Below the pieces are notes generated by a model that saw nothing but the letters and a program-made list of their open reading frames with translations, ran no database searches and was not told the origin of the DNA. Both the position numbers and the translations under genes were made by a program. Positions 1 to 59,804 of a stretch of 59,804 bases of DNA are shown in pieces (positions within the stretch are counted from its first letter, which is position 1; each line of letters begins with the position of its first letter). This DNA is from Alphaproteobacteria bacterium (GTDB lineage: Bacteria > Pseudomonadota > Alphaproteobacteria > UBA2966): positions 1 to 59,804 of the forward strand of contig JAGWAU010000018.1 of the NCBI GenBank assembly GCA_021296255.1, read 5' to 3'.

Positions 1-103
1 CGGACACACGACAGCACCTGACCGCATGCGCTGAGCCGACCGAAGAAAATGCTTGCGTCAAACGGGGCGTCCACACACATCCGGTCTGACCGCCCTTGCG
101 TGA

Positions 104-822
104 TCAGTCGTCGGCTTCCCGATCTGCTGCCGGCGCGGTGTTCCAGGGCAGCAGCTCGTCGACGCGGTTGATCTTGTAGTCGGGGATGCGGTCGAGCACC
201 TGGGCGAGCCAGGCCTGCGGGTCGGCATCGTTGAGCCTGGCGGTCTCGATCAGGGTGTAGGCGATGGCGGCGGCCTTGCTGCCGCTGGCCGAGCCCATGA
301 AGAGGTAGTTCTTCCTGCCCAGGGCTATCGGCCTCATGGCGCGCTCGGCCGGGTTGTTGTCGATCTCCAGGAAGCCGTGCTCGAGATAGGGCCGCAGGCG
401 CTTGAGCCGGGTCAGGGCATGGCGGATCGCCGCCGCCAGCGGGGTCTTGGCGGAGATCTTCGGCAGCTGCGACTGCAGCCAGCGCTCGAACTCGTCGAGC
501 CGCGGGGCGGCCCTGGCTTGGCGGATGGCTGCGCGGCGCTCGGGCGACTGGCCGCGGGCTTCCTTCTCGATGGCGTAGAGGGCGGCAATCCGTTCCAACG
601 CCTCGGCGGCGATCGCCGAGCCCTGGGCGGCATGAACATCGAAGAACTTGCGGCGCACATGCGCCAGACAGGCCACCTCGCGGACCGGCCCGGCGCGCGC
701 CAGCGCCCCGAACCCGGCATAGCCGTCCGAGTGCATCCAGCCGGCGAAGCCCGCCAGATGTGCCTTCGAGCGGTACCAGGCCGCCGGCGGCGCTTCGCGT
801 TTTGCGTCGTGTGGGCGGCTGC
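104..822 (-). pseudogene. IS66-family transposase, 5'-truncated remnant
   Basis: This is the C-terminal part of an IS66-type DDE transposase. Visible IS66 hallmarks are HLAGFAGW followed by HSDGYAGF, the LAHVRRKFFD stretch, the DNNPAERAMRP block carrying the catalytic Glu, and the IS66 C-terminal element ending in RIPDYKINRVDELLPWN. The first ATG gives about 210 residues (start near 736), but the reading frame continues upstream through PPAAWYRSKAHLAG to an in-frame TAA near 822. The whole N-terminal zinc-finger and leucine-zipper half is therefore missing. The spacing between WYR and AHLAG also looks shorter than usual, suggesting a small internal deletion. No accessory tnpB gene is present. 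It sits directly against the metabolic block that starts at 887. I infer a decayed, non-autonomous mobile-element edge. Confidence 0.85.
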
Positions 823-886
823 GTTAAACAAAGGCCGCCGGGTCGCGCGTGGGTGCCGCGCGGCACCCTCCAATGGGTAGAGAACG

Positions 887-2059
887 ATGAAGATCACCGA
901 TGTCGAGGCGATCGCTCTCGCGGTACCGATGGAGAAACGGATCGCGGCACCGATCAGCATCCCGCGTGCCGACGAAGTGGCCGGCGTCGTCTTCAGGGAA
1001 TACCGGTCGGTCCTGGTCCGAATCCACACGGACGACGGAATCTCGGGTGTCGGGGAATGCATGACGCGCCTGTCGGGCACGGCGCTCCGCGATATCGTGC
1101 ACTACGTGAAACCGCTGCTGACCGGCAAGGACCCGCGTGACGTGGAGTATCTTTGGGATCTGCTGTGGTCGGTCATGATCAACCGTGGGCACCACAAGGG
1201 TTTTTACCCCGAAGCGATGGCGGGCATCGATACCGCGTTGTGGGACATCTGGGGCAAGTCCACAGGCTTGCCTGTCTGGCGGCTGCTCGGGGGGAAGACC
1301 AATCCGAAGATTTGGTGCTACGCGTCGTCGTTGCGGTTGCGCGACATCGCCGTCCTGCGCGATGAAATCGACCAGCACAAGGACAACGGTTTCGACGCCA
1401 TGAAGATCAAGATCGGCAAGGATCCCATGAACTGGCGGCAGGAAATCAAGACCGTCGAACGGATCAGGGCGCATGCGGGTGACGGCATCACCCTGATGGC
1501 GGATGCCAACTGCGGCTATGCGCATGATGTCAAGACGGCGTTGCAGGTTGGCCGCGCTCTCGAGGCACTGGACCTCTTTTGGTACGAGGAACCTCTCGCG
1601 CCGGACGATATCGACGGGTACGCCTATCTGAAGGCGAATCTCGGCATCCGTATCGCGACCGGCGAGGCCGATTTCAACCGCTTCAGCTTCGCCCGCTTCT
1701 TCAAGCGCGACGCCATCGATATCGTTCAACACGATGCCGCCCGCGCGGGCGGAATAACGGAGGCGCGGAAGATTGCCGACATGGCGTCGGCGTTTCACGT
1801 CCGGTACGCACCGCACACGGGAAGTTCGTCGAACGTCATCAACACCGTGTCGTTGCATCTGGCGACTTACGCGCCGAACTTCCTGATCTACGAGTACATG
1901 CAGAGCGACTGGAACAGGGAACAGCACAATCCGCTGCACTGGGACCTGTGCGAGATGCCGATCAAGTCGTTCAAGGATAGTCGTCTCGAAATCGAGGATC
2001 GGCCGGGACTTGGCATTGAATTGAACGAGGACGTCATCCGGAAGTACCGGCTTCCATAG
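887..2059 (+). CDS. Mandelate racemase/muconate lactonizing enzyme family protein
   Basis: Enolase-superfamily enzyme of 390 residues, the usual family length. The N-terminal capping domain (about 1-125) is followed by a (beta/alpha)7-beta barrel. Family landmarks are the KxK pair Lys173/Lys175 (MKIKIGK), metal ligands Asp206 (MADANCG), Glu234/235 (WYEEPLAP) and Glu260 (ATGE), and His310 (APHTG) at the end of strand seven. These predict Mg-dependent abstraction of a proton alpha to a carboxylate, giving epimerisation, dehydration or cycloisomerisation. The KxK plus His arrangement suits a mandelate-racemase-subgroup sugar-acid dehydratase or racemase. The ATG at 887 starts the canonical MKITDVEAIAL opening. 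It is the first gene of a plus-strand run and lies 50 bases before hyuA. The substrate is unknown. Confidence 0.88.
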   Translation: MKITDVEAIALAVPMEKRIAAPISIPRADEVAGVVFREYRSVLVRIHTDDGISGVGECMTRLSGTALRDIVHYVKPLLTGKDPRDVEYLWDLLWSVMINRGHHKGFYPEAMAGIDTALWDIWGKSTGLPVWRLLGGKTNPKIWCYASSLRLRDIAVLRDEIDQHKDNGFDAMKIKIGKDPMNWRQEIKTVERIRAHAGDGITLMADANCGYAHDVKTALQVGRALEALDLFWYEEPLAPDDIDGYAYLKANLGIRIATGEADFNRFSFARFFKRDAIDIVQHDAARAGGITEARKIADMASAFHVRYAPHTGSSSNVINTVSLHLATYAPNFLIYEYMQSDWNREQHNPLHWDLCEMPIKSFKDSRLEIEDRPGLGIELNEDVIRKYRLP

Positions 2060-2109
2060 CGTCGGCGTCATCGCATGGAACAACGGCAACATGGGGTTCA
2101 CGGCACCCG

Positions 2110-4206
2110 ATGAACAGACCGACCCGCCCCGTCCAAATCGCCTTCGACATCGGCGGCACGTTCACCGACTTCGTGCTCCAGGACTCCGCGAACGGCGGCA
2201 TGCGCTTCTGGAAGGTGCCAAGCACCCCGGACGATCCCAGCCGCGCCGTTCTCTCCGGGCTGTCCGATCTTCTTGAAGAGACGGGGGTCGAGGGCCCGGA
2301 CGTCGACGTGATCCTTCATGCGACGACGGTGGCCACGAATGCCATCATCGAGCGCAAGGGACCGCGGACCGCCTTCATCACGACCCGGGGGTTCCGCGAC
2401 ATCATCATCATGGGCCGGCAGAAACGGTACGATACCTTCGACGTCTATCTGACCAAGCCGGTACCGCTGGTCGACCGGAAGGACGTGTTCGAGGTAGACG
2501 AACGGGTCGATGTCTACGGAGAAACCGTGAAGTCCATCGATCCCGCCAGTGTCGAGAGCGTCGTCGATGCGATCACGGACGGCGGCTACGAGTCGGCGGC
2601 GGTGGCCTTCATTCACGCTTACGCGGACGGCAGCCACGAGCGTGTGGTGCGTGACGGCATCGCCGCCAGACACCCGGACATGCCGATCTCGCTGTCGTCC
2701 GAAGTCTCGCCCAAGATGCGCGAGTTCGAGCGGTTCAGCACTACGCTGGCGAATGCCTACGTAAAGCCCGTCGTCGACCGCTATCTCGGCAATCTCGAAG
2801 GGGCGCTGAAGGAACGCGGAATCGAGAGCGACATCTTCATCATGCAGTCGAACGCCGGCCTTGTGCCGCCGGAGCTCGCCCGCGACATGCCGATCCGCAT
2901 CGTGGAGTCCGGCCCCGCCGCCGGGGTCATGATGTGCGGGGTCATCGGCCGCGAGGAAGGCAGACGGAACCTGCTTACGTTCGATATGGGAGGCACGACG
3001 GCAAAGCTCGGCGCGATCGACGGCGGCGAGCCCGCCGTCATGGCGACCTTCGAAGTGGCCATGATCAACTGCCGTCCGGGAAGCGGCATTCCCCTCAACA
3101 TCTCGGCCGTGGAGCTCCTGGAAATTGGCGCGGGGGGAGGCAGCATCGCGCGGACGAATCTCGGACTTATCGCTGTCGGACCGGAAAGTGCGGGTGCGGA
3201 CCCCGGTCCCATCAGTTACGGCCAGGGCGGTACCGAGCCCACTGTGACGGACGCCAATCTGGTCCTCGGTTATCTCAACCCCGGCTACTTCAACGGCGGC
3301 GCCATGTCGCTCGATCGTGCCGCGGCGGAGGAGGGCATTCACCGGGTCATCGCCGACCCGCTCGGCCTCACCACGGGCGAGGCGGCCTGGGGAGTTCACA
3401 CCGTCGCAAACGCCAACATGGAGCGCGCCATGCGTGTCGTCTCGGTTGAGAGGGGGCGCGATCCCCGTGATTATACGCTAGTGTCGTTCGGGGGCGCCGG
3501 GCCCGTCCATACCACGCGCATTGCCCGAACCCTGGGAATACCCGAGATCATCATTCCCTACGGCGCCGGCGTTGGATCGGCCGTGGGCTTGTTGGAAGCG
3601 GACAGCAAGATCGACGCGACGCTCACGCGCGTCATCCGAATTCGGCCGGATGCAGCGGCTGACATTGCCGCCGTCTATGAACAGCTCGAAGTCCGCGTCC
3701 AGGCCGATTTGGCCCGGTTGGGCAGGGCTGAGGAGCCGAAGTGGTCGCGTTACGCCTACATGCGCTACGTCGGACAGGGATACGAGCGCAAGGTCGATCT
3801 TCCCGACGGTCCCATCCGCGAGGATTATCCCGATAAGATCAGCGAGGTGTTCGTGGAGAGCTATCTGCGGAACTACGGATTCACCGATCCCGATGCCGAG
3901 ATCGAGGCCATAGACTGGTACCTCGTGGCGACCGTTCCCAGCAACTACGACGCGCTGCACCGGTTCGAAAGCGTCGGGAAGGCGGGCGAGAGCCCCGTCG
4001 TCGGCAGGCGCCGGGCCTACTTCCCGGAACTGGATGGGTTTGCCGAATGCGACGTGATCGACCGTTACCGGCTGCGGGAAGGCGATACGTTCGAAGGTCC
4101 GGCGATCGTGGAGGAGCGGGAGTCCACGACGGTCGTCCTTCCGGGCGACGAGGTGACGATCAGCCCGTCGGGACATATGATCGTCGAGGTTGGATACGAG
4201 GATTGA
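2110..4206 (+). CDS. hyuA: Hydantoinase/oxoprolinase subunit A (HyuA-type)
   Basis: A 698-residue ASKHA-fold ATPase subunit of the hydantoinase/5-oxoprolinase/acetone carboxylase superfamily. The N-terminal phosphate-binding loop DIGGTFTDFV (about 13-22) and the second nucleotide motif LTFDMGGTTAK (about residue 296) are both intact, and the C-terminal half ends in the typical GDTFEGPAIVEE...TTVVLPG segment. It pairs with the B subunit 6 bases downstream, so both are surely co-translated. Members hydrolyse cyclic amides such as N-methylhydantoin or 5-oxoproline with ATP, or carboxylate small ketones. No gamma subunit (acetone carboxylase) is nearby, which favours a cyclic amide, but sequence alone does not fix the substrate. 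Confidence 0.92.
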   Translation: MNRPTRPVQIAFDIGGTFTDFVLQDSANGGMRFWKVPSTPDDPSRAVLSGLSDLLEETGVEGPDVDVILHATTVATNAIIERKGPRTAFITTRGFRDIIIMGRQKRYDTFDVYLTKPVPLVDRKDVFEVDERVDVYGETVKSIDPASVESVVDAITDGGYESAAVAFIHAYADGSHERVVRDGIAARHPDMPISLSSEVSPKMREFERFSTTLANAYVKPVVDRYLGNLEGALKERGIESDIFIMQSNAGLVPPELARDMPIRIVESGPAAGVMMCGVIGREEGRRNLLTFDMGGTTAKLGAIDGGEPAVMATFEVAMINCRPGSGIPLNISAVELLEIGAGGGSIARTNLGLIAVGPESAGADPGPISYGQGGTEPTVTDANLVLGYLNPGYFNGGAMSLDRAAAEEGIHRVIADPLGLTTGEAAWGVHTVANANMERAMRVVSVERGRDPRDYTLVSFGGAGPVHTTRIARTLGIPEIIIPYGAGVGSAVGLLEADSKIDATLTRVIRIRPDAAADIAAVYEQLEVRVQADLARLGRAEEPKWSRYAYMRYVGQGYERKVDLPDGPIREDYPDKISEVFVESYLRNYGFTDPDAEIEAIDWYLVATVPSNYDALHRFESVGKAGESPVVGRRRAYFPELDGFAECDVIDRYRLREGDTFEGPAIVEERESTTVVLPGDEVTISPSGHMIVEVGYED

Positions 4207-4212
4207 GCTGAC

Positions 4213-5901
4213 ATGACCGAAGCGACGCGCAGCAATCAGCCGGTCGACCCCATCACGCTTTCCGTGATCTGGGGCGGCTTCGTCTCCATCGCCGAAGAGA
4301 TGGGTACGACCCTGCGGCAGACGGCCTTCTCCGATGCCGTGCGCGAGGGGGACGATTTCTCGACGGCAATCTTCGATCGCCGGGGGCGCATGCTGGCTCA
4401 AGGCAACTTTACGCCGGGGCACCTCGGCTCCATGCCCCACGTCGTGCGGTCGGTGATGGAGTACTTTCCGGAAGAGGCGCTGAAGCCCGGAGACGCGGTC
4501 CTGGTGAACGACTCCGCCATCGGTTCGGGCCACTACCCCGACTGCTTCATCGTCATGCCGGTCTGGTTCGAGAACCATGTCGTCGGATACGCCACGGACA
4601 TCTGTCATCACGCGGATATGGGCGGTGCGGTGCCGGGCTCTCAGGCGATCATGGGCGTCACCGAGGCCTATCAGGAAGGGTTGCGCATCCTGCCCGTCAA
4701 GATCATGCGCGACGGAGAATTCTGCGAAGACATCATGCGCATCATCCTCGGCAACGTGCGCGTGCCGAACAAAGTGGGCGGTGATCTCCGGGCACAGGCC
4801 AACGCCAACTACGTGGGCTCGCAGCGGCTGATCCGCATGTACGAGCAGTACGGCGAGGACCTGATGGAGGCAGCGATCGAGGAGATCCTGGACCGCTCCG
4901 AGCGGCGCATCCGCGACCTCATTCGCCAGATGCCCGAAGGTGTTTACGAATTCGAGGACTTTTTCGACGACAGCGGCCCGGACACGCAACCGATACGTGT
5001 CCACGTGCAAATGGAGATCAAGGACGGTGGCATCACCGCCGATTTCTCCAAGAGCTCCGATCAGGTCCCGGCCGGCATGAATTGCTACAAGACGTTCACC
5101 CAGTGCTGGCTGTACTTTATCGTCAAGGCCTACACCGATGCGCTTCTGCCGCAGAACGACGGAGTTATTCGCGCCCTTGAGGTTCGCGGCCGCGAGGGGT
5201 CCGCATTCAACCCGGTCTATCCCGCGCCATCAGGCGGACGGGCGGTGGCGCAGATCCGCATCTACGAGGCAATGAACGGCATCCTCGCCAACCTTCTCCC
5301 CGATCGTGCGATGGCGGCGTTTTCTCACTGGACCAATATCCAGATGGGTGGCGTCGACGATCGAACGGGTGAGCCGTTCATCCTCTATGACGTCGTGTTC
5401 GCGGGTTACGGCGGCCAGGCGATGAAGGACGGGATCGAGGCGATGAGCCCGGTAATGAACTGCCCGAACATCCCTGTCGAGGTGCACGAAGCGCATAACC
5501 CCGTTCTCATTCACCGGGTTGAGTTCATTCCCGACTCGGCGGGTCCCGGCAAATTCCGTGGCGGCTGCGGATTGCGCAAGGACATCGAGCTTCGCACCGA
5601 CTCGGCGACGCTCAACCTGCTCGGCGACCGTCACAAGTTCGAACCCTACGGGCTCAGCGGTGGGGGCAGCGGCAAGCTCGCCGAGACGGTCCTCAACCCG
5701 GACGGCGAGGCGGAACCGATGAGCTCGAAGGAGCGGCGCGCGTTGAAGCGCGGCGATATCGTCAGTGTTCGCCTGTCCGGCGCCGGCGGGTTTGGCCCGG
5801 CCGCCGAACGCGATCCCGCCGCCGTCGAACGCGATATCACCGAGGGATACGTCACGCCGGAGGGCGCGCAGGAAGCATACGGTTGGGCGCCCAGTTCATA
5901 A
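4213..5901 (+). CDS. hyuB: Hydantoinase/oxoprolinase subunit B (HyuB-type)
   Basis: A 562-residue HydB/HyuB subunit. It opens with the family pattern DPITLSVIWGGFVSIAEEMG, continues with RQTAFSDAVREGDDFSTAIFD and the GHYPDCFI block, and ends with the glycine-rich GPGKFRGGCG...LNLLGDRHKFEPYGLSGG region. With subunit A it forms the heteromeric ATP-dependent amidohydrolase. The start ATG follows the A-subunit stop by only a few bases. The residues around HADMGG (about 136-141) match the conserved metal/substrate site seen across the family. Length is normal and no frameshift is visible. It is part of the metabolic block with amidases further downstream. Confidence 0.92.
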   Translation: MTEATRSNQPVDPITLSVIWGGFVSIAEEMGTTLRQTAFSDAVREGDDFSTAIFDRRGRMLAQGNFTPGHLGSMPHVVRSVMEYFPEEALKPGDAVLVNDSAIGSGHYPDCFIVMPVWFENHVVGYATDICHHADMGGAVPGSQAIMGVTEAYQEGLRILPVKIMRDGEFCEDIMRIILGNVRVPNKVGGDLRAQANANYVGSQRLIRMYEQYGEDLMEAAIEEILDRSERRIRDLIRQMPEGVYEFEDFFDDSGPDTQPIRVHVQMEIKDGGITADFSKSSDQVPAGMNCYKTFTQCWLYFIVKAYTDALLPQNDGVIRALEVRGREGSAFNPVYPAPSGGRAVAQIRIYEAMNGILANLLPDRAMAAFSHWTNIQMGGVDDRTGEPFILYDVVFAGYGGQAMKDGIEAMSPVMNCPNIPVEVHEAHNPVLIHRVEFIPDSAGPGKFRGGCGLRKDIELRTDSATLNLLGDRHKFEPYGLSGGGSGKLAETVLNPDGEAEPMSSKERRALKRGDIVSVRLSGAGGFGPAAERDPAAVERDITEGYVTPEGAQEAYGWAPSS

Positions 5902-5955
5902 CGAACTCACGCGACCGAATTCTCGGATGTCTGGCCGGAAAAGGAAAATCTCGAG

Positions 5956-6765
5956 GTGACCAGTGTTCTGCTAACAGGAGCGGCTGGCCGTATCGGGCCA
6001 ACCATCCGGGATGGTCTTCGCGGCCGCTGCTCCCTGCTGCGGATTTCGCATCATAGTCTCGACCGCCTTGGAGCGGCTGCCCCCGGCGAAGAGCTGAACC
6101 GAGCCGACCTCTGCAGTCTCGCCGACATGGAGGCTGCGATGGAAGGGATTGACGTCGTGGTCCATATGGGCGGACGGGGAACGGAGGCGGAGTGGGAGGT
6201 CATTCATGAGAAGAATATCGTCGGAACCTACAACGTGTTCGAAGCGGCGCGCCGGCAGAAGGTTCGGCGGGTGATCTACGCGAGTTCACACCACGCCGTC
6301 GGCTTCTATCGCCGCTCGAATACCCTCGATCTCAACGTGGCGCCGCGGCCGGATGGCCCGTATGGCGTCTCCAAGGTGTTCGGTGAGGCGCTCGGCCGCA
6401 TGTACGCGGACAAGCATGGAATGAGCGTTGTATCATTGCGGATTGGAGCGTTCAGACAGAAGCCCGAGGATATCCGTCATCTCAGCGTCTGGCTGAGTCC
6501 GAGGGACTGTCTACAGCTCATCGTCAAATGCATCGAGGCTCCGGATCTCCACTACGCCGTCATCTACGGCATATCCAACAATACGCGTTCGATATGGGAT
6601 AACTCCGGCGCGGCTCTGATCGGTTACAAGCCGGAAGACGACGCCGAAGTTTACCTTGAGGAGGTGCTCCAGAAGGGGACACCCGAGGGAGATATCGCGG
6701 CCGTGTTTCACGGCGGCCATTTCTGCCAGATGGATTTCGACGGAGATTCCTCTCGCATCGATTAG
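5956..6765 (+). CDS. NAD-dependent epimerase/dehydratase family protein (uronate dehydrogenase-like)
   Basis: Extended SDR of 269 residues starting at GTG 5956, with the Rossmann motif GAAGRIG immediately after the start. The catalytic Tyr-xxx-Lys lies in GPYGVSKVFGEAL, and a Ser precedes it in YASSHHAVG. The overall plan (short N-terminus, ASSHHAVGFY, then DGPYGVSKVFGEALGR) resembles uronate dehydrogenases, which oxidise hexuronates to aldaro-lactones with NAD+. A dehydratase from the enolase superfamily (887-2059) would normally act on such sugar acids, so the two may belong together. UDP-sugar epimerase-like activity remains possible. A 54-base gap separates it from hyuB. Confidence 0.82.
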   Translation: MTSVLLTGAAGRIGPTIRDGLRGRCSLLRISHHSLDRLGAAAPGEELNRADLCSLADMEAAMEGIDVVVHMGGRGTEAEWEVIHEKNIVGTYNVFEAARRQKVRRVIYASSHHAVGFYRRSNTLDLNVAPRPDGPYGVSKVFGEALGRMYADKHGMSVVSLRIGAFRQKPEDIRHLSVWLSPRDCLQLIVKCIEAPDLHYAVIYGISNNTRSIWDNSGAALIGYKPEDDAEVYLEEVLQKGTPEGDIAAVFHGGHFCQMDFDGDSSRID

Positions 6766-6904
6766 AACTGCGGGAATTTCAGCGCTGAGAGGCGGCCGAG
6801 CGGCACGACCTGCAAGCGTTTCCGTGATGCCGTGGACCATTGACGGCGCCATAATCCGGCAATAAGCATCGGCCGATGCGCTTTCGATACAGAGAGGCAA
6901 CCGC

Positions 6905-8056
6905 ATGAGGAGCAGTCGGGCCGAGAGCATGGAGGCGACGATTCCTCCACTGTTCGAGCCTTACAAGATCCGGGGGCTTGATTTGATCAACCGGGTCGTC
7001 GTCGCGCCGATGGACCAGTACGCTTGCGACGACGGCATGCCCAACGATTGGCAACTCGTGCACCTGGGAAGCCGCGCCATCGGCGGTGCCGGGCTCGTCA
7101 TCGCCGAAATGTGCAACGTGGCGCCGGAAGGCCGGGTCACCCCGCGTTGCTCGGGACTTTACAAGGACGAGCACGTCGCGCCGTGGAAGCGCGTGGTTGA
7201 CTTCGTGCACGAGCATTCGGATGCCAAGATCGGCATTCAGCTCGGTCATGCTGGCCGCAAGGGTGCGACCAAGGTGATGTGGGAGGGCCAGAACCAGCCG
7301 GTGGAAGAAGGTGGCTGGCCGCTGCTGTCCGCGTCGGCCGTCGCCTACTCGAACGAGAGCACCGTGCCCCAGGCCCTGGACCGGGAACTGATGGACATGG
7401 TGCTCGGGCAATATCGGCAGGCGGCCCAACGAGCGCTCGAGGCCGGTTTCGACATGCTGGAGCTGCACGGCGCGCACGGCTACCTTCCCTCGAGCTTCAT
7501 CTCGCCCATCTCCAACCGGCGGGAGGATGAGTATGGCGGCAGTCTCGAGAACCGCATGCGCTTTCCCCTCGAGATAGTGGATGCCGTCCGCAGGGTCATG
7601 CCCGACGACATGCCCTTCGGCATCAAGATCTCGGCGAGCGATCTGACAGACGGCGGCAACGAGATCGATGACGGCATCGAGATCGCTCGCATGCTCAAGG
7701 AACACGGTGGCGTCGACTACGTCTGTCCCTCGGGTGGGGGCATCGTGCCGTGGGGCGGGCAGCCGCGCCCCCGGCCGAAGGGGTTCGCCGAATATGCTCA
7801 CCGGATTCGCCGCGAGGTCGGCATTCCCACTATGGCCGTCGGCAACATCAACACGGTGGAAGAAGTGAACTCCGTGCTCGAGAATGGCGACGCCGATCTC
7901 GTGGCGTTGGCCCGCGGGCACCTGCGCGATCCTTACTGGACACTGCACGCGGGACTGGAACTCGACTACCATAGGCAGCCTTGGCCCGACCGCTACTTCA
8001 CGGTGCCGCGCCTGGCCAAGCTGAAACGCGGGAATCCCGACGCGGACGGCCAATAG
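6905..8056 (+). CDS. NADH:flavin oxidoreductase, Old Yellow Enzyme family
   Basis: A 383-residue FMN-dependent TIM-barrel ene-reductase. The N-terminus LFEPYKIRGLDLINRVVVAPM is typical. FMN and substrate positions are seen in QLGHAGRKG (His and Arg), in HGAHGYLPSSFISPISNRREDEYGGSLENRMRF split as HGAHGYL and NRREDEYGGSLENR, and in the C-terminal VGNINTVEE / LARGHLRDPYW segment. The layout matches YqjM/xenobiotic-reductase-type members that reduce activated C=C bonds. No C-terminal FeS or NADH domain is present, so it is not a 2,4-dienoyl-CoA reductase. The initiator may be ATG 6905 or the internal ATG at 6932 (MEATIPPLFEPY). A 139-base gap separates it from the epimerase gene. Confidence 0.9.
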   Translation: MRSSRAESMEATIPPLFEPYKIRGLDLINRVVVAPMDQYACDDGMPNDWQLVHLGSRAIGGAGLVIAEMCNVAPEGRVTPRCSGLYKDEHVAPWKRVVDFVHEHSDAKIGIQLGHAGRKGATKVMWEGQNQPVEEGGWPLLSASAVAYSNESTVPQALDRELMDMVLGQYRQAAQRALEAGFDMLELHGAHGYLPSSFISPISNRREDEYGGSLENRMRFPLEIVDAVRRVMPDDMPFGIKISASDLTDGGNEIDDGIEIARMLKEHGGVDYVCPSGGGIVPWGGQPRPRPKGFAEYAHRIRREVGIPTMAVGNINTVEEVNSVLENGDADLVALARGHLRDPYWTLHAGLELDYHRQPWPDRYFTVPRLAKLKRGNPDADGQ

Positions 8057-8082
8057 GCTTGACGCCGCGATGGACGAGTTCC

Positions 8083-8523
8083 ATGGCTAGGGCCCCGGCG
8101 GTCGATCCCTGCGTCGCCAGCGTCCTGAAGACCTATCCCTGCGCCGTGCGTCCCAGGATCCTCGCGTTGCGAGAGCTCATCTACGAGACGGCGGCGTCGA
8201 CCGAGGGAGTCGGTCCACTGACCGAGACCCTGAAATGGGGCGAACCCGCTTATCTGACGGAAAAGAGCGGGAGCGGGACGACGATACGAATCGCCTGGAA
8301 GGCCAAAACGCCCGAACGGTACGGCATGTACTTCCACTGCCAGACCAGGCTCGTGGATACCTTCTGCGGCCTGTTTCCCGATTCCTTCACCTTCGAGGGC
8401 AACCGCGCCATCGTTTTCGACCGATCCGATCCGGTGCCGATAGGGCCGCTCTCCCACTGTGTCGCGATGGCGTTGACTTACCATCGCAGGAAGATCTCCC
8501 TGGGATGGGAAACGAGCGCGTAG
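8083..8523 (+). CDS. DUF1801 domain-containing protein
   Basis: Small protein of 146 residues from ATG 8083 (MARAPAVDPCV). The frame stays open upstream into the previous gene, but that stretch is not protein-like. The region YPCAVRPRILALRELIYETAA...LTETLKWGEPAYLT matches the DUF1801/YdhG-like fold, in which KWGxPxY is the recognisable signature. The C-terminus RRKISLGWETSA closes the domain. The biochemical role of DUF1801 is unknown. It lies 26 bases after the flavin oxidoreductase and 3 bases before the SET protein, so co-transcription is likely. Confidence 0.72.
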   Translation: MARAPAVDPCVASVLKTYPCAVRPRILALRELIYETAASTEGVGPLTETLKWGEPAYLTEKSGSGTTIRIAWKAKTPERYGMYFHCQTRLVDTFCGLFPDSFTFEGNRAIVFDRSDPVPIGPLSHCVAMALTYHRRKISLGWETSA

Positions 8524-8526
8524 GCC

Positions 8527-9033
8527 ATGGACTTGACCTATCGCTCCCCCAAGACCGAGGTCCGGGAAAGTCCCATTCACGGCAAGGGCCTGTTCGCCCG
8601 AGAGCCCGTCTCCGCCGGCGAGATCGTCGCCGTGAAGGGCGGCCATATCGTGGACAGGGAAACCTGGCAGGAGATCGAGACGGAACTTGGATCCGCCGAG
8701 ATTCAGGTCACCGAGGACTTGTTTATCGCGCCCGTTCGCCAGGACCACCGAGACGGCAGCATGCTTTTCATCAATCATTCCTGCGATCCCAACATCGGGC
8801 CACAGGGGCAGATCGTTTTCGCCGCCATGCGCGACATCGAGGCCGGCGAGGAGCTTACCCACGACTGGGCGACGACCGACGATCTCGACTACGAGATCGC
8901 CTGCAATTGCGGCGCGGTGCGTTGCCGCGGAAGGGTCACGGGCAAGGACTGGATGAAGCCCGAGCTGCAGGAGAAGTACGCGGGCTGGTTCTGCTGGTTC
9001 CTCCAGCGCAAGATCGACGAAGAACAGAATTGA
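8527..9033 (+). CDS. SET domain-containing protein (lysine methyltransferase-like)
   Basis: A compact 168-residue stand-alone SET protein. It begins with VRESPIHGKGLFAREPVSAGE, the usual opening of the SET fold, then carries FINHSCDPN (the NHSCxPN pseudoknot that binds SAM and substrate) at about residues 80-88 and GEELTHDW. A cysteine cluster, CNCGAVRCRG, stands where the Zn-binding post-SET segment would be. These parts predict SAM-dependent protein-lysine methylation. Bacterial members are poorly characterised and the target is unknown. The start ATG 8527 lies 3 bases after the DUF1801 stop. It ends 24 bases before the convergent SDR gene. Confidence 0.85.
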   Translation: MDLTYRSPKTEVRESPIHGKGLFAREPVSAGEIVAVKGGHIVDRETWQEIETELGSAEIQVTEDLFIAPVRQDHRDGSMLFINHSCDPNIGPQGQIVFAAMRDIEAGEELTHDWATTDDLDYEIACNCGAVRCRGRVTGKDWMKPELQEKYAGWFCWFLQRKIDEEQN

Positions 9034-9057
9034 GCCGAACCTCGGGTCCGACCCCGG

Positions 9058-9786
9058 TTACATCAGCGCGCCGGAATTGAGACTGGAGCCGCCGCAGACG
9101 AACAGCGTCTGGCCGGTGATGAACTCGGACTCCGCTTGCATGAAGAAGGCGACCGCGTGGGCGACATCCTCGGGCTTGCCGAATCGTCCCACCGCGAGGC
9201 TCGAGACGCGGGCGTCGCGCTTCTCGCTCCCTGGCGGGTGATTCCTGGTGAACATGGGCGTCTCGATGGGGCCCGGCGCCACGGCGTTGACGGTGATCCC
9301 GTAGGTCCCGAGCTCCAGTGTCCAGGCCCGCGTAAAGCCGATCACGCCTGCCTTGGCCGCCGTGTAAACGGAGCGGTCCTTGAGGATGCCTTGCACCAAC
9401 TCCGAAGAGATATTGACGATACGGCCGAACCCTTGCGCCTTCATCGACGGCAGCACGGCCTGGGCGCACTGGAACGGCGCCGTCATGTTGAGTTGAACGA
9501 AGTCGGCATAGTCCCGGTCCGTAATCTCCCCGAGCGGTATGGGCCGGACCTGCCCCACGTTGTTGACGAGGCCGTTGAACTGGTATCGGTCCGTGACGTC
9601 CTTCAGGAATTCGCTGGTGGCACCGTGATCCCCGAGATCGGCGGCGAGGAAGTCGCCGGGGAAGGTGTCCTCCGGCTCGGACCGGGCCACGCCGACCACG
9701 CGGTGGCCGTCCCGCGCGAGGCGTTCGGCACACGCGCGGCCGATCCCTTTGCTGGCGCCCGTGACAAGGGTCACGCGTTCGTTCAT
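9058..9786 (-). CDS. SDR family oxidoreductase (FabG-like)
   Basis: Classical short-chain dehydrogenase of 242 residues from ATG 9786 (MNERVTLVTGASKGIG). The frame is open further upstream but carries no SDR-like sequence. TGASKGIG is the NAD(P) loop, NNVGQVR corresponds to NNAG, NISSELVQG carries the catalytic Ser, and YTAAK carries Tyr and Lys. The C-terminus FITGQTLFVCGGSSLNSG is the standard closing motif. It is clearly paralogous to the SDR at 10214-10945 (both share NISSELV, YTAAKAG, ELGTYGITVN/ELGPYGITVN, VAPGPxET, MFTRxxPxGSE). It faces the SET gene convergently. Likely a carbonyl/alcohol oxidoreductase of the degradative module. Confidence 0.88.
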   Translation of the reverse strand: MNERVTLVTGASKGIGRACAERLARDGHRVVGVARSEPEDTFPGDFLAADLGDHGATSEFLKDVTDRYQFNGLVNNVGQVRPIPLGEITDRDYADFVQLNMTAPFQCAQAVLPSMKAQGFGRIVNISSELVQGILKDRSVYTAAKAGVIGFTRAWTLELGTYGITVNAVAPGPIETPMFTRNHPPGSEKRDARVSSLAVGRFGKPEDVAHAVAFFMQAESEFITGQTLFVCGGSSLNSGALM

Positions 9787-9893
9787 TCCGTACGTCCCCT
9801 CATGTCTTACACTGCGGACGAAGGCCCGGCGGGCAAGCCTACGGGGTTGCGCGCCGAGGGAGCAATCGCCAAAGGCATGGCCACGAATCGCAG

Positions 9894-10205
9894 ATGCACG
9901 CACCATTGCCAGAGGCCTACAAACGTCCACCCTATCGCCGTTCGTGGACCGAAGCGTGGCTGCGTCTCGGCGCTACGGGGATCCTGATTACGGCCCTCGG
10001 AGTATCCATCCACTTCACGTTGGTGGCGAGCGACATGGTACCCAACGAGGATCCGGATTATTGGCGCCTACGCATCCTCTGGTGGAGCGTCGTCGTGATG
10101 GTCATCGTGGGGCTGCGCGGTCTGGCCTGGGTCTTCGACGCCCTGATCCCCAGCCGCACGCCGTACGGGCGCGCCGCAAGCTATCGGACCGTCCACGATA
10201 TCTAG
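9894..10205 (+). CDS. Small two-helix membrane protein, unknown function
   Basis: Open frame of 103 residues between the two minus-strand SDR genes, on the opposite strand. It has a basic N-terminus, then two strongly hydrophobic segments at about residues 26-45 (LGATGILITALGVSIHFTLV) and 61-82 (RILWWSVVVMVIVGLRGLAWVF), consistent with two transmembrane helices. The tail is short and basic. I recognise no family. No clear Shine-Dalgarno is visible before ATG 9894. The hydrophobic composition makes a chance frame unlikely but does not prove expression. Confidence 0.55.
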   Translation: MHAPLPEAYKRPPYRRSWTEAWLRLGATGILITALGVSIHFTLVASDMVPNEDPDYWRLRILWWSVVVMVIVGLRGLAWVFDALIPSRTPYGRAASYRTVHDI

Positions 10206-10213
10206 GCTTGGCT

Positions 10214-10945
10214 TTAAAGAGGTCCCGTCCCGCCGAGACCCGAACCGCCGTCGACGAACAGGGTCTGGCCGGTCACCCAACTCGTCTCCTCCGACATGAA
10301 GAAGGCGACTGCGTTTGCGATGTCTTCCGGCTCTCCGATGCGGCCTACCGCGATCTTGGCGAGTTTGGCGTTTCGCAGTTCGCTGCCGACCGGGTTGCGC
10401 CGGGTGAACATCTCCGTCTCCACGGGTCCGGGCGCGACGTTGTTCACGGTGATCCCGTAAGGACCCAGTTCATAGGACCACGTGCGGACCACGGCATGGA
10501 GGCCCGCCTTCGCCGCCGTATATCCCGTGCGGTTGAAATGTCCGAGGACGAGCTCGCTCGAAATGTTGACGATGCGGCCGAATCCCTCCTGCTTCATTTG
10601 GGGGACGCAGGCTTGCACGGTCTGTACCGTGCTCGTCAGGTTGATCTGGATCTCGGCGTCAAAGTCGTCGAGGTCATAGTCCTCGACCGGTTGGTGACTG
10701 GCGAAGCCGACGTTGTTGACGATGCCGTTGATGGTGTGCCGGCACGTGAGTCCGGCCAACGCGTGCGATAGAGCCCTGCGATCGGTCAGATCGACCTCCA
10801 GGAGCTCGCCGGGAAAGCTCTCGTCCGTTCTGTTGCGAGCAATGCCGATGATGTTGTGGCCTTGGCGGGACAGGAGCTCCGTGCAGGCGCGGCCGATGCC
10901 GCGCGTGGCGCCGGTGATCAGCGTGGTACGGTCATGGGCAGCCAT
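10214..10945 (-). CDS. SDR family oxidoreductase (paralogue of 9058-9786)
   Basis: Classical SDR of 243 residues from ATG 10945 (MAAHDRTTLITGATRGIG). The cofactor loop TGATRGIG, NNVGF, NISSELVLG (Ser) and YTAAKAG (Tyr, Lys) are intact, as is the C-terminal VTGQTLFVDGGSGLGG. Sequence blocks shared with the SDR at 9058-9786 show a local gene duplication. Between the duplicates lies a small membrane-protein gene on the other strand. It is divergent from the first Rieske oxygenase gene across a 230-base gap likely to hold promoters for both directions. Substrate unknown, probably an alcohol/ketone intermediate. Confidence 0.88.
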   Translation of the reverse strand: MAAHDRTTLITGATRGIGRACTELLSRQGHNIIGIARNRTDESFPGELLEVDLTDRRALSHALAGLTCRHTINGIVNNVGFASHQPVEDYDLDDFDAEIQINLTSTVQTVQACVPQMKQEGFGRIVNISSELVLGHFNRTGYTAAKAGLHAVVRTWSYELGPYGITVNNVAPGPVETEMFTRRNPVGSELRNAKLAKIAVGRIGEPEDIANAVAFFMSEETSWVTGQTLFVDGGSGLGGTGPL

Positions 10946-11175
10946 GCTTCATGCCTTAGTTCGCCGCATCCGGCGGTCCAGACAGGCTGCGTCGGGTGTT
11001 TTCTGACATGAAACTTTTTTTCCTCTCAGGAATATTGACATGTCGGATGCCTGGAGCGAAGGTTGCATAATTTCACGGAAAGAGGTGGCATGACCAGCAG
11101 AGGCCATCCGGTACGCTGGTCGTGCGGACCGGTTGGGCTCCGTACACTGGAAAGAGAGCACGGAGAGGAAAAGGA

Positions 11176-12531
11176 ATGAGCATCGACGTCGAGGTGCCGA
11201 ACGGTAATTTCAGAGGATACGACCTCAACACCCGGTCGTTTCAGGAGCCGGACGACGAACTGACGAAGATCGGTCCGGGCACCCCCTGCGGGGAGTATCT
11301 GCGGCGCTATTGGCACCCCATCGCCATGACCGAACAGATCGACGAGTTCCCGCTCCGAATCAGGCGGTTCGGGGAGGATCTGGTCCTCTTTCGCGACAAG
11401 TCTGGCCAGTACGGCTGCCTTCATCTCCATTGCAGTCACCGCAACACGTCGCTGGAATTCGGCATCATCGAGCGGAAGGGGATCCGCTGCTGCTATCACG
11501 GTTGGCTCTACGACGTCGACGGCACCATCCTGGAGACGCCTGGCGAACCCGCGGACAGCAAGATCAAGGACCGCGTCGCTCACGGCGCATATCCGACGAT
11601 CGAATACCGGGGTTTGGTGTTCACCTACTTTGGTCCTCCGGACGAGATGCCGACGTTCCCGTTCCTTGATCACATGGATCTCGGCCCCGGGGACGAGATG
11701 GTGCCGTTCCTCATTCCCAATCCGTGCAATTGGCTTCAGACCTACGAGAATTCGTTCGATCCTCACCATACCGTTCATCTGCATACGCGCGTGTCGGGCG
11801 CCCAGTTCACGGACGAGTTCGCCGTACATCCGGAGTTCGAGATCTTCGAACGCCCCTACGGCTATTTCTACACCAACGCCCGCCGGGTCGAGGACAAGGT
11901 ATGGATTCGGTTCCATGACCACCTGCCGCCCAACTTCTCGCAGAACGGCAGCATGTTTCCGGACGCCAAGAGGAACGCCTATTTCCTCAAGGCGGGCCTG
12001 ACCCGGTGGGTGGTGCCGGTCGACGACGAGAACAACATCACCATCGCGTGGCGACACTTCATCGACGGTTACGATCCCTTCGGACTCGCCGACAAGTCGA
12101 AGTGTGGATACAACTCCGTCGATTTCTATGGCCAGACCGACGAGCTGTCTTACGAGGAACGACAGCGGAAGCCCGGCGACTACGAGGCCTGGGTGGGGCA
12201 GGGCGCCGTCAGTATCCACAAGGCGGAGAACCTCGGCGAGACCGACAAAGGCGTCGCCATGGCGCGGCGCCATCACCGGGAACAGATCCGGGCCCTGCAG
12301 AAGGGTGAACGACTGCCGCAACCGACCGATCTCGGCCTGCCGGTGCCTCTCTACGGCGGCGACTCGGTGTTGACCATCCCCAGGAGCAACGAGGACGACC
12401 GCAAGACGGTCCGCGAAGTCTGCCATCGCGTGGCTGCGATCTACATGGAAGGCGACAAATACGCGGGCGACGATCGCGAGGAGTTCATCGTCAGGAGTTT
12501 GAAGAATCTCGAAGAGACTTGGCGGGACTAG
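11176..12531 (+). CDS. Rieske 2Fe-2S aromatic ring-hydroxylating oxygenase, alpha subunit (copy 1)
   Basis: A 451-residue terminal oxygenase component. ATG 11176 (MSIDVEVPNG) follows a purine-rich GAGGAAAAGGA site and is preferred over an upstream start at 11122. The Rieske cluster ligands are Cys86-x-His88 and Cys105-xx-His108 (CSHRN...CCYHGW). The mononuclear iron site is the NW(x)nDxxHxxxxH motif with Asp195, His198 and His203 (ENSFDPHHTVHLH). The TPCGEYLRRYWHPIA opening places it near the phthalate-dioxygenase/O-demethylase-like class of homo-oligomeric oxygenases. No ferredoxin reductase gene is in the window, so electrons must come from elsewhere. Paralogous to 13584-14972. Confidence 0.93.
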   Translation: MSIDVEVPNGNFRGYDLNTRSFQEPDDELTKIGPGTPCGEYLRRYWHPIAMTEQIDEFPLRIRRFGEDLVLFRDKSGQYGCLHLHCSHRNTSLEFGIIERKGIRCCYHGWLYDVDGTILETPGEPADSKIKDRVAHGAYPTIEYRGLVFTYFGPPDEMPTFPFLDHMDLGPGDEMVPFLIPNPCNWLQTYENSFDPHHTVHLHTRVSGAQFTDEFAVHPEFEIFERPYGYFYTNARRVEDKVWIRFHDHLPPNFSQNGSMFPDAKRNAYFLKAGLTRWVVPVDDENNITIAWRHFIDGYDPFGLADKSKCGYNSVDFYGQTDELSYEERQRKPGDYEAWVGQGAVSIHKAENLGETDKGVAMARRHHREQIRALQKGERLPQPTDLGLPVPLYGGDSVLTIPRSNEDDRKTVREVCHRVAAIYMEGDKYAGDDREEFIVRSLKNLEETWRD

Positions 12532-12589
12532 CCGAGACTAGCCGGGATGAGGCTCCCGCGTCGCGCCGCCCCGACCGGAGCCCGCCGTT

Positions 12590-13342
12590 CTAGGCGGCGC
12601 GCTTTCGGGGACGCGGCGAGACCCGTTGCGGCCGGGTGTTCCTCTCCGGCTGAACAATCAGCGGAAAGTCGTCGATCGGACGCTGGGCGAATTTCGCTTC
12701 CGCCTTCTCGATGTCTATCTTGTGACCGACGACATGGCGCTCGTTGCCGCCGACCGTGGGATCGATCGCGTTCCGCCCCTTGCGTTGCCGGGTATCCGGC
12801 TCGAACGTCTCCGGCTCGAGCCCGTGGACGTTGAAGTTGAGGAATACGGTGGGCTCGGTTTCCGCGGCGAACCAATGGACGTTGCGGTGGAATTCGGAGG
12901 TCTGCATCGTGTCGCCGACTTCGTGCACGCCGTCGAATACCGGCATCAACAACACCGAGTCGTCGGTGATTCGCGCCAGCCGCTCGTATTCCCGTGCCCG
13001 CATGCGGCCGGCCATCACCAGCTGCGTGGAAACGTGGTTGAAATGATAGTGCGGCGGATGGGCCGTGTCGGTCTCCAGGTAGATGAGCTGCAGAGTGAAG
13101 TCCCGGGTCTTCTTGATCTCCCGCCAGAGGATACGGTCGCGCCGGTTGGCGAGGCAGTCCTCGATATGGGGGCCGAGCCGGGTCCACAGGTCGGCCCCGC
13201 GGTATGTGCGCAGCACCTCCCTTTGGAACTGCGGAACCGTAAGCTCGCGCCGGCCGAGGCGGGTGATCAGCCCACGGATCGCCTTCACGGTGGGCGAACG
13301 CCATTCGGACACATCCGTTCTGAAACCGGCCATGCGGTTCAC
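12590..13342 (-). CDS. Conserved hypothetical protein, possibly cupin-like
   Basis: A 250-residue protein between the two Rieske oxygenase genes, on the opposite strand; ATG 13342, with a second ATG at 13333. The only suggestive features are a His-rich segment HPPHYHFNHVSTQL (about 96-109) followed by EFHRNVHWFAAETEPTVFLNFNVHG (two blocks, EFHRNVHW and VFLNFNVHG). These resemble the metal-binding strands of cupins such as cysteine-dioxygenase-like enzymes. The C-terminus is basic and low-complexity. The competing reading frames here on both strands are less protein-like. I do not recognise a named family. Its position suggests a role, catalytic or structural, linked to the oxygenases. Confidence 0.65.
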   Translation of the reverse strand: MNRMAGFRTDVSEWRSPTVKAIRGLITRLGRRELTVPQFQREVLRTYRGADLWTRLGPHIEDCLANRRDRILWREIKKTRDFTLQLIYLETDTAHPPHYHFNHVSTQLVMAGRMRAREYERLARITDDSVLLMPVFDGVHEVGDTMQTSEFHRNVHWFAAETEPTVFLNFNVHGLEPETFEPDTRQRKGRNAIDPTVGGNERHVVGHKIDIEKAEAKFAQRPIDDFPLIVQPERNTRPQRVSPRPRKRAA

Positions 13343-13507
13343 TCCGATCAGTTCATTTCCGCAAGGATATCACGAGAGCCCCGATGTCCCGACTCCTTGG
13401 TTTTCCCTCAAGAAGACCCTGTTGACACACCCGGCAAGACGATCTCGACGGCACATGTTACGGACCCGGTATCCCGGACGCGAGTGGTCACCGGGTGATC
13501 GGCCGGC

Positions 13508-13515
13508 TATATAGT
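13508..13515 (+). promoter_or_regulatory. Possible -10 element upstream of the second Rieske oxygenase gene
   Basis: TATATAGT lies about 70 bases before ATG 13584 in an otherwise GC-rich stretch. No convincing -35 hexamer was found at the right distance, so this is only a candidate. Confidence 0.2.
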
Positions 13516-13583
13516 GTCGCGGAGCGGTCGCGCACGCCGGGGCAGGGGCGCGGCGGTGCGGGAGACGAGCAGGAGGCGTTCCA

Positions 13584-14972
13584 ATGACGATTCGGGTTCA
13601 AGAGCCGTCCGGCGACTATCGGGGATACGACAAGACCGGTGTCATCTCCCTTCCGCCCGAGGATCTGCTGCACCGCGTGGGGCCCGGCACTCCCTGCGGA
13701 GAATACCTGCGCCGTTTCTGGCATCCCGTTTTCCTCGGCTCGATGCTCAAGGATCTGCCCGTACGCATTCGCCGCCTGGGTGAGGACCTCGTCATCTTCC
13801 GGGACGGCTCGGGCCGCCTCGGTCTCGTGCACGCCAACTGCAGCCACCGCAACACGTCCCTCGAATACGGCATCATCGAAGAAAAGGGCATTCGCTGCTG
13901 CTATCACGGTTGGCATTACGACGTGGACGGCACGATCCTCGAGACGCCGGGTGAGCCCGACGCCAGCAGGATCAAGGAACGAGTCGCCCATGGCGCCTAT
14001 CCCGTCGTGGAGGTGGAAGGCTTGATCTTCGCCTACATGGGACCCGTCGAGAAGATTCCGCCGTTTCCCCTGTTCGACACCATGAGCCTTCCCGGCGACG
14101 AGATGGTGCCGGCGATGATTCCCAATCCCTGCAATTGGCAGCAGATCGCCGAAAACTCCATCGATCCCTATCACGTGGTGTTCCTGCACTCCCGCGTGAG
14201 CGGGGTCCAGTTCCAGAACGAATTCCAGTTGATGCCGGTGTTCGACTACTTCGAGCGTCCCAACGGGGTTTTCTATACCAGCGCCCGCCGTGTCGACGAC
14301 AAGGTCTGGATTCGCGTGCACGATCACCTGATCCCCAACTTCTCCCAAAACGGCGGGATGTTTACGCAGGGCGATCAGGAAGAGCTCTATTTCGCCCGGG
14401 CGGGTCTGACCCGGTGGATCGTGCCCGTGGACGACGAGAATTCCCTCTACGTCGCTTACCGTCATTTCAACGAGGAAACGGACCCGCTCGGACTCGGCGA
14501 CAAGGACAAGGTCGGCTGGAACTCGATCGATTTCTATGGTCAGACCGGGGAGCGGACCTACGAAGAAGCGCAGACGGGCCCAAGCGACTACGAGGCCTGG
14601 GTCGGGCAGGGAGCCATCACCGTCCACGACCGTGAGAATCTCGGGCACACGGACCAGGGCGTCTCGATGTACCGGCAACGGCTGCGCAACGCCATCCAGC
14701 GGCTGCAGGCGGGAGAGGAGCCCATGCAGCCGTCCGATCTCGGCTTGCCCATCCCGACCTATGCGGGGGATACCATCCTTCGGATACCCAAAAGCAACAC
14801 GGATGATCGCGCGCTGCGGTCCGAGATTTCCAGGAAGGTGGCCGAGATTTTCCGCAGCGGCGACGAACTCGTGGGCGAGGAACGTCGCCAGCACATCAAG
14901 CGACGGCTCCGCGATCTGGACGATCGTCGTGGCGGGGATAGGGGCCGGACCTGGGACCAGACCACGCAATGA
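13584..14972 (+). CDS. Rieske 2Fe-2S aromatic ring-hydroxylating oxygenase, alpha subunit (copy 2)
   Basis: A 462-residue paralogue of the oxygenase at 11176-12531, collinear through the whole Rieske domain: Cys86, His88, Cys105, His108 occupy the same numbering. The iron site is Asp194, His197, His202 (ENSIDPYHVVFLH). Blocks such as PGTPCGEYLRR, NTSLEYGIIEEKGIRCCYHGW and SRVSGVQF are almost identical in the pair. Divergence in the C-terminal pocket region suggests different substrates or successive steps. It overlaps the next small gene by four bases (ATGA at 14969). Predicted reaction: O2- and Fe-dependent hydroxylation or demethylation. No partner reductase is visible. Confidence 0.93.
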   Translation: MTIRVQEPSGDYRGYDKTGVISLPPEDLLHRVGPGTPCGEYLRRFWHPVFLGSMLKDLPVRIRRLGEDLVIFRDGSGRLGLVHANCSHRNTSLEYGIIEEKGIRCCYHGWHYDVDGTILETPGEPDASRIKERVAHGAYPVVEVEGLIFAYMGPVEKIPPFPLFDTMSLPGDEMVPAMIPNPCNWQQIAENSIDPYHVVFLHSRVSGVQFQNEFQLMPVFDYFERPNGVFYTSARRVDDKVWIRVHDHLIPNFSQNGGMFTQGDQEELYFARAGLTRWIVPVDDENSLYVAYRHFNEETDPLGLGDKDKVGWNSIDFYGQTGERTYEEAQTGPSDYEAWVGQGAITVHDRENLGHTDQGVSMYRQRLRNAIQRLQAGEEPMQPSDLGLPIPTYAGDTILRIPKSNTDDRALRSEISRKVAEIFRSGDELVGEERRQHIKRRLRDLDDRRGGDRGRTWDQTTQ

Positions 14973-15157
14973 AAGAGGCTGACATGATCGACAGGTACAG
15001 CAAGATCGTCCTGACGGTGATTGCGGCGGCGCTGTGCGCGTTGGTGCTCCAAAACGCTACGACCCCCGCGGAGGCCGTGGGACGAGACTGTGGGGAGAGA
15101 TTCGATCCCTGCTACGTCAAAGTACAGGGGAGTGTAAGTGTCAAGCCCTTGGACTAG
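14969..15157 (+). CDS. Small exported or membrane-anchored protein, unknown function
   Basis: A 62-residue product whose ATG overlaps the Rieske oxygenase stop (ATGA), so translational coupling is likely; an alternative ATG lies at 14984. Sequence: a short polar start, a hydrophobic segment SKIVLTVIAAALCALVLQN (about 11-29) and a small Cys-containing tail (GRDCGERFDPCYVKV), resembling a signal peptide or anchor followed by a mini-domain. Similar tiny SKIVLTVIAAAL-type proteins occur beside unrelated alphaproteobacterial genes, from memory. The two Cys could form a disulfide. Function unknown. Confidence 0.6.
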   Translation: MKEADMIDRYSKIVLTVIAAALCALVLQNATTPAEAVGRDCGERFDPCYVKVQGSVSVKPLD

Positions 15158-15460
15158 GAAATTCCGTTTCGTTTTGATGCGAGGAAGCGCCCGCTTGCGT
15201 TGCGAAACAGGAGGAATAGAATTGCGCCGCGTTCGGTTTCGGGGCCCGGTCGCTGATCAAATCGTGCTTGGCGCGGACAAACCCGCGCCAGTACAATTGG
15301 GAAACGATTCGGGTGGCCTTGCGCCGGGCCGCCCCGATCACGAGCGGCGCACGAAGGGAGGTTGGACCGGGATCTCCGCGGGGCGGCGGGCGGTCGACAC
15401 GGACATCATCGTCTCTGACGACACGGAGCCGGGCATCCGCGGGAATACGGGCAAGGACGT
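15158..15460 (+). other. Non-coding stretch before the ABC importer operon
   Basis: About 300 bases without a gene I can defend. A frame ending at 15464 (80 residues if started at the TTG near 15222 behind AGGAGGAATAGA) is open and has a good ribosome-binding-like site, but its product is Arg/Gly-rich and resembles no family. The segment may carry the promoter of the transporter genes, although no clear -35/-10 pair is seen. Confidence 0.3.
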
Positions 15461-16315
15461 ATGAAGGCTCGCTGGGACCTCATACTCGTACCGTCGTTCG
15501 TCCTGAGCTTCGTGCTCATGGCGGCGTCTCAGATTATCTTCCTGCGCGCGAGCTTCTACAAGGACCTGGGGTTGGGGCGCCAGGGCGAGGACATCATCTT
15601 CACCAACTACGGCCGGTTCTTCACGGACGAGTTCTATCTCAGCGTGCTCTGGCTGACGATTCAGGTGTCGTTCCTGGCCATGCTGTTTACCCTGGTGTTC
15701 GGCTTTCCGGTCGCCTACATGATCGCGCGGCTGCGCTCCCGCTGGGCGATGGTTCTCCTGGCGGGGATCGTGATCTCGACCTTCATCACGATCGTGATCA
15801 AGGTGTTCGGCATCTACATCATGTTCTCGGCCAGCGGCATCGTGAATCAGACGTTGATGGGGCTCGGCATTCTCGACAAGCCGTGGACGGTGATCGGCAA
15901 CGACGCCGGCGTGGTGGTCGGCCTCATGCATTTCACGCTGGGGTTCGGCGTGCTCGTCCTGTACAGCGTCGTGCAGACCATACCGCGGTCCCTGGAGGAG
16001 GCCGCCCAGATCCACGGTTCCAATCGCTGGCGGGTGTGGACCCGCGTGATCATTCCGTTGAGCCTGCCCGGGGTCACGGTTTCCGCCCTGATGATCTTCA
16101 ACATGTGCATGGGCGCCTTTACCTCGGCCGCCCTGCTCGGCGGCGGGCGCGTCTTCACGCTGCCGGTGCTGATCCAGCGCGTGGTGATCATGGAGGTGAA
16201 GTACTCCATGGGGGGAACGTTGGCGGCCGTCCTGTTGATCTCCGTGCTGCTGATCAATCTGCTTTCGATCTATCTGATGACGCGCATGCGCAAGCAAAGG
16301 CTGGTGATCACATGA
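15461..16315 (+). CDS. ABC transporter permease, spermidine/putrescine (PotB) type
   Basis: Inner-membrane permease of 284 residues with about six hydrophobic segments, starting at ATG 15461 (MKARWDLILVPSFVLSF). The EAA loop contacting the ATPase is visible as EEAAQIHGSNRWRVWTRVIIPLSLPG (EEAAQIHGS ... IPLSLPG) near residues 181-206, typical of the PotB/CysTW-like type I importer family. Its stop overlaps the ATG of the second permease (16312), so the two are translationally coupled. Together with the following permease, binding protein and ATPase it forms a complete importer, placed inside the degradative cluster. Probable role: uptake of the module's substrate. Confidence 0.9.
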   Translation: MKARWDLILVPSFVLSFVLMAASQIIFLRASFYKDLGLGRQGEDIIFTNYGRFFTDEFYLSVLWLTIQVSFLAMLFTLVFGFPVAYMIARLRSRWAMVLLAGIVISTFITIVIKVFGIYIMFSASGIVNQTLMGLGILDKPWTVIGNDAGVVVGLMHFTLGFGVLVLYSVVQTIPRSLEEAAQIHGSNRWRVWTRVIIPLSLPGVTVSALMIFNMCMGAFTSAALLGGGRVFTLPVLIQRVVIMEVKYSMGGTLAAVLLISVLLINLLSIYLMTRMRKQRLVIT

Positions 16316-17211
16316 CGGCTTCGACACCGCTGGCGACCACGGCCTCGAACGGCACCCGACCGCAGCCCCAGCGGCAGCCCGGGTTCCATTTCCCGCTCGC
16401 CAAGGTTTCGTTCTACGGATTCTGCAGTCTCTCGTATATCTTCCTTCTGTCGCCTCTGGTCGTCGTCGTCGGCGCGTCCCTTCACCGGGGGTCGCGTTAC
16501 ACGGTGGTCAAATTCCCGCCGGAAGAGCTCTCGCTCTATTGGTACACGCAGATCCCGGACGCTCACTGGGAAGCTCTGACGTTGAGCTTCAGCCTGGCAT
16601 TCATGGCGTCCATTCTGGCTTGCATCGTCGGCATACCCGCCGCGCTGGGCCTGGTTCGGAGCAACATTCCCGTCAAGGGCCTGTTCTCCTCGATCTTCCG
16701 GGCGCCCCTGCAGATTCCGTCGATCGTCACCGGCGTTGCCTTCCTGCAAATGTACTATCTGTTCGGCGACCTCACGGGCATCTACGTGAACGGCACCTTT
16801 GCCGGCTTGCTGCTGGGACACCTGTTCGTCGGCATCCCCTATGTCGTGGGGACCGTCGGTGCGGTTCTGCAGCGTTTCGATACACGCCTTGAGGAGGCGG
16901 CGCTGAGTCTCGGGGCCGGCCGTATCACCACGTTCCGCCGCGTGACGCTTCCCGTCATCATGCCGGGCGTGTACGCTGGCGGGCTCTATGCCTTCATGGT
17001 CTCTTTCGGCGACGTGCCGATATCGATCTTCCTGTCGGCGCCCGGGTTCGTCACCTTCCCGGTCGAGCTCTTCTATGGAATGGAGAATGACTTCAACCCG
17101 TCCGTGCTCGCCTCGTCGACGCTCGTCATCCTGTTTTCGCTCGGCCTGCTGCTGCTCATGCAGCGCATCGTCGGGCTCGAGAATCTGTTGCGCTCCGGTG
17201 GTGGCTCGTGA
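16312..17211 (+). CDS. ABC transporter permease, spermidine/putrescine (PotC) type
   Basis: Second permease, 299 residues from ATG 16312 (MTASTPLATTASNG). The frame is open far upstream, but that part lies inside the first permease gene and is not protein-like. About six transmembrane segments are seen. The EAA motif is EEAALSLGAGRITTFRRVTLPVIMPG, read as EEAALSLGAG ... LPVIMPG around residues 194-219. The N-terminal 25 residues are Thr/Pro/Gln-rich and cytoplasmic. A 133-base gap containing a stem-loop follows before the binding-protein gene. Heterodimeric partner of the 15461 permease. Confidence 0.9.
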   Translation: MTASTPLATTASNGTRPQPQRQPGFHFPLAKVSFYGFCSLSYIFLLSPLVVVVGASLHRGSRYTVVKFPPEELSLYWYTQIPDAHWEALTLSFSLAFMASILACIVGIPAALGLVRSNIPVKGLFSSIFRAPLQIPSIVTGVAFLQMYYLFGDLTGIYVNGTFAGLLLGHLFVGIPYVVGTVGAVLQRFDTRLEEAALSLGAGRITTFRRVTLPVIMPGVYAGGLYAFMVSFGDVPISIFLSAPGFVTFPVELFYGMENDFNPSVLASSTLVILFSLGLLLLMQRIVGLENLLRSGGGS

Positions 17212-17283
17212 GGTCTGCGCCGCGGCGCAAACTGCAAGGCGGAGCCAGGCTCGTGCGGCCTCGCCGGTACGCGGTGCGTGGTA

Positions 17284-17300
17284 GGAAGGGCAAGCCTTCC
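17284..17300 (+). other. Stem-loop between permease and binding-protein genes
   Basis: GGAAGG (17284-17289) pairs with CCTTCC (17295-17300) around a 5-base loop. There is no U-tract, so it is not a classical terminator. In importer operons such hairpins often stabilise or segment mRNA so that the binding protein is made in excess; that is an inference here. Confidence 0.3.
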
Positions 17301-17344
17301 GCGAGTACGAGAGCAAACCCATGATTGGGGAGGAGGAAGTTTAC

Positions 17345-18433
17345 ATGCATAGCTTGTTGAAACTATCGGTCGTGGCCGCGGCTGCCGGCGTCCTCATGAT
17401 GTCGGCGTCCGGTCCCGCCGCCGCCGGCGACCTGGACGGTCAGGAAATCAAAGTCTGCACGTGGGGCGGGTCGTGGCGCGACATTCAGCGCGACAACGTC
17501 GTCACTAATCCGGGCGGTTTGGAGGAACGGGGTGCCACGGTCACGTTTGTGACCGGCAGTCCTCAGGACAATATGGCCAAGCTCATCGCGGCACGCGGTC
17601 AGCCGGTTTGCGACGTCATCGAGATCCTCGATGCCACGTGGGACCAGATGGTCGAACTCGACTTCGTCGTCGACGAACTGGACTTCAGCCTGCTTCCGAA
17701 TGCCAAGCACCTGGCGGACTGGCAGATCGGCAAGAACTTCACCGGCTCCTGGTTCACCCAGGAAGGCATTTGCTACAACGCCGAGAAATTCGCGGAGCAC
17801 GGCATTCCCACGCCGACCACCTACAAGGACCTGATCCATCCGAAGCTCGAAGGCCTGATCCAGATTCCCGACATCACCTCGGGCGGCGGCTTGGCCAACT
17901 TCGGCGGCATCGTGAAGGCGGCGGGCGGCGACGAGAACAACGTCAAGCCGGGCCTCGACCTCATCAACGCGATGAACGTCAAGAAGTTCTGGAAGCGCGG
18001 CAGCGAAGGCGTCACCCTGCTGGAGAACGGCGACATCTGGGCGCTCATCTCGCACGTGGGATGGTGCATGCGCGGCCACAAGGCCGGACAGACCTATCTC
18101 AAGTTCGTGCACCCGATCATCGACGACGAGCATGTCGGGGTGAACAAGTTCGGGTTCCTCAGCATCGTCAAGAACAGTCCCATGGAGGTTCGCGCCGCGG
18201 CGCATGCCTACATCAACGGGTATCTCGACGAGGAGACCCAGTTCCAGATGTCCTCTCGCGCCGGCACGATCCCGGTGAACGTCAATGCGCAGGCGCGCCT
18301 GGCCCAGGATCCCGTGCTTGCCGAGATGGCCGTGCTCGACGCGGAGGGCATCGCCAAGGAGTATCGCGTCAGGTACAAGGGCATCGATATCACGACCTGG
18401 AACGATCAGTGGAACCGCGCCGTCACCCAGTAG
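17345..18433 (+). CDS. ABC transporter periplasmic substrate-binding protein (PotD-like)
   Basis: Extracytoplasmic solute-binding protein of 362 residues. ATG 17345 (MHSLLKLSVVAAAAGVLMM) follows GGGGAGGAGG and is preferred to ATG 17321. A Sec signal peptide of about 27 residues ends near SGPAAAGDL. The mature protein begins with QEIKVCTWGGSW and contains EEVxD-like hinge regions plus WFTQEGICYNAEKF, typical of the spermidine/putrescine-type family, which also binds opines, aminophosphonates and other small cations or acids. It lies between the permease pair and the ATPase. Ligand not predictable; a degradable N-containing compound is my inference from context. Confidence 0.9.
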   Translation: MHSLLKLSVVAAAAGVLMMSASGPAAAGDLDGQEIKVCTWGGSWRDIQRDNVVTNPGGLEERGATVTFVTGSPQDNMAKLIAARGQPVCDVIEILDATWDQMVELDFVVDELDFSLLPNAKHLADWQIGKNFTGSWFTQEGICYNAEKFAEHGIPTPTTYKDLIHPKLEGLIQIPDITSGGGLANFGGIVKAAGGDENNVKPGLDLINAMNVKKFWKRGSEGVTLLENGDIWALISHVGWCMRGHKAGQTYLKFVHPIIDDEHVGVNKFGFLSIVKNSPMEVRAAAHAYINGYLDEETQFQMSSRAGTIPVNVNAQARLAQDPVLAEMAVLDAEGIAKEYRVRYKGIDITTWNDQWNRAVTQ

Positions 18434-18476
18434 GGCGATAGACGGTTTCAAGCGTTAAGGACGGAGGAAGATCCAG

Positions 18477-19541
18477 ATGTCACGCGTCAACCTCGAACGG
18501 GTGGTCAAGCACTACGGGAGCGTCGTCGCGCTCCAGGAGATGGATCTTGAGATTCAGGAGGGTGAGTTTCTGACCCTTCTGGGTCCCTCCGGATGCGGGA
18601 AAACGACGACGTTGCGTCTCGTTGCCGGGTTCATCGAGCCCACCCAGGGCACGATCTACCTCGGTAACGACGACGTGACGTACGTCCCCCCGCAGAAGCG
18701 GGAAATCGGCATGGTCTTCCAGGACTATGCCCTGTTCCCGCACATGACGATCGCGGACAACATCGGCTTCGGCCTCAAGGAGCGTGGCGCCGGCAAGGAG
18801 GAGATGAGGAATCGCGTTGGCGAGTTGCTGGATCTGATTCATCTGCCCGGCGTCGAGGACCGCTATCCCGCCGAGCTCAGCGGCGGCCAGGCGCAACGTG
18901 TCGCCGTGGCGCGGGCCGTGGCCTATGCGCCGCGCGTGCTTCTGATGGACGAGCCTCTCGGAGCACTCGATCTCAAGCTTCGCGAGGCCATGCAGATTGA
19001 GCTTCGGCGCATTCAGCAGGAATTGAAGATCACGACGGTTTACGTCACCCACGACCAGGGTGAGGCGATGAACATGTCCGACCGGATCGTGGTCATGAAC
19101 CTCGGCCTGATCGAGCAGACGGGCAACGCCGAAGACATCTACAACAACCCGCGGACCAAGTTCGTCGCGGATTTCATCGGCTCGATCAACTTCCTGCCGG
19201 CCATGATCGTGGGTGACGAGGGAGAATGGACGGTCGCCGAAACGGTCGGGACGAAGGTCAAGGTGCCGAAAAGCGACGCCTCCTCGTCGTCGGGCGAGGT
19301 GGCCATCGCCGTGCGGCCGGAACGTCTGGAGCTGATCGCCAACGGCGGTGACGGCATAAACGTCGTGCCGGGCACGGTCTCCAACAAGATCTTCAACGGC
19401 AACCTCATGCGCGTTTTCGTAGATGTGGGCGCCGACGAGCCCGTCGTGATCGAGCTTCCGCCCGCAGAGGTCCACAGCGAGACAGGCGATTCGGTGAACA
19501 TCGGATGGGCGCCGCAAAACGGCCAGGTTCTGACGGAATAG
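18477..19541 (+). CDS. ABC transporter ATP-binding protein (PotA-type)
   Basis: A 354-residue ATPase. Walker A GPSGCGKT lies at 37-44, the Q-loop in VFQDYALFPHM at about 80-90, the signature LSGGQ at 134-138, Walker B LLMDEP at 155-160 and the H-loop in VTHDQGEAM. The C-terminal third (about 240-354) is a TOBE domain containing AIAVRPERLEL, as in PotA/MalK-type importers. RBS-like GGAGGAAG precedes ATG 18477. It completes the importer with two permeases and one binding protein, in the order permease-permease-binding protein-ATPase. Confidence 0.94.
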   Translation: MSRVNLERVVKHYGSVVALQEMDLEIQEGEFLTLLGPSGCGKTTTLRLVAGFIEPTQGTIYLGNDDVTYVPPQKREIGMVFQDYALFPHMTIADNIGFGLKERGAGKEEMRNRVGELLDLIHLPGVEDRYPAELSGGQAQRVAVARAVAYAPRVLLMDEPLGALDLKLREAMQIELRRIQQELKITTVYVTHDQGEAMNMSDRIVVMNLGLIEQTGNAEDIYNNPRTKFVADFIGSINFLPAMIVGDEGEWTVAETVGTKVKVPKSDASSSSGEVAIAVRPERLELIANGGDGINVVPGTVSNKIFNGNLMRVFVDVGADEPVVIELPPAEVHSETGDSVNIGWAPQNGQVLTE

Positions 19542-19635
19542 TACTGTCGAGTGCCACGCTCTCCGGTTCGAGAGGGTATCTCGGACCTGCCCGGACCGTC
19601 GCGCGGGTCGCAACAACGGATAGGGAGGTTCCAAG

Positions 19636-20253
19636 GTGGAGCAACGGGTCACGGTGAATCCGGGCGTCGTGGACTGGTCCGGTGAGAACCCCGGTATCTA
19701 TCTGCGCGATGTCGCTGACGGTCCGTGGGTGACTTTGGCCGTCTTTTTCCGGGTGACGATGTCTCCGTACGGCAGCGGTCACGCGATGCTGGTGCTCGAC
19801 GAGCCCGATACCGGCAAGGGCTGGCCAGACGTTCGCAACTTCATCGTCAACGACAACGAGGAACTGACGCGCTACCTGATTCGGGACTATGTCTCCGGAT
19901 TCCCGTCGTTCCGCGACAAACCGGGCCTGGAGGCGATGACTTATGTGCCTCTCGAGAGCGTGGCATGCGCGGGCGATCCGCAAACCGAATATTCGGAGAC
20001 GGTGACGGCGGAGGGCCTGACCGCCACCATGACGTGGTCCGACACCATGGAGCCCATGGCGGTCGAGGTGACTCCGGAAACCTCCGCAACCGGCAAGCAC
20101 GACATGTACAGCCTGTTCTTCGAGGCCAAGGAGGCGAAAATCGAAGTCAATAGCGAACGCCTCTCCGGGAACGTGTCGACCCGTCAGTTTTTCGGGAAAA
20201 CCATGAGCACGGCCTTCCTGGCCTTTTCCGAGACCTGGGTGCGGCCGGCCTAG
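19636..20253 (+). CDS. Unknown 205-residue protein, tandem paralogue A
   Basis: Starts at GTG 19636 after GGGAGGTTCC. I recognise no family, signal peptide, transmembrane helix or Cys-based cofactor motif. The protein is acidic and looks like an all-beta soluble domain. Landmarks are WSGENPGIYL near the N-terminus, DGPW, a FFRV strand, LDEPDTGKGWPDVRNFIVNDNEE, YVPLESV, YSETVTAEGL and a C-terminal FLAFSETWVRP. Each has a counterpart at the same place in the next gene (20305-20922), which has the identical length. Flanked by the importer ATPase and the DUF1116 gene, and apparently in the same transcript. Could be a two-component enzyme or binding-protein heterodimer; this is a guess. Confidence 0.75.
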   Translation: MEQRVTVNPGVVDWSGENPGIYLRDVADGPWVTLAVFFRVTMSPYGSGHAMLVLDEPDTGKGWPDVRNFIVNDNEELTRYLIRDYVSGFPSFRDKPGLEAMTYVPLESVACAGDPQTEYSETVTAEGLTATMTWSDTMEPMAVEVTPETSATGKHDMYSLFFEAKEAKIEVNSERLSGNVSTRQFFGKTMSTAFLAFSETWVRPA

Positions 20254-20304
20254 CCGAGCCGGGACTGCAGCGGACCCGCGAAGAAACCCGAGGGAGGAAT
20301 TCAG

Positions 20305-20922
20305 ATGCCGTTGTCGACGCCGGTCAATTCGGGAAAGATTTGGTGGTCGGGCGACAATCCCGGGATGCTGTTGAAGGAATCCGAGGATGGGCCGTGGACG
20401 GCCATGACCCTGTTCTTCCGGATCGTGTACACGCCGGCGGGCCGGGGAAACGCGTTGTTCCTTTACGAGCAACCGGACTCCGGCGAAAGCCTCCCCAATG
20501 CCTACAACGTCGTACTACACGACAATGAGGACATGGCCCGTTGGCTGGCCGAGAATTTCGTTGCCCGTCTCCCCGGACCCTTCTCCGAATCACCGGCCTT
20601 CAAGGCACTTCAGTACGTGCCTCTAACCGAATGCCACACGTCGGGTGATACCTCGAGCCGGTACATCCAGACGGTAAAGGCGGAGGGCATGGAGATCGAT
20701 CTGATTTGGGATCGGCTCGGCACGCCGACGGCGCTGGAGTTGTCGCCCGAGCACGTGGGTACGAGGTCCCACAACCTCTTCAATCTGCTCGTCGAGTCGC
20801 GCGACGCATCGATCGTGGTGAACGGAAGGCGATTGCCCGGAAAGGTGATGCCGCGCCAGCAGGCCGGTATGGATACGACGACCGGGTTCGTCTACTTCTC
20901 CGAGATTTGGATCGAACCCTAA
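20305..20922 (+). CDS. Unknown 205-residue protein, tandem paralogue B
   Basis: ATG 20305 is preceded by GAGGGAGGAATTC, a very strong ribosome-binding site. The product has exactly the length of its upstream neighbour and matches it in order: WSGDNPGMLL, DGPW, FFRI, YEQPDSGESLPNAYNVVLHDNED, YVPLTEC, YIQTVKAEGM, then FVYFSEIWIEP. Identity seems moderate (judged by eye), so the copies have diverged in function. One His-containing segment, CHTSGDTSSRY (B) versus CAGDPQTEY (A), marks a difference. No recognised family. Tight packing between the importer and the DUF1116/amidase genes implies a metabolic role in the same pathway. Confidence 0.75.
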   Translation: MPLSTPVNSGKIWWSGDNPGMLLKESEDGPWTAMTLFFRIVYTPAGRGNALFLYEQPDSGESLPNAYNVVLHDNEDMARWLAENFVARLPGPFSESPAFKALQYVPLTECHTSGDTSSRYIQTVKAEGMEIDLIWDRLGTPTALELSPEHVGTRSHNLFNLLVESRDASIVVNGRRLPGKVMPRQQAGMDTTTGFVYFSEIWIEP

Positions 20923-20976
20923 GCCTCTCGACCCGGGTTGCACCGGGTTCTGGTCGTCACAGCGGGAGACAGGACA

Positions 20977-22179
20977 GTGGCGAATCTCAATGCCGCCGAT
21001 CAAACGGCTATCGGAAAAGTTCTTGCGGCCGAACCGGTTCTGCAGGGTCTGAAGCCCGCGTCGGAAGCGGTCGGCCTCGATCGGAACACGATCCTCCACG
21101 CAGGCCCCGCTTTTGCCAAGCCTGCCGACATCACCAAGCCCATTCTGAATTCCGCCGTCGTCGCGCTCATGTTCGAGGGAATCGCCGGCGATTTCGAGGC
21201 GGCGGAGCAGATGATCCTTTCCGGCGACGTGGTTCCGCGACCCGCCCAGGACTATGACGTCGTCACGCCGCTCGCGGCTTGCGTTACCCCCTCGTTCATG
21301 CTGCAGGAAGTCACGGATGCCGCCGGATCGGGCCGCACCGCCTACACGCCGATAAACGGCGGAAACAGTCCCGGGGCCATGCGCCTCGGCGTGCGCACGG
21401 AGCAATCTCTGGAGCTCGTACGCTGGCTCAACGGAGACTTCGCGGAAGCCCTGTCCGGCGCTCTCGGTGACCCCGTGCCGACACTACCGGCGGCCAGGAC
21501 GGGCATGGAGGCGGGGGACGACTGTCACGGACGGACGTCGGCGGCCACCGAGGCGCTCGCTGGAATTCTGTCTCCGAGATTGACGGGAAGCGCTGGCGCG
21601 GAGAAGGCGGCTGGCTTCGTCAAGGAGAGTCCCAGCTACTTCCTCAATCTCTGGATGGCCTCCGCGCGCTGCATGCTGGGCGCTGCGTCGGGTACCGAGG
21701 GCAGCAGCCTGGTCATCGGGGCCGGCGGCAATGGCGCCGAGGCGGGCATACAGGTTGCGGGTCTGCCCGGGCGGTGGTTCACCGCACCCGCCGATCCCCC
21801 GAAGCACGAGGCGCCGGAAGACGTCCCGGAAGGCCGGGCGTTGGGCGCCATCGGGGACTCGGCGATCGTCGACGCCATGGGGTTCGGCGCCATGGCTATG
21901 AACCTGGCGCCGGAGCAGAAGAAGGGGATGCTTCGCTTGATGCCCGAGGGCGGTCTCGAGTTGCCGGCGATGCTTCTGGCGGCCGAACATCCAGGGTTCG
22001 GCGGCCTCGGCCTGTGCGTCGGCATGGCGGCGCGCACCGTCGTCGATGCGGAACGCCGACCCGTGGTCAGTCTCGGTGTGCTCGACAACGAGGGCGAACT
22101 GGGTCGTCTGACGGGGGGTATCTTCGAAACTCCGATGAGCGTCTTCCGGGATGCCGTGGCGGCTCTGGAGGCGGCGTGA
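20977..22179 (+). CDS. DUF1116 domain-containing protein (YlbE/AllG-like)
   Basis: A 400-residue protein from GTG 20977, chosen because GGGAGACAGGAC precedes it; a TTG at 20938 would add 13 residues. The DUF1116 fold is seen throughout: ANLNAADQTAIGKVLAAEPVL, PGxxxxP-type substrate region, HGRTSAATE (about 167-175) and the Gly-rich GAGGNGAEAGIQVAG. In enteric bacteria DUF1116 proteins (YlbE/AllG) work with FdrA/AllF and YlbF/AllH in oxamate carbamoyltransfer during allantoin use. Here neither FdrA nor an AllH/DUF2877 protein is present. Its stop overlaps the next amidase start (TGATG). I infer a C-N chemistry step, but the reaction is unproven. Confidence 0.8.
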   Translation: MANLNAADQTAIGKVLAAEPVLQGLKPASEAVGLDRNTILHAGPAFAKPADITKPILNSAVVALMFEGIAGDFEAAEQMILSGDVVPRPAQDYDVVTPLAACVTPSFMLQEVTDAAGSGRTAYTPINGGNSPGAMRLGVRTEQSLELVRWLNGDFAEALSGALGDPVPTLPAARTGMEAGDDCHGRTSAATEALAGILSPRLTGSAGAEKAAGFVKESPSYFLNLWMASARCMLGAASGTEGSSLVIGAGGNGAEAGIQVAGLPGRWFTAPADPPKHEAPEDVPEGRALGAIGDSAIVDAMGFGAMAMNLAPEQKKGMLRLMPEGGLELPAMLLAAEHPGFGGLGLCVGMAARTVVDAERRPVVSLGVLDNEGELGRLTGGIFETPMSVFRDAVAALEAA

Positions 22180-23456
22180 TGACCGAGCTCAATAGGCTCG
22201 GAGCCAAAGACGTCGCCGACCTGATCGCGTCGAGGGAGGCCGGTGCCGAAGAAGTCGTCAAAGCGTGTATCGCCCGGATCGAAGAACGCGAGCCGGACGT
22301 CGGCGCCTTTCAGTACTTCGATGCGGATTACGCTCTCGAGCAGGCAAGGACCTTGGACAACAGCCCCTCCAAGGGCGTTCTCCACGGCGTGCCTCTTGGC
22401 ATCAAGGACATCATCGACACGAAGGACATGCCGACAGGGAATGGCTCGGGCATCTATCAAGGCCGCCGACCCATCTCCGATGCGAGTTGCGTCGCGCTCT
22501 CGCGCGGGGCCGGCGCCATCATCCTGGGCAAGACGGTGACCACGGAATTCGCCTATTTCTTTCCAGGAAAGACCAGGAATCCACATAACCTCAGTCACAC
22601 GACCGGCGGGTCGTCCATGGGGTCGGCGGCCGGTGCGGCCGACCACATGTTTCCCATCGGTTTCGGGTCGCAGACTGCCGCCTCCGTCACGCGGCCGGCC
22701 GCCTACTGCGGTACGCTCGGTTACAAGGCGACGACAGGGGACTTCGATCTGCAGGGCGTGTGCGGTCTCGCAGCCTCGTACGATACGCTCGGATTCCTGT
22801 GCCGCGATCTCGAGGACATCTCTCTGATGCGCCAGGCGCTGATCGGCGACCGGCCGATGCCGCCGCGCGCCGACGGCGCGCCGCCACGGGTGGGCTTCGT
22901 CCGTACGCCCTGGTGGGACGAAGCGGATGCCGCCACCCATCACGCCCTTGGGTGGGCCGCCGAGAAATTGGCGGGCGAGGGGGCGGCTATAACGGAACCG
23001 ACGTTGCCGTCGGAATTCGGCGAGCTGATCGAGACGCACAAACTGGTGATGGCGTTCGACGCTGCCCGCGCCCGCGCGTACGAATACGTCAATCATCCGG
23101 ACGAGCTCAGCCCGCAGTTCACTGCTCTGATGGAGGAAGGCCGCGCCGTGTCCTACGCAGACTATCGGGCCGCGCAGACGCAGTCGGTCGCTTGCCGAAA
23201 GCAGGTCGCGGACCTGATGTCCGATGTCGACGTCTTGTTGGCGCCAAGCGCGCCGGGCGAAGCCCCCGAAGGACATGCCGCAACCGGCGATCCCATCTTC
23301 AGCCGCATGTGGACATTGCTCCACGTTCCTTCCGTGACCCTGCCCGTGGCGACGGGTGATTCCGGACTGCCCATCGGCGTGCAGATTATCGGCAAGGCCC
23401 ATGGTGATGGCGCGTTGATCAGCGACGCGCGGTGGATCTACGACCGGCTCAAGTAG
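22179..23456 (+). CDS. Amidase (amidase-signature family), tandem copy 1
   Basis: A 425-residue amidase starting at ATG 22179 inside the TGATG overlap with DUF1116; the longer upstream frame is not protein-like. The Ser-cisSer-Lys triad is present: Lys76 (GIKD), Ser145 in GGSSMGS, and nucleophile Ser169 in GSQTAASVTRPA. The family hydrolyses carboxylic amides, including amide-linked side chains and ureido compounds. Its first 180 residues align without gaps to copies 2 and 3 (same residue numbers for all three catalytic positions), showing tandem duplication. The cytoplasmic location fits acting on imported substrate. No signal peptide. Confidence 0.92.
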   Translation: MTELNRLGAKDVADLIASREAGAEEVVKACIARIEEREPDVGAFQYFDADYALEQARTLDNSPSKGVLHGVPLGIKDIIDTKDMPTGNGSGIYQGRRPISDASCVALSRGAGAIILGKTVTTEFAYFFPGKTRNPHNLSHTTGGSSMGSAAGAADHMFPIGFGSQTAASVTRPAAYCGTLGYKATTGDFDLQGVCGLAASYDTLGFLCRDLEDISLMRQALIGDRPMPPRADGAPPRVGFVRTPWWDEADAATHHALGWAAEKLAGEGAAITEPTLPSEFGELIETHKLVMAFDAARARAYEYVNHPDELSPQFTALMEEGRAVSYADYRAAQTQSVACRKQVADLMSDVDVLLAPSAPGEAPEGHAATGDPIFSRMWTLLHVPSVTLPVATGDSGLPIGVQIIGKAHGDGALISDARWIYDRLK

Positions 23457-23483
23457 CGTCGGTATTGAGACGCGATTTCGGCG

Positions 23484-24785
23484 ATGGTGAACCCCGCGCA
23501 TCTCGATGTCCGCGAGGCCGCGCATGCCGTCGCCTCGGGGGAGATGAGCGCCGAGGAGCTGGCGCGCGCCTGCCTCGACCGGATCTCCGCGCGCGAGGAC
23601 GAGGTCCGGGCTTTCGAATACCTCGACCCCGGGTACGCCCTCGATCAGGCCCGAAATCTGGGCAATGGGCCGCGGCTCGGTCCCCTCCACGGCGTGCCCA
23701 TCGGCATCAAGGATACCTATGACACGGCCGATATGACCACGGCCTATGGCTCGCCGATCTATGAAGGCAACCGGCCCCACGCGGATGCTAGCGCCGTCGC
23801 GCTATGCCGCGCGGCCGGGGCGGTGATCGTCGGGAAGACGGTCACGACGGAGTTCGCCTACTGGAGCCCGGGCAAGACGCGGAACCCCCGCAATCTCGAT
23901 CATACTCCCGGTGGTTCGTCGAGCGGTTCGGCGGCCGCGGTCGCCGACAACATGCTGCCGTTGGCGTTCGGTTCGCAGACGGCGGCGTCGGTCATTCGGC
24001 CGGCGGCGTTCTGCGGCGTGTTCGGCTACAAGGCGACCCGTGGCGGTATCGATTCCCGTGGTCTTCTTCCCTTGGCGCCGACGCTGGATTCGCCGGGGTT
24101 CTTCACGCGTGCGCTCGGTGACATCAGCCTTGTGCGTTCCGTGCTCGTCGGCGATGACCCGGATCCCGCGCCCCGGCCCGACGATTCGCCGCCCCGGGTC
24201 GGCCTCGTGCGGACCGTGCATTGGGACGAGGCCGATCCTGTCAGCCGTGACCTCGTGGAGGATTCAGCGCACCGTCTCGCCGGTGCGGGTGCCCCGGTCT
24301 CGGAGCCGGTGATGCCGGACGGGTTCCAGCACCTCGCGGAGATTCAGAACACGATCATGGCGTTCGAGATCGCCCGCGGGTTCGCCTGGGAATACGCCAA
24401 TCACCGCGACAAGCTCAGCGATACTTTCCGCGAGATCGTGGAGACGGGACTATCGACGCCTTACGATGACTATGTTTCGGCCATCACCACGGCGGATCGC
24501 TGTCGGGCCGGTCTTGCCGCCGTCATGGAGGACTACGACGTCCTCATCGCGCCGAGCGCGGTGGGCGAGGCGCCGGCGGAGACCGGGTCGACGGGAAACC
24601 CCCTGTTCAGCCGGATGTGGACGCTGATGTATCTGCCGTCCGTCCATCTGCCGACGGGCTCCGGACCGAACGGCCTGCCCGTGGGGATTCAAGCGATGGG
24701 ACGTTGCCATCGCGACAGCCAGTTGGTGATCGACGCCCAGTGGATGTGGGATCGCCTGGTCTCGTCCGGAACGCGCGCGGCATGA
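23484..24785 (+). CDS. Amidase (amidase-signature family), tandem copy 2
   Basis: A 433-residue paralogue of the flanking amidases, ATG 23484 (MVNPAHLDVREAAH). Lys76, Ser145 (GGSSSGS) and Ser169 (GSQTAASVIRPA) form the triad; this copy has the canonical GGSSSGS signature. It sits 27 bases after copy 1 and its stop overlaps the start of copy 3. Specificity loops downstream of residue 200 differ from the neighbours (e.g. VRTVHWDEADPVSRD), so the three copies probably act on related but different amides. No transmembrane segment or signal peptide. Confidence 0.92.
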   Translation: MVNPAHLDVREAAHAVASGEMSAEELARACLDRISAREDEVRAFEYLDPGYALDQARNLGNGPRLGPLHGVPIGIKDTYDTADMTTAYGSPIYEGNRPHADASAVALCRAAGAVIVGKTVTTEFAYWSPGKTRNPRNLDHTPGGSSSGSAAAVADNMLPLAFGSQTAASVIRPAAFCGVFGYKATRGGIDSRGLLPLAPTLDSPGFFTRALGDISLVRSVLVGDDPDPAPRPDDSPPRVGLVRTVHWDEADPVSRDLVEDSAHRLAGAGAPVSEPVMPDGFQHLAEIQNTIMAFEIARGFAWEYANHRDKLSDTFREIVETGLSTPYDDYVSAITTADRCRAGLAAVMEDYDVLIAPSAVGEAPAETGSTGNPLFSRMWTLMYLPSVHLPTGSGPNGLPVGIQAMGRCHRDSQLVIDAQWMWDRLVSSGTRAA

Positions 24786-26056
24786 CGCCTCGCAACGAGC
24801 TGGCCGCCCAAGAAGTCGTCAGCCTGATCGCGTCCGGCGAAACCAGCGCCGAGGAGGTGACGCGCGCATGCCTCGCGCGGATCGAGGCGCGCGAACCGGT
24901 CGTCGGGGCTTTCGAGTATCTCGATCCGGCTTACGCGATCGCGCAGGCGAGGGCGCTCGACGACGGTCCCCTGCGCGGACCGCTGCACGGGCTCCCCATC
25001 GGCGTCAAGGACTGTTTCGAGACCTTCGACATGCCGACGGGCATTGGCAGCGAGATCTACGGCGGCAACAACACCGGGCGGGATGCGGCGATCGTCACCC
25101 TGATGCGCAATGCCGGCGCGGTCATCCTGGGCAAGACCGTGACCAGCGAATTCATCGCGTTCTGGCCCGGCAAGACTCGAAACCCGCACAACCCGGAACA
25201 CACGACCGGCGTATCGTCGATGGGTTCGGCGGCGGGCGTCGCGGATATGATGGCGCCTGTCGGTTTGGCGACCCAGTCGGGCGGCTCGACGGTCCGTCCC
25301 GCGGCTCACTGCGGGGTGATCGGGTACAAGTCGAGCTACGGCGAGATGCCGACGGATGGGCTCATGCCCATGCAGGCGAGCACGGACACCGTCGGGTTCA
25401 TGGTCCGTCATATCGAGGACGCCGTCCTCATGCGGAAGGCGCTGCTGGGGGCCAAGCCGGCGCCGTCGCGCCCGGCCGGGAGCCCGCCCCGCGCGGCGTT
25501 CATCCGCACGAGCCATTGGGAGGAGGCCGAGCCGATCACCCACGAGGTCATCGAACGCGTCGCCGGGAAGCTGCGGGCCGCCGGCGCCGTCGTGGAGGAA
25601 CCCGCCATGGCAGGCCGTCTCGACGGGTTCACGGAGGTCGCCGTTACGATCCAGCGGTTCGAGTTCGCGCACTGGCGGGCCTACGAATGGACGCACCATC
25701 GCGAAGAGATCAGTGCACCCCTGCGAGAGTTCATGGAGGAGGGCCGGAAAACGAGCTTCGAGGACTACAACCAGGCGCAAATCACGGCTGCGGAAATGCG
25801 AACCGCATTCGATACCCTTTTCGACGACTACGATCTGGTGTTGACGCCGAGCGCCGCGGGCGAGGCGCTCAAGCTCGGGTATCCGACCGGCAGTTCGAAT
25901 TTCAACCGCATGTGGTCCTTGCTGCACGGTCCGGGCATCAATTTGCCGGCCGGCAGGGGGCCGCAAGGCCTGCCTGTCGGCGTGCAGCTCATCGGCCGCA
26001 AATACGGTGACGACAGATTTCTTGCCGACGCGGCTTGGGTCCACGAGCGGATCTGA
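24782..26056 (+). CDS. Amidase (amidase-signature family), tandem copy 3
   Basis: A 424-residue amidase starting at ATG 24782, overlapping the stop of copy 2 (ATGA); the frame is open upstream but the Met at 24782 gives the family N-terminus MTPRNELAAQEVVSLIASGE. Lys76 (GVKD), Ser145 and Ser169 (ATQSGGSTVRPA) are kept, but the Gly before the cis-Ser is Val (TTGVSSMGS), and the segment before the nucleophile is ATQSGG rather than GSQTAA. These changes near the oxyanion region suggest altered specificity or weaker activity. Its 3' end overlaps the convergent PIN-toxin gene by about 68 bases. Confidence 0.9.
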   Translation: MTPRNELAAQEVVSLIASGETSAEEVTRACLARIEAREPVVGAFEYLDPAYAIAQARALDDGPLRGPLHGLPIGVKDCFETFDMPTGIGSEIYGGNNTGRDAAIVTLMRNAGAVILGKTVTSEFIAFWPGKTRNPHNPEHTTGVSSMGSAAGVADMMAPVGLATQSGGSTVRPAAHCGVIGYKSSYGEMPTDGLMPMQASTDTVGFMVRHIEDAVLMRKALLGAKPAPSRPAGSPPRAAFIRTSHWEEAEPITHEVIERVAGKLRAAGAVVEEPAMAGRLDGFTEVAVTIQRFEFAHWRAYEWTHHREEISAPLREFMEEGRKTSFEDYNQAQITAAEMRTAFDTLFDDYDLVLTPSAAGEALKLGYPTGSSNFNRMWSLLHGPGINLPAGRGPQGLPVGVQLIGRKYGDDRFLADAAWVHERI

Positions 26057-26558
26057 AATCCTCGCCCGGCTCGAGACGCGATCGTGACTCGAGGGTTCTC
26101 TGACGCGCGGATATCAGCGCACTGCCGCCGATCCGGGCCCATGCTTCAACATGCCGTGACCCGCACATGCCGTGCCCGCCATAGTCGAGGAGATGGCGGT
26201 CGCGGGTCACCAGGGTGCAGCCGATGGCCCGCGCCGTCGCGATGAGGATGCGGTCTACCGGATCGGCGGGTGGGGAACCGGGAAGGTTGCAGGATGCGAC
26301 CAGCACGGCGGGCGGCATCTCCGCGAGCACTACCCCCGGCAGCGCGCAGAATCTGTCGAACCAGATCTCGGGGCTGATCGAAAGCGCCATCCTTCCTTTC
26401 GCCTCAAGCATGGCGATTTCCCACGCAGTCATGGAGGACACGAGGAATCCCGCGCCGGGCCCGCACGCTTCCTGCAGCGTGCCTGCAGCCGGCTCCCGTA
26501 TCGGGTCGCCGTTCGCGATCCAGATCACCGCGCAGGTGTCGAGCAGGAAAACGGGCAT
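25989..26558 (-). CDS. PIN-domain ribonuclease, VapC-like toxin
   Basis: A 189-residue protein from ATG 26558. The PIN fold is clear: MPVFLLDTCAVIWIANGD carries Asp7, SMTAWEIAML carries Glu47, and PADPVDRILIATARAIGCTLVTRDRHLL carries the remaining acids (Asp in PVDRIL and TRDRHLL, each cited within its short block). Such toxins cleave RNA, often tRNA or rRNA, with Mg2+. The usual domain is about 130 residues and ends near DRHLLDYGGHG; here about 55 extra basic residues follow, read into the convergent amidase gene, so the original stop may have been lost. Directly downstream of its putative antitoxin gene, six bases apart. Confidence 0.85.
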   Translation of the reverse strand: MPVFLLDTCAVIWIANGDPIREPAAGTLQEACGPGAGFLVSSMTAWEIAMLEAKGRMALSISPEIWFDRFCALPGVVLAEMPPAVLVASCNLPGSPPADPVDRILIATARAIGCTLVTRDRHLLDYGGHGMCGSRHVEAWARIGGSALISARQRTLESRSRLEPGEDFRSARGPKPRRQEICRHRICGR

Positions 26559-26564
26559 CGCCGG

Positions 26565-26972
26565 CTATCGCGCCGTGTCCCATTCTTCCCCAACAGGCGC
26601 AGTCAGGTCGGTTTCCGGCCTGGTCGTTACCGTACCCTTGAGCGCGCCGAAGACGCGCGAGAAGAAACCCACGTCGGCCGATTCGGGAGCCTGCGCAGTT
26701 TCCCGATCCGGCCGGCCGTTGCCGGCCTTGGGCAGCGGCCCAGCCTGTGCTGCCCTGCGGAACACCAGCTTGCGACCCGGCATGTCTACATCGGCCGTTT
26801 TGTAGCCTGCCTTGAGCCAAGCATAGGTAATAACACTGTTTGCTGGATTGTTAGACCACCATGCCCGATGCCGGAATGCCGAAGCCGGCAATTCCGCACC
26901 AATGATCCTCTCGATCTCATCAAAAGTCATGGATACGACTGCTTGCCCTGATTCACGAAGATGGGTTGCCAA
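26565..26972 (-). CDS. Putative antitoxin of the PIN toxin (DUF7662-like domain)
   Basis: About 135 residues from a TTG at 26972. The N-terminal 60 residues (MTFDEIERIIGAELPASAFRHRAWWSN ... AWLKAGYKTADVD, cited in short blocks) match the small DUF7662-like domain common in antitoxin-like genes. The C-terminus GALKGTVTTRPETDLTAPVGEEWD resembles the toxin-neutralising tail of VapB/Phd-type antitoxins. Reading further upstream in frame gives SKYEPLATHL, which looks like the true family start (MSKYxPL), but the codon there (26990-26988) is ACG, five bases after GGAGGG. The natural start was therefore probably ATG at 26990 and has mutated, or ACG is used. An internal ATG at 26930 is another option. 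Stop lies six bases before the toxin start. Confidence 0.65.
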   Translation of the reverse strand: MATHLRESGQAVVSMTFDEIERIIGAELPASAFRHRAWWSNNPANSVITYAWLKAGYKTADVDMPGRKLVFRRAAQAGPLPKAGNGRPDRETAQAPESADVGFFSRVFGALKGTVTTRPETDLTAPVGEEWDTAR

Positions 26973-27015
26973 AGGCTCGTATTTTGACGTGTTTCCCTCC
27001 CCTCAATAACGGTTT

Positions 27016-27047
27016 TAGAACAGTGTTAAGTTAAATGTAGTAACAGT
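27016..27047 (-). promoter_or_regulatory. AT-rich direct repeats upstream of the toxin-antitoxin pair
   Basis: Two near-identical units, TAGAACAGT (27016-27024) and TAGTAACAGT (27038-27047, plus-strand reading), are 22 bases apart in the only AT-rich intergenic stretch nearby. They precede the antitoxin translation start by about 30-60 bases, as expected for an operator bound by an autoregulating antitoxin. No firm -35/-10 pair could be called. Confidence 0.3.
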
Positions 27048-27155
27048 ATTTCCCAATCAATCAATAAATTGCCGGCCCCCGCAGTTTGTGAATGACCAAA
27101 ATTTCGTGATCCCCTTCCCGCAGGGCGGTTGCACGGCGGCCGTCCAAGGAATTGG

Positions 27156-28109
27156 TCAGGCGATGTCGGACCGGATGGTCTTCGATGAAACGTCGGGGCG
27201 CGCCTTTCTCGGTGTCGACCGGTTGCCCGAGGAGGACTCTTCGAATTCATCCAGCGCCCGCGCCAGCGCGCAGAATGTCGGCACGTCGAGGTCCTCGGGG
27301 CGCATGGTCGGAGCGGCCCGGGCGCGCGCCAACAGTTGGCCGACGTCGACGTCGAGGGATTTCAAGCTGGACCTCAGCATCTTGCGGCGCTGTCCGAATG
27401 CTGCGGACGTGACGCGCTCCAGGGACAGGCGATTGGCTGGCGCCAACGGCGGGCTCAGCGGTGTGAGGCCGATAACCGCCGACATCACCTTCGGCGGCGG
27501 GACGAAGGCTGCGGGGGGAACGTCAAAGTGCGAGGTGGCCTTTGCCGTCCACTGAACGAGGACCGACAGGCGGCCGTACGGTTTCGTGCCGGGCCGGGCG
27601 ACGAGGCGTTCCGCGACTTCCTTTTGAAACATGAGAGTCAGCCCGTCGAAACGGTCAAAATCGGCAATCCAGCGAATTAGAAGCGCCGTGGCGATGTTGT
27701 AAGGCAGATTTGCAATGATCTTTGCTGGGCCCGAAACGTGCGCGGCAAGATCCGTTTCGAGCGCGTCTTCATTCACGATGACCAACCTTTCGGGATAGGC
27801 AGCGGCGAGTTCCTCAAGTGCGCCCACGCAGCGCGTGTCCCGCTCGATCGCCACCACGCGCCGTGCATCGGATTCCAGGATCGCACGCGTTAGACCTCCG
27901 GGACCCGGGCCGACCTCTATGACTTCCATGCCCCGAAGGCTGCCGGCCGCTCGGACGATTCGCCGCGTCAGATTGAGATCCAGAAGGAAATTCTGCCCAA
28001 GGCCCTTCCGCGCGCTCAGTTTGTACCTTGCAATGACATCCCTGAGAGGCGGCAGAGACCGCTGGCGAGTGTGGTCGGCTGAGCCTTCCCGTTTTCGCGT
28101 GTCAGCCAT
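27156..28109 (-). CDS. rsmA: 16S rRNA (adenine(1518)-N6/adenine(1519)-N6)-dimethyltransferase
   Basis: RsmA/KsgA of 317 residues. It dimethylates two adenines of helix 45 of 16S rRNA during 30S maturation. The SAM-binding core is visible as KGLGQNFLLD, EVGPGPGGLT and VIAIERD-like VVAIERD, then NEDALETD and the catalytic NLPYNIAT (NLPY motif). The C-terminal helical domain contains the conserved substrate region QLLARARAAPTMRPEDLDV. The C-terminus carries about 25 extra residues beyond the usual end. The start ATG overlaps the pdxA stop by eight bases, the classical pdxA-rsmA arrangement, and both belong to the minus-strand operon with surA, lptD, lptG and lptF. Confidence 0.95.
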   Translation of the reverse strand: MADTRKREGSADHTRQRSLPPLRDVIARYKLSARKGLGQNFLLDLNLTRRIVRAAGSLRGMEVIEVGPGPGGLTRAILESDARRVVAIERDTRCVGALEELAAAYPERLVIVNEDALETDLAAHVSGPAKIIANLPYNIATALLIRWIADFDRFDGLTLMFQKEVAERLVARPGTKPYGRLSVLVQWTAKATSHFDVPPAAFVPPPKVMSAVIGLTPLSPPLAPANRLSLERVTSAAFGQRRKMLRSSLKSLDVDVGQLLARARAAPTMRPEDLDVPTFCALARALDEFEESSSGNRSTPRKARPDVSSKTIRSDIA

Positions 28110-29160
28110 GCGCCGACAAAAAGAGACCTTCGTGCGTCACGACACGCCGTGCCATTCGGGCTGCCAGCTTGAGAGCGTTGAGCATGCTCGTCTCGTCCGC
28201 GGTGCCTTGACCCGCAATATCGAGCGCTGTTCCGTGATCGGGAGACGTGCGGACAAAGGGTAGGCCGAGCGTCACGTTAACGCCTCCCATGAAATCGATG
28301 GCTTTCAAGGGGATGAGCGCTTGGTCGTGATACATGCAAATCGCCGCATCGTACGTGGTGCGCGCGCCGGCGTGGAAAAGTGAGTCGGCTGGCAGCGGTC
28401 CTCGTACGTCGAGCCCGTCGGCTTGCAGCAACTCGATGGCGGGACGAATGATTGTTCGCTCTTCCTCACCGAAAAGATCATTCTCCCCAGCGTGAGGATT
28501 GAGAGACGCGACGACAAGGCGCGGTCGATCGATACCGAAATGGGTGACAAGGGCGTCGTTTGACACCTTGGCGGCTTCTACAATGGCATTTGGAGTCAAC
28601 GCCATGATGGCGTCCCTCAACGCCATGTGGCCGGTTACGGGAACGACCCGCAGTTCGTCGCTGACGAGCATCATCACCGGCTTCGACACTTCGGCGAGAA
28701 CACCCAGGTACTCCGTATGGCCGGGATAGGGAAACTCCGCCCGCGACAGCGTTGACTTATGAATCGGGTTTGTCACCACTGCCACGGCCTCCTTACGACG
28801 CACCGTGGCCACGGCGTCGTCGATGGAACGGACGACGGCCCCGGAGTTGGACGAATCGGGTTGCCCTGGGGTGACGTCAACGGAAATTTGGATCGGCATG
28901 ACCGGCAATGCGTCCCGAAACACATGAGGGACTTCGGCAGTGGATTCGATCTGGCGGATCGGAACCTCTAGGCCGAGACCGCGGCGCAGCGAGTCCAGGC
29001 GGGCAGGACTATCGACCGCGAAGAATGGGCTCAAATGTTCGGACTCTCGCCGAAGCCAGCACTTCAATGTCAGTTCGCCCCCAACCCCTGCGGGCTCACC
29101 CATCGTAACGGCAAGAGGACCGCTCTCGGACCGCAGATGTTGGCGACCCCTGGACGTCAT
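28102..29160 (-). CDS. pdxA: 4-hydroxythreonine-4-phosphate dehydrogenase
   Basis: A 352-residue enzyme of pyridoxal 5'-phosphate synthesis (deoxyxylulose-5-phosphate-dependent route). It oxidises 4-phosphohydroxy-L-threonine with NAD+, with loss of CO2, to 3-amino-2-oxopropyl phosphate. Diagnostic blocks are TMGEPAGVG at the N-terminus, FPYGHTEYL-like YPGHTEYLG with a metal-ligand His, LNPHAGENDLFGEEE (His ligand) and CMYHDQALIPLKAID (His ligand). The three His ligands of the metal site are present. Overlaps surA upstream (4 bases) and rsmA downstream (8 bases). Confidence 0.95.
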   Translation of the reverse strand: MTSRGRQHLRSESGPLAVTMGEPAGVGGELTLKCWLRRESEHLSPFFAVDSPARLDSLRRGLGLEVPIRQIESTAEVPHVFRDALPVMPIQISVDVTPGQPDSSNSGAVVRSIDDAVATVRRKEAVAVVTNPIHKSTLSRAEFPYPGHTEYLGVLAEVSKPVMMLVSDELRVVPVTGHMALRDAIMALTPNAIVEAAKVSNDALVTHFGIDRPRLVVASLNPHAGENDLFGEEERTIIRPAIELLQADGLDVRGPLPADSLFHAGARTTYDAAICMYHDQALIPLKAIDFMGGVNVTLGLPFVRTSPDHGTALDIAGQGTADETSMLNALKLAARMARRVVTHEGLFLSAHG

Positions 29161-30425
29161 CGGGTCTCGATGACCGCGTCGCGCCGCAGGTCGCGCAGAT
29201 AGCGGCGGGCCATCATGTCCAACCGCTGCCGAGCAAGACGCTCGTGTATCGCCTCCCGACTCGGCAGCGCAGCGGTCGCTACGTTCCGGTCACACACCAC
29301 GAGGATGCGGATTCCTTGATCCATCCGCAGCGGCTCGCTGGCTTGGCCGACTTCCAGCTTGCCGATCGCATCCCGGATGTACTGGGGGACATCGCCCAGC
29401 CGCACCGTGCCGAGGTCGCCCGGCTGACCGATTTCAAGGGATTGGCCGTAGCTGTCGAACGTATCGCATCCACGGATTTGCTCGCTGATCCGACGGGCAT
29501 CTGCCATTCTCGCTTCCACAATCCGTTGCGGAGTTGATGGTCGCAGAGGGATCAGTATCTGCTTCAGATTGATGCGAGTATCGAGTGCGCTGGCTTCGCC
29601 CATCCGGCGCTGGTCACGCAAATGCAGAATATAATATCCGCCCGGGCTCGAGATGGGTTCGGAGACTTGCCCGGTACTCAAGCCAGCGAGTACCCGTTCC
29701 AGTTCAGCCGGTAACTCGCCTTCGCCAATCCAGCCGACATCGCCGCCCGATCGCGATGTCACGCCCTGGGAGAACTGCCGGGCGACGGCGGTGAACGGCG
29801 ACCCGTTCCGCAGCTGGCCGACGAGTCGCAGCGCCAGTTGGTGAACGTCCTCAGATTGCTCGGGCCTGTCTATAGCAAGGAATATCTCCGACACGAGGCG
29901 CTGCTGGGTGCCGTGCCGCGATTGCAAGCGCGCGTAGACTTCCTCGACTTCTTCATCGCTGATGTCGATGCGGGGCAGGATGCGCCGGCGGATCACTTTT
30001 CCCCATGCAATTTCAGCCTCGATCCTTGCCATGAGTGTGATTTCGTCCAGTCCACGCGACCGCAGGAATTCAACCAAACCACCGCTGGGAAGATTGTTTT
30101 GCGCTTCCAGAATGCGCTCGGCTTCCTCGATTTCACTCTTTCCGATCGAGATGTTTAGCCGCCGAGCCTCCTGCATCTGCAGTTTCTCGTCTACGAGTGA
30201 CTGGAGGACTTGTGGCTTCAGTCGACGGCGCGTCTGGCTGTTGTCCCGCAGGTTGGCCGACACCAGGTTGAAGCGGAGCCTGTTCTCCACATCGAGGGCT
30301 GAGATGATTTCCTCGTTCACGACAGCTTCGATGCCGACAACCTGGGCATTGGCGGGCGTCATCGGGGCGGAGAGAGACGCCACCAAAAACAAGGAACCTG
30401 CCAACTTTCTCAAGCCGAGACTCAT
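29157..30425 (-). CDS. surA: SurA-like periplasmic peptidyl-prolyl isomerase/chaperone
   Basis: A 422-residue exported protein. A signal peptide of about 27 residues (LRKLAGSLFLVASLSAPM ... ANA) is followed by the SurA N-terminal chaperone domain (VVGIEAVVNEEIISALDVENRL) and parvulin-type repeats; the first contains FTAVARQFSQGVTSRSGGDVGWIGEGELP, cited in pieces as VARQFSQG and GGDVGWIGEGELP. The second parvulin domain (about 280-385) is less conserved, with GDLGTVRLGDVPQ. The protein escorts outer-membrane beta-barrels, including LptD, whose gene lies just upstream. Organised as lptD-surA-pdxA-rsmA, a widespread arrangement. Confidence 0.92.
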   Translation of the reverse strand: MSLGLRKLAGSLFLVASLSAPMTPANAQVVGIEAVVNEEIISALDVENRLRFNLVSANLRDNSQTRRRLKPQVLQSLVDEKLQMQEARRLNISIGKSEIEEAERILEAQNNLPSGGLVEFLRSRGLDEITLMARIEAEIAWGKVIRRRILPRIDISDEEVEEVYARLQSRHGTQQRLVSEIFLAIDRPEQSEDVHQLALRLVGQLRNGSPFTAVARQFSQGVTSRSGGDVGWIGEGELPAELERVLAGLSTGQVSEPISSPGGYYILHLRDQRRMGEASALDTRINLKQILIPLRPSTPQRIVEARMADARRISEQIRGCDTFDSYGQSLEIGQPGDLGTVRLGDVPQYIRDAIGKLEVGQASEPLRMDQGIRILVVCDRNVATAALPSREAIHERLARQRLDMMARRYLRDLRRDAVIETR

Positions 30426-30540
30426 CGAATTGCACTCAATACTTCAAGTTAACAAAACCGGAGAACGCGTTGCCGCGCCGAGAACACATACTCTACGTCA
30501 ACTTGCACCGGAATGGCATGCCGGGCCGGCGAAGCCGTGG

Positions 30541-32688
30541 TCAGCCAAGGTGTCTCAGCTTCACGCGCAGTGAAAAGTCTGTAAAAGGTTGTACGTCCCG
30601 ATCCTCGGTGAAACTGCGGTCGAGTTGTATTCGAAGTTCGATGCATTCATCCATGTAAGCCGCACCGACGCTCCAGGAAATCGTGTCGCCCTCGCCGGTC
30701 AGGTCTCGTCTCGTGCTGGCGGTAGCAGACCAATAGTCGGTTATTCGGACACGACCCGCCAATCGCACCTCTTCTCGACTGGTCAATTCATCCGAGGTCA
30801 ACTCGCGGCTGAGAGCAACGTAGCCGACCTTGCCCCGAATCTCCGGTGGGCCGAACGCCAAGTCGAACTCGTTCCGGCGGATGGACAATCGGTCTCTGTC
30901 GAGACGAAAACGATGCGTGTAATCGACAAACCGATTGGGGGATACGTTCACCCGGCCGACATAGTCTGATCGACGGTCCTCGAGGCCGGTCTTGTCCGCA
31001 AAAGTCCCGTCTCCCCGCCAGCGGAACGACTGCCCGATCAGAGCTGTGGAATGACCGCCCCGCGCGCCGTAGGCGCTAACCTTGAGCCCGTAGTTGACTC
31101 GATGGCCACCTTCCCAGCGATCGAGCCCTGCAAACCTGTTGGTGCTGAAGAGGTTGGTATCGTCGAATTCGAAACTCTGTGAATCCTCGTTCGGGATTTC
31201 GTCTGAATTGCCGCCAAAGGGTGCCGCGATGACGGTGACCACCGGCTCGACGATCTGACTGATGTTTCCTTGCTTCCGAATGAAAGGATATCTCCAGTGG
31301 AGGGCCAATCTTGGTAGCAGTCGTCCCTTGAACCCGTCCATTGAATTGCCCGGGTTTGAGGGATCTGTGAGGTCATTGACGTGGTACAAATCGCTCCGCA
31401 CAGACGCGAGAAGATTGTAGACTTGGCCGCTTGTCGACGTGTACGGCAATTGCCAGTTGAGTCCGAGAGATAGCCGGCGGCTATCGGTGCTGCCGCTCCG
31501 GTTCAATACAAGGGCGCTGGCGTCCATTCCCCAGAGTTGTCCGAAGGGACCCGGTTGGCCCACGAAGTTGTAGTTGAGCTCAGGCAGGATCAGCGGTGTC
31601 TCACCAGGTTTGTCCTCGCGGCGAAGACCTTGAAAGGCATAAACATTCGCAGACGCATGGGTCCTGCCTCGAAATCCTTCTACATATGCGTTGCTGGTGA
31701 GCGTGTCCTCTTTCGAGAAATCGTATCGACGCAAATAGGTGTCATCCGTTGACCGCTCCGCCGTGAACCCCCAACGCCAAGTGTCATCGATGCCGAACGC
31801 TCCGGCTGCTTCAATATGGCCGCGGGTTTTCTTCCTTCCGGTCCTCGCGTTGATCTCATTGCGCTCGTCGACATGGGTGACGCTGCCTTGGAGTTGCAAT
31901 CGCCCCGTGCGGGTTCGTTCCCGGTACTCACCGGTCACGATAATGCCTTCCTTGCTCGTGAACAGGGGTGAGAACGTGGCGTCGCGGTGCGGCGTCAGGT
32001 TGAAGTAGTACGGCACCTGAAGCTTTGCTCCGAGTTCGCTGGAACGCCCATATGTGGGCACCAGAAAGCCGCTCTTGCGTTTGACCGTCGGGTCGGGATG
32101 AGAAATGAAGGGGGTGTACGCGACCGGAACGCCAAACACTTCCAGGAAGGCGTCCCGATAATCCATGCGTCGTGTACTCTGATCGTGCGTAACCCGGAGA
32201 GACTTGATCTGCCATAGAGGAGGGCGGTTCGGATGGTCTGGACACGACCGACATGCGGAGAACACGGCTTTCGACAAGTCGGTTCGGTTCCCGTTCGTAC
32301 GGTTCGCCGACCTCGCGGCAAGTCGGGAGTCATCCGTCATCAGCACTCGGACTTCCGATACGAATCCGTTTCGCAGTCCGTCTGACAGCTCCGCATATTC
32401 CGCGAACAGCACTTCCCCGGACGGCTCCAGTATGGCGATGTTGCCGCGCGCGGCGACCAAGTCGCGCTGCTCGTCGTAGCTCACGGTATCGGCGCGAAGA
32501 ATCCGCTTTCCCGACACGAGTTCGACGTTGCCGACGGCCGTCATGACGCCGGGTTCGTGATCGTAAGTGATGAAGTCTGCGCTCAGGAGTACCGGGCCTT
32601 CTCCGAGACCCTCGGTAACCTGAGCTGAAACCGGAGTGGCACAGGCAAGCGTAGCGGCGAGAATAGCCGTGGCGCAGCGCCTCATCAT
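30541..32688 (-). CDS. lptD: LPS-assembly outer-membrane protein LptD
   Basis: A 715-residue outer-membrane translocon component. A short signal peptide (MMRRCATAILAATLACATPVSA) precedes an OstA/N-terminal jellyroll domain (about 30-140; LSADFITYDHEPGVMTAVGNVEL in two short blocks) and a large C-terminal beta barrel (about 190-715). PPLWQIKS and the FISHPDPTVKRKSGFL block are typical. The last residues contain alternating aromatic-polar strands ending FSLRVKLRHLG with a terminal Gly rather than Phe. LptD inserts LPS into the outer leaflet with LptE, which is not in this window. It lies 115 bases upstream of surA and 6 bases after lptG. Confidence 0.94.
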   Translation of the reverse strand: MMRRCATAILAATLACATPVSAQVTEGLGEGPVLLSADFITYDHEPGVMTAVGNVELVSGKRILRADTVSYDEQRDLVAARGNIAILEPSGEVLFAEYAELSDGLRNGFVSEVRVLMTDDSRLAARSANRTNGNRTDLSKAVFSACRSCPDHPNRPPLWQIKSLRVTHDQSTRRMDYRDAFLEVFGVPVAYTPFISHPDPTVKRKSGFLVPTYGRSSELGAKLQVPYYFNLTPHRDATFSPLFTSKEGIIVTGEYRERTRTGRLQLQGSVTHVDERNEINARTGRKKTRGHIEAAGAFGIDDTWRWGFTAERSTDDTYLRRYDFSKEDTLTSNAYVEGFRGRTHASANVYAFQGLRREDKPGETPLILPELNYNFVGQPGPFGQLWGMDASALVLNRSGSTDSRRLSLGLNWQLPYTSTSGQVYNLLASVRSDLYHVNDLTDPSNPGNSMDGFKGRLLPRLALHWRYPFIRKQGNISQIVEPVVTVIAAPFGGNSDEIPNEDSQSFEFDDTNLFSTNRFAGLDRWEGGHRVNYGLKVSAYGARGGHSTALIGQSFRWRGDGTFADKTGLEDRRSDYVGRVNVSPNRFVDYTHRFRLDRDRLSIRRNEFDLAFGPPEIRGKVGYVALSRELTSDELTSREEVRLAGRVRITDYWSATASTRRDLTGEGDTISWSVGAAYMDECIELRIQLDRSFTEDRDVQPFTDFSLRVKLRHLG

Positions 32689-32694
32689 GCGCGT

Positions 32695-33789
32695 CTAGCC
32701 GTCCTCCAGGTGGAGTAGAGTCGTGAGTCCCAACAGGGCGCAGATTACGGCAGGAGCCCAAGCCGCGAGTATCACAGGGACAGCGCCAGACAGACCTATC
32801 GCGTAGACGACGTCCGATAGGAAATACAGAACAAAGCCTACGAACACGCCTCCCGCCACAAGAAGTCCCGCACCGCCACGGCGCGTCAGGCGAATGGAAA
32901 AGGTCGCGGCGATGAGAACCATGGCGCAGAGGAGCAATGGTCCTGCCAGTATCGAATGCCAATGCAGCCGATGCCGAAGAGCGGAGAACCCGGCCTTCTC
33001 CAGCGTTTCGATGAAACCGGGCAATGACCAGAACGACAGCGTCTCGGGCGGCGCGAAGCTGTCCTGTATTTGCTCCGGCGTGAGAGTGGTGGGGAGGCGG
33101 TAGTCTCCCTCACGCTTCACCGGTCCATCGGGCCTGGTGCGAAGCGCGTCCGAGAGCTGCCAGTAACCCTCCTCAAGCGTCGCGTTGCTGGCGTCGATGC
33201 GTCCGGTGAACCGGTCGGCCTCATCGTAGAGAAATACGATGACATCACTCAATTCAGCTCCATGCCGAGACACGCCCCTGGCATGGATCACGGACTGACC
33301 GGTTTCATCGGCCTGCCGCAGCCAAAGGCCTGACCGCGAGACCGCGAGCAAGCTGGACCGCCCTCGCAGGTGTTTGGATTCCAGGGACTCGTAAAGAGAC
33401 GTCGTGGCCGAAGCCAGTGGATTGAACAGGGTCACTACGAACAATCCCGCCAGCAGGGCAATTGCGATCGTCGGAAACAGAAATTGCCAGACAGACAAAC
33501 CTGCGGCGCGCGCGACGATGAGCTGATTCGTTCGCGTGAGACGAACAAATGCCAACATACCGCCGAACAGTGCGGCGAACGGCAGAATCTTTTGAACCAT
33601 GAAGGGGGCTCGAAGGACGGCCATCTGAATGACGATCAGAAACGAGACGTTCTCTCGTCCCCAGGACCTTCGGAACAGCTCGGCAAGATCGATCAGGAAC
33701 ACCAAGCCGAGCAGGATGCCCATCATTGTTGCGATGCCGGAGATGAAATGGCGCCCAAGATACACCGAGAAGATCGGGGGTGGCCTCAT
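32695..33789 (-). CDS. lptG: LPS export ABC transporter permease LptG
   Basis: A 364-residue YjgP/YjgQ-family permease; ATG 33789 (MRPPPIFSVYLGRHFISG) overlaps the lptF stop by four bases. A longer frame upstream lies within lptF and is rejected. Six transmembrane helices are apparent: about 11-35 (IATMMGILLGLVFLIDLAE), 55-80 and 95-115, then three near the C-terminus. The periplasmic jellyroll domain (about 125-270) lies between helix blocks. With LptF and the LptB ATPase it extracts LPS from the inner membrane. Followed at once by lptD. Confidence 0.93.
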   Translation of the reverse strand: MRPPPIFSVYLGRHFISGIATMMGILLGLVFLIDLAELFRRSWGRENVSFLIVIQMAVLRAPFMVQKILPFAALFGGMLAFVRLTRTNQLIVARAAGLSVWQFLFPTIAIALLAGLFVVTLFNPLASATTSLYESLESKHLRGRSSLLAVSRSGLWLRQADETGQSVIHARGVSRHGAELSDVIVFLYDEADRFTGRIDASNATLEEGYWQLSDALRTRPDGPVKREGDYRLPTTLTPEQIQDSFAPPETLSFWSLPGFIETLEKAGFSALRHRLHWHSILAGPLLLCAMVLIAATFSIRLTRRGGAGLLVAGGVFVGFVLYFLSDVVYAIGLSGAVPVILAAWAPAVICALLGLTTLLHLEDG

Positions 33790-34913
33790 CCGGCACCTTC
33801 CGGTATCGCCGGTTGATCGAGGCCCGAATGACGTCGGCGTCGAGCCGTCAGCAAGATCCAAATCGCGCCGGTGCTGGCCAGGAGGATATTCAAGTACAGC
33901 AGGGGCGTCAGTACCGGCGTCGTGGCGACGACGGGGACGAGGCTGATTCCGATAACCTGGACGGTCACCGCGCCCACAGCAGCGTAGAGGATTCGACGCC
34001 ATTCATAGCGCCGATCGAATTGGCCCGAGAGGACCGCCGCAAGCGCCATCAGCACGAACGCGATGCTGTACAACGGTGTAACGAACCGTTTGTGTGCTTC
34101 CGCTCGAAGTTCGTCACGGTGGTGGTTTGCGGCTTCCGAGTTTCCTGGGAAGAGCAGTTCGTCGATGTATCGTTCACCGGGTTCGCGCCAACGCGCAGCG
34201 GGAGATTCCGCGATCAATGCCAAATCGAGCGCGTATCGATCAAAATAGAGCAGTGACAAATGGTTGCTATTTCGGTGCCGTTCTTGTCTGTTCCCGTTTT
34301 CCATGACGAACCGCGGGCCGGCAGGCGTCTGAACAAGAACGCCCCGCTCCGCCATCACGGTAACCGGCTTGTCAGGTTCTCGATTGTCATGAACCAGGAT
34401 TCCGAGCAGTTCACCGCGACGCCGTTCCCGAACGTACACGGTGACACCTTTGATGATGTTGTTAAACGTGCCCTCGCGCATGAGCACGGTCGCGTAGTTG
34501 TGGCGAATCGTAAACTGCTGGTCCTTGAAGGTTCTAAATCCCAACGGCTGCAGATAGAGAGTCAACCCATAGGTTGCGACGGTGATGAGCAACGCCATGA
34601 TGACGGCTGGAATGGCCAGCGCGAACTGACTCAGTCCTGCCGCTTTCATGACGATGATTTCACTGTCAAAGCTGAGTCGGTGGTAGGTGTACAGGACTCC
34701 ACAAAGCAGCGCGACGGGCAATATGATGGCAAGAATGCCCGGCAACAGCAGAACGGTGAAGTAGAGGAAATGACTCGCAGAGAGCCCGCGATTTACGATC
34801 AGATCAACGAACCGCAGGCTCTGGGTCAGCCAGACAACGCCCACCAGCGCCACCGAGATAAATAGGATGGGCAGGGTGAGTTGGCGCAAGATATAGCGCG
34901 TCAGGCGGTTCAT
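33786..34913 (-). CDS. lptF: LPS export ABC transporter permease LptF
   Basis: A 375-residue YjgP/YjgQ-family permease starting at ATG 34913 (MNRLTRYILRQLTLPILF). Three N-terminal transmembrane helices, a periplasmic domain (about 125-265; KDQQFTIRHNYATVLMREGTFN in two short parts) and three C-terminal helices are visible, matching LptG in plan. It heads the minus-strand operon lptF-lptG-lptD-surA-pdxA-rsmA. It is divergent from pepA, the usual alphaproteobacterial/proteobacterial neighbourhood. Confidence 0.93.
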   Translation of the reverse strand: MNRLTRYILRQLTLPILFISVALVGVVWLTQSLRFVDLIVNRGLSASHFLYFTVLLLPGILAIILPVALLCGVLYTYHRLSFDSEIIVMKAAGLSQFALAIPAVIMALLITVATYGLTLYLQPLGFRTFKDQQFTIRHNYATVLMREGTFNNIIKGVTVYVRERRRGELLGILVHDNREPDKPVTVMAERGVLVQTPAGPRFVMENGNRQERHRNSNHLSLLYFDRYALDLALIAESPAARWREPGERYIDELLFPGNSEAANHHRDELRAEAHKRFVTPLYSIAFVLMALAAVLSGQFDRRYEWRRILYAAVGAVTVQVIGISLVPVVATTPVLTPLLYLNILLASTGAIWILLTARRRRHSGLDQPAIPEGAG

Positions 34914-35211
34914 ATATACACCATACCTGATGGAGACGGCCTCACCTATTTCCTTTGACGTGAGCGGGTATGCGCTTATGCCTCAAGCGTTTCAGGGTGA
35001 TGCCAAGCATTCATCGCGTCTCCGGTCATCCGTCTGGTTTCCTTGCGTTGCCTCGTTCGTCGGTTGGGCGGAAGGGGTTCATTTCCAGCGTCGGCCAGCT
35101 AATATGCCCGCGCCCGCCGACTCAATGGTGTATCACTTCGACGATCGTCGTGGGAGCCGAAGAATGCGGACGCCGGTTCACCAGATCTCATCCCGAAGCG
35201 AGACGACTTTC
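34914..35211. promoter_or_regulatory. Divergent intergenic region lptF/pepA
   Basis: About 300 bases between divergent genes. Both promoters should lie here. One -10-like TAATAT (35099-35104) is the best pepA candidate, but no clear -35 is at the expected distance. An open frame from 34930 in phase with pepA exists; its sequence does not look like protein and it is not annotated. Confidence 0.4.
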
Positions 35212-36714
35212 ATGCGCATCTCTTTTGCAAACATTTCGAGTTCACGCCGAGGCGCCCTCGTCGTAACGGCGACCGTTGATAGCGAGCTTTCGCGTACAGG
35301 AACGGCTGTCGACAAATCGATGGGCGGGGCAATCCAGAAAGCGATGGGATCGGGCAGGTTCTCCGGCAAGAAGGGGCAGGTCTTGGAATTCCCCGCGCCC
35401 GCCGGATTGAAAAGCAGTCGGGTGCTCGTCGTCGGTTTGGGCAAAGCGGCAGATGTCGCCGCCCTTACCATGGAGGCGGCGGGCGGCACCGTGGTGGGAC
35501 GTCTTGCGATCAGCGGAGAAACCGAAGTTGCCGCGGCCATCGATCCGATCAAGGGCTCGAAGATAAGCGCGGCCGAGGCCGCCGCGCGTTTTGCCTATGG
35601 CGCGAACCTGGGTAGTTACAGATTTGACCGGTATCGCACCAAGCTTGAGGACGACAAGAAGCCGAGCCTCGGATCCGTCGTGGTCATGTCTCGCGACGCT
35701 GCCGGCGCGAAGAAGGCCTATATGCCCTTGGATCGAATTGCGTCGGGCGTATACGTGACGCGCGATCTGGTGAGCGAGCCGGCGAACGTCAAGTATGCGG
35801 AGACCATCGCCGCCGACGCGCGCGGACTGCGGAAGCTTGGGGTGAAAGTGGAAGTGCTCGGTGAGCGCCGCATGCAACAGATGGGCATGGGGGCCCTCCT
35901 GGGTGTCAATCAAGGCAGCGAACGCGAAGCGAAGCTGCTGGTCATGCAATGGAACGGAGCGCCACAACGGGCCGGACAGCGCCCCGTTGCTTTCATCGGC
36001 AAAGGCGTGACCTTCGATACCGGGGGTATCTCCATCAAGCCGTCCGGGGGCATGGAGGACATGAAGTGGGACATGGCGGGTGCCGGCGCCGTGATTGGCG
36101 TGATGCATGCTCTCGCCGCGAGAAAGGCGCGGGCGAACGTCGTCGGCGTCTGCGGTTTGGTTGAGAACATGCCGTCGGGTACGGCACAGCGGCCGGGCGA
36201 CGTCGTGAAATCGATGTCGGGTCAAACCGTCGAGGTGATCAACACCGACGCCGAGGGGCGTCTGGTTCTGGCGGATGCGCTCTGGTACACCCAAAAGAGA
36301 TTCCGGCCGCAGGCGATGATCGATCTTGCGACTCTGACCGGGGCCATTATCGTTTCGTTGGGGCACGTTCACGCCGGGCTGTTCTCCGATAACGACGAAT
36401 TGGCAAACACGCTGACCGAGGCTGGCAAGGCGGAAGGCGAGACGGTGTGGCGCCTTCCCATCGGCGACCAGTATGACAAGGACATCAACTCGGATATCGC
36501 CGACATGAAGAACGTCGGTGCGGGACGGGCCGCCGGCAGCATTACCGCGGCACAGTTTCTCAAGCGGTTCGCCAACAATGTCCCCTGGGCCCATCTGGAC
36601 ATTGCCGGAATGGCGTGGTCCAACAAGGCAAGGCCGACCGTGCCGAAAGGCGGCACGGGTTTCGGCGTTCGTCTGCTCGACCGGTGGGTCGCCGACAACC
36701 ACGAGGTTGCGTGA
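35212..36714 (+). CDS. pepA: Leucyl aminopeptidase (cytosol aminopeptidase, M17)
   Basis: A 500-residue M17 metallopeptidase from ATG 35212 (MRISFANISSS). The N-terminal macro-like domain (about 1-165) is followed by the catalytic domain, with the blocks VAFIGKGVTFDTGGISIKPS (shown as GKGVTFDTGG), MKWDMAGAGAVIG, NTDAEGRLVLADAL and CGLVENMPSG. Two-metal ligands in the Lys/Asp/Asp/Asp/Glu set and the catalytic Lys/Arg of the GRLVLAD segment are present. The enzyme cleaves N-terminal residues in the cytoplasm as a hexamer and in some bacteria also binds DNA. Divergent from lptF; holC follows 22 bases downstream, a conserved pepA-holC pair. Confidence 0.95.
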   Translation: MRISFANISSSRRGALVVTATVDSELSRTGTAVDKSMGGAIQKAMGSGRFSGKKGQVLEFPAPAGLKSSRVLVVGLGKAADVAALTMEAAGGTVVGRLAISGETEVAAAIDPIKGSKISAAEAAARFAYGANLGSYRFDRYRTKLEDDKKPSLGSVVVMSRDAAGAKKAYMPLDRIASGVYVTRDLVSEPANVKYAETIAADARGLRKLGVKVEVLGERRMQQMGMGALLGVNQGSEREAKLLVMQWNGAPQRAGQRPVAFIGKGVTFDTGGISIKPSGGMEDMKWDMAGAGAVIGVMHALAARKARANVVGVCGLVENMPSGTAQRPGDVVKSMSGQTVEVINTDAEGRLVLADALWYTQKRFRPQAMIDLATLTGAIIVSLGHVHAGLFSDNDELANTLTEAGKAEGETVWRLPIGDQYDKDINSDIADMKNVGAGRAAGSITAAQFLKRFANNVPWAHLDIAGMAWSNKARPTVPKGGTGFGVRLLDRWVADNHEVA

Positions 36715-36736
36715 CGGGCGTAATTACGCGGCTTGC

Positions 36737-37186
36737 ATGACGGCGATCAGCTTCTACCATCTCGAGCGAACGTCGCTGGACCGGGCGCTGCCAAGGCTCC
36801 TTGAGAAGGTATTGGAGCGCGGACATCGGGCCGTGGTGATCGCCGGCTCCGAAGAGCGGGTGGAAGCACTCAATACGGCGCTTTGGACTTATGAGCAGCA
36901 GTCGTTCCTGCCCCACGGCTCGGCTGCGGATGGGCATGCTGATCGCCAGCCCGTTTACCTAACCGCCGAAGACGAGAATCCCAACGGATCGGACGTGCTG
37001 GTGCTCGTGGACGGCGTCGCCTCGGCGAACCTGGAGACGTTCGCCAGGGTTCTCGACATGTTCGACGGCCATGATTCCGAAGCGGTGGAAGCCGCGCGGG
37101 CCCGCTGGCGCGATCTCAAGGATGCTGGCCACGAGTTGACATATTGGCAGCAAACGGCGCAGGGCGGCTGGGAACAGAAAGGGTGA
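36737..37186 (+). CDS. holC: DNA polymerase III subunit chi
   Basis: A 149-residue chi subunit from ATG 36737. The chi signature is seen: FYHLERTSLDRALPRLLEKVLERGHRAVV (shown as FYHLERTSLDRALPRL), ALWTYEQQSFLPHGSA with the Phe-Leu-Pro-His block, QPVYLT and a C-terminal RARWRDLKDAGHELTYWQQ. Chi links the clamp loader to SSB at the replication fork. Partner psi is not in the window. It is translationally close to pepA, 22 bases apart. Confidence 0.92.
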   Translation: MTAISFYHLERTSLDRALPRLLEKVLERGHRAVVIAGSEERVEALNTALWTYEQQSFLPHGSAADGHADRQPVYLTAEDENPNGSDVLVLVDGVASANLETFARVLDMFDGHDSEAVEAARARWRDLKDAGHELTYWQQTAQGGWEQKG

Positions 37187-37282
37187 CGAGCAAGTCTGCC
37201 GGCGGGTGTTCACCCTCTGGTGTTCGTTCTGCAGCATCGATCGTCGAATGGGCCGGTCTGACGGGGGGACCGGCGAATGTGG

Positions 37283-37311
37283 TTGCGGCTCTGCCGCGCT
37301 CTAGCTATAAG
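37283..37311 (+). promoter_or_regulatory. Sigma-70-like promoter for ndk
   Basis: -35 TTGCGG (37283-37288), a spacer of 17 bases, and -10 TATAAG (37306-37311). The expected start of transcription is about 7 bases downstream, giving a leader of about 30 bases before ATG 37347. Hexamer matches are 4/6 and 5/6. Confidence 0.5.
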
Positions 37312-37346
37312 GCGCGCCATTCCCGGTTTCGAGAGGACGAGCGTTC

Positions 37347-37769
37347 ATGGCGCTGGAGCGAACACTGTCCATCATCACGCCCGACGCGACCCGGCGGAAC
37401 CTGACGGGTCGCATCAACGCCAAGTTTGAGGAGGCCGGACTACGCATCGTCGCGCAGAAGCGGGTCCGGCTCACGCGCGAGCGCGCCGAGGGTTTTTACG
37501 CCGTTCACCGGGAACGTCCCTTCTTCGACTCGCTGTGTACATTCATGACGTCGGGACCGGTCGTGGTCCAGGTATTGGAAGGCGACGATGCAATCCGGCG
37601 CAACCGGGACATCATGGGCGCAACAAACCCCGAAGAGGCGGTACCCGGCACGATCCGAGCGGAATTCGCCGAGTCGATTGAAGCCAACAGCGTGCATGGT
37701 TCCGACTCGCCCGACACGGCGATGGACGAGGTCGCCTATTTCTTCAGTGAAGAGGAAATCGTCGGTTAG
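37347..37769 (+). CDS. ndk: Nucleoside diphosphate kinase
   Basis: A 140-residue enzyme that transfers the gamma-phosphate between NTPs and NDPs through a phospho-His. ATG 37347 ([17 protein letters not shown]). The phosphohistidine lies in NSVHGSDS, and the P-loop-like nucleotide site is seen in [11 protein letters not shown]. The C-terminal [10 protein letters not shown] is typical. A usual family length. A promoter-like pair stands just upstream, and the stop overlaps the convergent purN gene by four bases. Confidence 0.96.
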
Positions 37770-38419
37770 CTTGCGATCGAAGGATTGGTCAACACGTCGG
37801 TGGTGCCGTCCGCTTCTTCGATCTGGACAATCTCGTCGACGACGCGAACTCGGCCCTCCGCGATCCATCGAACCGCCTGGGGTAAGCACTTGTGCTCGCT
37901 CTCGAGGACGCGCGCGGCGAGGTCCTCGGGCGTATCGGTCGGAAGTACCGGCACAACGGACTGGATGATGATGGGTCCTGCGTCCAAGGCGGCGCGAATA
38001 AAATGGACGGTACATCCGCTGAACCTGACCCCTGACCGGATCGCCCGCTCGTGGGTTTTCAAACCCGTGAACGCGGGCAAAAGGGAAGGATGGATGTTGA
38101 TGGCGCGATTATGCCAGGTATCAACGAACGTCCCGGTCAGAATTCGCATGAAGCCGGCATTGCACACCAGTTCGACACCGGCGCGTTGGAGGGAACTCGT
38201 GAGAGCTGCCTCGAACGCGGATCGGTCCATGAACGCACGATGCTCGATGATCTTTGTCGGGATTCGCGCATCTTGTGCACGCTCCAGACCCTTGGCGTCG
38301 GGCTCGTTGGAAATCACCATCGCGATCTCTGCGGGGTACGTCGGTTCCGCGCAGGCGTCGATCAGTGCCTGGAGGTTGGTACCGCGCCCCGAAATCAGTA
38401 CGCCGATTCGTAGGGTCAA
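37766..38419 (-). CDS. purN: Phosphoribosylglycinamide formyltransferase
   Basis: A 217-residue GAR transformylase of purine synthesis. It transfers formyl from 10-formyl-THF to GAR. N-terminal [15 protein letters not shown] is the phosphate-binding loop. The catalytic set is Asn in NIHPSLLP, His in the same block, and Asp in DAGPIIIQ, with GCTVHFI between. The C-terminus is about 20 residues longer than the usual family. It overlaps purM by four bases, forming the conserved purM-purN operon on the minus strand, and faces ndk convergently. Confidence 0.95.
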
Positions 38420-39543
38420 AGCTTGATGTCTCCGTCGACCGCAACGCTCGGGCCTTCTTCCGCCTTGTCCACGATTGAGCCAATTCGAAAGACCGTTTCG
38501 CCCTGATCTTCAAAGAAGTGGATGGCTTCTCTCTCTTGCCGAGCGGCAACGACAACGGTCATCCCCACGCCCATGTTGAATGTCTGCAGGGCGTCGGACA
38601 GCGGAACGTTCCCTTCGTTCACCAGCCATCCGAACACTGAGGGCACGGGCCAAGATGTAGCATCGATTTCGGCGCGAACGCCTTCAGGCAACACGCGGGC
38701 GAGATTGTCGGCTAGTCCGCCTCCCGTGATGTGCGCCAGGGCATGGACGAGATTTAACCGAACCGCGGCAAGGCAGGACCTGACATATAGTCGCGTGGGT
38801 TCGAGGAGTGCATGCCCAAGGGACTGTCCGGGATCGAAGGGCGCCGGATCCGCGTAGCTCAGCGACACTTGGGCAACGATCGACCTTACGAGGGAGAATC
38901 CATTCGAATGAAGCCCGTTCGAGGCGAGTCCAAGGACGACATCGCCGGGCCGTACACGTTGGCCGGTGATTTGCGCACCGCGCTCCACCGCGCCCACCGC
39001 AAATCCCGCCAAGTCATACTCGGACTTCGTGTAGAGGCCGGGCAGTTCGGCTGTTTCCCCTCCGATGAGCGCGCAACCGGCCTCGACGCAGGCGTCTACG
39101 ATGCCATTGACGACCGCTTCCCCTGCGACCGGATCAAGTTTTCCCGTTGCCAAGTAGTCCAGAAAGAAGAGCGGTTCGGCACCTTGAACGACAAGGTCGT
39201 TCACGCACATGGCGACCAGATCTATCCCGACCGTGTGATGTTGATTGACGTCGCGCGCTATCAGCAGTTTCGTGCCGACACCGTCCGTAGCGGCAACAAG
39301 GATCGGATCTTCGTAGCCGGCGTCCTTGAGGTCGAAGAACGCGCCGAATCCGCCGATCTCAACGTCGCCGCCGGGTCTTCGTGTGGCTGCGGCGAGGGGT
39401 GCGATCCTGCGAATAAACTGGTTGCCGGCATCGATATCGACGCCGGCCTCGCGATAGGTACTCTTGGAAAGGGTCGGGTTCCGGGGGGCCTTGTTGATGG
39501 TGATTCCGATCCCAAGTATGCTGCTACGGCGTCCGCCGAACAT
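38416..39543 (-). CDS. purM: Phosphoribosylformylglycinamidine cyclo-ligase (AIR synthetase)
   Basis: A 375-residue ATP-dependent AIR synthetase. Blocks include YREAGVDIDAGN (the usual family opening), GFGAFFDL, ATDGVGTKLLIA, GIDLVAMCVNDL, ALIGGETAELPG, HITGGGLADNLAR and MGVGMTVVV. The best ATG is 39543 (MFGGRRSSILG), giving about 27 residues before the usual N-terminus at TYREAGVDI. A longer frame to 39723 runs into the divergent gene. ATG 39543 lies only 22 bases from the divergent gene's start at 39566, which is tight, so the true start may be a rarer codon further inside. purN overlaps its 3' end. Confidence 0.92.
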   Translation of the reverse strand: MFGGRRSSILGIGITINKAPRNPTLSKSTYREAGVDIDAGNQFIRRIAPLAAATRRPGGDVEIGGFGAFFDLKDAGYEDPILVAATDGVGTKLLIARDVNQHHTVGIDLVAMCVNDLVVQGAEPLFFLDYLATGKLDPVAGEAVVNGIVDACVEAGCALIGGETAELPGLYTKSEYDLAGFAVGAVERGAQITGQRVRPGDVVLGLASNGLHSNGFSLVRSIVAQVSLSYADPAPFDPGQSLGHALLEPTRLYVRSCLAAVRLNLVHALAHITGGGLADNLARVLPEGVRAEIDATSWPVPSVFGWLVNEGNVPLSDALQTFNMGVGMTVVVAARQEREAIHFFEDQGETVFRIGSIVDKAEEGPSVAVDGDIKL

Positions 39544-39565
39544 ACTCAATCTAGGCTCGTTTGCA

Positions 39566-40723
39566 ATGATCCTCGCCGTGGGCAACGGGGCATTTCGAAT
39601 TGCCCTTGTCTGTATGTTCCCGTATGCGGCCGTTTTCGCCGGAGATTCGGTGGCCGGCGCACAGTCCTCGGACTCCTTTTCCGTTTCGGATGTCGGTGTC
39701 GATGCGGTCGCGGAGACGGCCACCGAAGCTCGCGAGATCGCTGTTGCATCAGGGCAACGAGAGGCTTTGGATCGTTTGATTCGCCGTCTTACCTTGCGCG
39801 AGAACCGTCTGCAGATACCCGAGCTTGCGGATGCCGCAATTGCCCCACTGGTTCGAGGAATCGAGATCGAAGAGGAAAAAACCTCTTCGAAGCGTTACTT
39901 GGCTAGCCTGACGGTCAGCTTCAAGAAGAATGAGGTCAGGACGTTGCTTCGGGGAAACGGCATTCCTTTCAGTGAAACGCCCAGCAAACCGCTGCTTGTG
40001 CTGCCGGTTTATGAGGCGGCCGGCGCTCGCAACCTGTGGGACGATTCGAATCCCTGGTGGGTAGCTTGGCAGGCGCGGTCGGAACGGGATTCATTGGTGC
40101 CGCTCGTCATTCCGGTCGGCGATCTGACCGATATCGCGACCATCGGCGCGCAGCAAGCTCTCTCCGGCGACGACCAGCCGCTGGCGGTGATCGCCAGGAG
40201 ATATGGGGCCGCGGACGTGCTGGTTGCCCATGCCATCCTGCGCCACGATCTCGCCGCCGGAATTCCGCGCCTTTCCGTCACGTTGCATCGACACGGATCG
40301 GAGAGCAATTCAATCGTCGTCGAGAGCTTTAGCGGCGTGTCCCGGACGATGGTTGACGGGCTCCTGGAACGGGCTGCCGAGGAGGTCGCGTCGCAAATCG
40401 AGGAGAATTGGAAACGCCTGACGCTGTTGCGCTTCGAGGACGAGGGAATGCTCAGTGCACGAGTGCCGCTCTCGGGCCTCGTTGACTGGGTAGAGGTTCG
40501 ATCTCGTCTGTCCCGGGCACCCGAGGTCAGCAGAGTGGAGATACTCCAGGTAAATCGAGAGGCGGCGCAGGTCGCGCTGCACTATTTCGGATCGCCACAG
40601 CAGTTGGCCGTAACCCTCGCACAACGCGATCTCGACTTGGTTGGGGAAGAAGGATCCTGGTCCGTGCGCTTGCGCGAGAAGCGAGGCGCCTCGGCCGGCG
40701 GAAATCGGGCCGCAGACGAGTGA
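39566..40723 (+). CDS. DUF2066 domain-containing exported protein
   Basis: A 385-residue protein from ATG 39566. A signal peptide (about 1-30; FRIALVCMFPYAAVFAGDSVAGA with cleavage near GAQ) is followed by the DUF2066 domain (about 40-330), with VSDVGVDAVAETATEAREIA and the RLIRRLTLR block. Function is not established; in alphaproteobacteria it is found beside a CDP-alcohol phosphatidyltransferase and an AI-2E permease, the order seen here. The GTG of the next gene overlaps its stop. ATG 39464 is an alternative that would overlap purM. Confidence 0.85.
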   Translation: MILAVGNGAFRIALVCMFPYAAVFAGDSVAGAQSSDSFSVSDVGVDAVAETATEAREIAVASGQREALDRLIRRLTLRENRLQIPELADAAIAPLVRGIEIEEEKTSSKRYLASLTVSFKKNEVRTLLRGNGIPFSETPSKPLLVLPVYEAAGARNLWDDSNPWWVAWQARSERDSLVPLVIPVGDLTDIATIGAQQALSGDDQPLAVIARRYGAADVLVAHAILRHDLAAGIPRLSVTLHRHGSESNSIVVESFSGVSRTMVDGLLERAAEEVASQIEENWKRLTLLRFEDEGMLSARVPLSGLVDWVEVRSRLSRAPEVSRVEILQVNREAAQVALHYFGSPQQLAVTLAQRDLDLVGEEGSWSVRLREKRGASAGGNRAADE

Positions 40724-41262
40724 ACCTTCCCAACGCTCTGTCCCTGGGACGTCTCCTCGCCGTTCCCATCGTTGTCTGGCTTCTCTTGCAGGAAGCGTAC
40801 GTCGGCGCGTTTCTGATATTCGTGCTTGCCGGGGTGTCCGATGCGATTGACGGGTACCTCGCCAAGCAATTCGGGATGGATACCGAAATCGGCAGGTTTC
40901 TGGATCCGATCGCCGACAAGACACTCCTCGTATCGGTATACATCACGCTCGGACACCAAGAGATTTTGCCGGTCTGGCTGGTGATTCTCGTGGTGTCTCG
41001 CGATCTCCTGATCGTCGGCGGGGCATTGCTCGCATACACCATGTCCCAACCCATGCGGCCGACGCCGTTGTTCATCAGCAAGATAAATACGGTTCTGCAG
41101 ATTTCTCTGGCGGCGACGGCACTGGGGGATATTGCCTTTCAAGTGGGATTGACGGGACTCGTCACGCTGCTGGTGTTCGCTGTTGCGGCGAGTACTACGC
41201 TGTCGGGCGCTCGGTACCTGGGCAACTGGATACGAGACAGCAGCATGGAACAACCCCGATGA
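40720..41262 (+). CDS. CDP-alcohol phosphatidyltransferase family protein
   Basis: A 180-residue membrane enzyme starting at GTG 40720. The catalytic motif DG-x2-A-(R/K)-x8-G-x3-D-x3-D is read in VSDAIDGYLAKQFGMDTEIG...FLDPIADK with Lys instead of the usual Arg after Ala. Six hydrophobic helices follow. The enzyme transfers a phosphatidyl group from CDP-diacylglycerol to an alcohol, such as glycerol-3-phosphate or another headgroup. The GTGA overlap with the DUF2066 stop implies coupling. It sits before the AI-2E permease and hdaA genes. The exact headgroup is unclear; phosphatidylglycerophosphate synthase and cardiolipin synthase-like options both fit. Confidence 0.85.
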   Translation: MNLPNALSLGRLLAVPIVVWLLLQEAYVGAFLIFVLAGVSDAIDGYLAKQFGMDTEIGRFLDPIADKTLLVSVYITLGHQEILPVWLVILVVSRDLLIVGGALLAYTMSQPMRPTPLFISKINTVLQISLAATALGDIAFQVGLTGLVTLLVFAVAASTTLSGARYLGNWIRDSSMEQPR

Positions 41263-42332
41263 CCCGGCGTGATCGGGTTCTCCTCTGGGTTTTGGGAATC
41301 GTCGTGTCGGTACTCGTGCTGTTTTTTCTGCGGACCATTCTGTTGCCGTTTGTCGTCGGATTCGCGGTTGCCTATCTGCTCGATCCAGCCGCGGACCGCT
41401 TGGAAGCGGCCGGTCTCTCGCGGACACTCGCGACCACGACGATCACCGCTGGCTTTTTTGCGCTCGTCGTTTTATCGATTCTCATTCTTTTCCCGCTGCT
41501 CGAAACCCAGACCACAGGCTTCTTGACGCGGGTTCCCGAATATGCGGAGCGGATTCGCGGGGCCGCCCTTCTTATCGTGGAGGGTCGGATTCCCGGGTTC
41601 GACGCCGAGGACCTCGAAGGGATGCGTAGCGTGGCGGCAGGGTTCGCAGCGCAGTCGGTCGCTTGGCTCGCGGACGCGTTGACGAGTATCTGGCGAGGAG
41701 GGGTCGCTCTATTCAACTTCCTCTCATTGACGTTCGTCACGCCGGTTGTGGCCTTTTATTTGATCCGTGATTGGGATCGCATCGTAGCCAAGGTTGACGC
41801 TCTCCTGCCGAGGCGTAACGCGGAAGCGATCCGTGAGCAGATGCGCCTCGTTGACGAGGCGCTTTCGGGCTTCATTCGCGGTCAGGGCTCGGTTGCCCTC
41901 ATCCTGGGCGTGATCTTCGCCGTCGGATGGTCGCTGGCCGGACTGGAGTTCGGCTTGCTCATCGGCCTTGGTGCCGGGTTGCTCGCGTTCATTCCGTACG
42001 TCGGTGCCATAATCGGTTTCGGAACCGCATTCATCGTGGCCCTGGTGCAGTTCGGATTCGATCCGTTGTCCCTCGGCCTCGTCGTACTGGTGTTCGTGAT
42101 CGGACAGACTTTGGACGGGCTGTACTTGACGCCCAATCTTGTCGGCGGACGGGTCGGGCTTCATCCGGTTTGGGTGATGTTCGCGCTCATGGCGGGTGGC
42201 GCCCTGTTCGGATTCGTCGGCATCTTTCTGGCTGTGCCCGCGGCTGCGGTAATTGCGGTCCTCGTCCGCTTCTCGATCGAGCGTTATCGCCGGAGCGCCT
42301 ATTTCCTCGAAGAGGGACGGGGCGAATCGTGA
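41259..42332 (+). CDS. AI-2E family transporter (PerM/UPF0118 permease)
   Basis: A 357-residue polytopic membrane protein of about eight transmembrane helices, ATG 41259 (MTRRDRVLLWVLGIVVSVLVLF). The signature region FLSLTFVTPVVAFYLIRDWDRI (in short blocks SLTFVTPVVAFYLIRDWDR) and the C-terminal IGLGAGLLAFIPYVGAIIGF and LDGLYLTPNLVGGRVGLHPVWV are typical. Despite the name, only a few members export autoinducer-2; others are antiporter-like. The stop overlaps the hdaA GTG start. Confidence 0.9.
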   Translation: MTRRDRVLLWVLGIVVSVLVLFFLRTILLPFVVGFAVAYLLDPAADRLEAAGLSRTLATTTITAGFFALVVLSILILFPLLETQTTGFLTRVPEYAERIRGAALLIVEGRIPGFDAEDLEGMRSVAAGFAAQSVAWLADALTSIWRGGVALFNFLSLTFVTPVVAFYLIRDWDRIVAKVDALLPRRNAEAIREQMRLVDEALSGFIRGQGSVALILGVIFAVGWSLAGLEFGLLIGLGAGLLAFIPYVGAIIGFGTAFIVALVQFGFDPLSLGLVVLVFVIGQTLDGLYLTPNLVGGRVGLHPVWVMFALMAGGALFGFVGIFLAVPAAAVIAVLVRFSIERYRRSAYFLEEGRGES

Positions 42333-43009
42333 ATCACGCTCAGAGCCAGCTCGCCTTGGATTTCGGCCTGCGACAGGCCCTCGGCCGGGATGATTTCCTC
42401 GTCACCCCGTGCAATGGGGAAGTTGTGGCGTGGCTCGACCGCTGGCCCCACTGGCCTGGCCGCGGGCTCATCGTTCACGGTCCCGCCGGGTGCGGAAAGA
42501 CGCACCTGGCGCACGTCTTTCAAGCACGTTCCGGTGCTCAAATCGTGCATGCATCCGATGTTACGGGGTCGGGCACACGTACGCGGTTCGCCGATCTGGT
42601 CGTCGAGGACGTCGATTCGGGCGTCGACTCGCGGGCCCTTCTTCATATCTACAATACGGCGGTCGAGCGGGGCGGCAGTCTGTTGATGACCAGCCGGAAT
42701 CCACCCCGATCCTGGGAGGTGGGTCTACCCGATCTTCGTTCCCGAATTAATGCGGTGGGATCGGTCGCGGTCGGGCTGCCGGACGACGCGCTGCTTGCGG
42801 CGGTATTGGTCAAACTGCTTTCGGATCGGCAACTCCGGGTCAGGCACGAGGTCGTGACTTATTTGGTGCGACACATGGAGCGCTCGTTCCGCGCGGCGCG
42901 CGACATCGTCACGGCGCTCGATGAAGGTTCGCTTGCGGATCGACGGGAAATAACGATTCCGCTCGCGCGGCGGATATTGGCTCATCATCAAGACATGGAA
43001 GGGGGCTAG
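42329..43009 (+). CDS. hdaA: DnaA regulatory inactivator-like protein HdaA
   Basis: A 226-residue DnaA-paralogue from GTG 42329, overlapping the AI-2E stop; the frame open further upstream is inside that gene. The N-terminus carries the clamp-binding motif QLALDFGL. Walker A HGPAGCGKTH and Walker B DLVVEDVDSG and a sensor region LMTSRNPP follow. With the sliding clamp it stimulates ATP hydrolysis by DnaA after initiation. The gene order AI-2E permease-hdaA is conserved in alphaproteobacteria. The SDR gene downstream starts 2 bases after its stop. Confidence 0.92.
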   Translation: MNHAQSQLALDFGLRQALGRDDFLVTPCNGEVVAWLDRWPHWPGRGLIVHGPAGCGKTHLAHVFQARSGAQIVHASDVTGSGTRTRFADLVVEDVDSGVDSRALLHIYNTAVERGGSLLMTSRNPPRSWEVGLPDLRSRINAVGSVAVGLPDDALLAAVLVKLLSDRQLRVRHEVVTYLVRHMERSFRAARDIVTALDEGSLADRREITIPLARRILAHHQDMEGG

Positions 43010-43011
43010 GC

Positions 43012-43791
43012 ATGGACCTAGGTATTTCGGGAAAGAAGGCCATTGTTTGCGCTTCGAGCCGGGGACTCGGCAGGGCTTGCGCGTTTTCCCTGGCCCGCGA
43101 GGGCGTGGACGTGACCATAACCGGACGTACGTCGGACGCTCTCGAGGCTACGGCTGAAGAAATCCGCAAGGCGACGGGTGTCACCGTTACCGCCGTGGTC
43201 GGCGACATTTCTACTGTAGAGGGGCGTGATGGTGCGCTCACGGCTTGCCCGGACCCCGATATTCTCGTCAACAATGCCGGGGGGCCGCCGCCCGGGAACT
43301 TCCGCGATTTCAGGCGCGAAGATTGGATCAAGGCGCTGGATGCGAACATGCTGACCGCGATCGAGCTGATCAAGGCGACGGTCGACGGCATGATCGAGCG
43401 GCGGTGGGGCCGCATCGTCAACATCACGTCCGGTTCCGTGAAAGCGCCTATCGACATTCTGGTGCTGTCGAATGGCGCGAGAACGGGCCTCACGGGTGCG
43501 GCCGGCACTATTGCTCGTGAAGTCGCCAAACACAATGTGACGATCAATAATCTGCTTCCCGGAGAGATCTTGACCGATCGTCTTCGCACCACGACCGAGG
43601 CCGTCGCCAAGCGAGAGGGGGTGACTCCGGAGGAGGCCGCGGACCGTCGAATTGCGCGAATTCCGGTTGGCCGATTCGGCAAGCCTGAGGAATTCGGAGA
43701 AGCCTGCGCGTTCCTGTGCAGCGATCAAGCAGGCTACATCACCGCCCAGAGCATTCTGCTGGATGGCGGGCTGAACCCCGCGCTGTTCTGA
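43012..43791 (+). CDS. SDR family oxidoreductase lacking the Tyr-Lys catalytic pair
   Basis: A 259-residue SDR: MDLGISGKKAIVCASSRGLG with a CASSRGLG cofactor loop (usually TGxxxGxG), NNAGGPPPG, NITSGSVKAP and a C-terminal ITAQSILLDGGLNPALF. In the active-site window the expected YSASK-type segment reads VLSNGARTG: aligned on Ser of NITS, Tyr becomes Ser and Lys becomes Arg. A subgroup of FabG-like SDRs with LSNGAR at this place exists, so this may be a family-wide trait. It may bind NAD(P) with altered chemistry. It ends 8 bases before the convergent GcvT-GcvH fusion. Confidence 0.85.
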   Translation: MDLGISGKKAIVCASSRGLGRACAFSLAREGVDVTITGRTSDALEATAEEIRKATGVTVTAVVGDISTVEGRDGALTACPDPDILVNNAGGPPPGNFRDFRREDWIKALDANMLTAIELIKATVDGMIERRWGRIVNITSGSVKAPIDILVLSNGARTGLTGAAGTIAREVAKHNVTINNLLPGEILTDRLRTTTEAVAKREGVTPEEAADRRIARIPVGRFGKPEEFGEACAFLCSDQAGYITAQSILLDGGLNPALF

Positions 43792-43799
43792 CGGCAATA

Positions 43800-45329
43800 T
43801 CAGGTCAGTCTGAGATCCTGGGACCAGGCTTCATATCGCTCAAGCTTGCGTGTGATCTCGGTATAGGCAGCCATATGAACAAGCTCTGAAATCTCCCCGG
43901 TGTCGCTGGGTTCAATCTGAATCAGACCATCGCGTGCATAAGGATAACGATTGGCATCGCTCGGTCGATCGACCACGGACGTATTCACCGCCACGACTGT
44001 CCCCGACAACGGAGCAATTAAGTCGAAAGGCTTGCGATAGGCGTCGAGCCAGCCGAACGGCGATCCTCGGACAATGCGGTTACCCGGCGTCGGCAATTCC
44101 ACGAACAGCATTTCGCCGAGGTCCCGCTGTGCGAAGTCAGTCAGTCCGATCGTGGCTCGCCCACCGGGCTCCGTCCCCACCCATAGATGATCTTCGCTGT
44201 AGCGCAGTCCGTAAGGAGACAGGGTGTTCACCCTGGCGCCGTCCCGAACCCGCCGTTCACGGAAGGGGTAGGCGATGATGCCGGCGTCGTAGTGCGCGTC
44301 GCGCACTCCGAGGGCATGGGGGCTCGCAACGAAGCCCAGCCCCAGGCTCGAGGCGCCGCCCAGCAGATCAGGAGACAACGGACCGCTCGTAACTTGTCCG
44401 ATCCGTTCGCCGTCCTTGAAGATGGGGTATCCGTGGCGGATCGTGCGACAGCCGTCCGCTTCAAGTCCCACCAATTTCCGTGGTGTTCCCTGTTCGGCGA
44501 TGGCGGCCAGCGCATCGCGGCCAATGAAATCCTTGTAAAGCTTCACCACCCATCCAAGGCCGACCTCGTACGGGTAGGTCCGGTCATCCATATCATTGCC
44601 GTTGAGCAGGTAGCCGGCTTCGGTGCGCGCACTTTCGCGAGCGGCCACTCCGTGCGGCACGATCCCCAACGGACGCCCGGCGCGTATCAGTGCCTCCCAC
44701 ACGCAAGGGGCCAAGTCTCGGGAAACGCAGATCTCGTACCCTCTTTCGCCGGTATACCCGATGCGGCTGACAATGCAGCGAACCTCCAATTCGCGGGTCA
44801 TGACGGAGGCCTCCGCAAGCCGATAGTAAGCCATCTCCGAAAGGTCGGCCTCGGTGATCTTTTGCAGAACCTCACTTGAGTACGGACCCTGGAGGGCGAT
44901 GAGGGCCAGATCCGTCGACAGATTCCGCACGTGCACGTCGAGGCCTTCGGCGTGCTTCAGGACCCAACGATAATCTTCGTCGGTCTTGGTGACGTTGACG
45001 ACCCAGATGAACCGGTCTTCCGCCAGTCGAAGGCAAACCAGATCGTCGATGACGTGACCGTTTTCGTTACACATGACGGTATAAAGGGCTTGGTTGACGT
45101 CCAAGCGGGCGGCATCGTTGGTGATCAACCTGTCCACAAGCGTCAACGCGTCCCTGCCGGTAAATTCGAGCTCTCCCATGTGGGAAACGTCACAGAGGCT
45201 GACCCGTTCCCGTATGGCCCGATGTTCCTCGGTATGGCCGACATATTCGACAGGGCGGGCGAAGCCTTTGAGATTGACGATGCGTGCCGCCGATGCCATG
45301 TGGATATCGAACAACGGTGTTTTTTTCAT
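43800..45329 (-). CDS. Fusion of aminomethyltransferase (GcvT) and GcvH-like lipoyl domain
   Basis: A 509-residue protein from ATG 45329. Residues 1 to about 365 are a complete GcvT/folate-aminomethyltransferase: KKTPLFDIHMASAARIV, HMGELEFTG, VIDDLVCLRL (Asp95/Asp96, catalytic region), GYTGERGYEI (about 191-200) and GLGWVVKLYKDFIG. Residues about 368-500 are a GcvH-like biotinyl/lipoyl fold: SEDHLWV, LTDFAQRDLGEMLFVELP and IAPLSGTVVAVN. In true GcvH the lipoylated Lys is four residues before the Asp preceding the (I/L)xAP strand; here that place is Arg432, with Lys433 next to it. No gcvP or separate gcvH is in the window. Function may be glycine cleavage-like or a different one-carbon transfer. 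Confidence 0.85.
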   Translation of the reverse strand: MKKTPLFDIHMASAARIVNLKGFARPVEYVGHTEEHRAIRERVSLCDVSHMGELEFTGRDALTLVDRLITNDAARLDVNQALYTVMCNENGHVIDDLVCLRLAEDRFIWVVNVTKTDEDYRWVLKHAEGLDVHVRNLSTDLALIALQGPYSSEVLQKITEADLSEMAYYRLAEASVMTRELEVRCIVSRIGYTGERGYEICVSRDLAPCVWEALIRAGRPLGIVPHGVAARESARTEAGYLLNGNDMDDRTYPYEVGLGWVVKLYKDFIGRDALAAIAEQGTPRKLVGLEADGCRTIRHGYPIFKDGERIGQVTSGPLSPDLLGGASSLGLGFVASPHALGVRDAHYDAGIIAYPFRERRVRDGARVNTLSPYGLRYSEDHLWVGTEPGGRATIGLTDFAQRDLGEMLFVELPTPGNRIVRGSPFGWLDAYRKPFDLIAPLSGTVVAVNTSVVDRPSDANRYPYARDGLIQIEPSDTGEISELVHMAAYTEITRKLERYEAWSQDLRLT

Positions 45330-45596
45330 GGCTTCCTGCCCGGCGTTTCAATCGGTGGGGGGACACGCGGAAGATTCGTCGGCGACATTTTTCGGAAACC
45401 AGCGCACGTCGTTTTCACTACCGTAGGGTACGACATACGAAGGCCTGCGACGTTGAGCCGCCACCCAGTGGTAGAATACGGGAATCTTTAAGGTCCGCCG
45501 AGCGACATCGACCGGAAATCGTGTCAACGGCTTCTTGGCCTGCGAAGTCCGGGCCGACCACTCCGTGTTCGCGGCGACGCAATATTGGGGGATTGG

Positions 45597-46010
45597 CTAG
45601 GCCGAAGCCGGCAAGCCGCCCAAATCGTTGGAGTCGACGATCTTCCAGAACGTGTCCTTGTGGCTGATCTTTCCACCCTTGAAGTCGTACAGGTCGCAGC
45701 CTCGGTAATTGAATACTTCTCCGTTCGCGCTTTGTCCGGTGACGGTCCATACGGCGACCGCCCGGTTCTCCGTCACGTACTTGTAGTCGTGCTCCCATTT
45801 CATATCGGGCACCACTTCGAATCTCTTGGCCAGGAATTCGCGTATGTTGTCGCGTCCCTGGATGCGATAACCCCAAGGATCGGGCCCGCGCGCCGTCGCG
45901 AATATTCCGTCCTCCGCGAAATAGGATGCAATACGATCCGGATCGCGACTGTCGAACGCCGCGTTGATCTCTTCGATCAGTTCGATCGTCACTTTTCCGT
46001 CACCCGACAT
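45597..46010 (-). CDS. NTF2-like/SnoaL-like domain protein
   Basis: A 137-residue single-domain protein from ATG 46010 (MSGDGKVTIELIEEI), chosen for the GGGAGAG site before it; ATG 46028 would add six residues. The cone-shaped NTF2/SnoaL fold is seen in INAAFDSRDPDRIASYFAEDGIF, GRDNIREFLAKRFE and the C-terminal CDLYDFKGGKISHKDTFWKI. The family covers isomerases, small hydrolases and binding proteins; the Trp/Asp content gives no specific assignment. Nothing in the neighbourhood fixes the role. A 267-base gap separates it from the GcvT-GcvH fusion. Confidence 0.8.
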   Translation of the reverse strand: MSGDGKVTIELIEEINAAFDSRDPDRIASYFAEDGIFATARGPDPWGYRIQGRDNIREFLAKRFEVVPDMKWEHDYKYVTENRAVAVWTVTGQSANGEVFNYRGCDLYDFKGGKISHKDTFWKIVDSNDLGGLPASA

Positions 46011-46238
46011 CGCACTCTCCCATTTCATCCTGAACGAGACGGCGCGGGAGATCTGGCCCGCGCCCGTGGTGGATGTTCGGGTGGTATACTATTTGCTCCT
46101 CGGTTCGTTCAACACGGTGCGACGCGGCGCCTGCGCGCTTGTCGGGTCAAGCGGGTGCAAAGCGCGCACGATCACTGCTGCGTGCCGTGGTCGGATCGGT
46201 GCAGGTTAGAAACCGGAGTTCACGGGAAGACCTGCGAA

Positions 46239-46391
46239 GTGACGCGCTATCTCGTCACTGGTGGATCAGTCCTCGATGCGACCGGTTCCAAGCCAAAGAA
46301 GAAGACGGCCTTGTTCATCGACGATGGCCGCATCTCCCGCGAACCCGTCGGATGGCCAAGATGCGGCAGACGCCTACGTACATGCAGGTGA
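46239..46391 (+). pseudogene. N-terminal amidohydrolase remnant
   Basis: From GTG 46239 the frame reads VTRYLVTGGSVLDATG ... KKTALFIDDGRIS, the typical opening beta-strands of imidazolonepropionase/amidohydrolase-type enzymes, and then stops being recognisable; it ends at TGA 46391 after only about 50 residues. Downstream frames (to 46473) hold short open stretches with no family match. I take this as the 5' stump of a deleted metallo-hydrolase gene. Confidence 0.4.
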
Positions 46392-46545
46392 TGATTTGGG
46401 ATCAAACTCCGTTACCGGAAGTGCCTGGGCCGCTTTCGGGTCCGTCATTCAAGGACCCGTGACGATTTGCTAGTATGGAATGCACCTGCTTGCCTGCGCC
46501 GCTTGTCCGCCAGACTGGTTGTGGGAGATCGGAAGGGGCCGCCGC

Positions 46546-48732
46546 GTGACGACCGCTGAAACGCAACTTCATGAGACGACGGATTCCGAAGCGTCTGCGG
46601 ACGAGACACACCTCGATGAGAAACTAGCCGGATCGAGCGAGCGTTTCATCAATCGGGAGTTGTCCTGGTTGGCCTTCAACGAGCGGGTTCTCGGAGAGGC
46701 CGAGAACAATTCCCACCCGCTGCTGGAGCGGCTCCGGTTCTTGTCAATCTCCGCAGTCAATCTGGACGAGTTCTATACGGTTCGTGTGGCAGGCATACGC
46801 GGGCAGATCGCAGCGGGCGTTCGCGAGCTCAGTCAGGACGGGCTGTCTCCGGAAGAACAATTGGTTGAGATCAACACCCGGGCCAACAGGCTGATGGCCG
46901 ACCAAGCGCGCGTCTGGTCGACGCTCGTGTACCAGCTCCGCGGGAAGGGCATCGCCGTTCTCGAGCCCGCCGATCTGACGGACGATGACAGGGAGTTCAT
47001 CAGCCAGCTCTTTCTCGAGCGGATATTTCCCGTTCTGACGCCGATCGCGGTCGATCCGGCTCACCCCTTTCCGTTCCTTCAGAACCGCGGGTTTGCGATG
47101 GTGCTCCAGCTATCCCGCCGGACCGACGGTCACACGCTGCAAGCCCTCATCCCGCTGTCGCATCAGGTCGAAAGATTCTTGCGGTTACCGGGAGACGTCA
47201 CCCGGTTCCTTTCGCTCGAAAACATCGTGCGGATGTTTGTCGATGAACTGTTTCCCGACTACGACGTCCTGGGAGAGGGGCTCGTACGGGTACTTCGCGA
47301 TTCAGACATACAGATCGAGGACGAGTCGGAGGATCTGGTCCGATTTTACGAGTCCGCGATCAAGCGTCGCCGTCGAGGCAGCGTGACGTTGTTGCTCGTC
47401 GACTCGGGAATGCCAGACGATCTGCGTCGCTTTGTCGCGACGGAGATCGGAGCACCGGATGATGCGGTGACGGTGGTGGACGGAATCCTCGGCTTGGGAG
47501 ACACGAGCGAGCTTATTTTGAGGCAGCGCAGCGAACTGTTGTTCACGCCATACAGTCCGCGGTACCCGGAACGCGTCAGGGAAGCCGGAGGAAATCTGTA
47601 CGCCGCAATTCAAGAAAAGGCTTTCGTGGTTCATCATCCTTACGAGAGCTTCGACGTCGTCGTGCAGTTCATCGACCAGGCGGCCGCGGACCCCGACGTT
47701 ATCGCGATCAAGCAGACCCTCTATCGGACGAGCGACGACTCGCCGATCGTCTCCGCGCTGATCGATGCGGCCGAATCCGGAAAGTCGGTGACGGCCTTGG
47801 TGGAACTCAAGGCGAGGTTCGACGAAGAAGCGAACCTTCGGTGGGCGCGAAACCTCGAGCGCGCCGGCGTCCAGGTCGTCTACGGATTCGTCTCGCTGAA
47901 GACGCACGCCAAGGTCTCGCTCGTCGTTCGGCGAGAGAAAAACGGTCTCAAGACTTACGTGCATTTGGGAACCGGGAATTACCACCCGGTGACCGCGAAG
48001 GTGTACACGGACCTCTCGTTCTTCACATCCGATCCGGTTATCGGCCGCGATGCCGCGGATATCTTCAACTACATGACGGGTACGGCGCCGCCCCGTCATC
48101 TGGACAAGCTCGTGAATTCGCCCCAGAACTTGCGGGACACTCTGATCGACATGGTGGATCAAGAGATCGCGCATGCTCGAGCAGGACGCCCGGCCGAGAT
48201 CTGGGCGAAGATGAACGCCTTGGTGGATGGAAAGATCATCGATGCTCTGTATCGGGCGAGTCAGGCCGGCGTGCAGATCGACCTCGTCGTGCGAGGGGTC
48301 TGTTGTTTGCGTCCCGGTGTCGCCGGCCTTTCGGACAATATTCGTGTGAAAAGCGTTATCGGCCGCTTTCTGGAGCACTCCCGGATCGTATGCTTCGGCG
48401 CGGGGCACGGCCTGCCGTCGCCCGGTGCCGAGGTCTTCATTTCGTCTGCCGACTGGATGCCAAGGAATTTTGACTGGCGGGTCGAGCTATTGACGCCCCT
48501 GGAGAACCCGACGGTTCATGAGCAGGTCCTCGATCAGATCATGATGGCGAACCTGAAAGACAAGGCCCAGAGTTGGGTGCTCGAGGCCGACGGAACGTAC
48601 GTGAGATCGGAACTGGACGACGAGGCATTTTCAGCGCATACGTACTTCATGACCAATCCCAGTCTTTCCGGACGCGGCAAGGCGTTAGAAAAGTCTGCCC
48701 CCAGTCCACATCTTGTCCTCGACAACGATTGA
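46546..48732 (+). CDS. ppk1: Polyphosphate kinase 1
   Basis: PPK1 of about 728 residues from GTG 46546 (RBS-like GGAAGGGG); ATG 46480 would add 22 residues of no family likeness. The enzyme reversibly makes inorganic polyphosphate from ATP. Blocks: [16 protein letters not shown] (N domain), [65 protein letters not shown] (phospho-His region) and [19 protein letters not shown]. Domains N, H, C1 and C2 are all present. It overlaps ppx by 20 bases, the usual ppk-ppx operon. Confidence 0.95.
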
Positions 48733-50245
48733 CCCGGCTCCCGACGCCCACGTTCGGGAATTGCCGTCTGGAATTGCCGACGCCTGGCGGCGACAGGCCG
48801 TCATCGACATCGGGTCGAACTCGGTTCGGCTGGTCGTCTTTGAAGGTCTGGTGCGAGCCCCGCTTCCCATCTTCAACGAGCGTGTCTTGTGCGGCATCGG
48901 CAGAGACCTTGCGGATACCGGTGCGTTGCACGAGGGCGGTGTTGACTTGGCCCTCTCCACGATTGAGCGGTTCGTCGCAATATCACGCGAGATCGGCGCG
49001 GGCTTTCCCGAAGCGGTTGCGACCGCGGCGGTGAGGGAGGCGGCGAACGGGCGGGAATTTGTTGCCCGCGTGCGCGAAACGTGCGGTTTGGAGGTACGCG
49101 TTCTGTCCGGGGTTGATGAAGCGCGCCTGTCGGCATTGGGGGCCATGTCGGCAATCCCCGATGCCGACGGGGTCATGGGTGATCTGGGAGGCGGCAGCCT
49201 GGAACTGGTCGTGCTGAATTCTGGCGAGATAGGGGACAGCGTGACGCTGCCGCTGGGGGCGCTGCGGTTGATGGGTCTCACGCCCGAAGAACGCATCGCC
49301 GTGATCGACCAAGCCCTCGACGAAGTAGCTTGGCTTAACAAACTGAAAAAAAGGAATTTTTACGGAGTAGGCGGTGCTTGGCGCTCACTGGCGCGCATTC
49401 ACATGGCGCAGCGTGAGTATCCGTTGCGAATCGTTCACCAGTACCAGATCACTCGGGGGGAAGCGAACACCCTGGCGGGGGTGATTTCCGGCTTGAGCCT
49501 CGACTCTCTGGCCAGAATCGAAGGCGTGAACAGACGCCGGCTGGAGTCGCTTCCCGGTGCCGCCGCCGTCCTCTCCAGAACCTTGCGCCGCTTACGACCG
49601 GGGCGGGTCATGTTCCTGGCTGGCGGACTTCGTGAGGGTTTGCTGCAGCAATATCTGTCGGAAGAGGTTCGAGGCGAAGATCCATTGATCAGTCAGTGCA
49701 GGGCGTTCGCGGTTCGCGCCTCACGATTCGGGGATACGGGAGACGAGCTGGCAGACTGGATGGCTCCCTTGTTCGATGAAGAAAGCCCGGAAGATGGCCG
49801 GTTGCGCCTGGCGGCCTGCCTGCTGTCCGACGTCGCCTGGCGCGCGCACCCCAGTTACCGCGCGGCGCGGGCATTTGAAGAGGTGTTTCAAGCGCCCGTT
49901 GTCGGGATAGACCACGCCGGACGCGCATTCGTCGCGCTCGCCATTCACGCGCGATACAACGGCACGGGCGACGCACCGGTTACGGAACCCGCGCGGACTC
50001 TTGTCGAACAAGCGATTGTTGAGCAGGCGAAGCTCGTCGGTGTCTCGCTCCGTCTGGGGCTCACGCTTTCCGGCGGCGCTCCCGGCGTTTTGGCGCGAAC
50101 GAGACTGGAAAGGAGTGCCGGCGAAGTGACGCTTCATATGCGCCGCAAGGATTCGCATCTCAACAGCGAACTTGTCGAGAGAAGGTTGGCTTCCGTCGCG
50201 CGGTGCCTGGACCTGGCTCCACGGTGCCGGATTAGAGGTCGTTAG
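48713..50245 (+). CDS. ppx: Exopolyphosphatase / guanosine pentaphosphate phosphohydrolase (Ppx/GppA)
   Basis: A 510-residue ASKHA-fold phosphatase starting at TTG 48713, overlapping ppk1. Landmarks: [17 protein letters not shown] (phosphate 1), [21 protein letters not shown] (phosphate 2) and [14 protein letters not shown]. The C-terminal domain (about 310-500) includes [19 protein letters not shown], an HD-like helical part typical of Ppx. It degrades polyphosphate from the end, opposing Ppk1. ATG-like alternatives within about 25 residues are absent, so TTG is likely real. Confidence 0.92.
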
Positions 50246-50282
50246 CAGGCTGTTGCAGCGAACGGTTGCGTCGGAGCCTTCT

Positions 50283-51452
50283 TTATGCCGAGCTGCCGTC
50301 CGGGTCCGTGCTGATCAACCGGACACCGTTCGAATCGGCCGTCAAGGCCACCTCGCCTCGTTTCAGTCGTAGCGCGTCTTTTCCGAAGATCTCGTGACGC
50401 CAACCCGTTAGAGGCGGGATCTCGCGCTCGCCGCCCGCTGCAATGCGCTCGAGATCGTCGACCGTCGCGACCAGTTTCTGTGCCACGCCGTGTTCTTCGC
50501 ACTTCGCCTTGAGAAGCACCTTGAGAAGGTCGACGATCGGACCCTTGCTCTTGTTGGGGCGAGACCGGGCTTGCGGTCTCGGGAGTGCTTCTTCCGGCAT
50601 CGACATGACGTCCGACACGATACGCAGGATTGCCTGACCATTCGCTTGTGTTGCCGCACCTCTCGGGAAATTGCGCAAGCGCTGGAGGTCCGCAGTGTTC
50701 TTTGGAGGATGCGCGGCGATTTCCGTGAGAGCCTGGTCGCGAAGTATTCGATTGCGTGGAATGTTTCGTGATTGCGCTTCGCGTTCACGCCAAGCCGCGA
50801 TTTCCCGCAGCATGGCCATGTGGCGCGGCTTGGCGCTGCGACTTCTAAGTCGCCGCCAAGCCTCCTCCGGCAGATTGACGTAGGTGTTCGGGTTGATGAG
50901 CACTGCAAGTTCTTCGGCGAGCCATTGTTCGCGGCCCGACTCCCGCACCCGCCGCTCGAGTTCAGTGTAAACGTCGCGGAGGTGAACCACGTCGTCGAGG
51001 GCATATTGAATTTGTCGCTTGGTCAAAGGGCGGCGGGACCAGTTGGAGAGTCGGGATGACTTGTCGATGGTGTGGCCGAGCAGTCGCTGGACGAGGGTGT
51101 CATATCCCACGGCGTCGCCGAAACCGCAGACCATCGCGGCAAGCTGGGTGTCGAAAAGGGGCGCCGGCATGGCTTCCCCAAGTTGGTAGAAGATCTCGAG
51201 GTCTTGGCGTGCGGCATGGAACACCTTGAGCACGTTCTCGTCCGTCAGAATCTCAAGAAAGGGTTTCAGCTCGAGATCTCGGCTGAGCGGATCGATCGCG
51301 ATCGCTTCGTCCTCGCTGGCCACCTGTATGAGACAGATCTGGGGCCAGTAGGTGTTGTCTCGTATGAACTCGGTATCGACTGTGATGTAGTCGACGCCCC
51401 GAAGCCGTTGACAAGCGGATACCAAATCGGAGGTGCGGGTGACTACGTTCAT
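50283..51452 (-). CDS. rnd: Ribonuclease D
   Basis: A 389-residue DEDD-family 3'-5' exoribonuclease from ATG 51452 (MNVVTRTSDLVSACQRL); longer starts at 51476 or 51563 add no family sequence. The catalytic acids lie in VDTEFIRD (Asp/Glu), VFHAARQDLEIF (Asp), and the DDVVHLRDVYTELE block with the final Tyr/Asp. An HRDC domain (about 210-290) contains HMAMLREIAAWREREAQ. RNase D trims tRNA 3' ends. Divergent from aspS, with about 230 bases between. Confidence 0.94.
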   Translation of the reverse strand: MNVVTRTSDLVSACQRLRGVDYITVDTEFIRDNTYWPQICLIQVASEDEAIAIDPLSRDLELKPFLEILTDENVLKVFHAARQDLEIFYQLGEAMPAPLFDTQLAAMVCGFGDAVGYDTLVQRLLGHTIDKSSRLSNWSRRPLTKRQIQYALDDVVHLRDVYTELERRVRESGREQWLAEELAVLINPNTYVNLPEEAWRRLRSRSAKPRHMAMLREIAAWREREAQSRNIPRNRILRDQALTEIAAHPPKNTADLQRLRNFPRGAATQANGQAILRIVSDVMSMPEEALPRPQARSRPNKSKGPIVDLLKVLLKAKCEEHGVAQKLVATVDDLERIAAGGEREIPPLTGWRHEIFGKDALRLKRGEVALTADSNGVRLISTDPDGSSA

Positions 51453-51680
51453 GACCAAATCAATGTCCTTTGACATACCGGTATCGGAAGCATAGAGAGA
51501 TTTACGCGTCTGCGCCCGCACACACCAATATCTGCCGCAGCCTTGACAGGTCTGGTTGTCCATGCGCTTTTGCGCCGCGCCAACCGATTCCTGCGGTTTT
51601 CCCGCACGTCGGGGTCACATGGGCCGTACCGTGATGTGATCCTGTCCCAATGCGCTCATTGGACGGCCTGAAGAATTTGA
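51453..51680. promoter_or_regulatory. Divergent intergenic region rnd/aspS
   Basis: About 230 bases that must hold promoters for both genes. A TTGACA (51543-51548, plus strand) is present, but no good -10 is at 16-18 bases. Nothing else stands out. Confidence 0.35.
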
Positions 51681-53492
51681 ATGCACAGATACCGGACACA
51701 TACCTGTGGAGAACTTCGGGAGTCCGACGTCGGAACGACGACGAGAGTTTCCGGCTGGGTTCATCGAAAACGAGATCATGGGAACCTGCTGTTCATCGAT
51801 TTGCGGGACCACTACGGGATTACCCAGTGCGTCGTGGAGACCGGTGAGAAAGCGTTTGACGCCGCGGACGGAGTCCGACCGGAAAGCGTTCTGACGGTCA
51901 CTGGCCCCGTCGTCGCCCGCAGTGCCGACACCGTCAATCCTAGGTTGCCGACGGGACATGTCGAGGTGCGTGTCGAGTCTCTGGAAATACAGTCAGCGGC
52001 CGAGGAGCTACCTCTGCAGGTGTTCGGCGAGCAGGAATATCCGGAGGAAACCCGGCTCCGTTATCGCTTTCTGGATCTTCGCCGCGAGCGCATCCATCAC
52101 AACATCGCATTGCGGTCGAATGTGATTGCGAGCATTCGTCGGCGCATGATCGAGCAGGGCTTTTCGGAGTACCAGACCCCGATACTTACGGCCAGCTCGC
52201 CAGAGGGCGCTCGCGATTTTCTGGTCCCAAGCCGGTTGCATCCCGGAAAGTTTTACGCGCTTCCACAGGCACCCCAGCAGTTCAAACAGCTGTATATGGT
52301 CGCGGGTTTCGATCGGTACTTTCAGATCGCGCCATGCTTCCGCGACGAGGACGCGCGCGCGGACCGGTCGCCGGGCGAGTTCTATCAACTCGACATGGAG
52401 ATGTCCTTCGTCGAACAGGAGGATGTCTTCGACGTCATAGAGCCGGTCATGCACGGCGTGTTCGAGGAATTCACGAACTGGGAGATCACCCCCCGGCCGT
52501 TTCCCAGGATCCCGTTCGCGGAGGCGATGCTGAAGTACGGCACGGACAAACCCGACCTGCGCAACCCCCTCCAGGTCAGCGATTGCACGGGGCCGTTCGA
52601 AGGGAGTGGATTCGGCCTCTTCAGCCGGGCCATTGAGAAGGGCGCCGTCGTTCGCGCGATTCCTGCTCCGGGCGCTGGTGGTCGGCCGCGCAGCTTTTTT
52701 GACAAGCTCAACGATTGGGTGCGCGACGACGGTTGGCCGGGCCTCGGTTACATCGTGTTCGAGGAAGACGGTGGCAAGGGGCCCATCGCCAATAACCTCG
52801 AAGCGGAGCGCGTGGAACAAATCAAAGCGATCGCGGACGCTGCAGACGGCGACGCCGTGTTTTTCGCCTGCGATCGGCCCGATCGTGCGGCCGCGCTCGC
52901 CGGGCTCGCGCGGACCCGGTTGGCGGAAGAACTCCAGCTCTCGGAACGGAAAGCATACCGGTTCTGCTGGATCGTGGACTACCCGATGTATGAATGGGAC
53001 GAGACCGAACGCAAGATCGAGTTCAGCCATAACCCCTTCTCCATGCCGCAGGGGGGTCTGGATGCCCTCAACTCTCGGGATCCGCTGGACGTCCTGGCCT
53101 ATCAGTACGACATCGTGTGCAATGGGGTTGAATTGTCGTCGGGCGCCATCCGGAATCATGATCCGGAGATCATGTACAAGGCCTTCGAGATCGCGGGATA
53201 CGCCCGCGACGAATTGGAGATCCAGTTCGGAGGCATGTTGCGCGCGCTCAAATTTGGTGCGCCGCCCCACGGCGGATTGGCGCCGGGCATCGATCGCATT
53301 GTCATGCTCATCGCGGACGAGCCAAACATCCGCGAGGTCGTGACGTTTCCGATGAACCAGCAGGCAGAAGACTTGCTGATGGGCGCACCTGCCGCCGCCG
53401 CCGCGCGGCATCTCCGCGAACTACACATTAGGGTCGTCCCGCCGGAGGCAAGAAAACCGGCCCACGGTGCGGAAGAGGAGAAATCCGGGTAA
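51681..53492 (+). CDS. aspS: Aspartate--tRNA ligase
   Basis: A 603-residue class II synthetase. The N-terminal OB fold (about 1-110; [18 protein letters not shown]) binds the anticodon. Motif 2 is seen as [20 protein letters not shown], motif 3 as [12 protein letters not shown], and the bacterial insertion (GAD) domain lies between about 285 and 425. [19 protein letters not shown] is the Asp-tRNA pocket. Length fits bacterial AspRS. Whether it is discriminating (Asp only) or also charges tRNA-Asn cannot be decided here, and no gatCAB is in the window. Start ATG 51681. Confidence 0.96.
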
Positions 53493-53603
53493 GATCCCCG
53501 TTCTCAAGTCCTCAAGAAAAAGGGCGCGCCGCATGGACGAAGGCGACGCGCCGAATCAACAGGGAGGACTAGTGTTGGTCACATACTACTCACCACGCAT
53601 ATT

Positions 53604-53639
53604 CCTACCGGGCTTTACGATGGGACGGAGCCCGGTAGG
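53604..53639. terminator. Perfect 11-bp inverted repeat between convergent aspS and nrdJ
   Basis: CCTACCGGGCT (53604-53614) is followed after a 14-base loop by its exact complement AGCCCGGTAGG (53629-53639). It lies between the 3' ends of aspS (53492) and nrdJ (53660), where a bidirectional transcription stop is expected. No U-tract follows on either strand, so terminator function is likely but not certain. A weaker GC-rich hairpin is at about 53524-53552. Confidence 0.5.
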
Positions 53640-53659
53640 GGGTCCCGAGGCCTTGCACC

Positions 53660-56600
53660 TCAGGAACACCCGCTGGTGGCGCCGCAGGTCACGCATTTCA
53701 GGCATGTCCCGTTGCGCACCAGAGTGAAGTTTCCGCATTCGCCGCACGCATCTCCTTCGTATCCCTTAATCCGGGCTTCGCGGATCTGTTCGGACCGGCT
53801 GTCGATCTCTTCGGTCACGTCCGCCGAAATGCCGATCATAGCGTTGGTCTCGGCGCTGGCACCGACTTCTGCGGCAAGCGCATGGGCAGTGGCGACACCC
53901 GAACCCATCACCTGAGCTTCGGCACTTGCCCCCTCGACCGTGTCACCTACGACGTACAGATTGCTACGCACGTACCCATTGCTGGCCAAGCTCACGGCAC
54001 CTTTCGCGGTGTCGTCGCCTGGCGGTGCATGGGCTTCCCCGACACTGTCGGGCCGCAGGTCGTCAGGTTCGACATGGGCCAGATCGTTGCGACCCAGATA
54101 GGAAATCGCGATTTCGCGGAAGACGTAGTCGAGGATCGATGTCGCCATCTTTATGGCGTCATTGCCCTCGACGATGCCCTGGGGCTCGAACCGCGTAAAC
54201 GTGAACGCTTCTACGAACTCGTCCAGCGGAACGCCGTATTGCAGACCGATGGAGATGGCGATGGCGAAGTTGTTCATCAGACTGCGGAACGCCGCACCTT
54301 CCTTGTGCATGTCGATGAAGATCTCGCCGAGCGACCCATCGTCGTACTCACCCGTTCGGAGGTACACCTTGTGACCACCGACCGAAGCCTTTTGCGTATA
54401 CCCCTTTCTCCGCCCCGGAAGCCGTCGCCGCTCTGCCGTCACGATCTGGCGGACGATTCTCTCCGCGACGACCTGGGTCGGTCTCTCCACGGCCATGGGT
54501 TCCGATTCTTCGTAGATGTCATCGTCCTCGGCGAGGGAAGACGCCAACGGTTGTGACAGCTTGGATCCGTCGCGGTAGAGCGCATTGGCTTTCAATCCAA
54601 GCTTCCACGACCTCAGATAGGCGTCCTTGCAATCTTCGACCGTCGCGGAACTCGGCATGTTGATGGTCTTGGAGATGGCACCCGAGATGAACGGCTGCGC
54701 CGCTGCCATCATCCGGATGTGACTTTCCGTCGGCAGGCACCGTGTTCCTTTGGGGCCGCAAGGATTCGCGCAATCGAACACGGACAGATGGGCTTCCTCA
54801 AGGTGTGGGGCGCCCTCCAGTGTCATCGCACCGCAACAATAGGTATTGGCGGCGTCGACTTGGTCAGGCGTGAAGCCCAAGGCTTCGAGTATGTCAAAGG
54901 ACACGTCCGCGAGCTGGTCGGCTGTGAAACCCAACACCTCGGAACAGAAGTCCTCATTCAACGTCCATTTGTTGAACGCAAATTTTATGTCGAACGCGTT
55001 GGCCAGCGCGCCTTCGAGGGCCTCTAACGCGTCATCGGTAAATCCCGCGGCCGAAAGGGTCTCGTGATTAATTGCGGGCGCGTCCTTCAGTGTCCCGTGG
55101 CCGACGGCATGGACGATGATGTCGTCGATCTCGGACTCGGAGTAGCCGAGCTTCATGAGGGCGCGCGGCACGCATCGGTTGATTATCCGAAAGTACCCTC
55201 CGCCGGCCAGTTTCTTGAACTTGACCAAAGCGAAATCCGGCTCGATGCCCGTGGTATCGCAGTCCATGACGAGCCCAATAGTGCCCGTCGGTGCGATAAC
55301 GGTGACTTGAGCGTTGCGGTAGCCGTGTGCCTTTCCTTTCTCGACAGCTTCGCGCCAGGAACGCGTCGCGGCTTCCGCGAGCCCCTGGTCGGGGCAGGAT
55401 TCGGGATGAAACACGACGGGTGGCGTCGAAAGGTCCTCGAACCGACCGGAAAGTGCCCCGGCGGCACGGGCGTGATTGCGCATGACCCGCTGCATCGCCT
55501 TTCGATTTCGCACGTAGCCCGGAAACGCTCCCAATTCCGCCGACATGTCTGCGGACGTCGCGTAGGCGGTTCCCGTCATCAGCGCCGTGATTCCGGCACA
55601 CAGTGAGCGGCCTTCGTCGCTGTCGTAGGAGAGGCCGCTCGCCATCAGCAGGCCGCCGATATTCGCGTATCCCAGACCCAGGGTCCGGTACATGTACGAA
55701 AGCTCGGCGATCCGGCGCGACGGGAATTGGGCCATCATCACCGAGATTTCCAGGACGATGGTCCACAGCCTTACCGCATGCTCGAAGGCTTCGGTGTCGA
55801 ACGTGCTGTCCTCTCGGACAAAGGCCAGCAAGTTGAGTGATGCGAGGTTGCAGGCCGTGTCGTCGAGGAACATGTACTCCGAACATGGGTTCGACGCCCG
55901 GATGGGCCCGCCTTCCGGACACGTGTGCCAGTCGTTGATCGTCGTATGGTATTGCACCCCGGGATCTGCCGAGGCCCAGGCGGCATGCGCGATCTCATCC
56001 CACAATTCCCGTGCGGGAAGGGTCTTGGAGATCTTGCCGTCGGTCCGGCGGGTCAGGTTCCAGTCCGCGTCTTCCTCGACCGCTTCGAGGAACTCGTCGG
56101 TAACTCGGACAGTGTTGTTGGCGTTCTGCCCGGACACGGTGCCATAAGCGTCACCATCCCAGTCGGTGTCGTAGGTCTTGAATTCGATCTCGGTGAAACC
56201 CTGTTGGGCGAACTGAATCACGCGCTTGACGTAGTTTTCGGGCACCAGCGCCCGGCCGGCTTCCTTGATGGCCCTCTTCAATTCCGGATTGTCGGACGTG
56301 CTGAACCGGTTTTCACCTTCGACCGCATGACAGGCCTTCATGACCGCGTTGAGGTGTTTCGCATTGACCTTCGATCCGGTGACCAATGCGGCGACCTTCT
56401 GTTCCTCGGAGACCTTCCAGTTGATGAATTCTTCGATGTCCGGGTGATCGACGTCGACGACGACCATCTTCGCCGCGCGCCGGGTCGTGCCGCCCGACTT
56501 GATGGCGCCCGCCGCACGGTCCCCCACTTTGAGGAAGCTCATGAGCCCTGAGGACTTGCCACCGCCGGAAAGGTTTTCGTTCGCCGCCCGCACCGCGGAG

Positions 56601-57304
56601 AAGTTAGAGCCCGTGCCCGAGCCGTACTTGAACAGGCGCGCCTCACGGACCCACAGATCCATGATGCCGCCTTGGTTCACCAGATCATCGGCAATGCCCT
56701 GGATAAAGCAGGCATGCGGCTGGGGATGCTCGTACGCGGTTTCCGATGCACGGCATTCGCCCGTCCGATAATCGACGTAATAATGACCCTGAGACGGACC
56801 ATCGACGCCATAAGCCCAATGCAGGCCCGTGTTGAACCACTGCGGCGAGTTGGGGGCGCCCATCTGACGGGCCAGCATGTAGCGCATTTCATCGAAGAAG
56901 GCCCGGGCGTCGGAATCGGAATCGAAGTAACCGCCCTTCCAGCCCCAGTAGGCCCAGGTACCCGCCAAGCGATCAAAGACGCTCTTGGCACTGGTTTCGC
57001 CTATCTCTCGCTGGTCTTCGGGCAGTCCGGCGAGCACCTCTTCGTCGGCAACTTTACGCCAAAGGAATGAAGGAACATCGTTCTCCTCGACGGTTTTCAG
57101 ACGTACCGGCACACCCGCCTTGCGAAAGTACTTCTGAGCGATAATGTCGCAGGCCACTTGCGACCAGTCTTCGGGAACCTCGAAGCGTTCAAGACGGAAG
57201 ACGACGGTTCCATCCGGATTGCGGATTTCACTGGTCGCGTTTCGGAACGGAATCCCCCCGTAGGGTGACTTTCCTTCCTTCGTGAACCGACGACGTACCC
57301 GCAT
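53660..57304 (-). CDS. nrdJ: Adenosylcobalamin-dependent ribonucleoside-diphosphate reductase (class II)
   Basis: A 1214-residue vitamin B12-dependent reductase from ATG 57304 ([17 protein letters not shown]); ATG 57331 would add nine unconvincing residues. It makes deoxyribonucleotides without oxygen, using a cobalamin-generated thiyl radical. Active-site landmarks: [44 protein letters not shown] and the catalytic PTGTIGL-type block. The C-terminus ends in a zinc-ribbon with [22 protein letters not shown], four cysteine pairs that likely shuttle electrons. No intein or second RNR gene is visible. Upstream lies an NrdR-box-like array. Convergent with aspS. Confidence 0.96.
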
Positions 57305-57377
57305 CTTGCCCCCACTTGAACCACAACGCATGGAGCTTCTTACGCCCCGTTTCCGCCTCCCGAACCACTCCAGCTGT

Positions 57378-57458
57378 TCTCAAGATATTGTGACTGGTCG
57401 TGATACGGGGCACAAAATGTGTCATCACCGGGTGAAGTCTGTCAACTAGATTTTGTGT
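57378..57458 (-). promoter_or_regulatory. Array of NrdR-box-like sites upstream of nrdJ
   Basis: On the minus strand, TCACAATATCTTGAGA (57393-57378) and ACACAAAATCTAGTTG (57458-57443) each match the NrdR consensus ACACwATATATwGTGT at about 12 of 16 positions by eye. A weaker middle site (about 57410-57425, GCACAAAATGTGTCAT on the plus strand) sits 32-33 bases from each. The spacing of about three helical turns per step is typical for NrdR pairs. The distal site overlaps a TTGACA (57447-57442) that could be the nrdJ -35. Predicted role: NrdR represses nrdJ when dNTP/ATP is high. The nrdR gene itself is not in the window. Confidence 0.6.
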
Positions 57459-57662
57459 ATTGAGAGGCAGAAATATCAATATGCGGTGAGCAGTCCTCAC
57501 CGGGACAAACCGGATCGAAATACAAAAAGGAGATGATTCTCAATATGTTGGGGGTCTGAATTCAGGGTCGAGGCCAAAGCGTTTAAGGTCCGCCGGTCAG
57601 GATCGGCGTCCGACGGTGCGGGGTTGGCGAGGTCTGCCGGGAAGGCTGGACGCGAAACCCGG
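57459..57662. other. Intergenic gap between nrdJ control region and the NDUFA12 promoter
   Basis: About 200 bases with no gene. Nothing was recognised beyond a mixed AT-rich tract near 57480-57550. Confidence 0.4.
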
Positions 57663-57692
57663 TTGGTGCAATAGTCGCGCACGTCATTTAAT
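57663..57692 (+). promoter_or_regulatory. Possible promoter for the NDUFA12 homologue
   Basis: -35 TTGGTG (57663-57668), 18-base spacer, and -10 TTTAAT (57687-57692). Matches are 3/6 and 5/6. Leader of about 55 bases before ATG 57753. Confidence 0.35.
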
Positions 57693-57752
57693 GGCAGCCC
57701 CGTTTTGCGGGCGGAGGCGAACCGACTATCGGGGAGTGGAGCGAGCGAAGGT

Positions 57753-58139
57753 ATGGGGGTTCTGGACTTTCTGACCTGGTGGAAACGGGAGACTCTGGGA
57801 ACGGCGCTGTTCACTTGGCGAAAAGGAGAATTCGTAGGCACCGACGCCTACGGGAACAGGTATTTTCAAGAGAAGAATCCCAGGGCGAGACGCCGTCGCC
57901 GCTGGGTTCTCTACCGTGGCGAGGTCGAGGGTTCGAAGGTGCCGGCGGAATGGCACGCGTGGCTGCACCACACGTCCGACCAAGTGCCGTCCGACTCGGC
58001 GTCCCACCGGGACTGGGAAAAACCTCACGTTGCCAATCTCACCGGCACTCCAGCGGCGTACCAACCACCTGGAGCGGTGACGAAAGGCAGTCGACGAGAT
58101 CCAACGACCGGAGATTACGAACCGTGGCATCCGAACTGA
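57753..58139 (+). CDS. NADH:ubiquinone oxidoreductase accessory subunit, NDUFA12 family
   Basis: A 128-residue homologue of the mitochondrial complex I subunit NDUFA12 (B17.2), start ATG 57753 (MGVLDFLTWWKRETLGT); ATG 57705 is less likely. Signature blocks are GTALFTWRKGEFVGTDAYGNRYF, RRWVLYRGEVEGSKVPAEWHAWLHHT and the C-terminal YQPPGAVTKGSRRDPTTGDYEPWHPN (cited in short pieces). In alphaproteobacteria this protein stabilises the matrix-like (cytoplasmic) arm of complex I. It is a good alphaproteobacterial marker. Confidence 0.92.
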   Translation: MGVLDFLTWWKRETLGTALFTWRKGEFVGTDAYGNRYFQEKNPRARRRRRWVLYRGEVEGSKVPAEWHAWLHHTSDQVPSDSASHRDWEKPHVANLTGTPAAYQPPGAVTKGSRRDPTTGDYEPWHPN

Positions 58140-58274
58140 GGCGCGACGCCGCGGGGCACAGGTCACTCATCGCGACCCGTTGAGCGCTGCGGCCGGACCG
58201 GGGTCGTGGGGTGCGAGAACCACGCGCCGAAGGGCGTCCTAGTCGCGCTTCCTGACCGCTCAAACCGTCGGGCG

Positions 58275-58502
58275 ATGAAAGCCGTTACGCAATCGGCATT
58301 CAGCCCGAGCGGCGCTTGAGCGGCAGCGCCCGCCGCACACTTGCGGTGACGGCCTCGAACCGCCGCGCGGCTTCCGGCTGCATATCCCCTGAAGGGCGAC
58401 CGCGCGGGCCTATGGAGCGTTCGCGTCTCCGGCAACTGGCGCGTGGTGTTCCGCTTCGAGGACGGCGAAGCCGTGGACCTGGACCTGATCGACTACCACT
58501 GA
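58275..58502 (+). pseudogene. higB: higB toxin remnant, frameshifted
   Basis: The last third of a HigB/RelE-type mRNA interferase is clear: YPLKGDRAGLWSVRVSGNWRV, then VVFRFEDGEAVDLDLIDYH and stop at 58502. Upstream the matching frame shifts: GFRLH (typically followed directly by PLKGD) is separated by extra bases at about 58380-58385, and further N-terminal parts are unrecognisable. The gene is thus inactive. The real start of the fragment is uncertain. Its partner higA follows nine bases later. Confidence 0.65.
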
Positions 58503-58511
58503 CCGAGGGGA

Positions 58512-58829
58512 GTGCCGACCAAGAACGACATTGCAACCGAGCGCGTCGGCCCGATGCTGAACCCGCCGCACCTGGGCGAACTGATCCGCGAGAGCATAGA
58601 CGACGTGGGCTGGAACGTGACCGAGACGGCGGCTCGGCTCGGCTGCGAGCGCGGCACGCTGGCGCGGCTGCTGAACGGCAAGGCGGGCGTGTCGGCGAAC
58701 ATGGCGCTGGAGGACATCGGCTGGGGCACGGCCGAGCATTGGGTGCGGATGCAGGCGAGCTACGAGCTTGCGCAGGCGCGGCGCGACCGGACGGCTGCGG
58801 ACCGGCGCACGGGGGCGCTGCACGCGTGA
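58512..58829 (+). CDS. higA: HigA-family antitoxin
   Basis: A 105-residue helix-turn-helix protein from GTG 58512; ATG 58554 (MLNPPHLGELIRE) is an alternative. The HigA pattern LNPPHLGELIRESIDDVGWNVTETAARLGCERGTLARLLNGKAGVS is evident in short blocks (LNPPHLGEL; VTETAARLGCERGTLARLLN), followed by GTAEHWVRMQASYELAQARRD. It neutralises HigB and represses its own operon. Intact by length. The toxin gene immediately upstream is frameshifted. Confidence 0.85.
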   Translation: MPTKNDIATERVGPMLNPPHLGELIRESIDDVGWNVTETAARLGCERGTLARLLNGKAGVSANMALEDIGWGTAEHWVRMQASYELAQARRDRTAADRRTGALHA

Positions 58830-58866
58830 TCGAGGCCCGCGCCGTCGGCGCTGTCGGCTCGGGCTG

Positions 58867-58940
58867 ATGCGCCTGTCTTGGAACGAAGTCCGCGCCCGCG
58901 CCGCCAAGTTCGGGGGCGACTGGCGGGACGTATCGCGCGG
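58867..58940 (+). pseudogene. N-terminal stub of a SAM-dependent DNA methyltransferase
   Basis: The ATG at 58867 begins MRLSWNEVRARAAKFGGDW, the distinctive first residues of a family of large restriction-linked or stand-alone DNA methyltransferases (normally continuing with A..YEKGETQSFYNEFF). After about 20 residues the similarity stops. The gene is thus only a broken 5' end. Region 58941-59136 has no other recognisable content. Confidence 0.5.
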
Positions 58941-59136
58941 CGCTCGACAGCCAGGCCGTGCGCGGCCCGGACTTGATCGGGAAGATGGATGCACTTGCCC
59001 CTGATCCAGTTCCATTCCAGCGAGACGATCTCCCCGAAGCGGCAGCCGGTCGCCGGAGACGTCCCGCAGGCTCAGCATCGGACATTGAAACGATTGCTGC
59101 AGAAAGATCGCGAAACCCGCAGCCAGCGGTCGATGG

Positions 59137-59531
59137 TCAGGCGGCTTCTTCCACGGTGACCACCAGGCGCTTCCTGAAGCGGGCCAAGGCTTCCTCCAGC
59201 TTGCCGATCTTGGTGGCGTGGCGGGGATCGAGCATGCGGCGGACCTCGCTCTCCTGGACGCCCATGGCCGCCGCGAAGGCGCTGTTGGACAGCCGCTCTT
59301 CGCGCAGGGCCTCGTAGAGCACCGCCTTGGCGGCCAGAACCGCGCCGGGATGTCCTCGCGCCGCGCCATGCGTCCCGCGAGCGCTTCATTCAGGCAGCCC
59401 GCAGCTTCCGCGACCGCCTCGGCGAGCGTGTCGCCGTCCGTGAGCGACTCGTCGAAGTCGGGGAAGGTTACCGAATAGCCGCCTGCGCGTTCCTTGTGAA
59501 GGTCGATGGGGTAGCTGTACCGGGTTGCCAT
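59137..59531 (-). pseudogene. hicB: hicB antitoxin, frameshifted
   Basis: From ATG 59531 the frame reads MATRYSYPIDLHKERAGGYS, then VTFPDFDESLTDGDTLAEAV and RMARREDIPARF, the HicB RNase-H-like fold up to residue about 65. The remainder, VLAAKAVLYEALREERLSNSAFAAAMGVQESEVRRMLDPRHATKIG, is the HicB helix-turn-helix tail but in another frame, joined near 59340. A single indel, perhaps with loss of some linker residues, broke the gene. The hicA toxin gene lies 12 bases upstream. Confidence 0.75.
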
Positions 59532-59543
59532 GTCCGGAACTCC

Positions 59544-59756
59544 CTAAAGGTCGTGCGGGTCGATGCCGAGTTGCTTGCACATGCCACGAAGCGTGCCGGT
59601 CTTGAGCGGCTTCCTGCGGTCCTTAACCACGGTATGGCGGTCGCCGAAAAAGGGGGTGCCATGGCTGCCCTTGCCCCTTGCGCGGTCGAAGCTGGCCGCG
59701 ATCCCGTTCCTGCGCCCCGGCTTACTCACCCCGGCCATGAATTCACGCCCGTTCAC
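59544..59756 (-). CDS. hicA: HicA-family toxin
   Basis: A short protein of about 70 residues starting at GTG 59756 (MNGREFMAGVSKPGRRNG; ATG 59765 gives three more). The dsRBD-like HicA motif is read in FDRARGKGSHGTPFFGDRHTVVKDRRKPLKTGTLRGMCKQLGID, with the catalytic His in GKGSHG. HicA cleaves translated mRNA. It is intact, whereas the antitoxin gene downstream is frameshifted. Upstream bases 59766-59804 end the window. Confidence 0.8.
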   Translation of the reverse strand: MNGREFMAGVSKPGRRNGIAASFDRARGKGSHGTPFFGDRHTVVKDRRKPLKTGTLRGMCKQLGIDPHDL

Positions 59757-59804
59757 GGACGGCAATATCGCACAACAATGTGCGAAGGGCCGACGGCTCT
59801 TTCG

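Follow-up and report, generated by a model that had tools for sequence, protein, structure and literature searches.

Two adjacent genes in a 59,804-nucleotide stretch of alphaproteobacterial DNA (hereafter the window) encode members A and B of a widespread paired protein family. This family and its operon appear to be unstudied: the open-licence literature searched yielded no paper on the A/B pair or on a Rieske-DUF1116 operon. Our preferred reading, to which we give a probability of roughly 0.4, is that A and B together make up a soluble beta-barrel enzyme of two subunits, independent of cofactors, that acts after a Rieske oxygenase and before hydrolases during the catabolism of a nitrogen-containing compound. 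The product of the Rieske oxygenase would be the substrate, and in other branches of the family an enzyme of this type would perhaps take the product of a luciferase-like monooxygenase. The step itself would be non-redox, i.e. a dehydration, a hydration, a tautomerisation or the opening of an oxidised N-heterocycle, as performed by a lyase, hydratase or ring-opening enzyme; AllG, or an alpha/beta hydrolase in some lineages, plus an amidase-signature hydrolase would act thereafter. This reaction type is suggested by the chemistry of proteins with the predicted fold and by the kinds of neighbouring genes.

Gene A (19636-20253, plus strand) starts with GTG and gene B (20305-20922, plus strand) begins 51 bp after it with ATG; GGGAGG-type ribosome sites lie about 7 bases 5' of both starts and both products have 205 residues. 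The equal length is a local coincidence, the common region being about 198 residues with variable termini. BLASTP aligned the two with 76/199 identical residues (38%, E 2e-59), and each carries the landmarks WSGxNPG (WSGENPG/WSGDNPG), DGPW, YVPL and FSExWxxP (FSETWVRP/FSEIWIEP). The initial annotation, made from the letters only, is thereby confirmed where it described paralogous 205-residue reading frames with all four landmarks and strong ribosome sites, as well as, by the neighbours given below, a place between an importer ATPase and a DUF1116 gene inside a catabolic operon. Against two sister genomes dN/dS was 0.03-0.11 for A and 0.06-0.13 for B, rough values given that two of the four dS estimates, those against one of the two genomes, exceed 1.5 and are near saturation. 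Judged from these comparisons both genes are under purifying selection, which argues for their coding status.

Out of 410 candidate stretches in a contig scan, 358 were relatives, and the best 80 loci of the 358 were fetched. A tandem pair is present in 53 of these and a single copy in 27; their record titles assign them to Rhodobacteraceae, gammaproteobacteria, Burkholderiales, Rokubacteria, SAR324 and others. Of 385 genomes sampled evenly across the class, 41 had a relative, in many cases a divergent one with a lower score, and among genomes of the window's relatives 4/41 matched, three of which have the tandem pair and belong to the window's genus. Both pair genes on a Ruegeria conchae plasmid are annotated 'hypothetical protein', and on a Paracoccus plasmid a single copy is flanked by an oxidoreductase and DUF1116, together with an amidase and an ABC importer. 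Other contigs of the window's own genome also encode distant relatives. One of these (L023:10027-10645) consists of two overlapping frames, which may reflect a frameshift, a sequencing error or a decaying gene. The frame of cluster 28 (L083), which is antisense and has no Pfam match, is probably spurious.

Neither A nor B matched a Pfam or NCBIfam family at E<=10, and PDB sequences gave nothing of note in a single-sequence search and no match with a profile. When 61 relatives were compared with Pfam, 11 families were hit weakly, each by at most two relatives, PF06314 not being among them. Two PDB sequence matches (E 1.7-1.8) and two PHROGs matches (E 0.05-0.06) were judged to be noise, and the label 'NAD-dependent dehydratase' on a Paracoccus relative was discarded as being without NCBIfam support. 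The absence of a recognised family, as initially annotated, is thus borne out by the Pfam, NCBIfam and PDB-sequence searches, and no known family emerged as a clear match of both proteins. The supposed novelty stands in so far as there is no curated family and falls in so far as hundreds of relatives with a conserved A/B pair exist. The pair is real, conserved and unnamed, and ordinary as a catabolic operon pair; for all its hundreds of members, its recurrent two-gene arrangement and its confidently predicted fold, the family is nameless in Pfam and NCBIfam. As paralogues outside any curated family in a catabolic operon, A and B remain good candidates for unknown enzymology, with a putative activity.

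In a quick tree of 141 rows 54/54 second copies, including B, group on one branch (SH-aLRT 87), opposite 54 first copies, including A, and 29 singles (SH-aLRT 84); supports of 84-87 are modest and under the 95 mark. The fragments of the frame-split gene L023, to which a script gave the labels first and second, are excluded from the 54 + 54. The label 'first' needs five changes on the tree, due to the singles that are mixed in. Since second copies stand apart from first copies, the duplication is old and both copies have been kept. The estimated distance from the A stop to the B start ranges from -11 to +51 bp in 54 pairs, with a 1-base overlap as the commonest value, as is typical of subunits that are co-produced; a putative physical A/B complex would fit this spacing as well as the gene order and the co-retention.

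Conserved residues were counted with the rows of L021, L022 and L023 excluded. W14, G16, N18, P19, R39, G46, G48, N68, N74, E121, W134, R183, E199 and W201 are fixed or nearly so in all groups, and D73 is conserved at 80-97% across groups. Y22, T152 and H155 are invariant or almost so in first copies and singles; second copies have Leu at position 22, H155 in 59% and T152 in 56%, and fixed Q185, A186 and Y196. As A resembles the singles and keeps Y22, T152 and H155, it is the likelier catalytic subunit, which would have kept the ancestral site, and B, having lost these three wholly or partly and fixed the other three, would more likely be a structural or substrate-shaping partner. No cysteine column reaches 90% in the family alignment, and the lone lysine column that reaches 90% in any group is position 24, which is K or R (R in A of the window). 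On the residue pattern, acid/base chemistry is possible for A/B.

AlphaFold2 predicts both structures with high confidence, with a pLDDT of 95.9 for A and 95.6 for B and a pTM of 0.91 for each, using 61 and 57, respectively, of the 141 rows of the tree. Both models are mostly beta with one main helix and form a single beta-barrel. Foldseek against the PDB gave no match at E<=0.001 for either model, nor did a structure search among viral models at E<=0.001. VIA-align put ADC-type enzymes at the top, with Z 8.1-8.9 for A and 8.2-9.1 for B over 147-169 residues and an rmsd of mostly 4.6-5.4; the top rows of the two models (Z 8.9 and 9.1) span about 150-155 residues at an rmsd of about 5. Domains of the AttH/CrtC/pericyclase type reach Z 5.9-8.5; only these two groups are above background, after which unrelated barrels follow at about Z 5, and for the B model Z falls from 6.8 to 5.4 to 4.5. 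Models without a true match often score Z 7-8, and Z 8-9 is just slightly higher; the predicted fold may well be common to the ADC-type and AttH/CrtC-type barrels, and family membership is not claimed. Of the profile and structure searches proposed at the outset, the former gave no family; the latter revealed these resemblances, so the predicted fold is not wholly new.

The ADC superfamily (PF06314; ADC, Swit_4259, the S. bingchenggensis aldolase-dehydratase and MppR) provides the best structural rows, Z 8-9 over about 150 of the 205 residues, and the order of strand, D-N-E-like turn and helix in A/B looks similar to that of ADC. However, there is no sequence or profile match, A and B are about 40 residues shorter and they have no conserved Schiff-base lysine. 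Remote homology to ADC was rejected upon an hhalign comparison with 28 ADC proteins in local mode (probability 0.14%). ADC employs a catalytic Schiff-base lysine, and with no conserved lysine column apart from K/R24 a mechanism of this kind is unlikely for A/B. At one of the 80 loci a true ADC family gene (L103:8333-9487) lies directly downstream of a single-copy relative, an observation that was set aside as evidence.

The second structural group comprises AttH/CrtC-type, Diels-Alderase, kievitone hydratase and 25-phosphosteroid lyase domains; its chains have 320-380 residues and are partly aligned, whereas A and B are each one 205-residue domain with no Pfam match of the PF07143 type. The CrtC family was found in 1/115 genomes. 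AttH-like domains are lipocalin-like, and the resemblance to them, the small single-domain barrel and the family's lack of a cysteine column and of an invariant lysine column would also suit barrels with no enzymatic role, which bind a small molecule so as to carry or protect an unstable intermediate. We regard this as quite unlikely, given that the many fixed polar residues (E121, E199, R39, D73, R183 and H155 of A) exceed the needs of a passive binder and that keeping both diverged copies over such a long time hints at a specific task.

The neighbours of the pair in the window, all on the plus strand and assigned by Pfam unless stated otherwise, include two Rieske oxygenases upstream (PF00355 at 11122-12531; PF00355 with LigXa_C at 13584-14972). 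Between these and the pair lies an ABC importer, with two permeases named by eye (15461-17211, namely the ORF 15461-16315 and the C-terminal portion of the frame that ends at 17211), a solute-binding protein (PF13416, 17321-18433) and an ATPase (18477-19541), an ORF named from its sequence. Directly downstream of B is an AllG homologue (PF06545, DUF1116; 20977-22179; E 2.7e-51) that is 28.5% identical to E. coli YlbE; its open frame starts at TTG 20938, GTG 20977 being the likelier start. Three amidases (PF01425) follow: the start codon of the first (22179-23456) overlaps the AllG stop, the second is at 23484-24785 and the third at 24782-26056, for which an ATG in frame was chosen by eye as the start. 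Beside the pair in the window, no aminotransferase, split decarboxylase, dehydrogenase or AspA-like gene was seen. A cupin-like gene on the minus strand (12590-13342) sits between the two Rieske genes and has a weak match, below cut-off, to the PCO_ADO thiol dioxygenases.

The genome context of homologues, a check suggested with the initial annotation, shows that the pair marks a recurring operon of Rieske oxygenase, A, B, AllG and amidase in Rhodobacteraceae, gammaproteobacteria and others. Per best 80 loci, with counts lowered by contig ends and Pfam names taken from representatives, Rieske genes occur in 61, aminotransferases in 38, split TPP subunits in 37 each, ABC ATPases in 31, AspA-like genes in 26, aldehyde dehydrogenases in 23, SoxA in 15 and SoxB in 13; the hydrolases that accompany the family are AllG (61/80) and amidase (33/80).

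A Rieske gene is in reach in 46/53 pair loci, and is out of reach in 7/53 and in 12/27 single loci, partly on account of contig ends; it is the named gene directly upstream in 34/53 pair loci and 10/27 single loci. This adjacency, along with the fact that Pfam naming revealed no reductase beside the window's Rieske genes, would fit A and B as accessory subunits of the oxygenase, in place of a beta subunit or an electron-transfer helper. Such a role seems improbable. The oxygenase is of the LigXa/phthalate type, which usually works without a beta subunit, and neither A nor B matched the ring-hydroxylating beta family in Pfam or an iron-sulphur or flavin family in Pfam and NCBIfam. Moreover, gammaproteobacterial loci (L028, L030, L032) have the Rieske gene several genes off on the opposite strand, the 8 kb flanks of L025 contain none, and a luciferase-like monooxygenase can be the neighbour instead. 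The gene for the latter is within 133 bp of a relative at L090, L103, L167 and L171; from the divergent relatives L167-L173, which have little context in common, only these luciferase-like neighbours were used.

The gene directly downstream of the pair is AllG in 47/53 pair loci, an association tighter than that of the Rieske gene directly before it. AllG is part of the oxamate carbamoyltransferase AllFGH, of which AllF and AllH are absent from all A/B loci searched, as is AllK: the E. coli proteins FdrA, YlbF and YbcF, i.e. AllF, AllH and AllK, matched at 0 loci, compared with 67 for YlbE. A and B might replace AllF and AllH as partners of AllG, in an A-B-AllG complex for the transfer or cleavage of a carbamoyl or amide group. 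An AllG tree of 61 rows near the family, 10 near AllF and 11 near neither also keeps family-linked AllG proteins largely apart from the AllF-linked ones, a strong split but not a clean one, since the with-family group needs four changes. We nevertheless consider this partnership rather unlikely, as 16/27 single-copy loci are without AllG, and a PRK07581/MetX-like alpha/beta hydrolase, present in 7/80 loci (L026, L029, L090, L096, L099, L102 and L103), never coincides with it (hypergeometric P 1.6e-5, a value that ignores kinship among loci). The three pair loci without AllG (L026, which ends soon after the pair, L029 and L099) all have this hydrolase, which looks like a replacement of AllG.

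Regarding the substrate, an aminotransferase is present in 26/26 AspA loci and is HisC-like in part of the loci; the split decarboxylase is similar to sulfopyruvate and phosphonopyruvate decarboxylases, and the AspA-like protein to DoeB, in each case below the NCBIfam cut-offs. From the HisC-like aminotransferase, split TPP decarboxylase, aldehyde dehydrogenase and AspA-like genes we would guess, where these extra genes join the locus, at a route from histidine or methylhistidine via imidazole acetate to N-acyl-aspartate. Single-copy and divergent branches have other partners, and Rokubacteria loci have bhcC- and bhcA-like genes. The iad (indole acetate) and lum (lumichrome) pathways for N-heterocycles, as far as they are described in the sections available, likewise combine a Rieske oxygenase with hydrolases, and a two-subunit TPP decarboxylase belongs to the lum pathway (PMC12746152). 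Compared by description, the available parts of PMC12633357 and PMC12746152 name no A/B-like gene and no DUF. When the homarine, indole acetate and lumichrome pathways were considered as a match, no common A/B-like gene was found.

More tentatively, and with considerable doubt, the pair might define a new family of heteromeric barrel enzymes in which one subunit is catalytic and the other degenerate. Such an enzyme would open or rearrange an oxidised N-heterocycle in an undescribed catabolic pathway of marine and soil proteobacteria, AllG being re-used outside oxamate metabolism. Orphan AllG (DUF1116) proteins that occur apart from their customary partners would thereby gain a function, and the way in which a common nitrogen compound is broken down could come to light; the operon is accessible in cultured Ruegeria or Variovorax relatives.

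Related gene sets also occur apart from the family. At L194 (genome G314) Rieske, AllG, amidase and aldehyde dehydrogenase genes are together, with no A/B relative in the 8.6 kb read and no family match in the genome. This counts against the preferred reading, as do the loci with a Rieske gene out of reach, the lack of a Foldseek match at E<=0.001 and the negative hhalign comparison with ADC. In the window's own genome a second AllG gene (L186, contig C32) lies beside a Rieske gene, also with no A/B relative in the 8.6 kb read. Further upstream in the window, a second catabolic block (887-8056) contains mandelate racemase-like, NAD epimerase and FMN oxidoreductase genes as well as hydantoinase A (2110-4206) and hydantoinase B (4213-5901), both on the plus strand; these lie in the same catabolic region as the pair and possibly share a pathway with it.

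Follow-up and report, generated by a model that had tools for sequence, protein, structure and literature searches.

An H protein owes its function to the lipoate swinging arm. In the H protein of E. coli, Glu12, Glu14, Ser67, Asp68 and Tyr70 hold and release the aminomethyl arm (PMC7733448). The GcvH fold is also used outside glycine cleavage, in the GcvH-like lipoate-binding proteins (LbpA) of sulfur oxidation, where the lipoyl-lysine is strictly conserved (PMC6067878). GcvT-type domains, for their part, can load one-carbon units on folate without a lipoyl carrier, as they do in dimethylglycine dehydrogenase/oxidase, sarcosine oxidase and TMAO demethylase, where the domain shares its chain with the enzyme's own oxidase or demethylase domain. 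Here we describe a protein in which a GcvT and a GcvH-like domain form one chain. Unlike LbpA it carries an arginine, Arg432, in place of the defining lipoyl-lysine and has a T domain on the same chain, and unlike the folate-domain demethylases it has an H-like domain but lacks a flavin domain. We found no description of a GcvT-GcvH fusion in the open literature searched, and nothing usable for the fusion in the literature on homarine and trigonelline pathways.

The gene lies in a 59,804-nt stretch of DNA (the window), as a 509-codon frame with no internal stop (Table 1). It scores 277 bits with Pfam GCV_T (residues 7-261), 40.8 bits with GCV_T_C (284-340) and 85.5 bits with GCV_H (375-494). 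In an AlphaFold2 model of mean pLDDT 78, with linker residues 341-378 below 50, residues 1-360 match T proteins (Z 47 to 1wos) and residues 377-498 match solved H proteins (Z 16-18). The fusion thus resembles GcvT aminomethyltransferases (TIGR00528, PF01571; T. maritima 1woo/1wos) in fold, in folate-binding and catalytic residues and in passing the curated cut-off, and it resembles GcvH (TIGR00527, PF01597; E. coli 3a7l, pea 1htp) in fold, in the hairpin and in His13, Trp15 and Asp68. The initial annotation had already read the gene as a GcvT-GcvH fusion, which the open frame, the Pfam domains and the same fusion in two other species bear out.

Table 1. Features of the fusion gene and its surroundings in the window.
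Feature	Position	Strand	Basis or remark
GcvT-GcvH fusion gene, 509 aa	43800..45329	-	ORF; Pfam/NCBIfam; uninterrupted in two further species
T-protein folate-binding domain, residues 7-261	44547..45311	-	Pfam; residues checked in T. maritima numbering
T-protein C-terminal barrel, residues 284-340	44310..44480	-	Pfam
GcvH-like domain, residues 375-494	43848..44207	-	Pfam; model matches H proteins, Z 16-18
Hairpin GWLDAYRKPFDLIAPLSG, residues 426-443	44001..44054	-	Best-conserved run of 18 residues in the H domain
Arg432 codon, lipoyl-Lys position	44034..44036	-	Sequence and structure alignments
Convergent SDR gene	43012..43791	+	Adjoins the fusion in each of the three species; 86% and 79% identity
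Fossil, last 72 residues of the FAD monooxygenase intact in L009	45351..45566	-	56% identity, E 4e-20
SnoaL-like gene	45597..46028	-	89% identical to the gene at the start of L009
Fossil, amidohydrolase start, 30 residues	46251..46340	+	60% identity

The genus has two further sequenced species, and both have the same uninterrupted fusion, at 85% (locus L009) and 71% (locus L010) identity. As it recurs in three genomes, in one of them on a 3.5-Mb contig, we reject a frameshift, an assembly chimaera or misjoined genes as its origin. When a collection of 84,980 species was scanned with exact peptide patterns, only the two sister species proved to have the fusion, and no further uninterrupted one appeared in 783 sampled genomes, 385 from the class and 398 from the phylum. 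Their nearest matches were neighbouring gcvT and gcvH genes split by a stop, and the H motifs that were read have the normal lysine; the best-scoring T-H pairs in one family of the phylum (f188) were dismissed as separate genes, again with the normal lysine. Members of the family and order outside the genus are without the fusion, and plasmid records, where annotated, have gcvT and gcvH as separate genes only. In each of the class and phylum genomes, strict E-value limits applied and only the best candidates were scored; for this reason, and because the collection was scanned with exact peptide patterns, distant fusions could be missed. So far, then, the fusion is confined to one small genus of uncultured Alphaproteobacteria. 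The initial annotation had proposed a search for homologues with the same fusion and for their neighbouring genes, and what emerged is two sister species, with the SDR gene as a neighbour common to all three.

The H motif of the fusion (FGWLDAYRKPFDLIAP) pairs without gaps with the canonical motif (GVVESVKAASDIYAP), which puts Arg432 under the lipoyl-lysine; all 63 of the 63 distinct canonical GcvH sequences compared have lysine there. In the model the hairpin strands comprise residues 424-430 and 435-438, with the turn at 431-434, and structural alignment of residues 377-496 with residues 9-128 of the E. coli H protein, with no net gap, equates residue 432 with Lys64, the E. coli lipoyl-lysine. 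Arg432 is invariant in the fusions of all three species. The first reading of the sequence had placed Arg432 at the lipoyl position with Lys433 one residue off, had named an alignment with Lys433 exactly at the site as what would speak against it, and had argued that without lipoylation this could not be an ordinary H protein; the ungapped sequence and structural alignments now put Arg432 at the site, the protein is indeed no ordinary lipoylated H protein, and the sister species strengthen the case. Lys433, which both the window protein and L010 have next to the site, and which is what could recommend lipoylation there or at another lysine, is Glu in L009, and the whole 141-aa H domain of L009 contains zero lysines, so that lipoylation is excluded there. 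We reject Lys433 as a lipoylation site on these grounds, and give almost no credence to an H domain lipoylated after all, which the L009 sequence contradicts. The H domain of L009 is therefore unlipoylated, as its sequence itself shows, and we infer the same for the other two species.

The pocket has changed as well. All three fusions have Phe for Ser67, Ile for Tyr70 and Pro for Ala66 (E. coli numbering), and Leu, Leu and Val at the position of Glu14, so that an acidic residue at 12 and Asp68 are the only pocket residues remaining; in canonical GcvH, Glu14 and Ser67 are each present in 60/63 sequences. Apart from these differences and its union with GcvT, the fusion departs from GcvH in scoring below the gcvH equivalog cut-off (88.8 bits vs 115.85 for TIGR00527), and it is also below that of not_gcvH (34.8 bits vs 144.05 for TIGR03077). 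The loss in the H domain thus extends to arm and pocket alike. Internal shuttling of aminomethyl groups, an idea raised at the outset, is not supported because, with both the swinging-arm lysine and the aminomethyl-holding pocket gone, the domain has neither arm nor dock. Hence the Arg432 observation is stronger than first noted, while the interpretation attached to it is partly supported. Loss of the lipoyl-lysine was seen in no other GcvH among those examined. GcvH relatives from Njordarchaeota, Verrucomicrobia and Lentisphaerae (L018, L019 and L020) keep this lysine and have, as the fusion does, Leu for Glu14 (YSEDHLW); they are possibly H proteins of another system.

Pairwise dN/dS values (NG86) lie at 0.09-0.13 in the T domain and, not far above, at 0.14-0.17 in the H domain, the more distant pairs being near synonymous saturation and one pair giving no estimate; both domains are under purifying selection. 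Of all 18-residue windows in the H domain, the hairpin at residues 426-443, with 14 of 18 positions invariant across the three species, is the most conserved, and its excess conservation is only suggestive (binomial P 0.02 against the domain mean, for a window chosen after the fact). Trp427, Tyr431, Arg432 and Phe435 are conserved in it, the first three being invariant in the three fusions, as might be expected if the domain carried a one-carbon unit or another group on Arg432 or another non-lipoyl side chain. We regard this as very improbable, given that the pocket residues are lost and that we know of no chemistry for an arginine arm. The retention of the H fold and overall surface without carrier function, in a domain under selection, could also point to a regulatory or decoy role of the pseudo-H domain. 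It would then tune glycine cleavage by covering the H-docking surface of a T protein, be it its own or a different one, or by binding GcvP or GcvH partners. This too seems improbable to us, though less so, as the fusion is unlinked to the gcvH-gcvP genes in all three species.

The folate-binding and catalytic residues are retained in the T domain. The fusion scores 285.8 bits, above the gcvT equivalog cut-off of 235.85 (TIGR00528), and retains, in T. maritima (Tm) numbering, H50, Y83, D95, D96, N112, Y188, E195, R227, R231 and E233, of which the folate-binding or catalytic Asp96, Asn112, Tyr188, Glu195 and Arg227 are kept in all three species. Two positions with little or no variation in other GcvT proteins have changed in the fusion (Tm Asp228 is Glu and Ala113 is Val), and its activity may therefore differ; it is further set apart from GcvT by its H-like domain and by not lying beside gcvH or gcvP. 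In the tree the T domain branches on a long stem, separate from the GcvT clade of the Alphaproteobacteria (clade support 100/98), which leaves unsupported the notion that it is a relic of the family's own gcvT-gcvH operon; the H-domain tree is too weak to place the fusion's H domain. Against the cut-offs for TMAO demethylase, SoxA and DMSP demethylase the fusion reaches 233 of 1100, 178 of 1164 and 143 of 410 bits, all below.

That no gcvP is nearby, as had been pointed out from the window, is correct: the genome's only gcvP is on another contig (C52), where it adjoins the host's canonical gcvH (VVESVKAASEVYAP), and a lipoyl synthase gene, lipA, is present too. In the fusion's genus gcvH adjoins a long-frame gcvP and gcvT is not seen there (G000:C52), whereas in sister genera (G003-G006) gcvT, gcvH and a shorter gcvP frame are adjacent; judging by gene order, the glycine cleavage operon appears to have been rebuilt in the fusion's genus. 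The main rival to the reading that we prefer is accordingly that the fusion is the T protein of this glycine cleavage system and works in trans with the lipoylated GcvH and the GcvP on C52, its fused H domain being left over from gcvT-gcvH read-through and now stabilising or regulating. The equivalog score, the intact active-site residues and the missing stand-alone gcvT beside gcvH-gcvP all make this a serious possibility, if still a doubtful one. A second host protein above the gcvT cut-off, a GcvT fused to a serine hydroxymethyltransferase (SHMT)-like domain on contig C47, keeps the canonical catalytic residues, and the fusion is therefore not needed as T protein of the cleavage system. The position of the T domain outside the alphaproteobacterial clade on its long stem counts against the in-trans role as well, as does the hairpin: in a relic, this would not be expected to surpass the rest of the H domain in conservation.

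The GcvT-SHMT protein (G000:C47:49557-50573 and beyond; L108, L125) is about 850 aa long and occurs in all three species (also G001 and G002). It would pair the formation of methylene-THF with its use for serine, and could be the T protein of the host's cleavage system. A stand-alone GcvT-like protein (G000:C64:25652-26737; L092), conserved in the genus and adjoining a nitroreductase-like gene, has Val for Tm Arg227, Ala for Asn112 and Val for Tyr188, and is likely a non-classical T protein. About 12 further GcvT-like places lie on other host contigs, many in long demethylase-like frames.

The surroundings of the fusion hint at amine catabolism. In L009 the order is SnoaL-like gene, proV, putative permease, proX, alpha/beta hydrolase, FAD monooxygenase and fusion, with about 19 bp between the monooxygenase and the start of the fusion, and the monooxygenase forms an apparent operon with the betaine-type transporter. 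In the window, fossils of the monooxygenase and of an amidohydrolase flank an intact SnoaL-like gene, the remains of a decayed catabolic block; a proX scrap (19 aa, E 0.2) is too weak to use. As these fossils and the SnoaL-like gene are all that the window keeps, its species has lost the block and kept the fusion. The initial annotation did not include this decayed island, nor lipA and the canonical gcvH-gcvP pair in other parts of the genome. Decay all around could suggest that the fusion, too, is a decaying gene or an assembly artefact without function, but its frame is open in three genomes at 71-85% identity, dN/dS is well below 1 and one homologue sits on a 3.5-Mb contig; conservation contradicts this reading, which we consider scarcely credible. 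Amidohydrolases of the type seen as a fossil accompany the same monooxygenase family elsewhere, and in one genome a member of that family is near glutamine-synthetase-like and glutamate-synthase-like genes, presumably of the kind used in methylamine use. The FAD monooxygenase family is represented in L146 (G300:C37) by two copies in tandem, both of which share about 75% identity with the L147 homologue. In a more distant family the monooxygenase occurs without GcvT beside it, and L010 shows neither the monooxygenase block nor its fossils. With the neighbours lost in the window, absent in L010 and without GcvT by the monooxygenase elsewhere, the link of the fusion to a monooxygenase pathway is weak.

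We favor the reading that the fusion is an active, THF-dependent one-carbon transferase of GcvT type with a non-lipoylated pseudo-H domain as cap or dock, and that the donor of its one-carbon unit is not its own H domain; we give this reading a probability of roughly 0.4. The T domain would perform GcvT-type, tetrahydrofolate-dependent transfer, and the attached H-like domain, unlipoylated, would carry nothing. It would remain close to the T-domain surface used for docking by a normal H protein, and its conserved hairpin (WLDxYRxPFD) would lie at the mouth of the T active site, or close to it, as cap or gate. The T domain may then take a methylene or aminomethyl unit from such a donor and turn it into methylene-THF; amine catabolism would be the most likely source of the donor, as a small N-methylated compound or the imine of one. 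We infer both the position of the cap near the active site and the identity of the donor. Of the two functions first proposed for the fusion, a different one-carbon transfer is possible, and internal shuttling is the one that finds no support. The fuller picture, of a lipoate-independent transferase with the H fold as a built-in gate that holds an arm-less hairpin at the T active site while the unit comes from a free small-molecule amine, is one that we advance only tentatively and think rather unlikely as a whole.

In conclusion, the fusion probably has some other one-carbon task, or else the carrier fold serves it solely as a cap. It is a warning that a GCV_H annotation is not proof of lipoylation, and it would provide a natural single-chain T-H pair in which to study T-H contact. 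With the fold kept and both arm and pocket gone, a conserved fusion of this kind would show that the H fold can work for a T protein as something other than a carrier.
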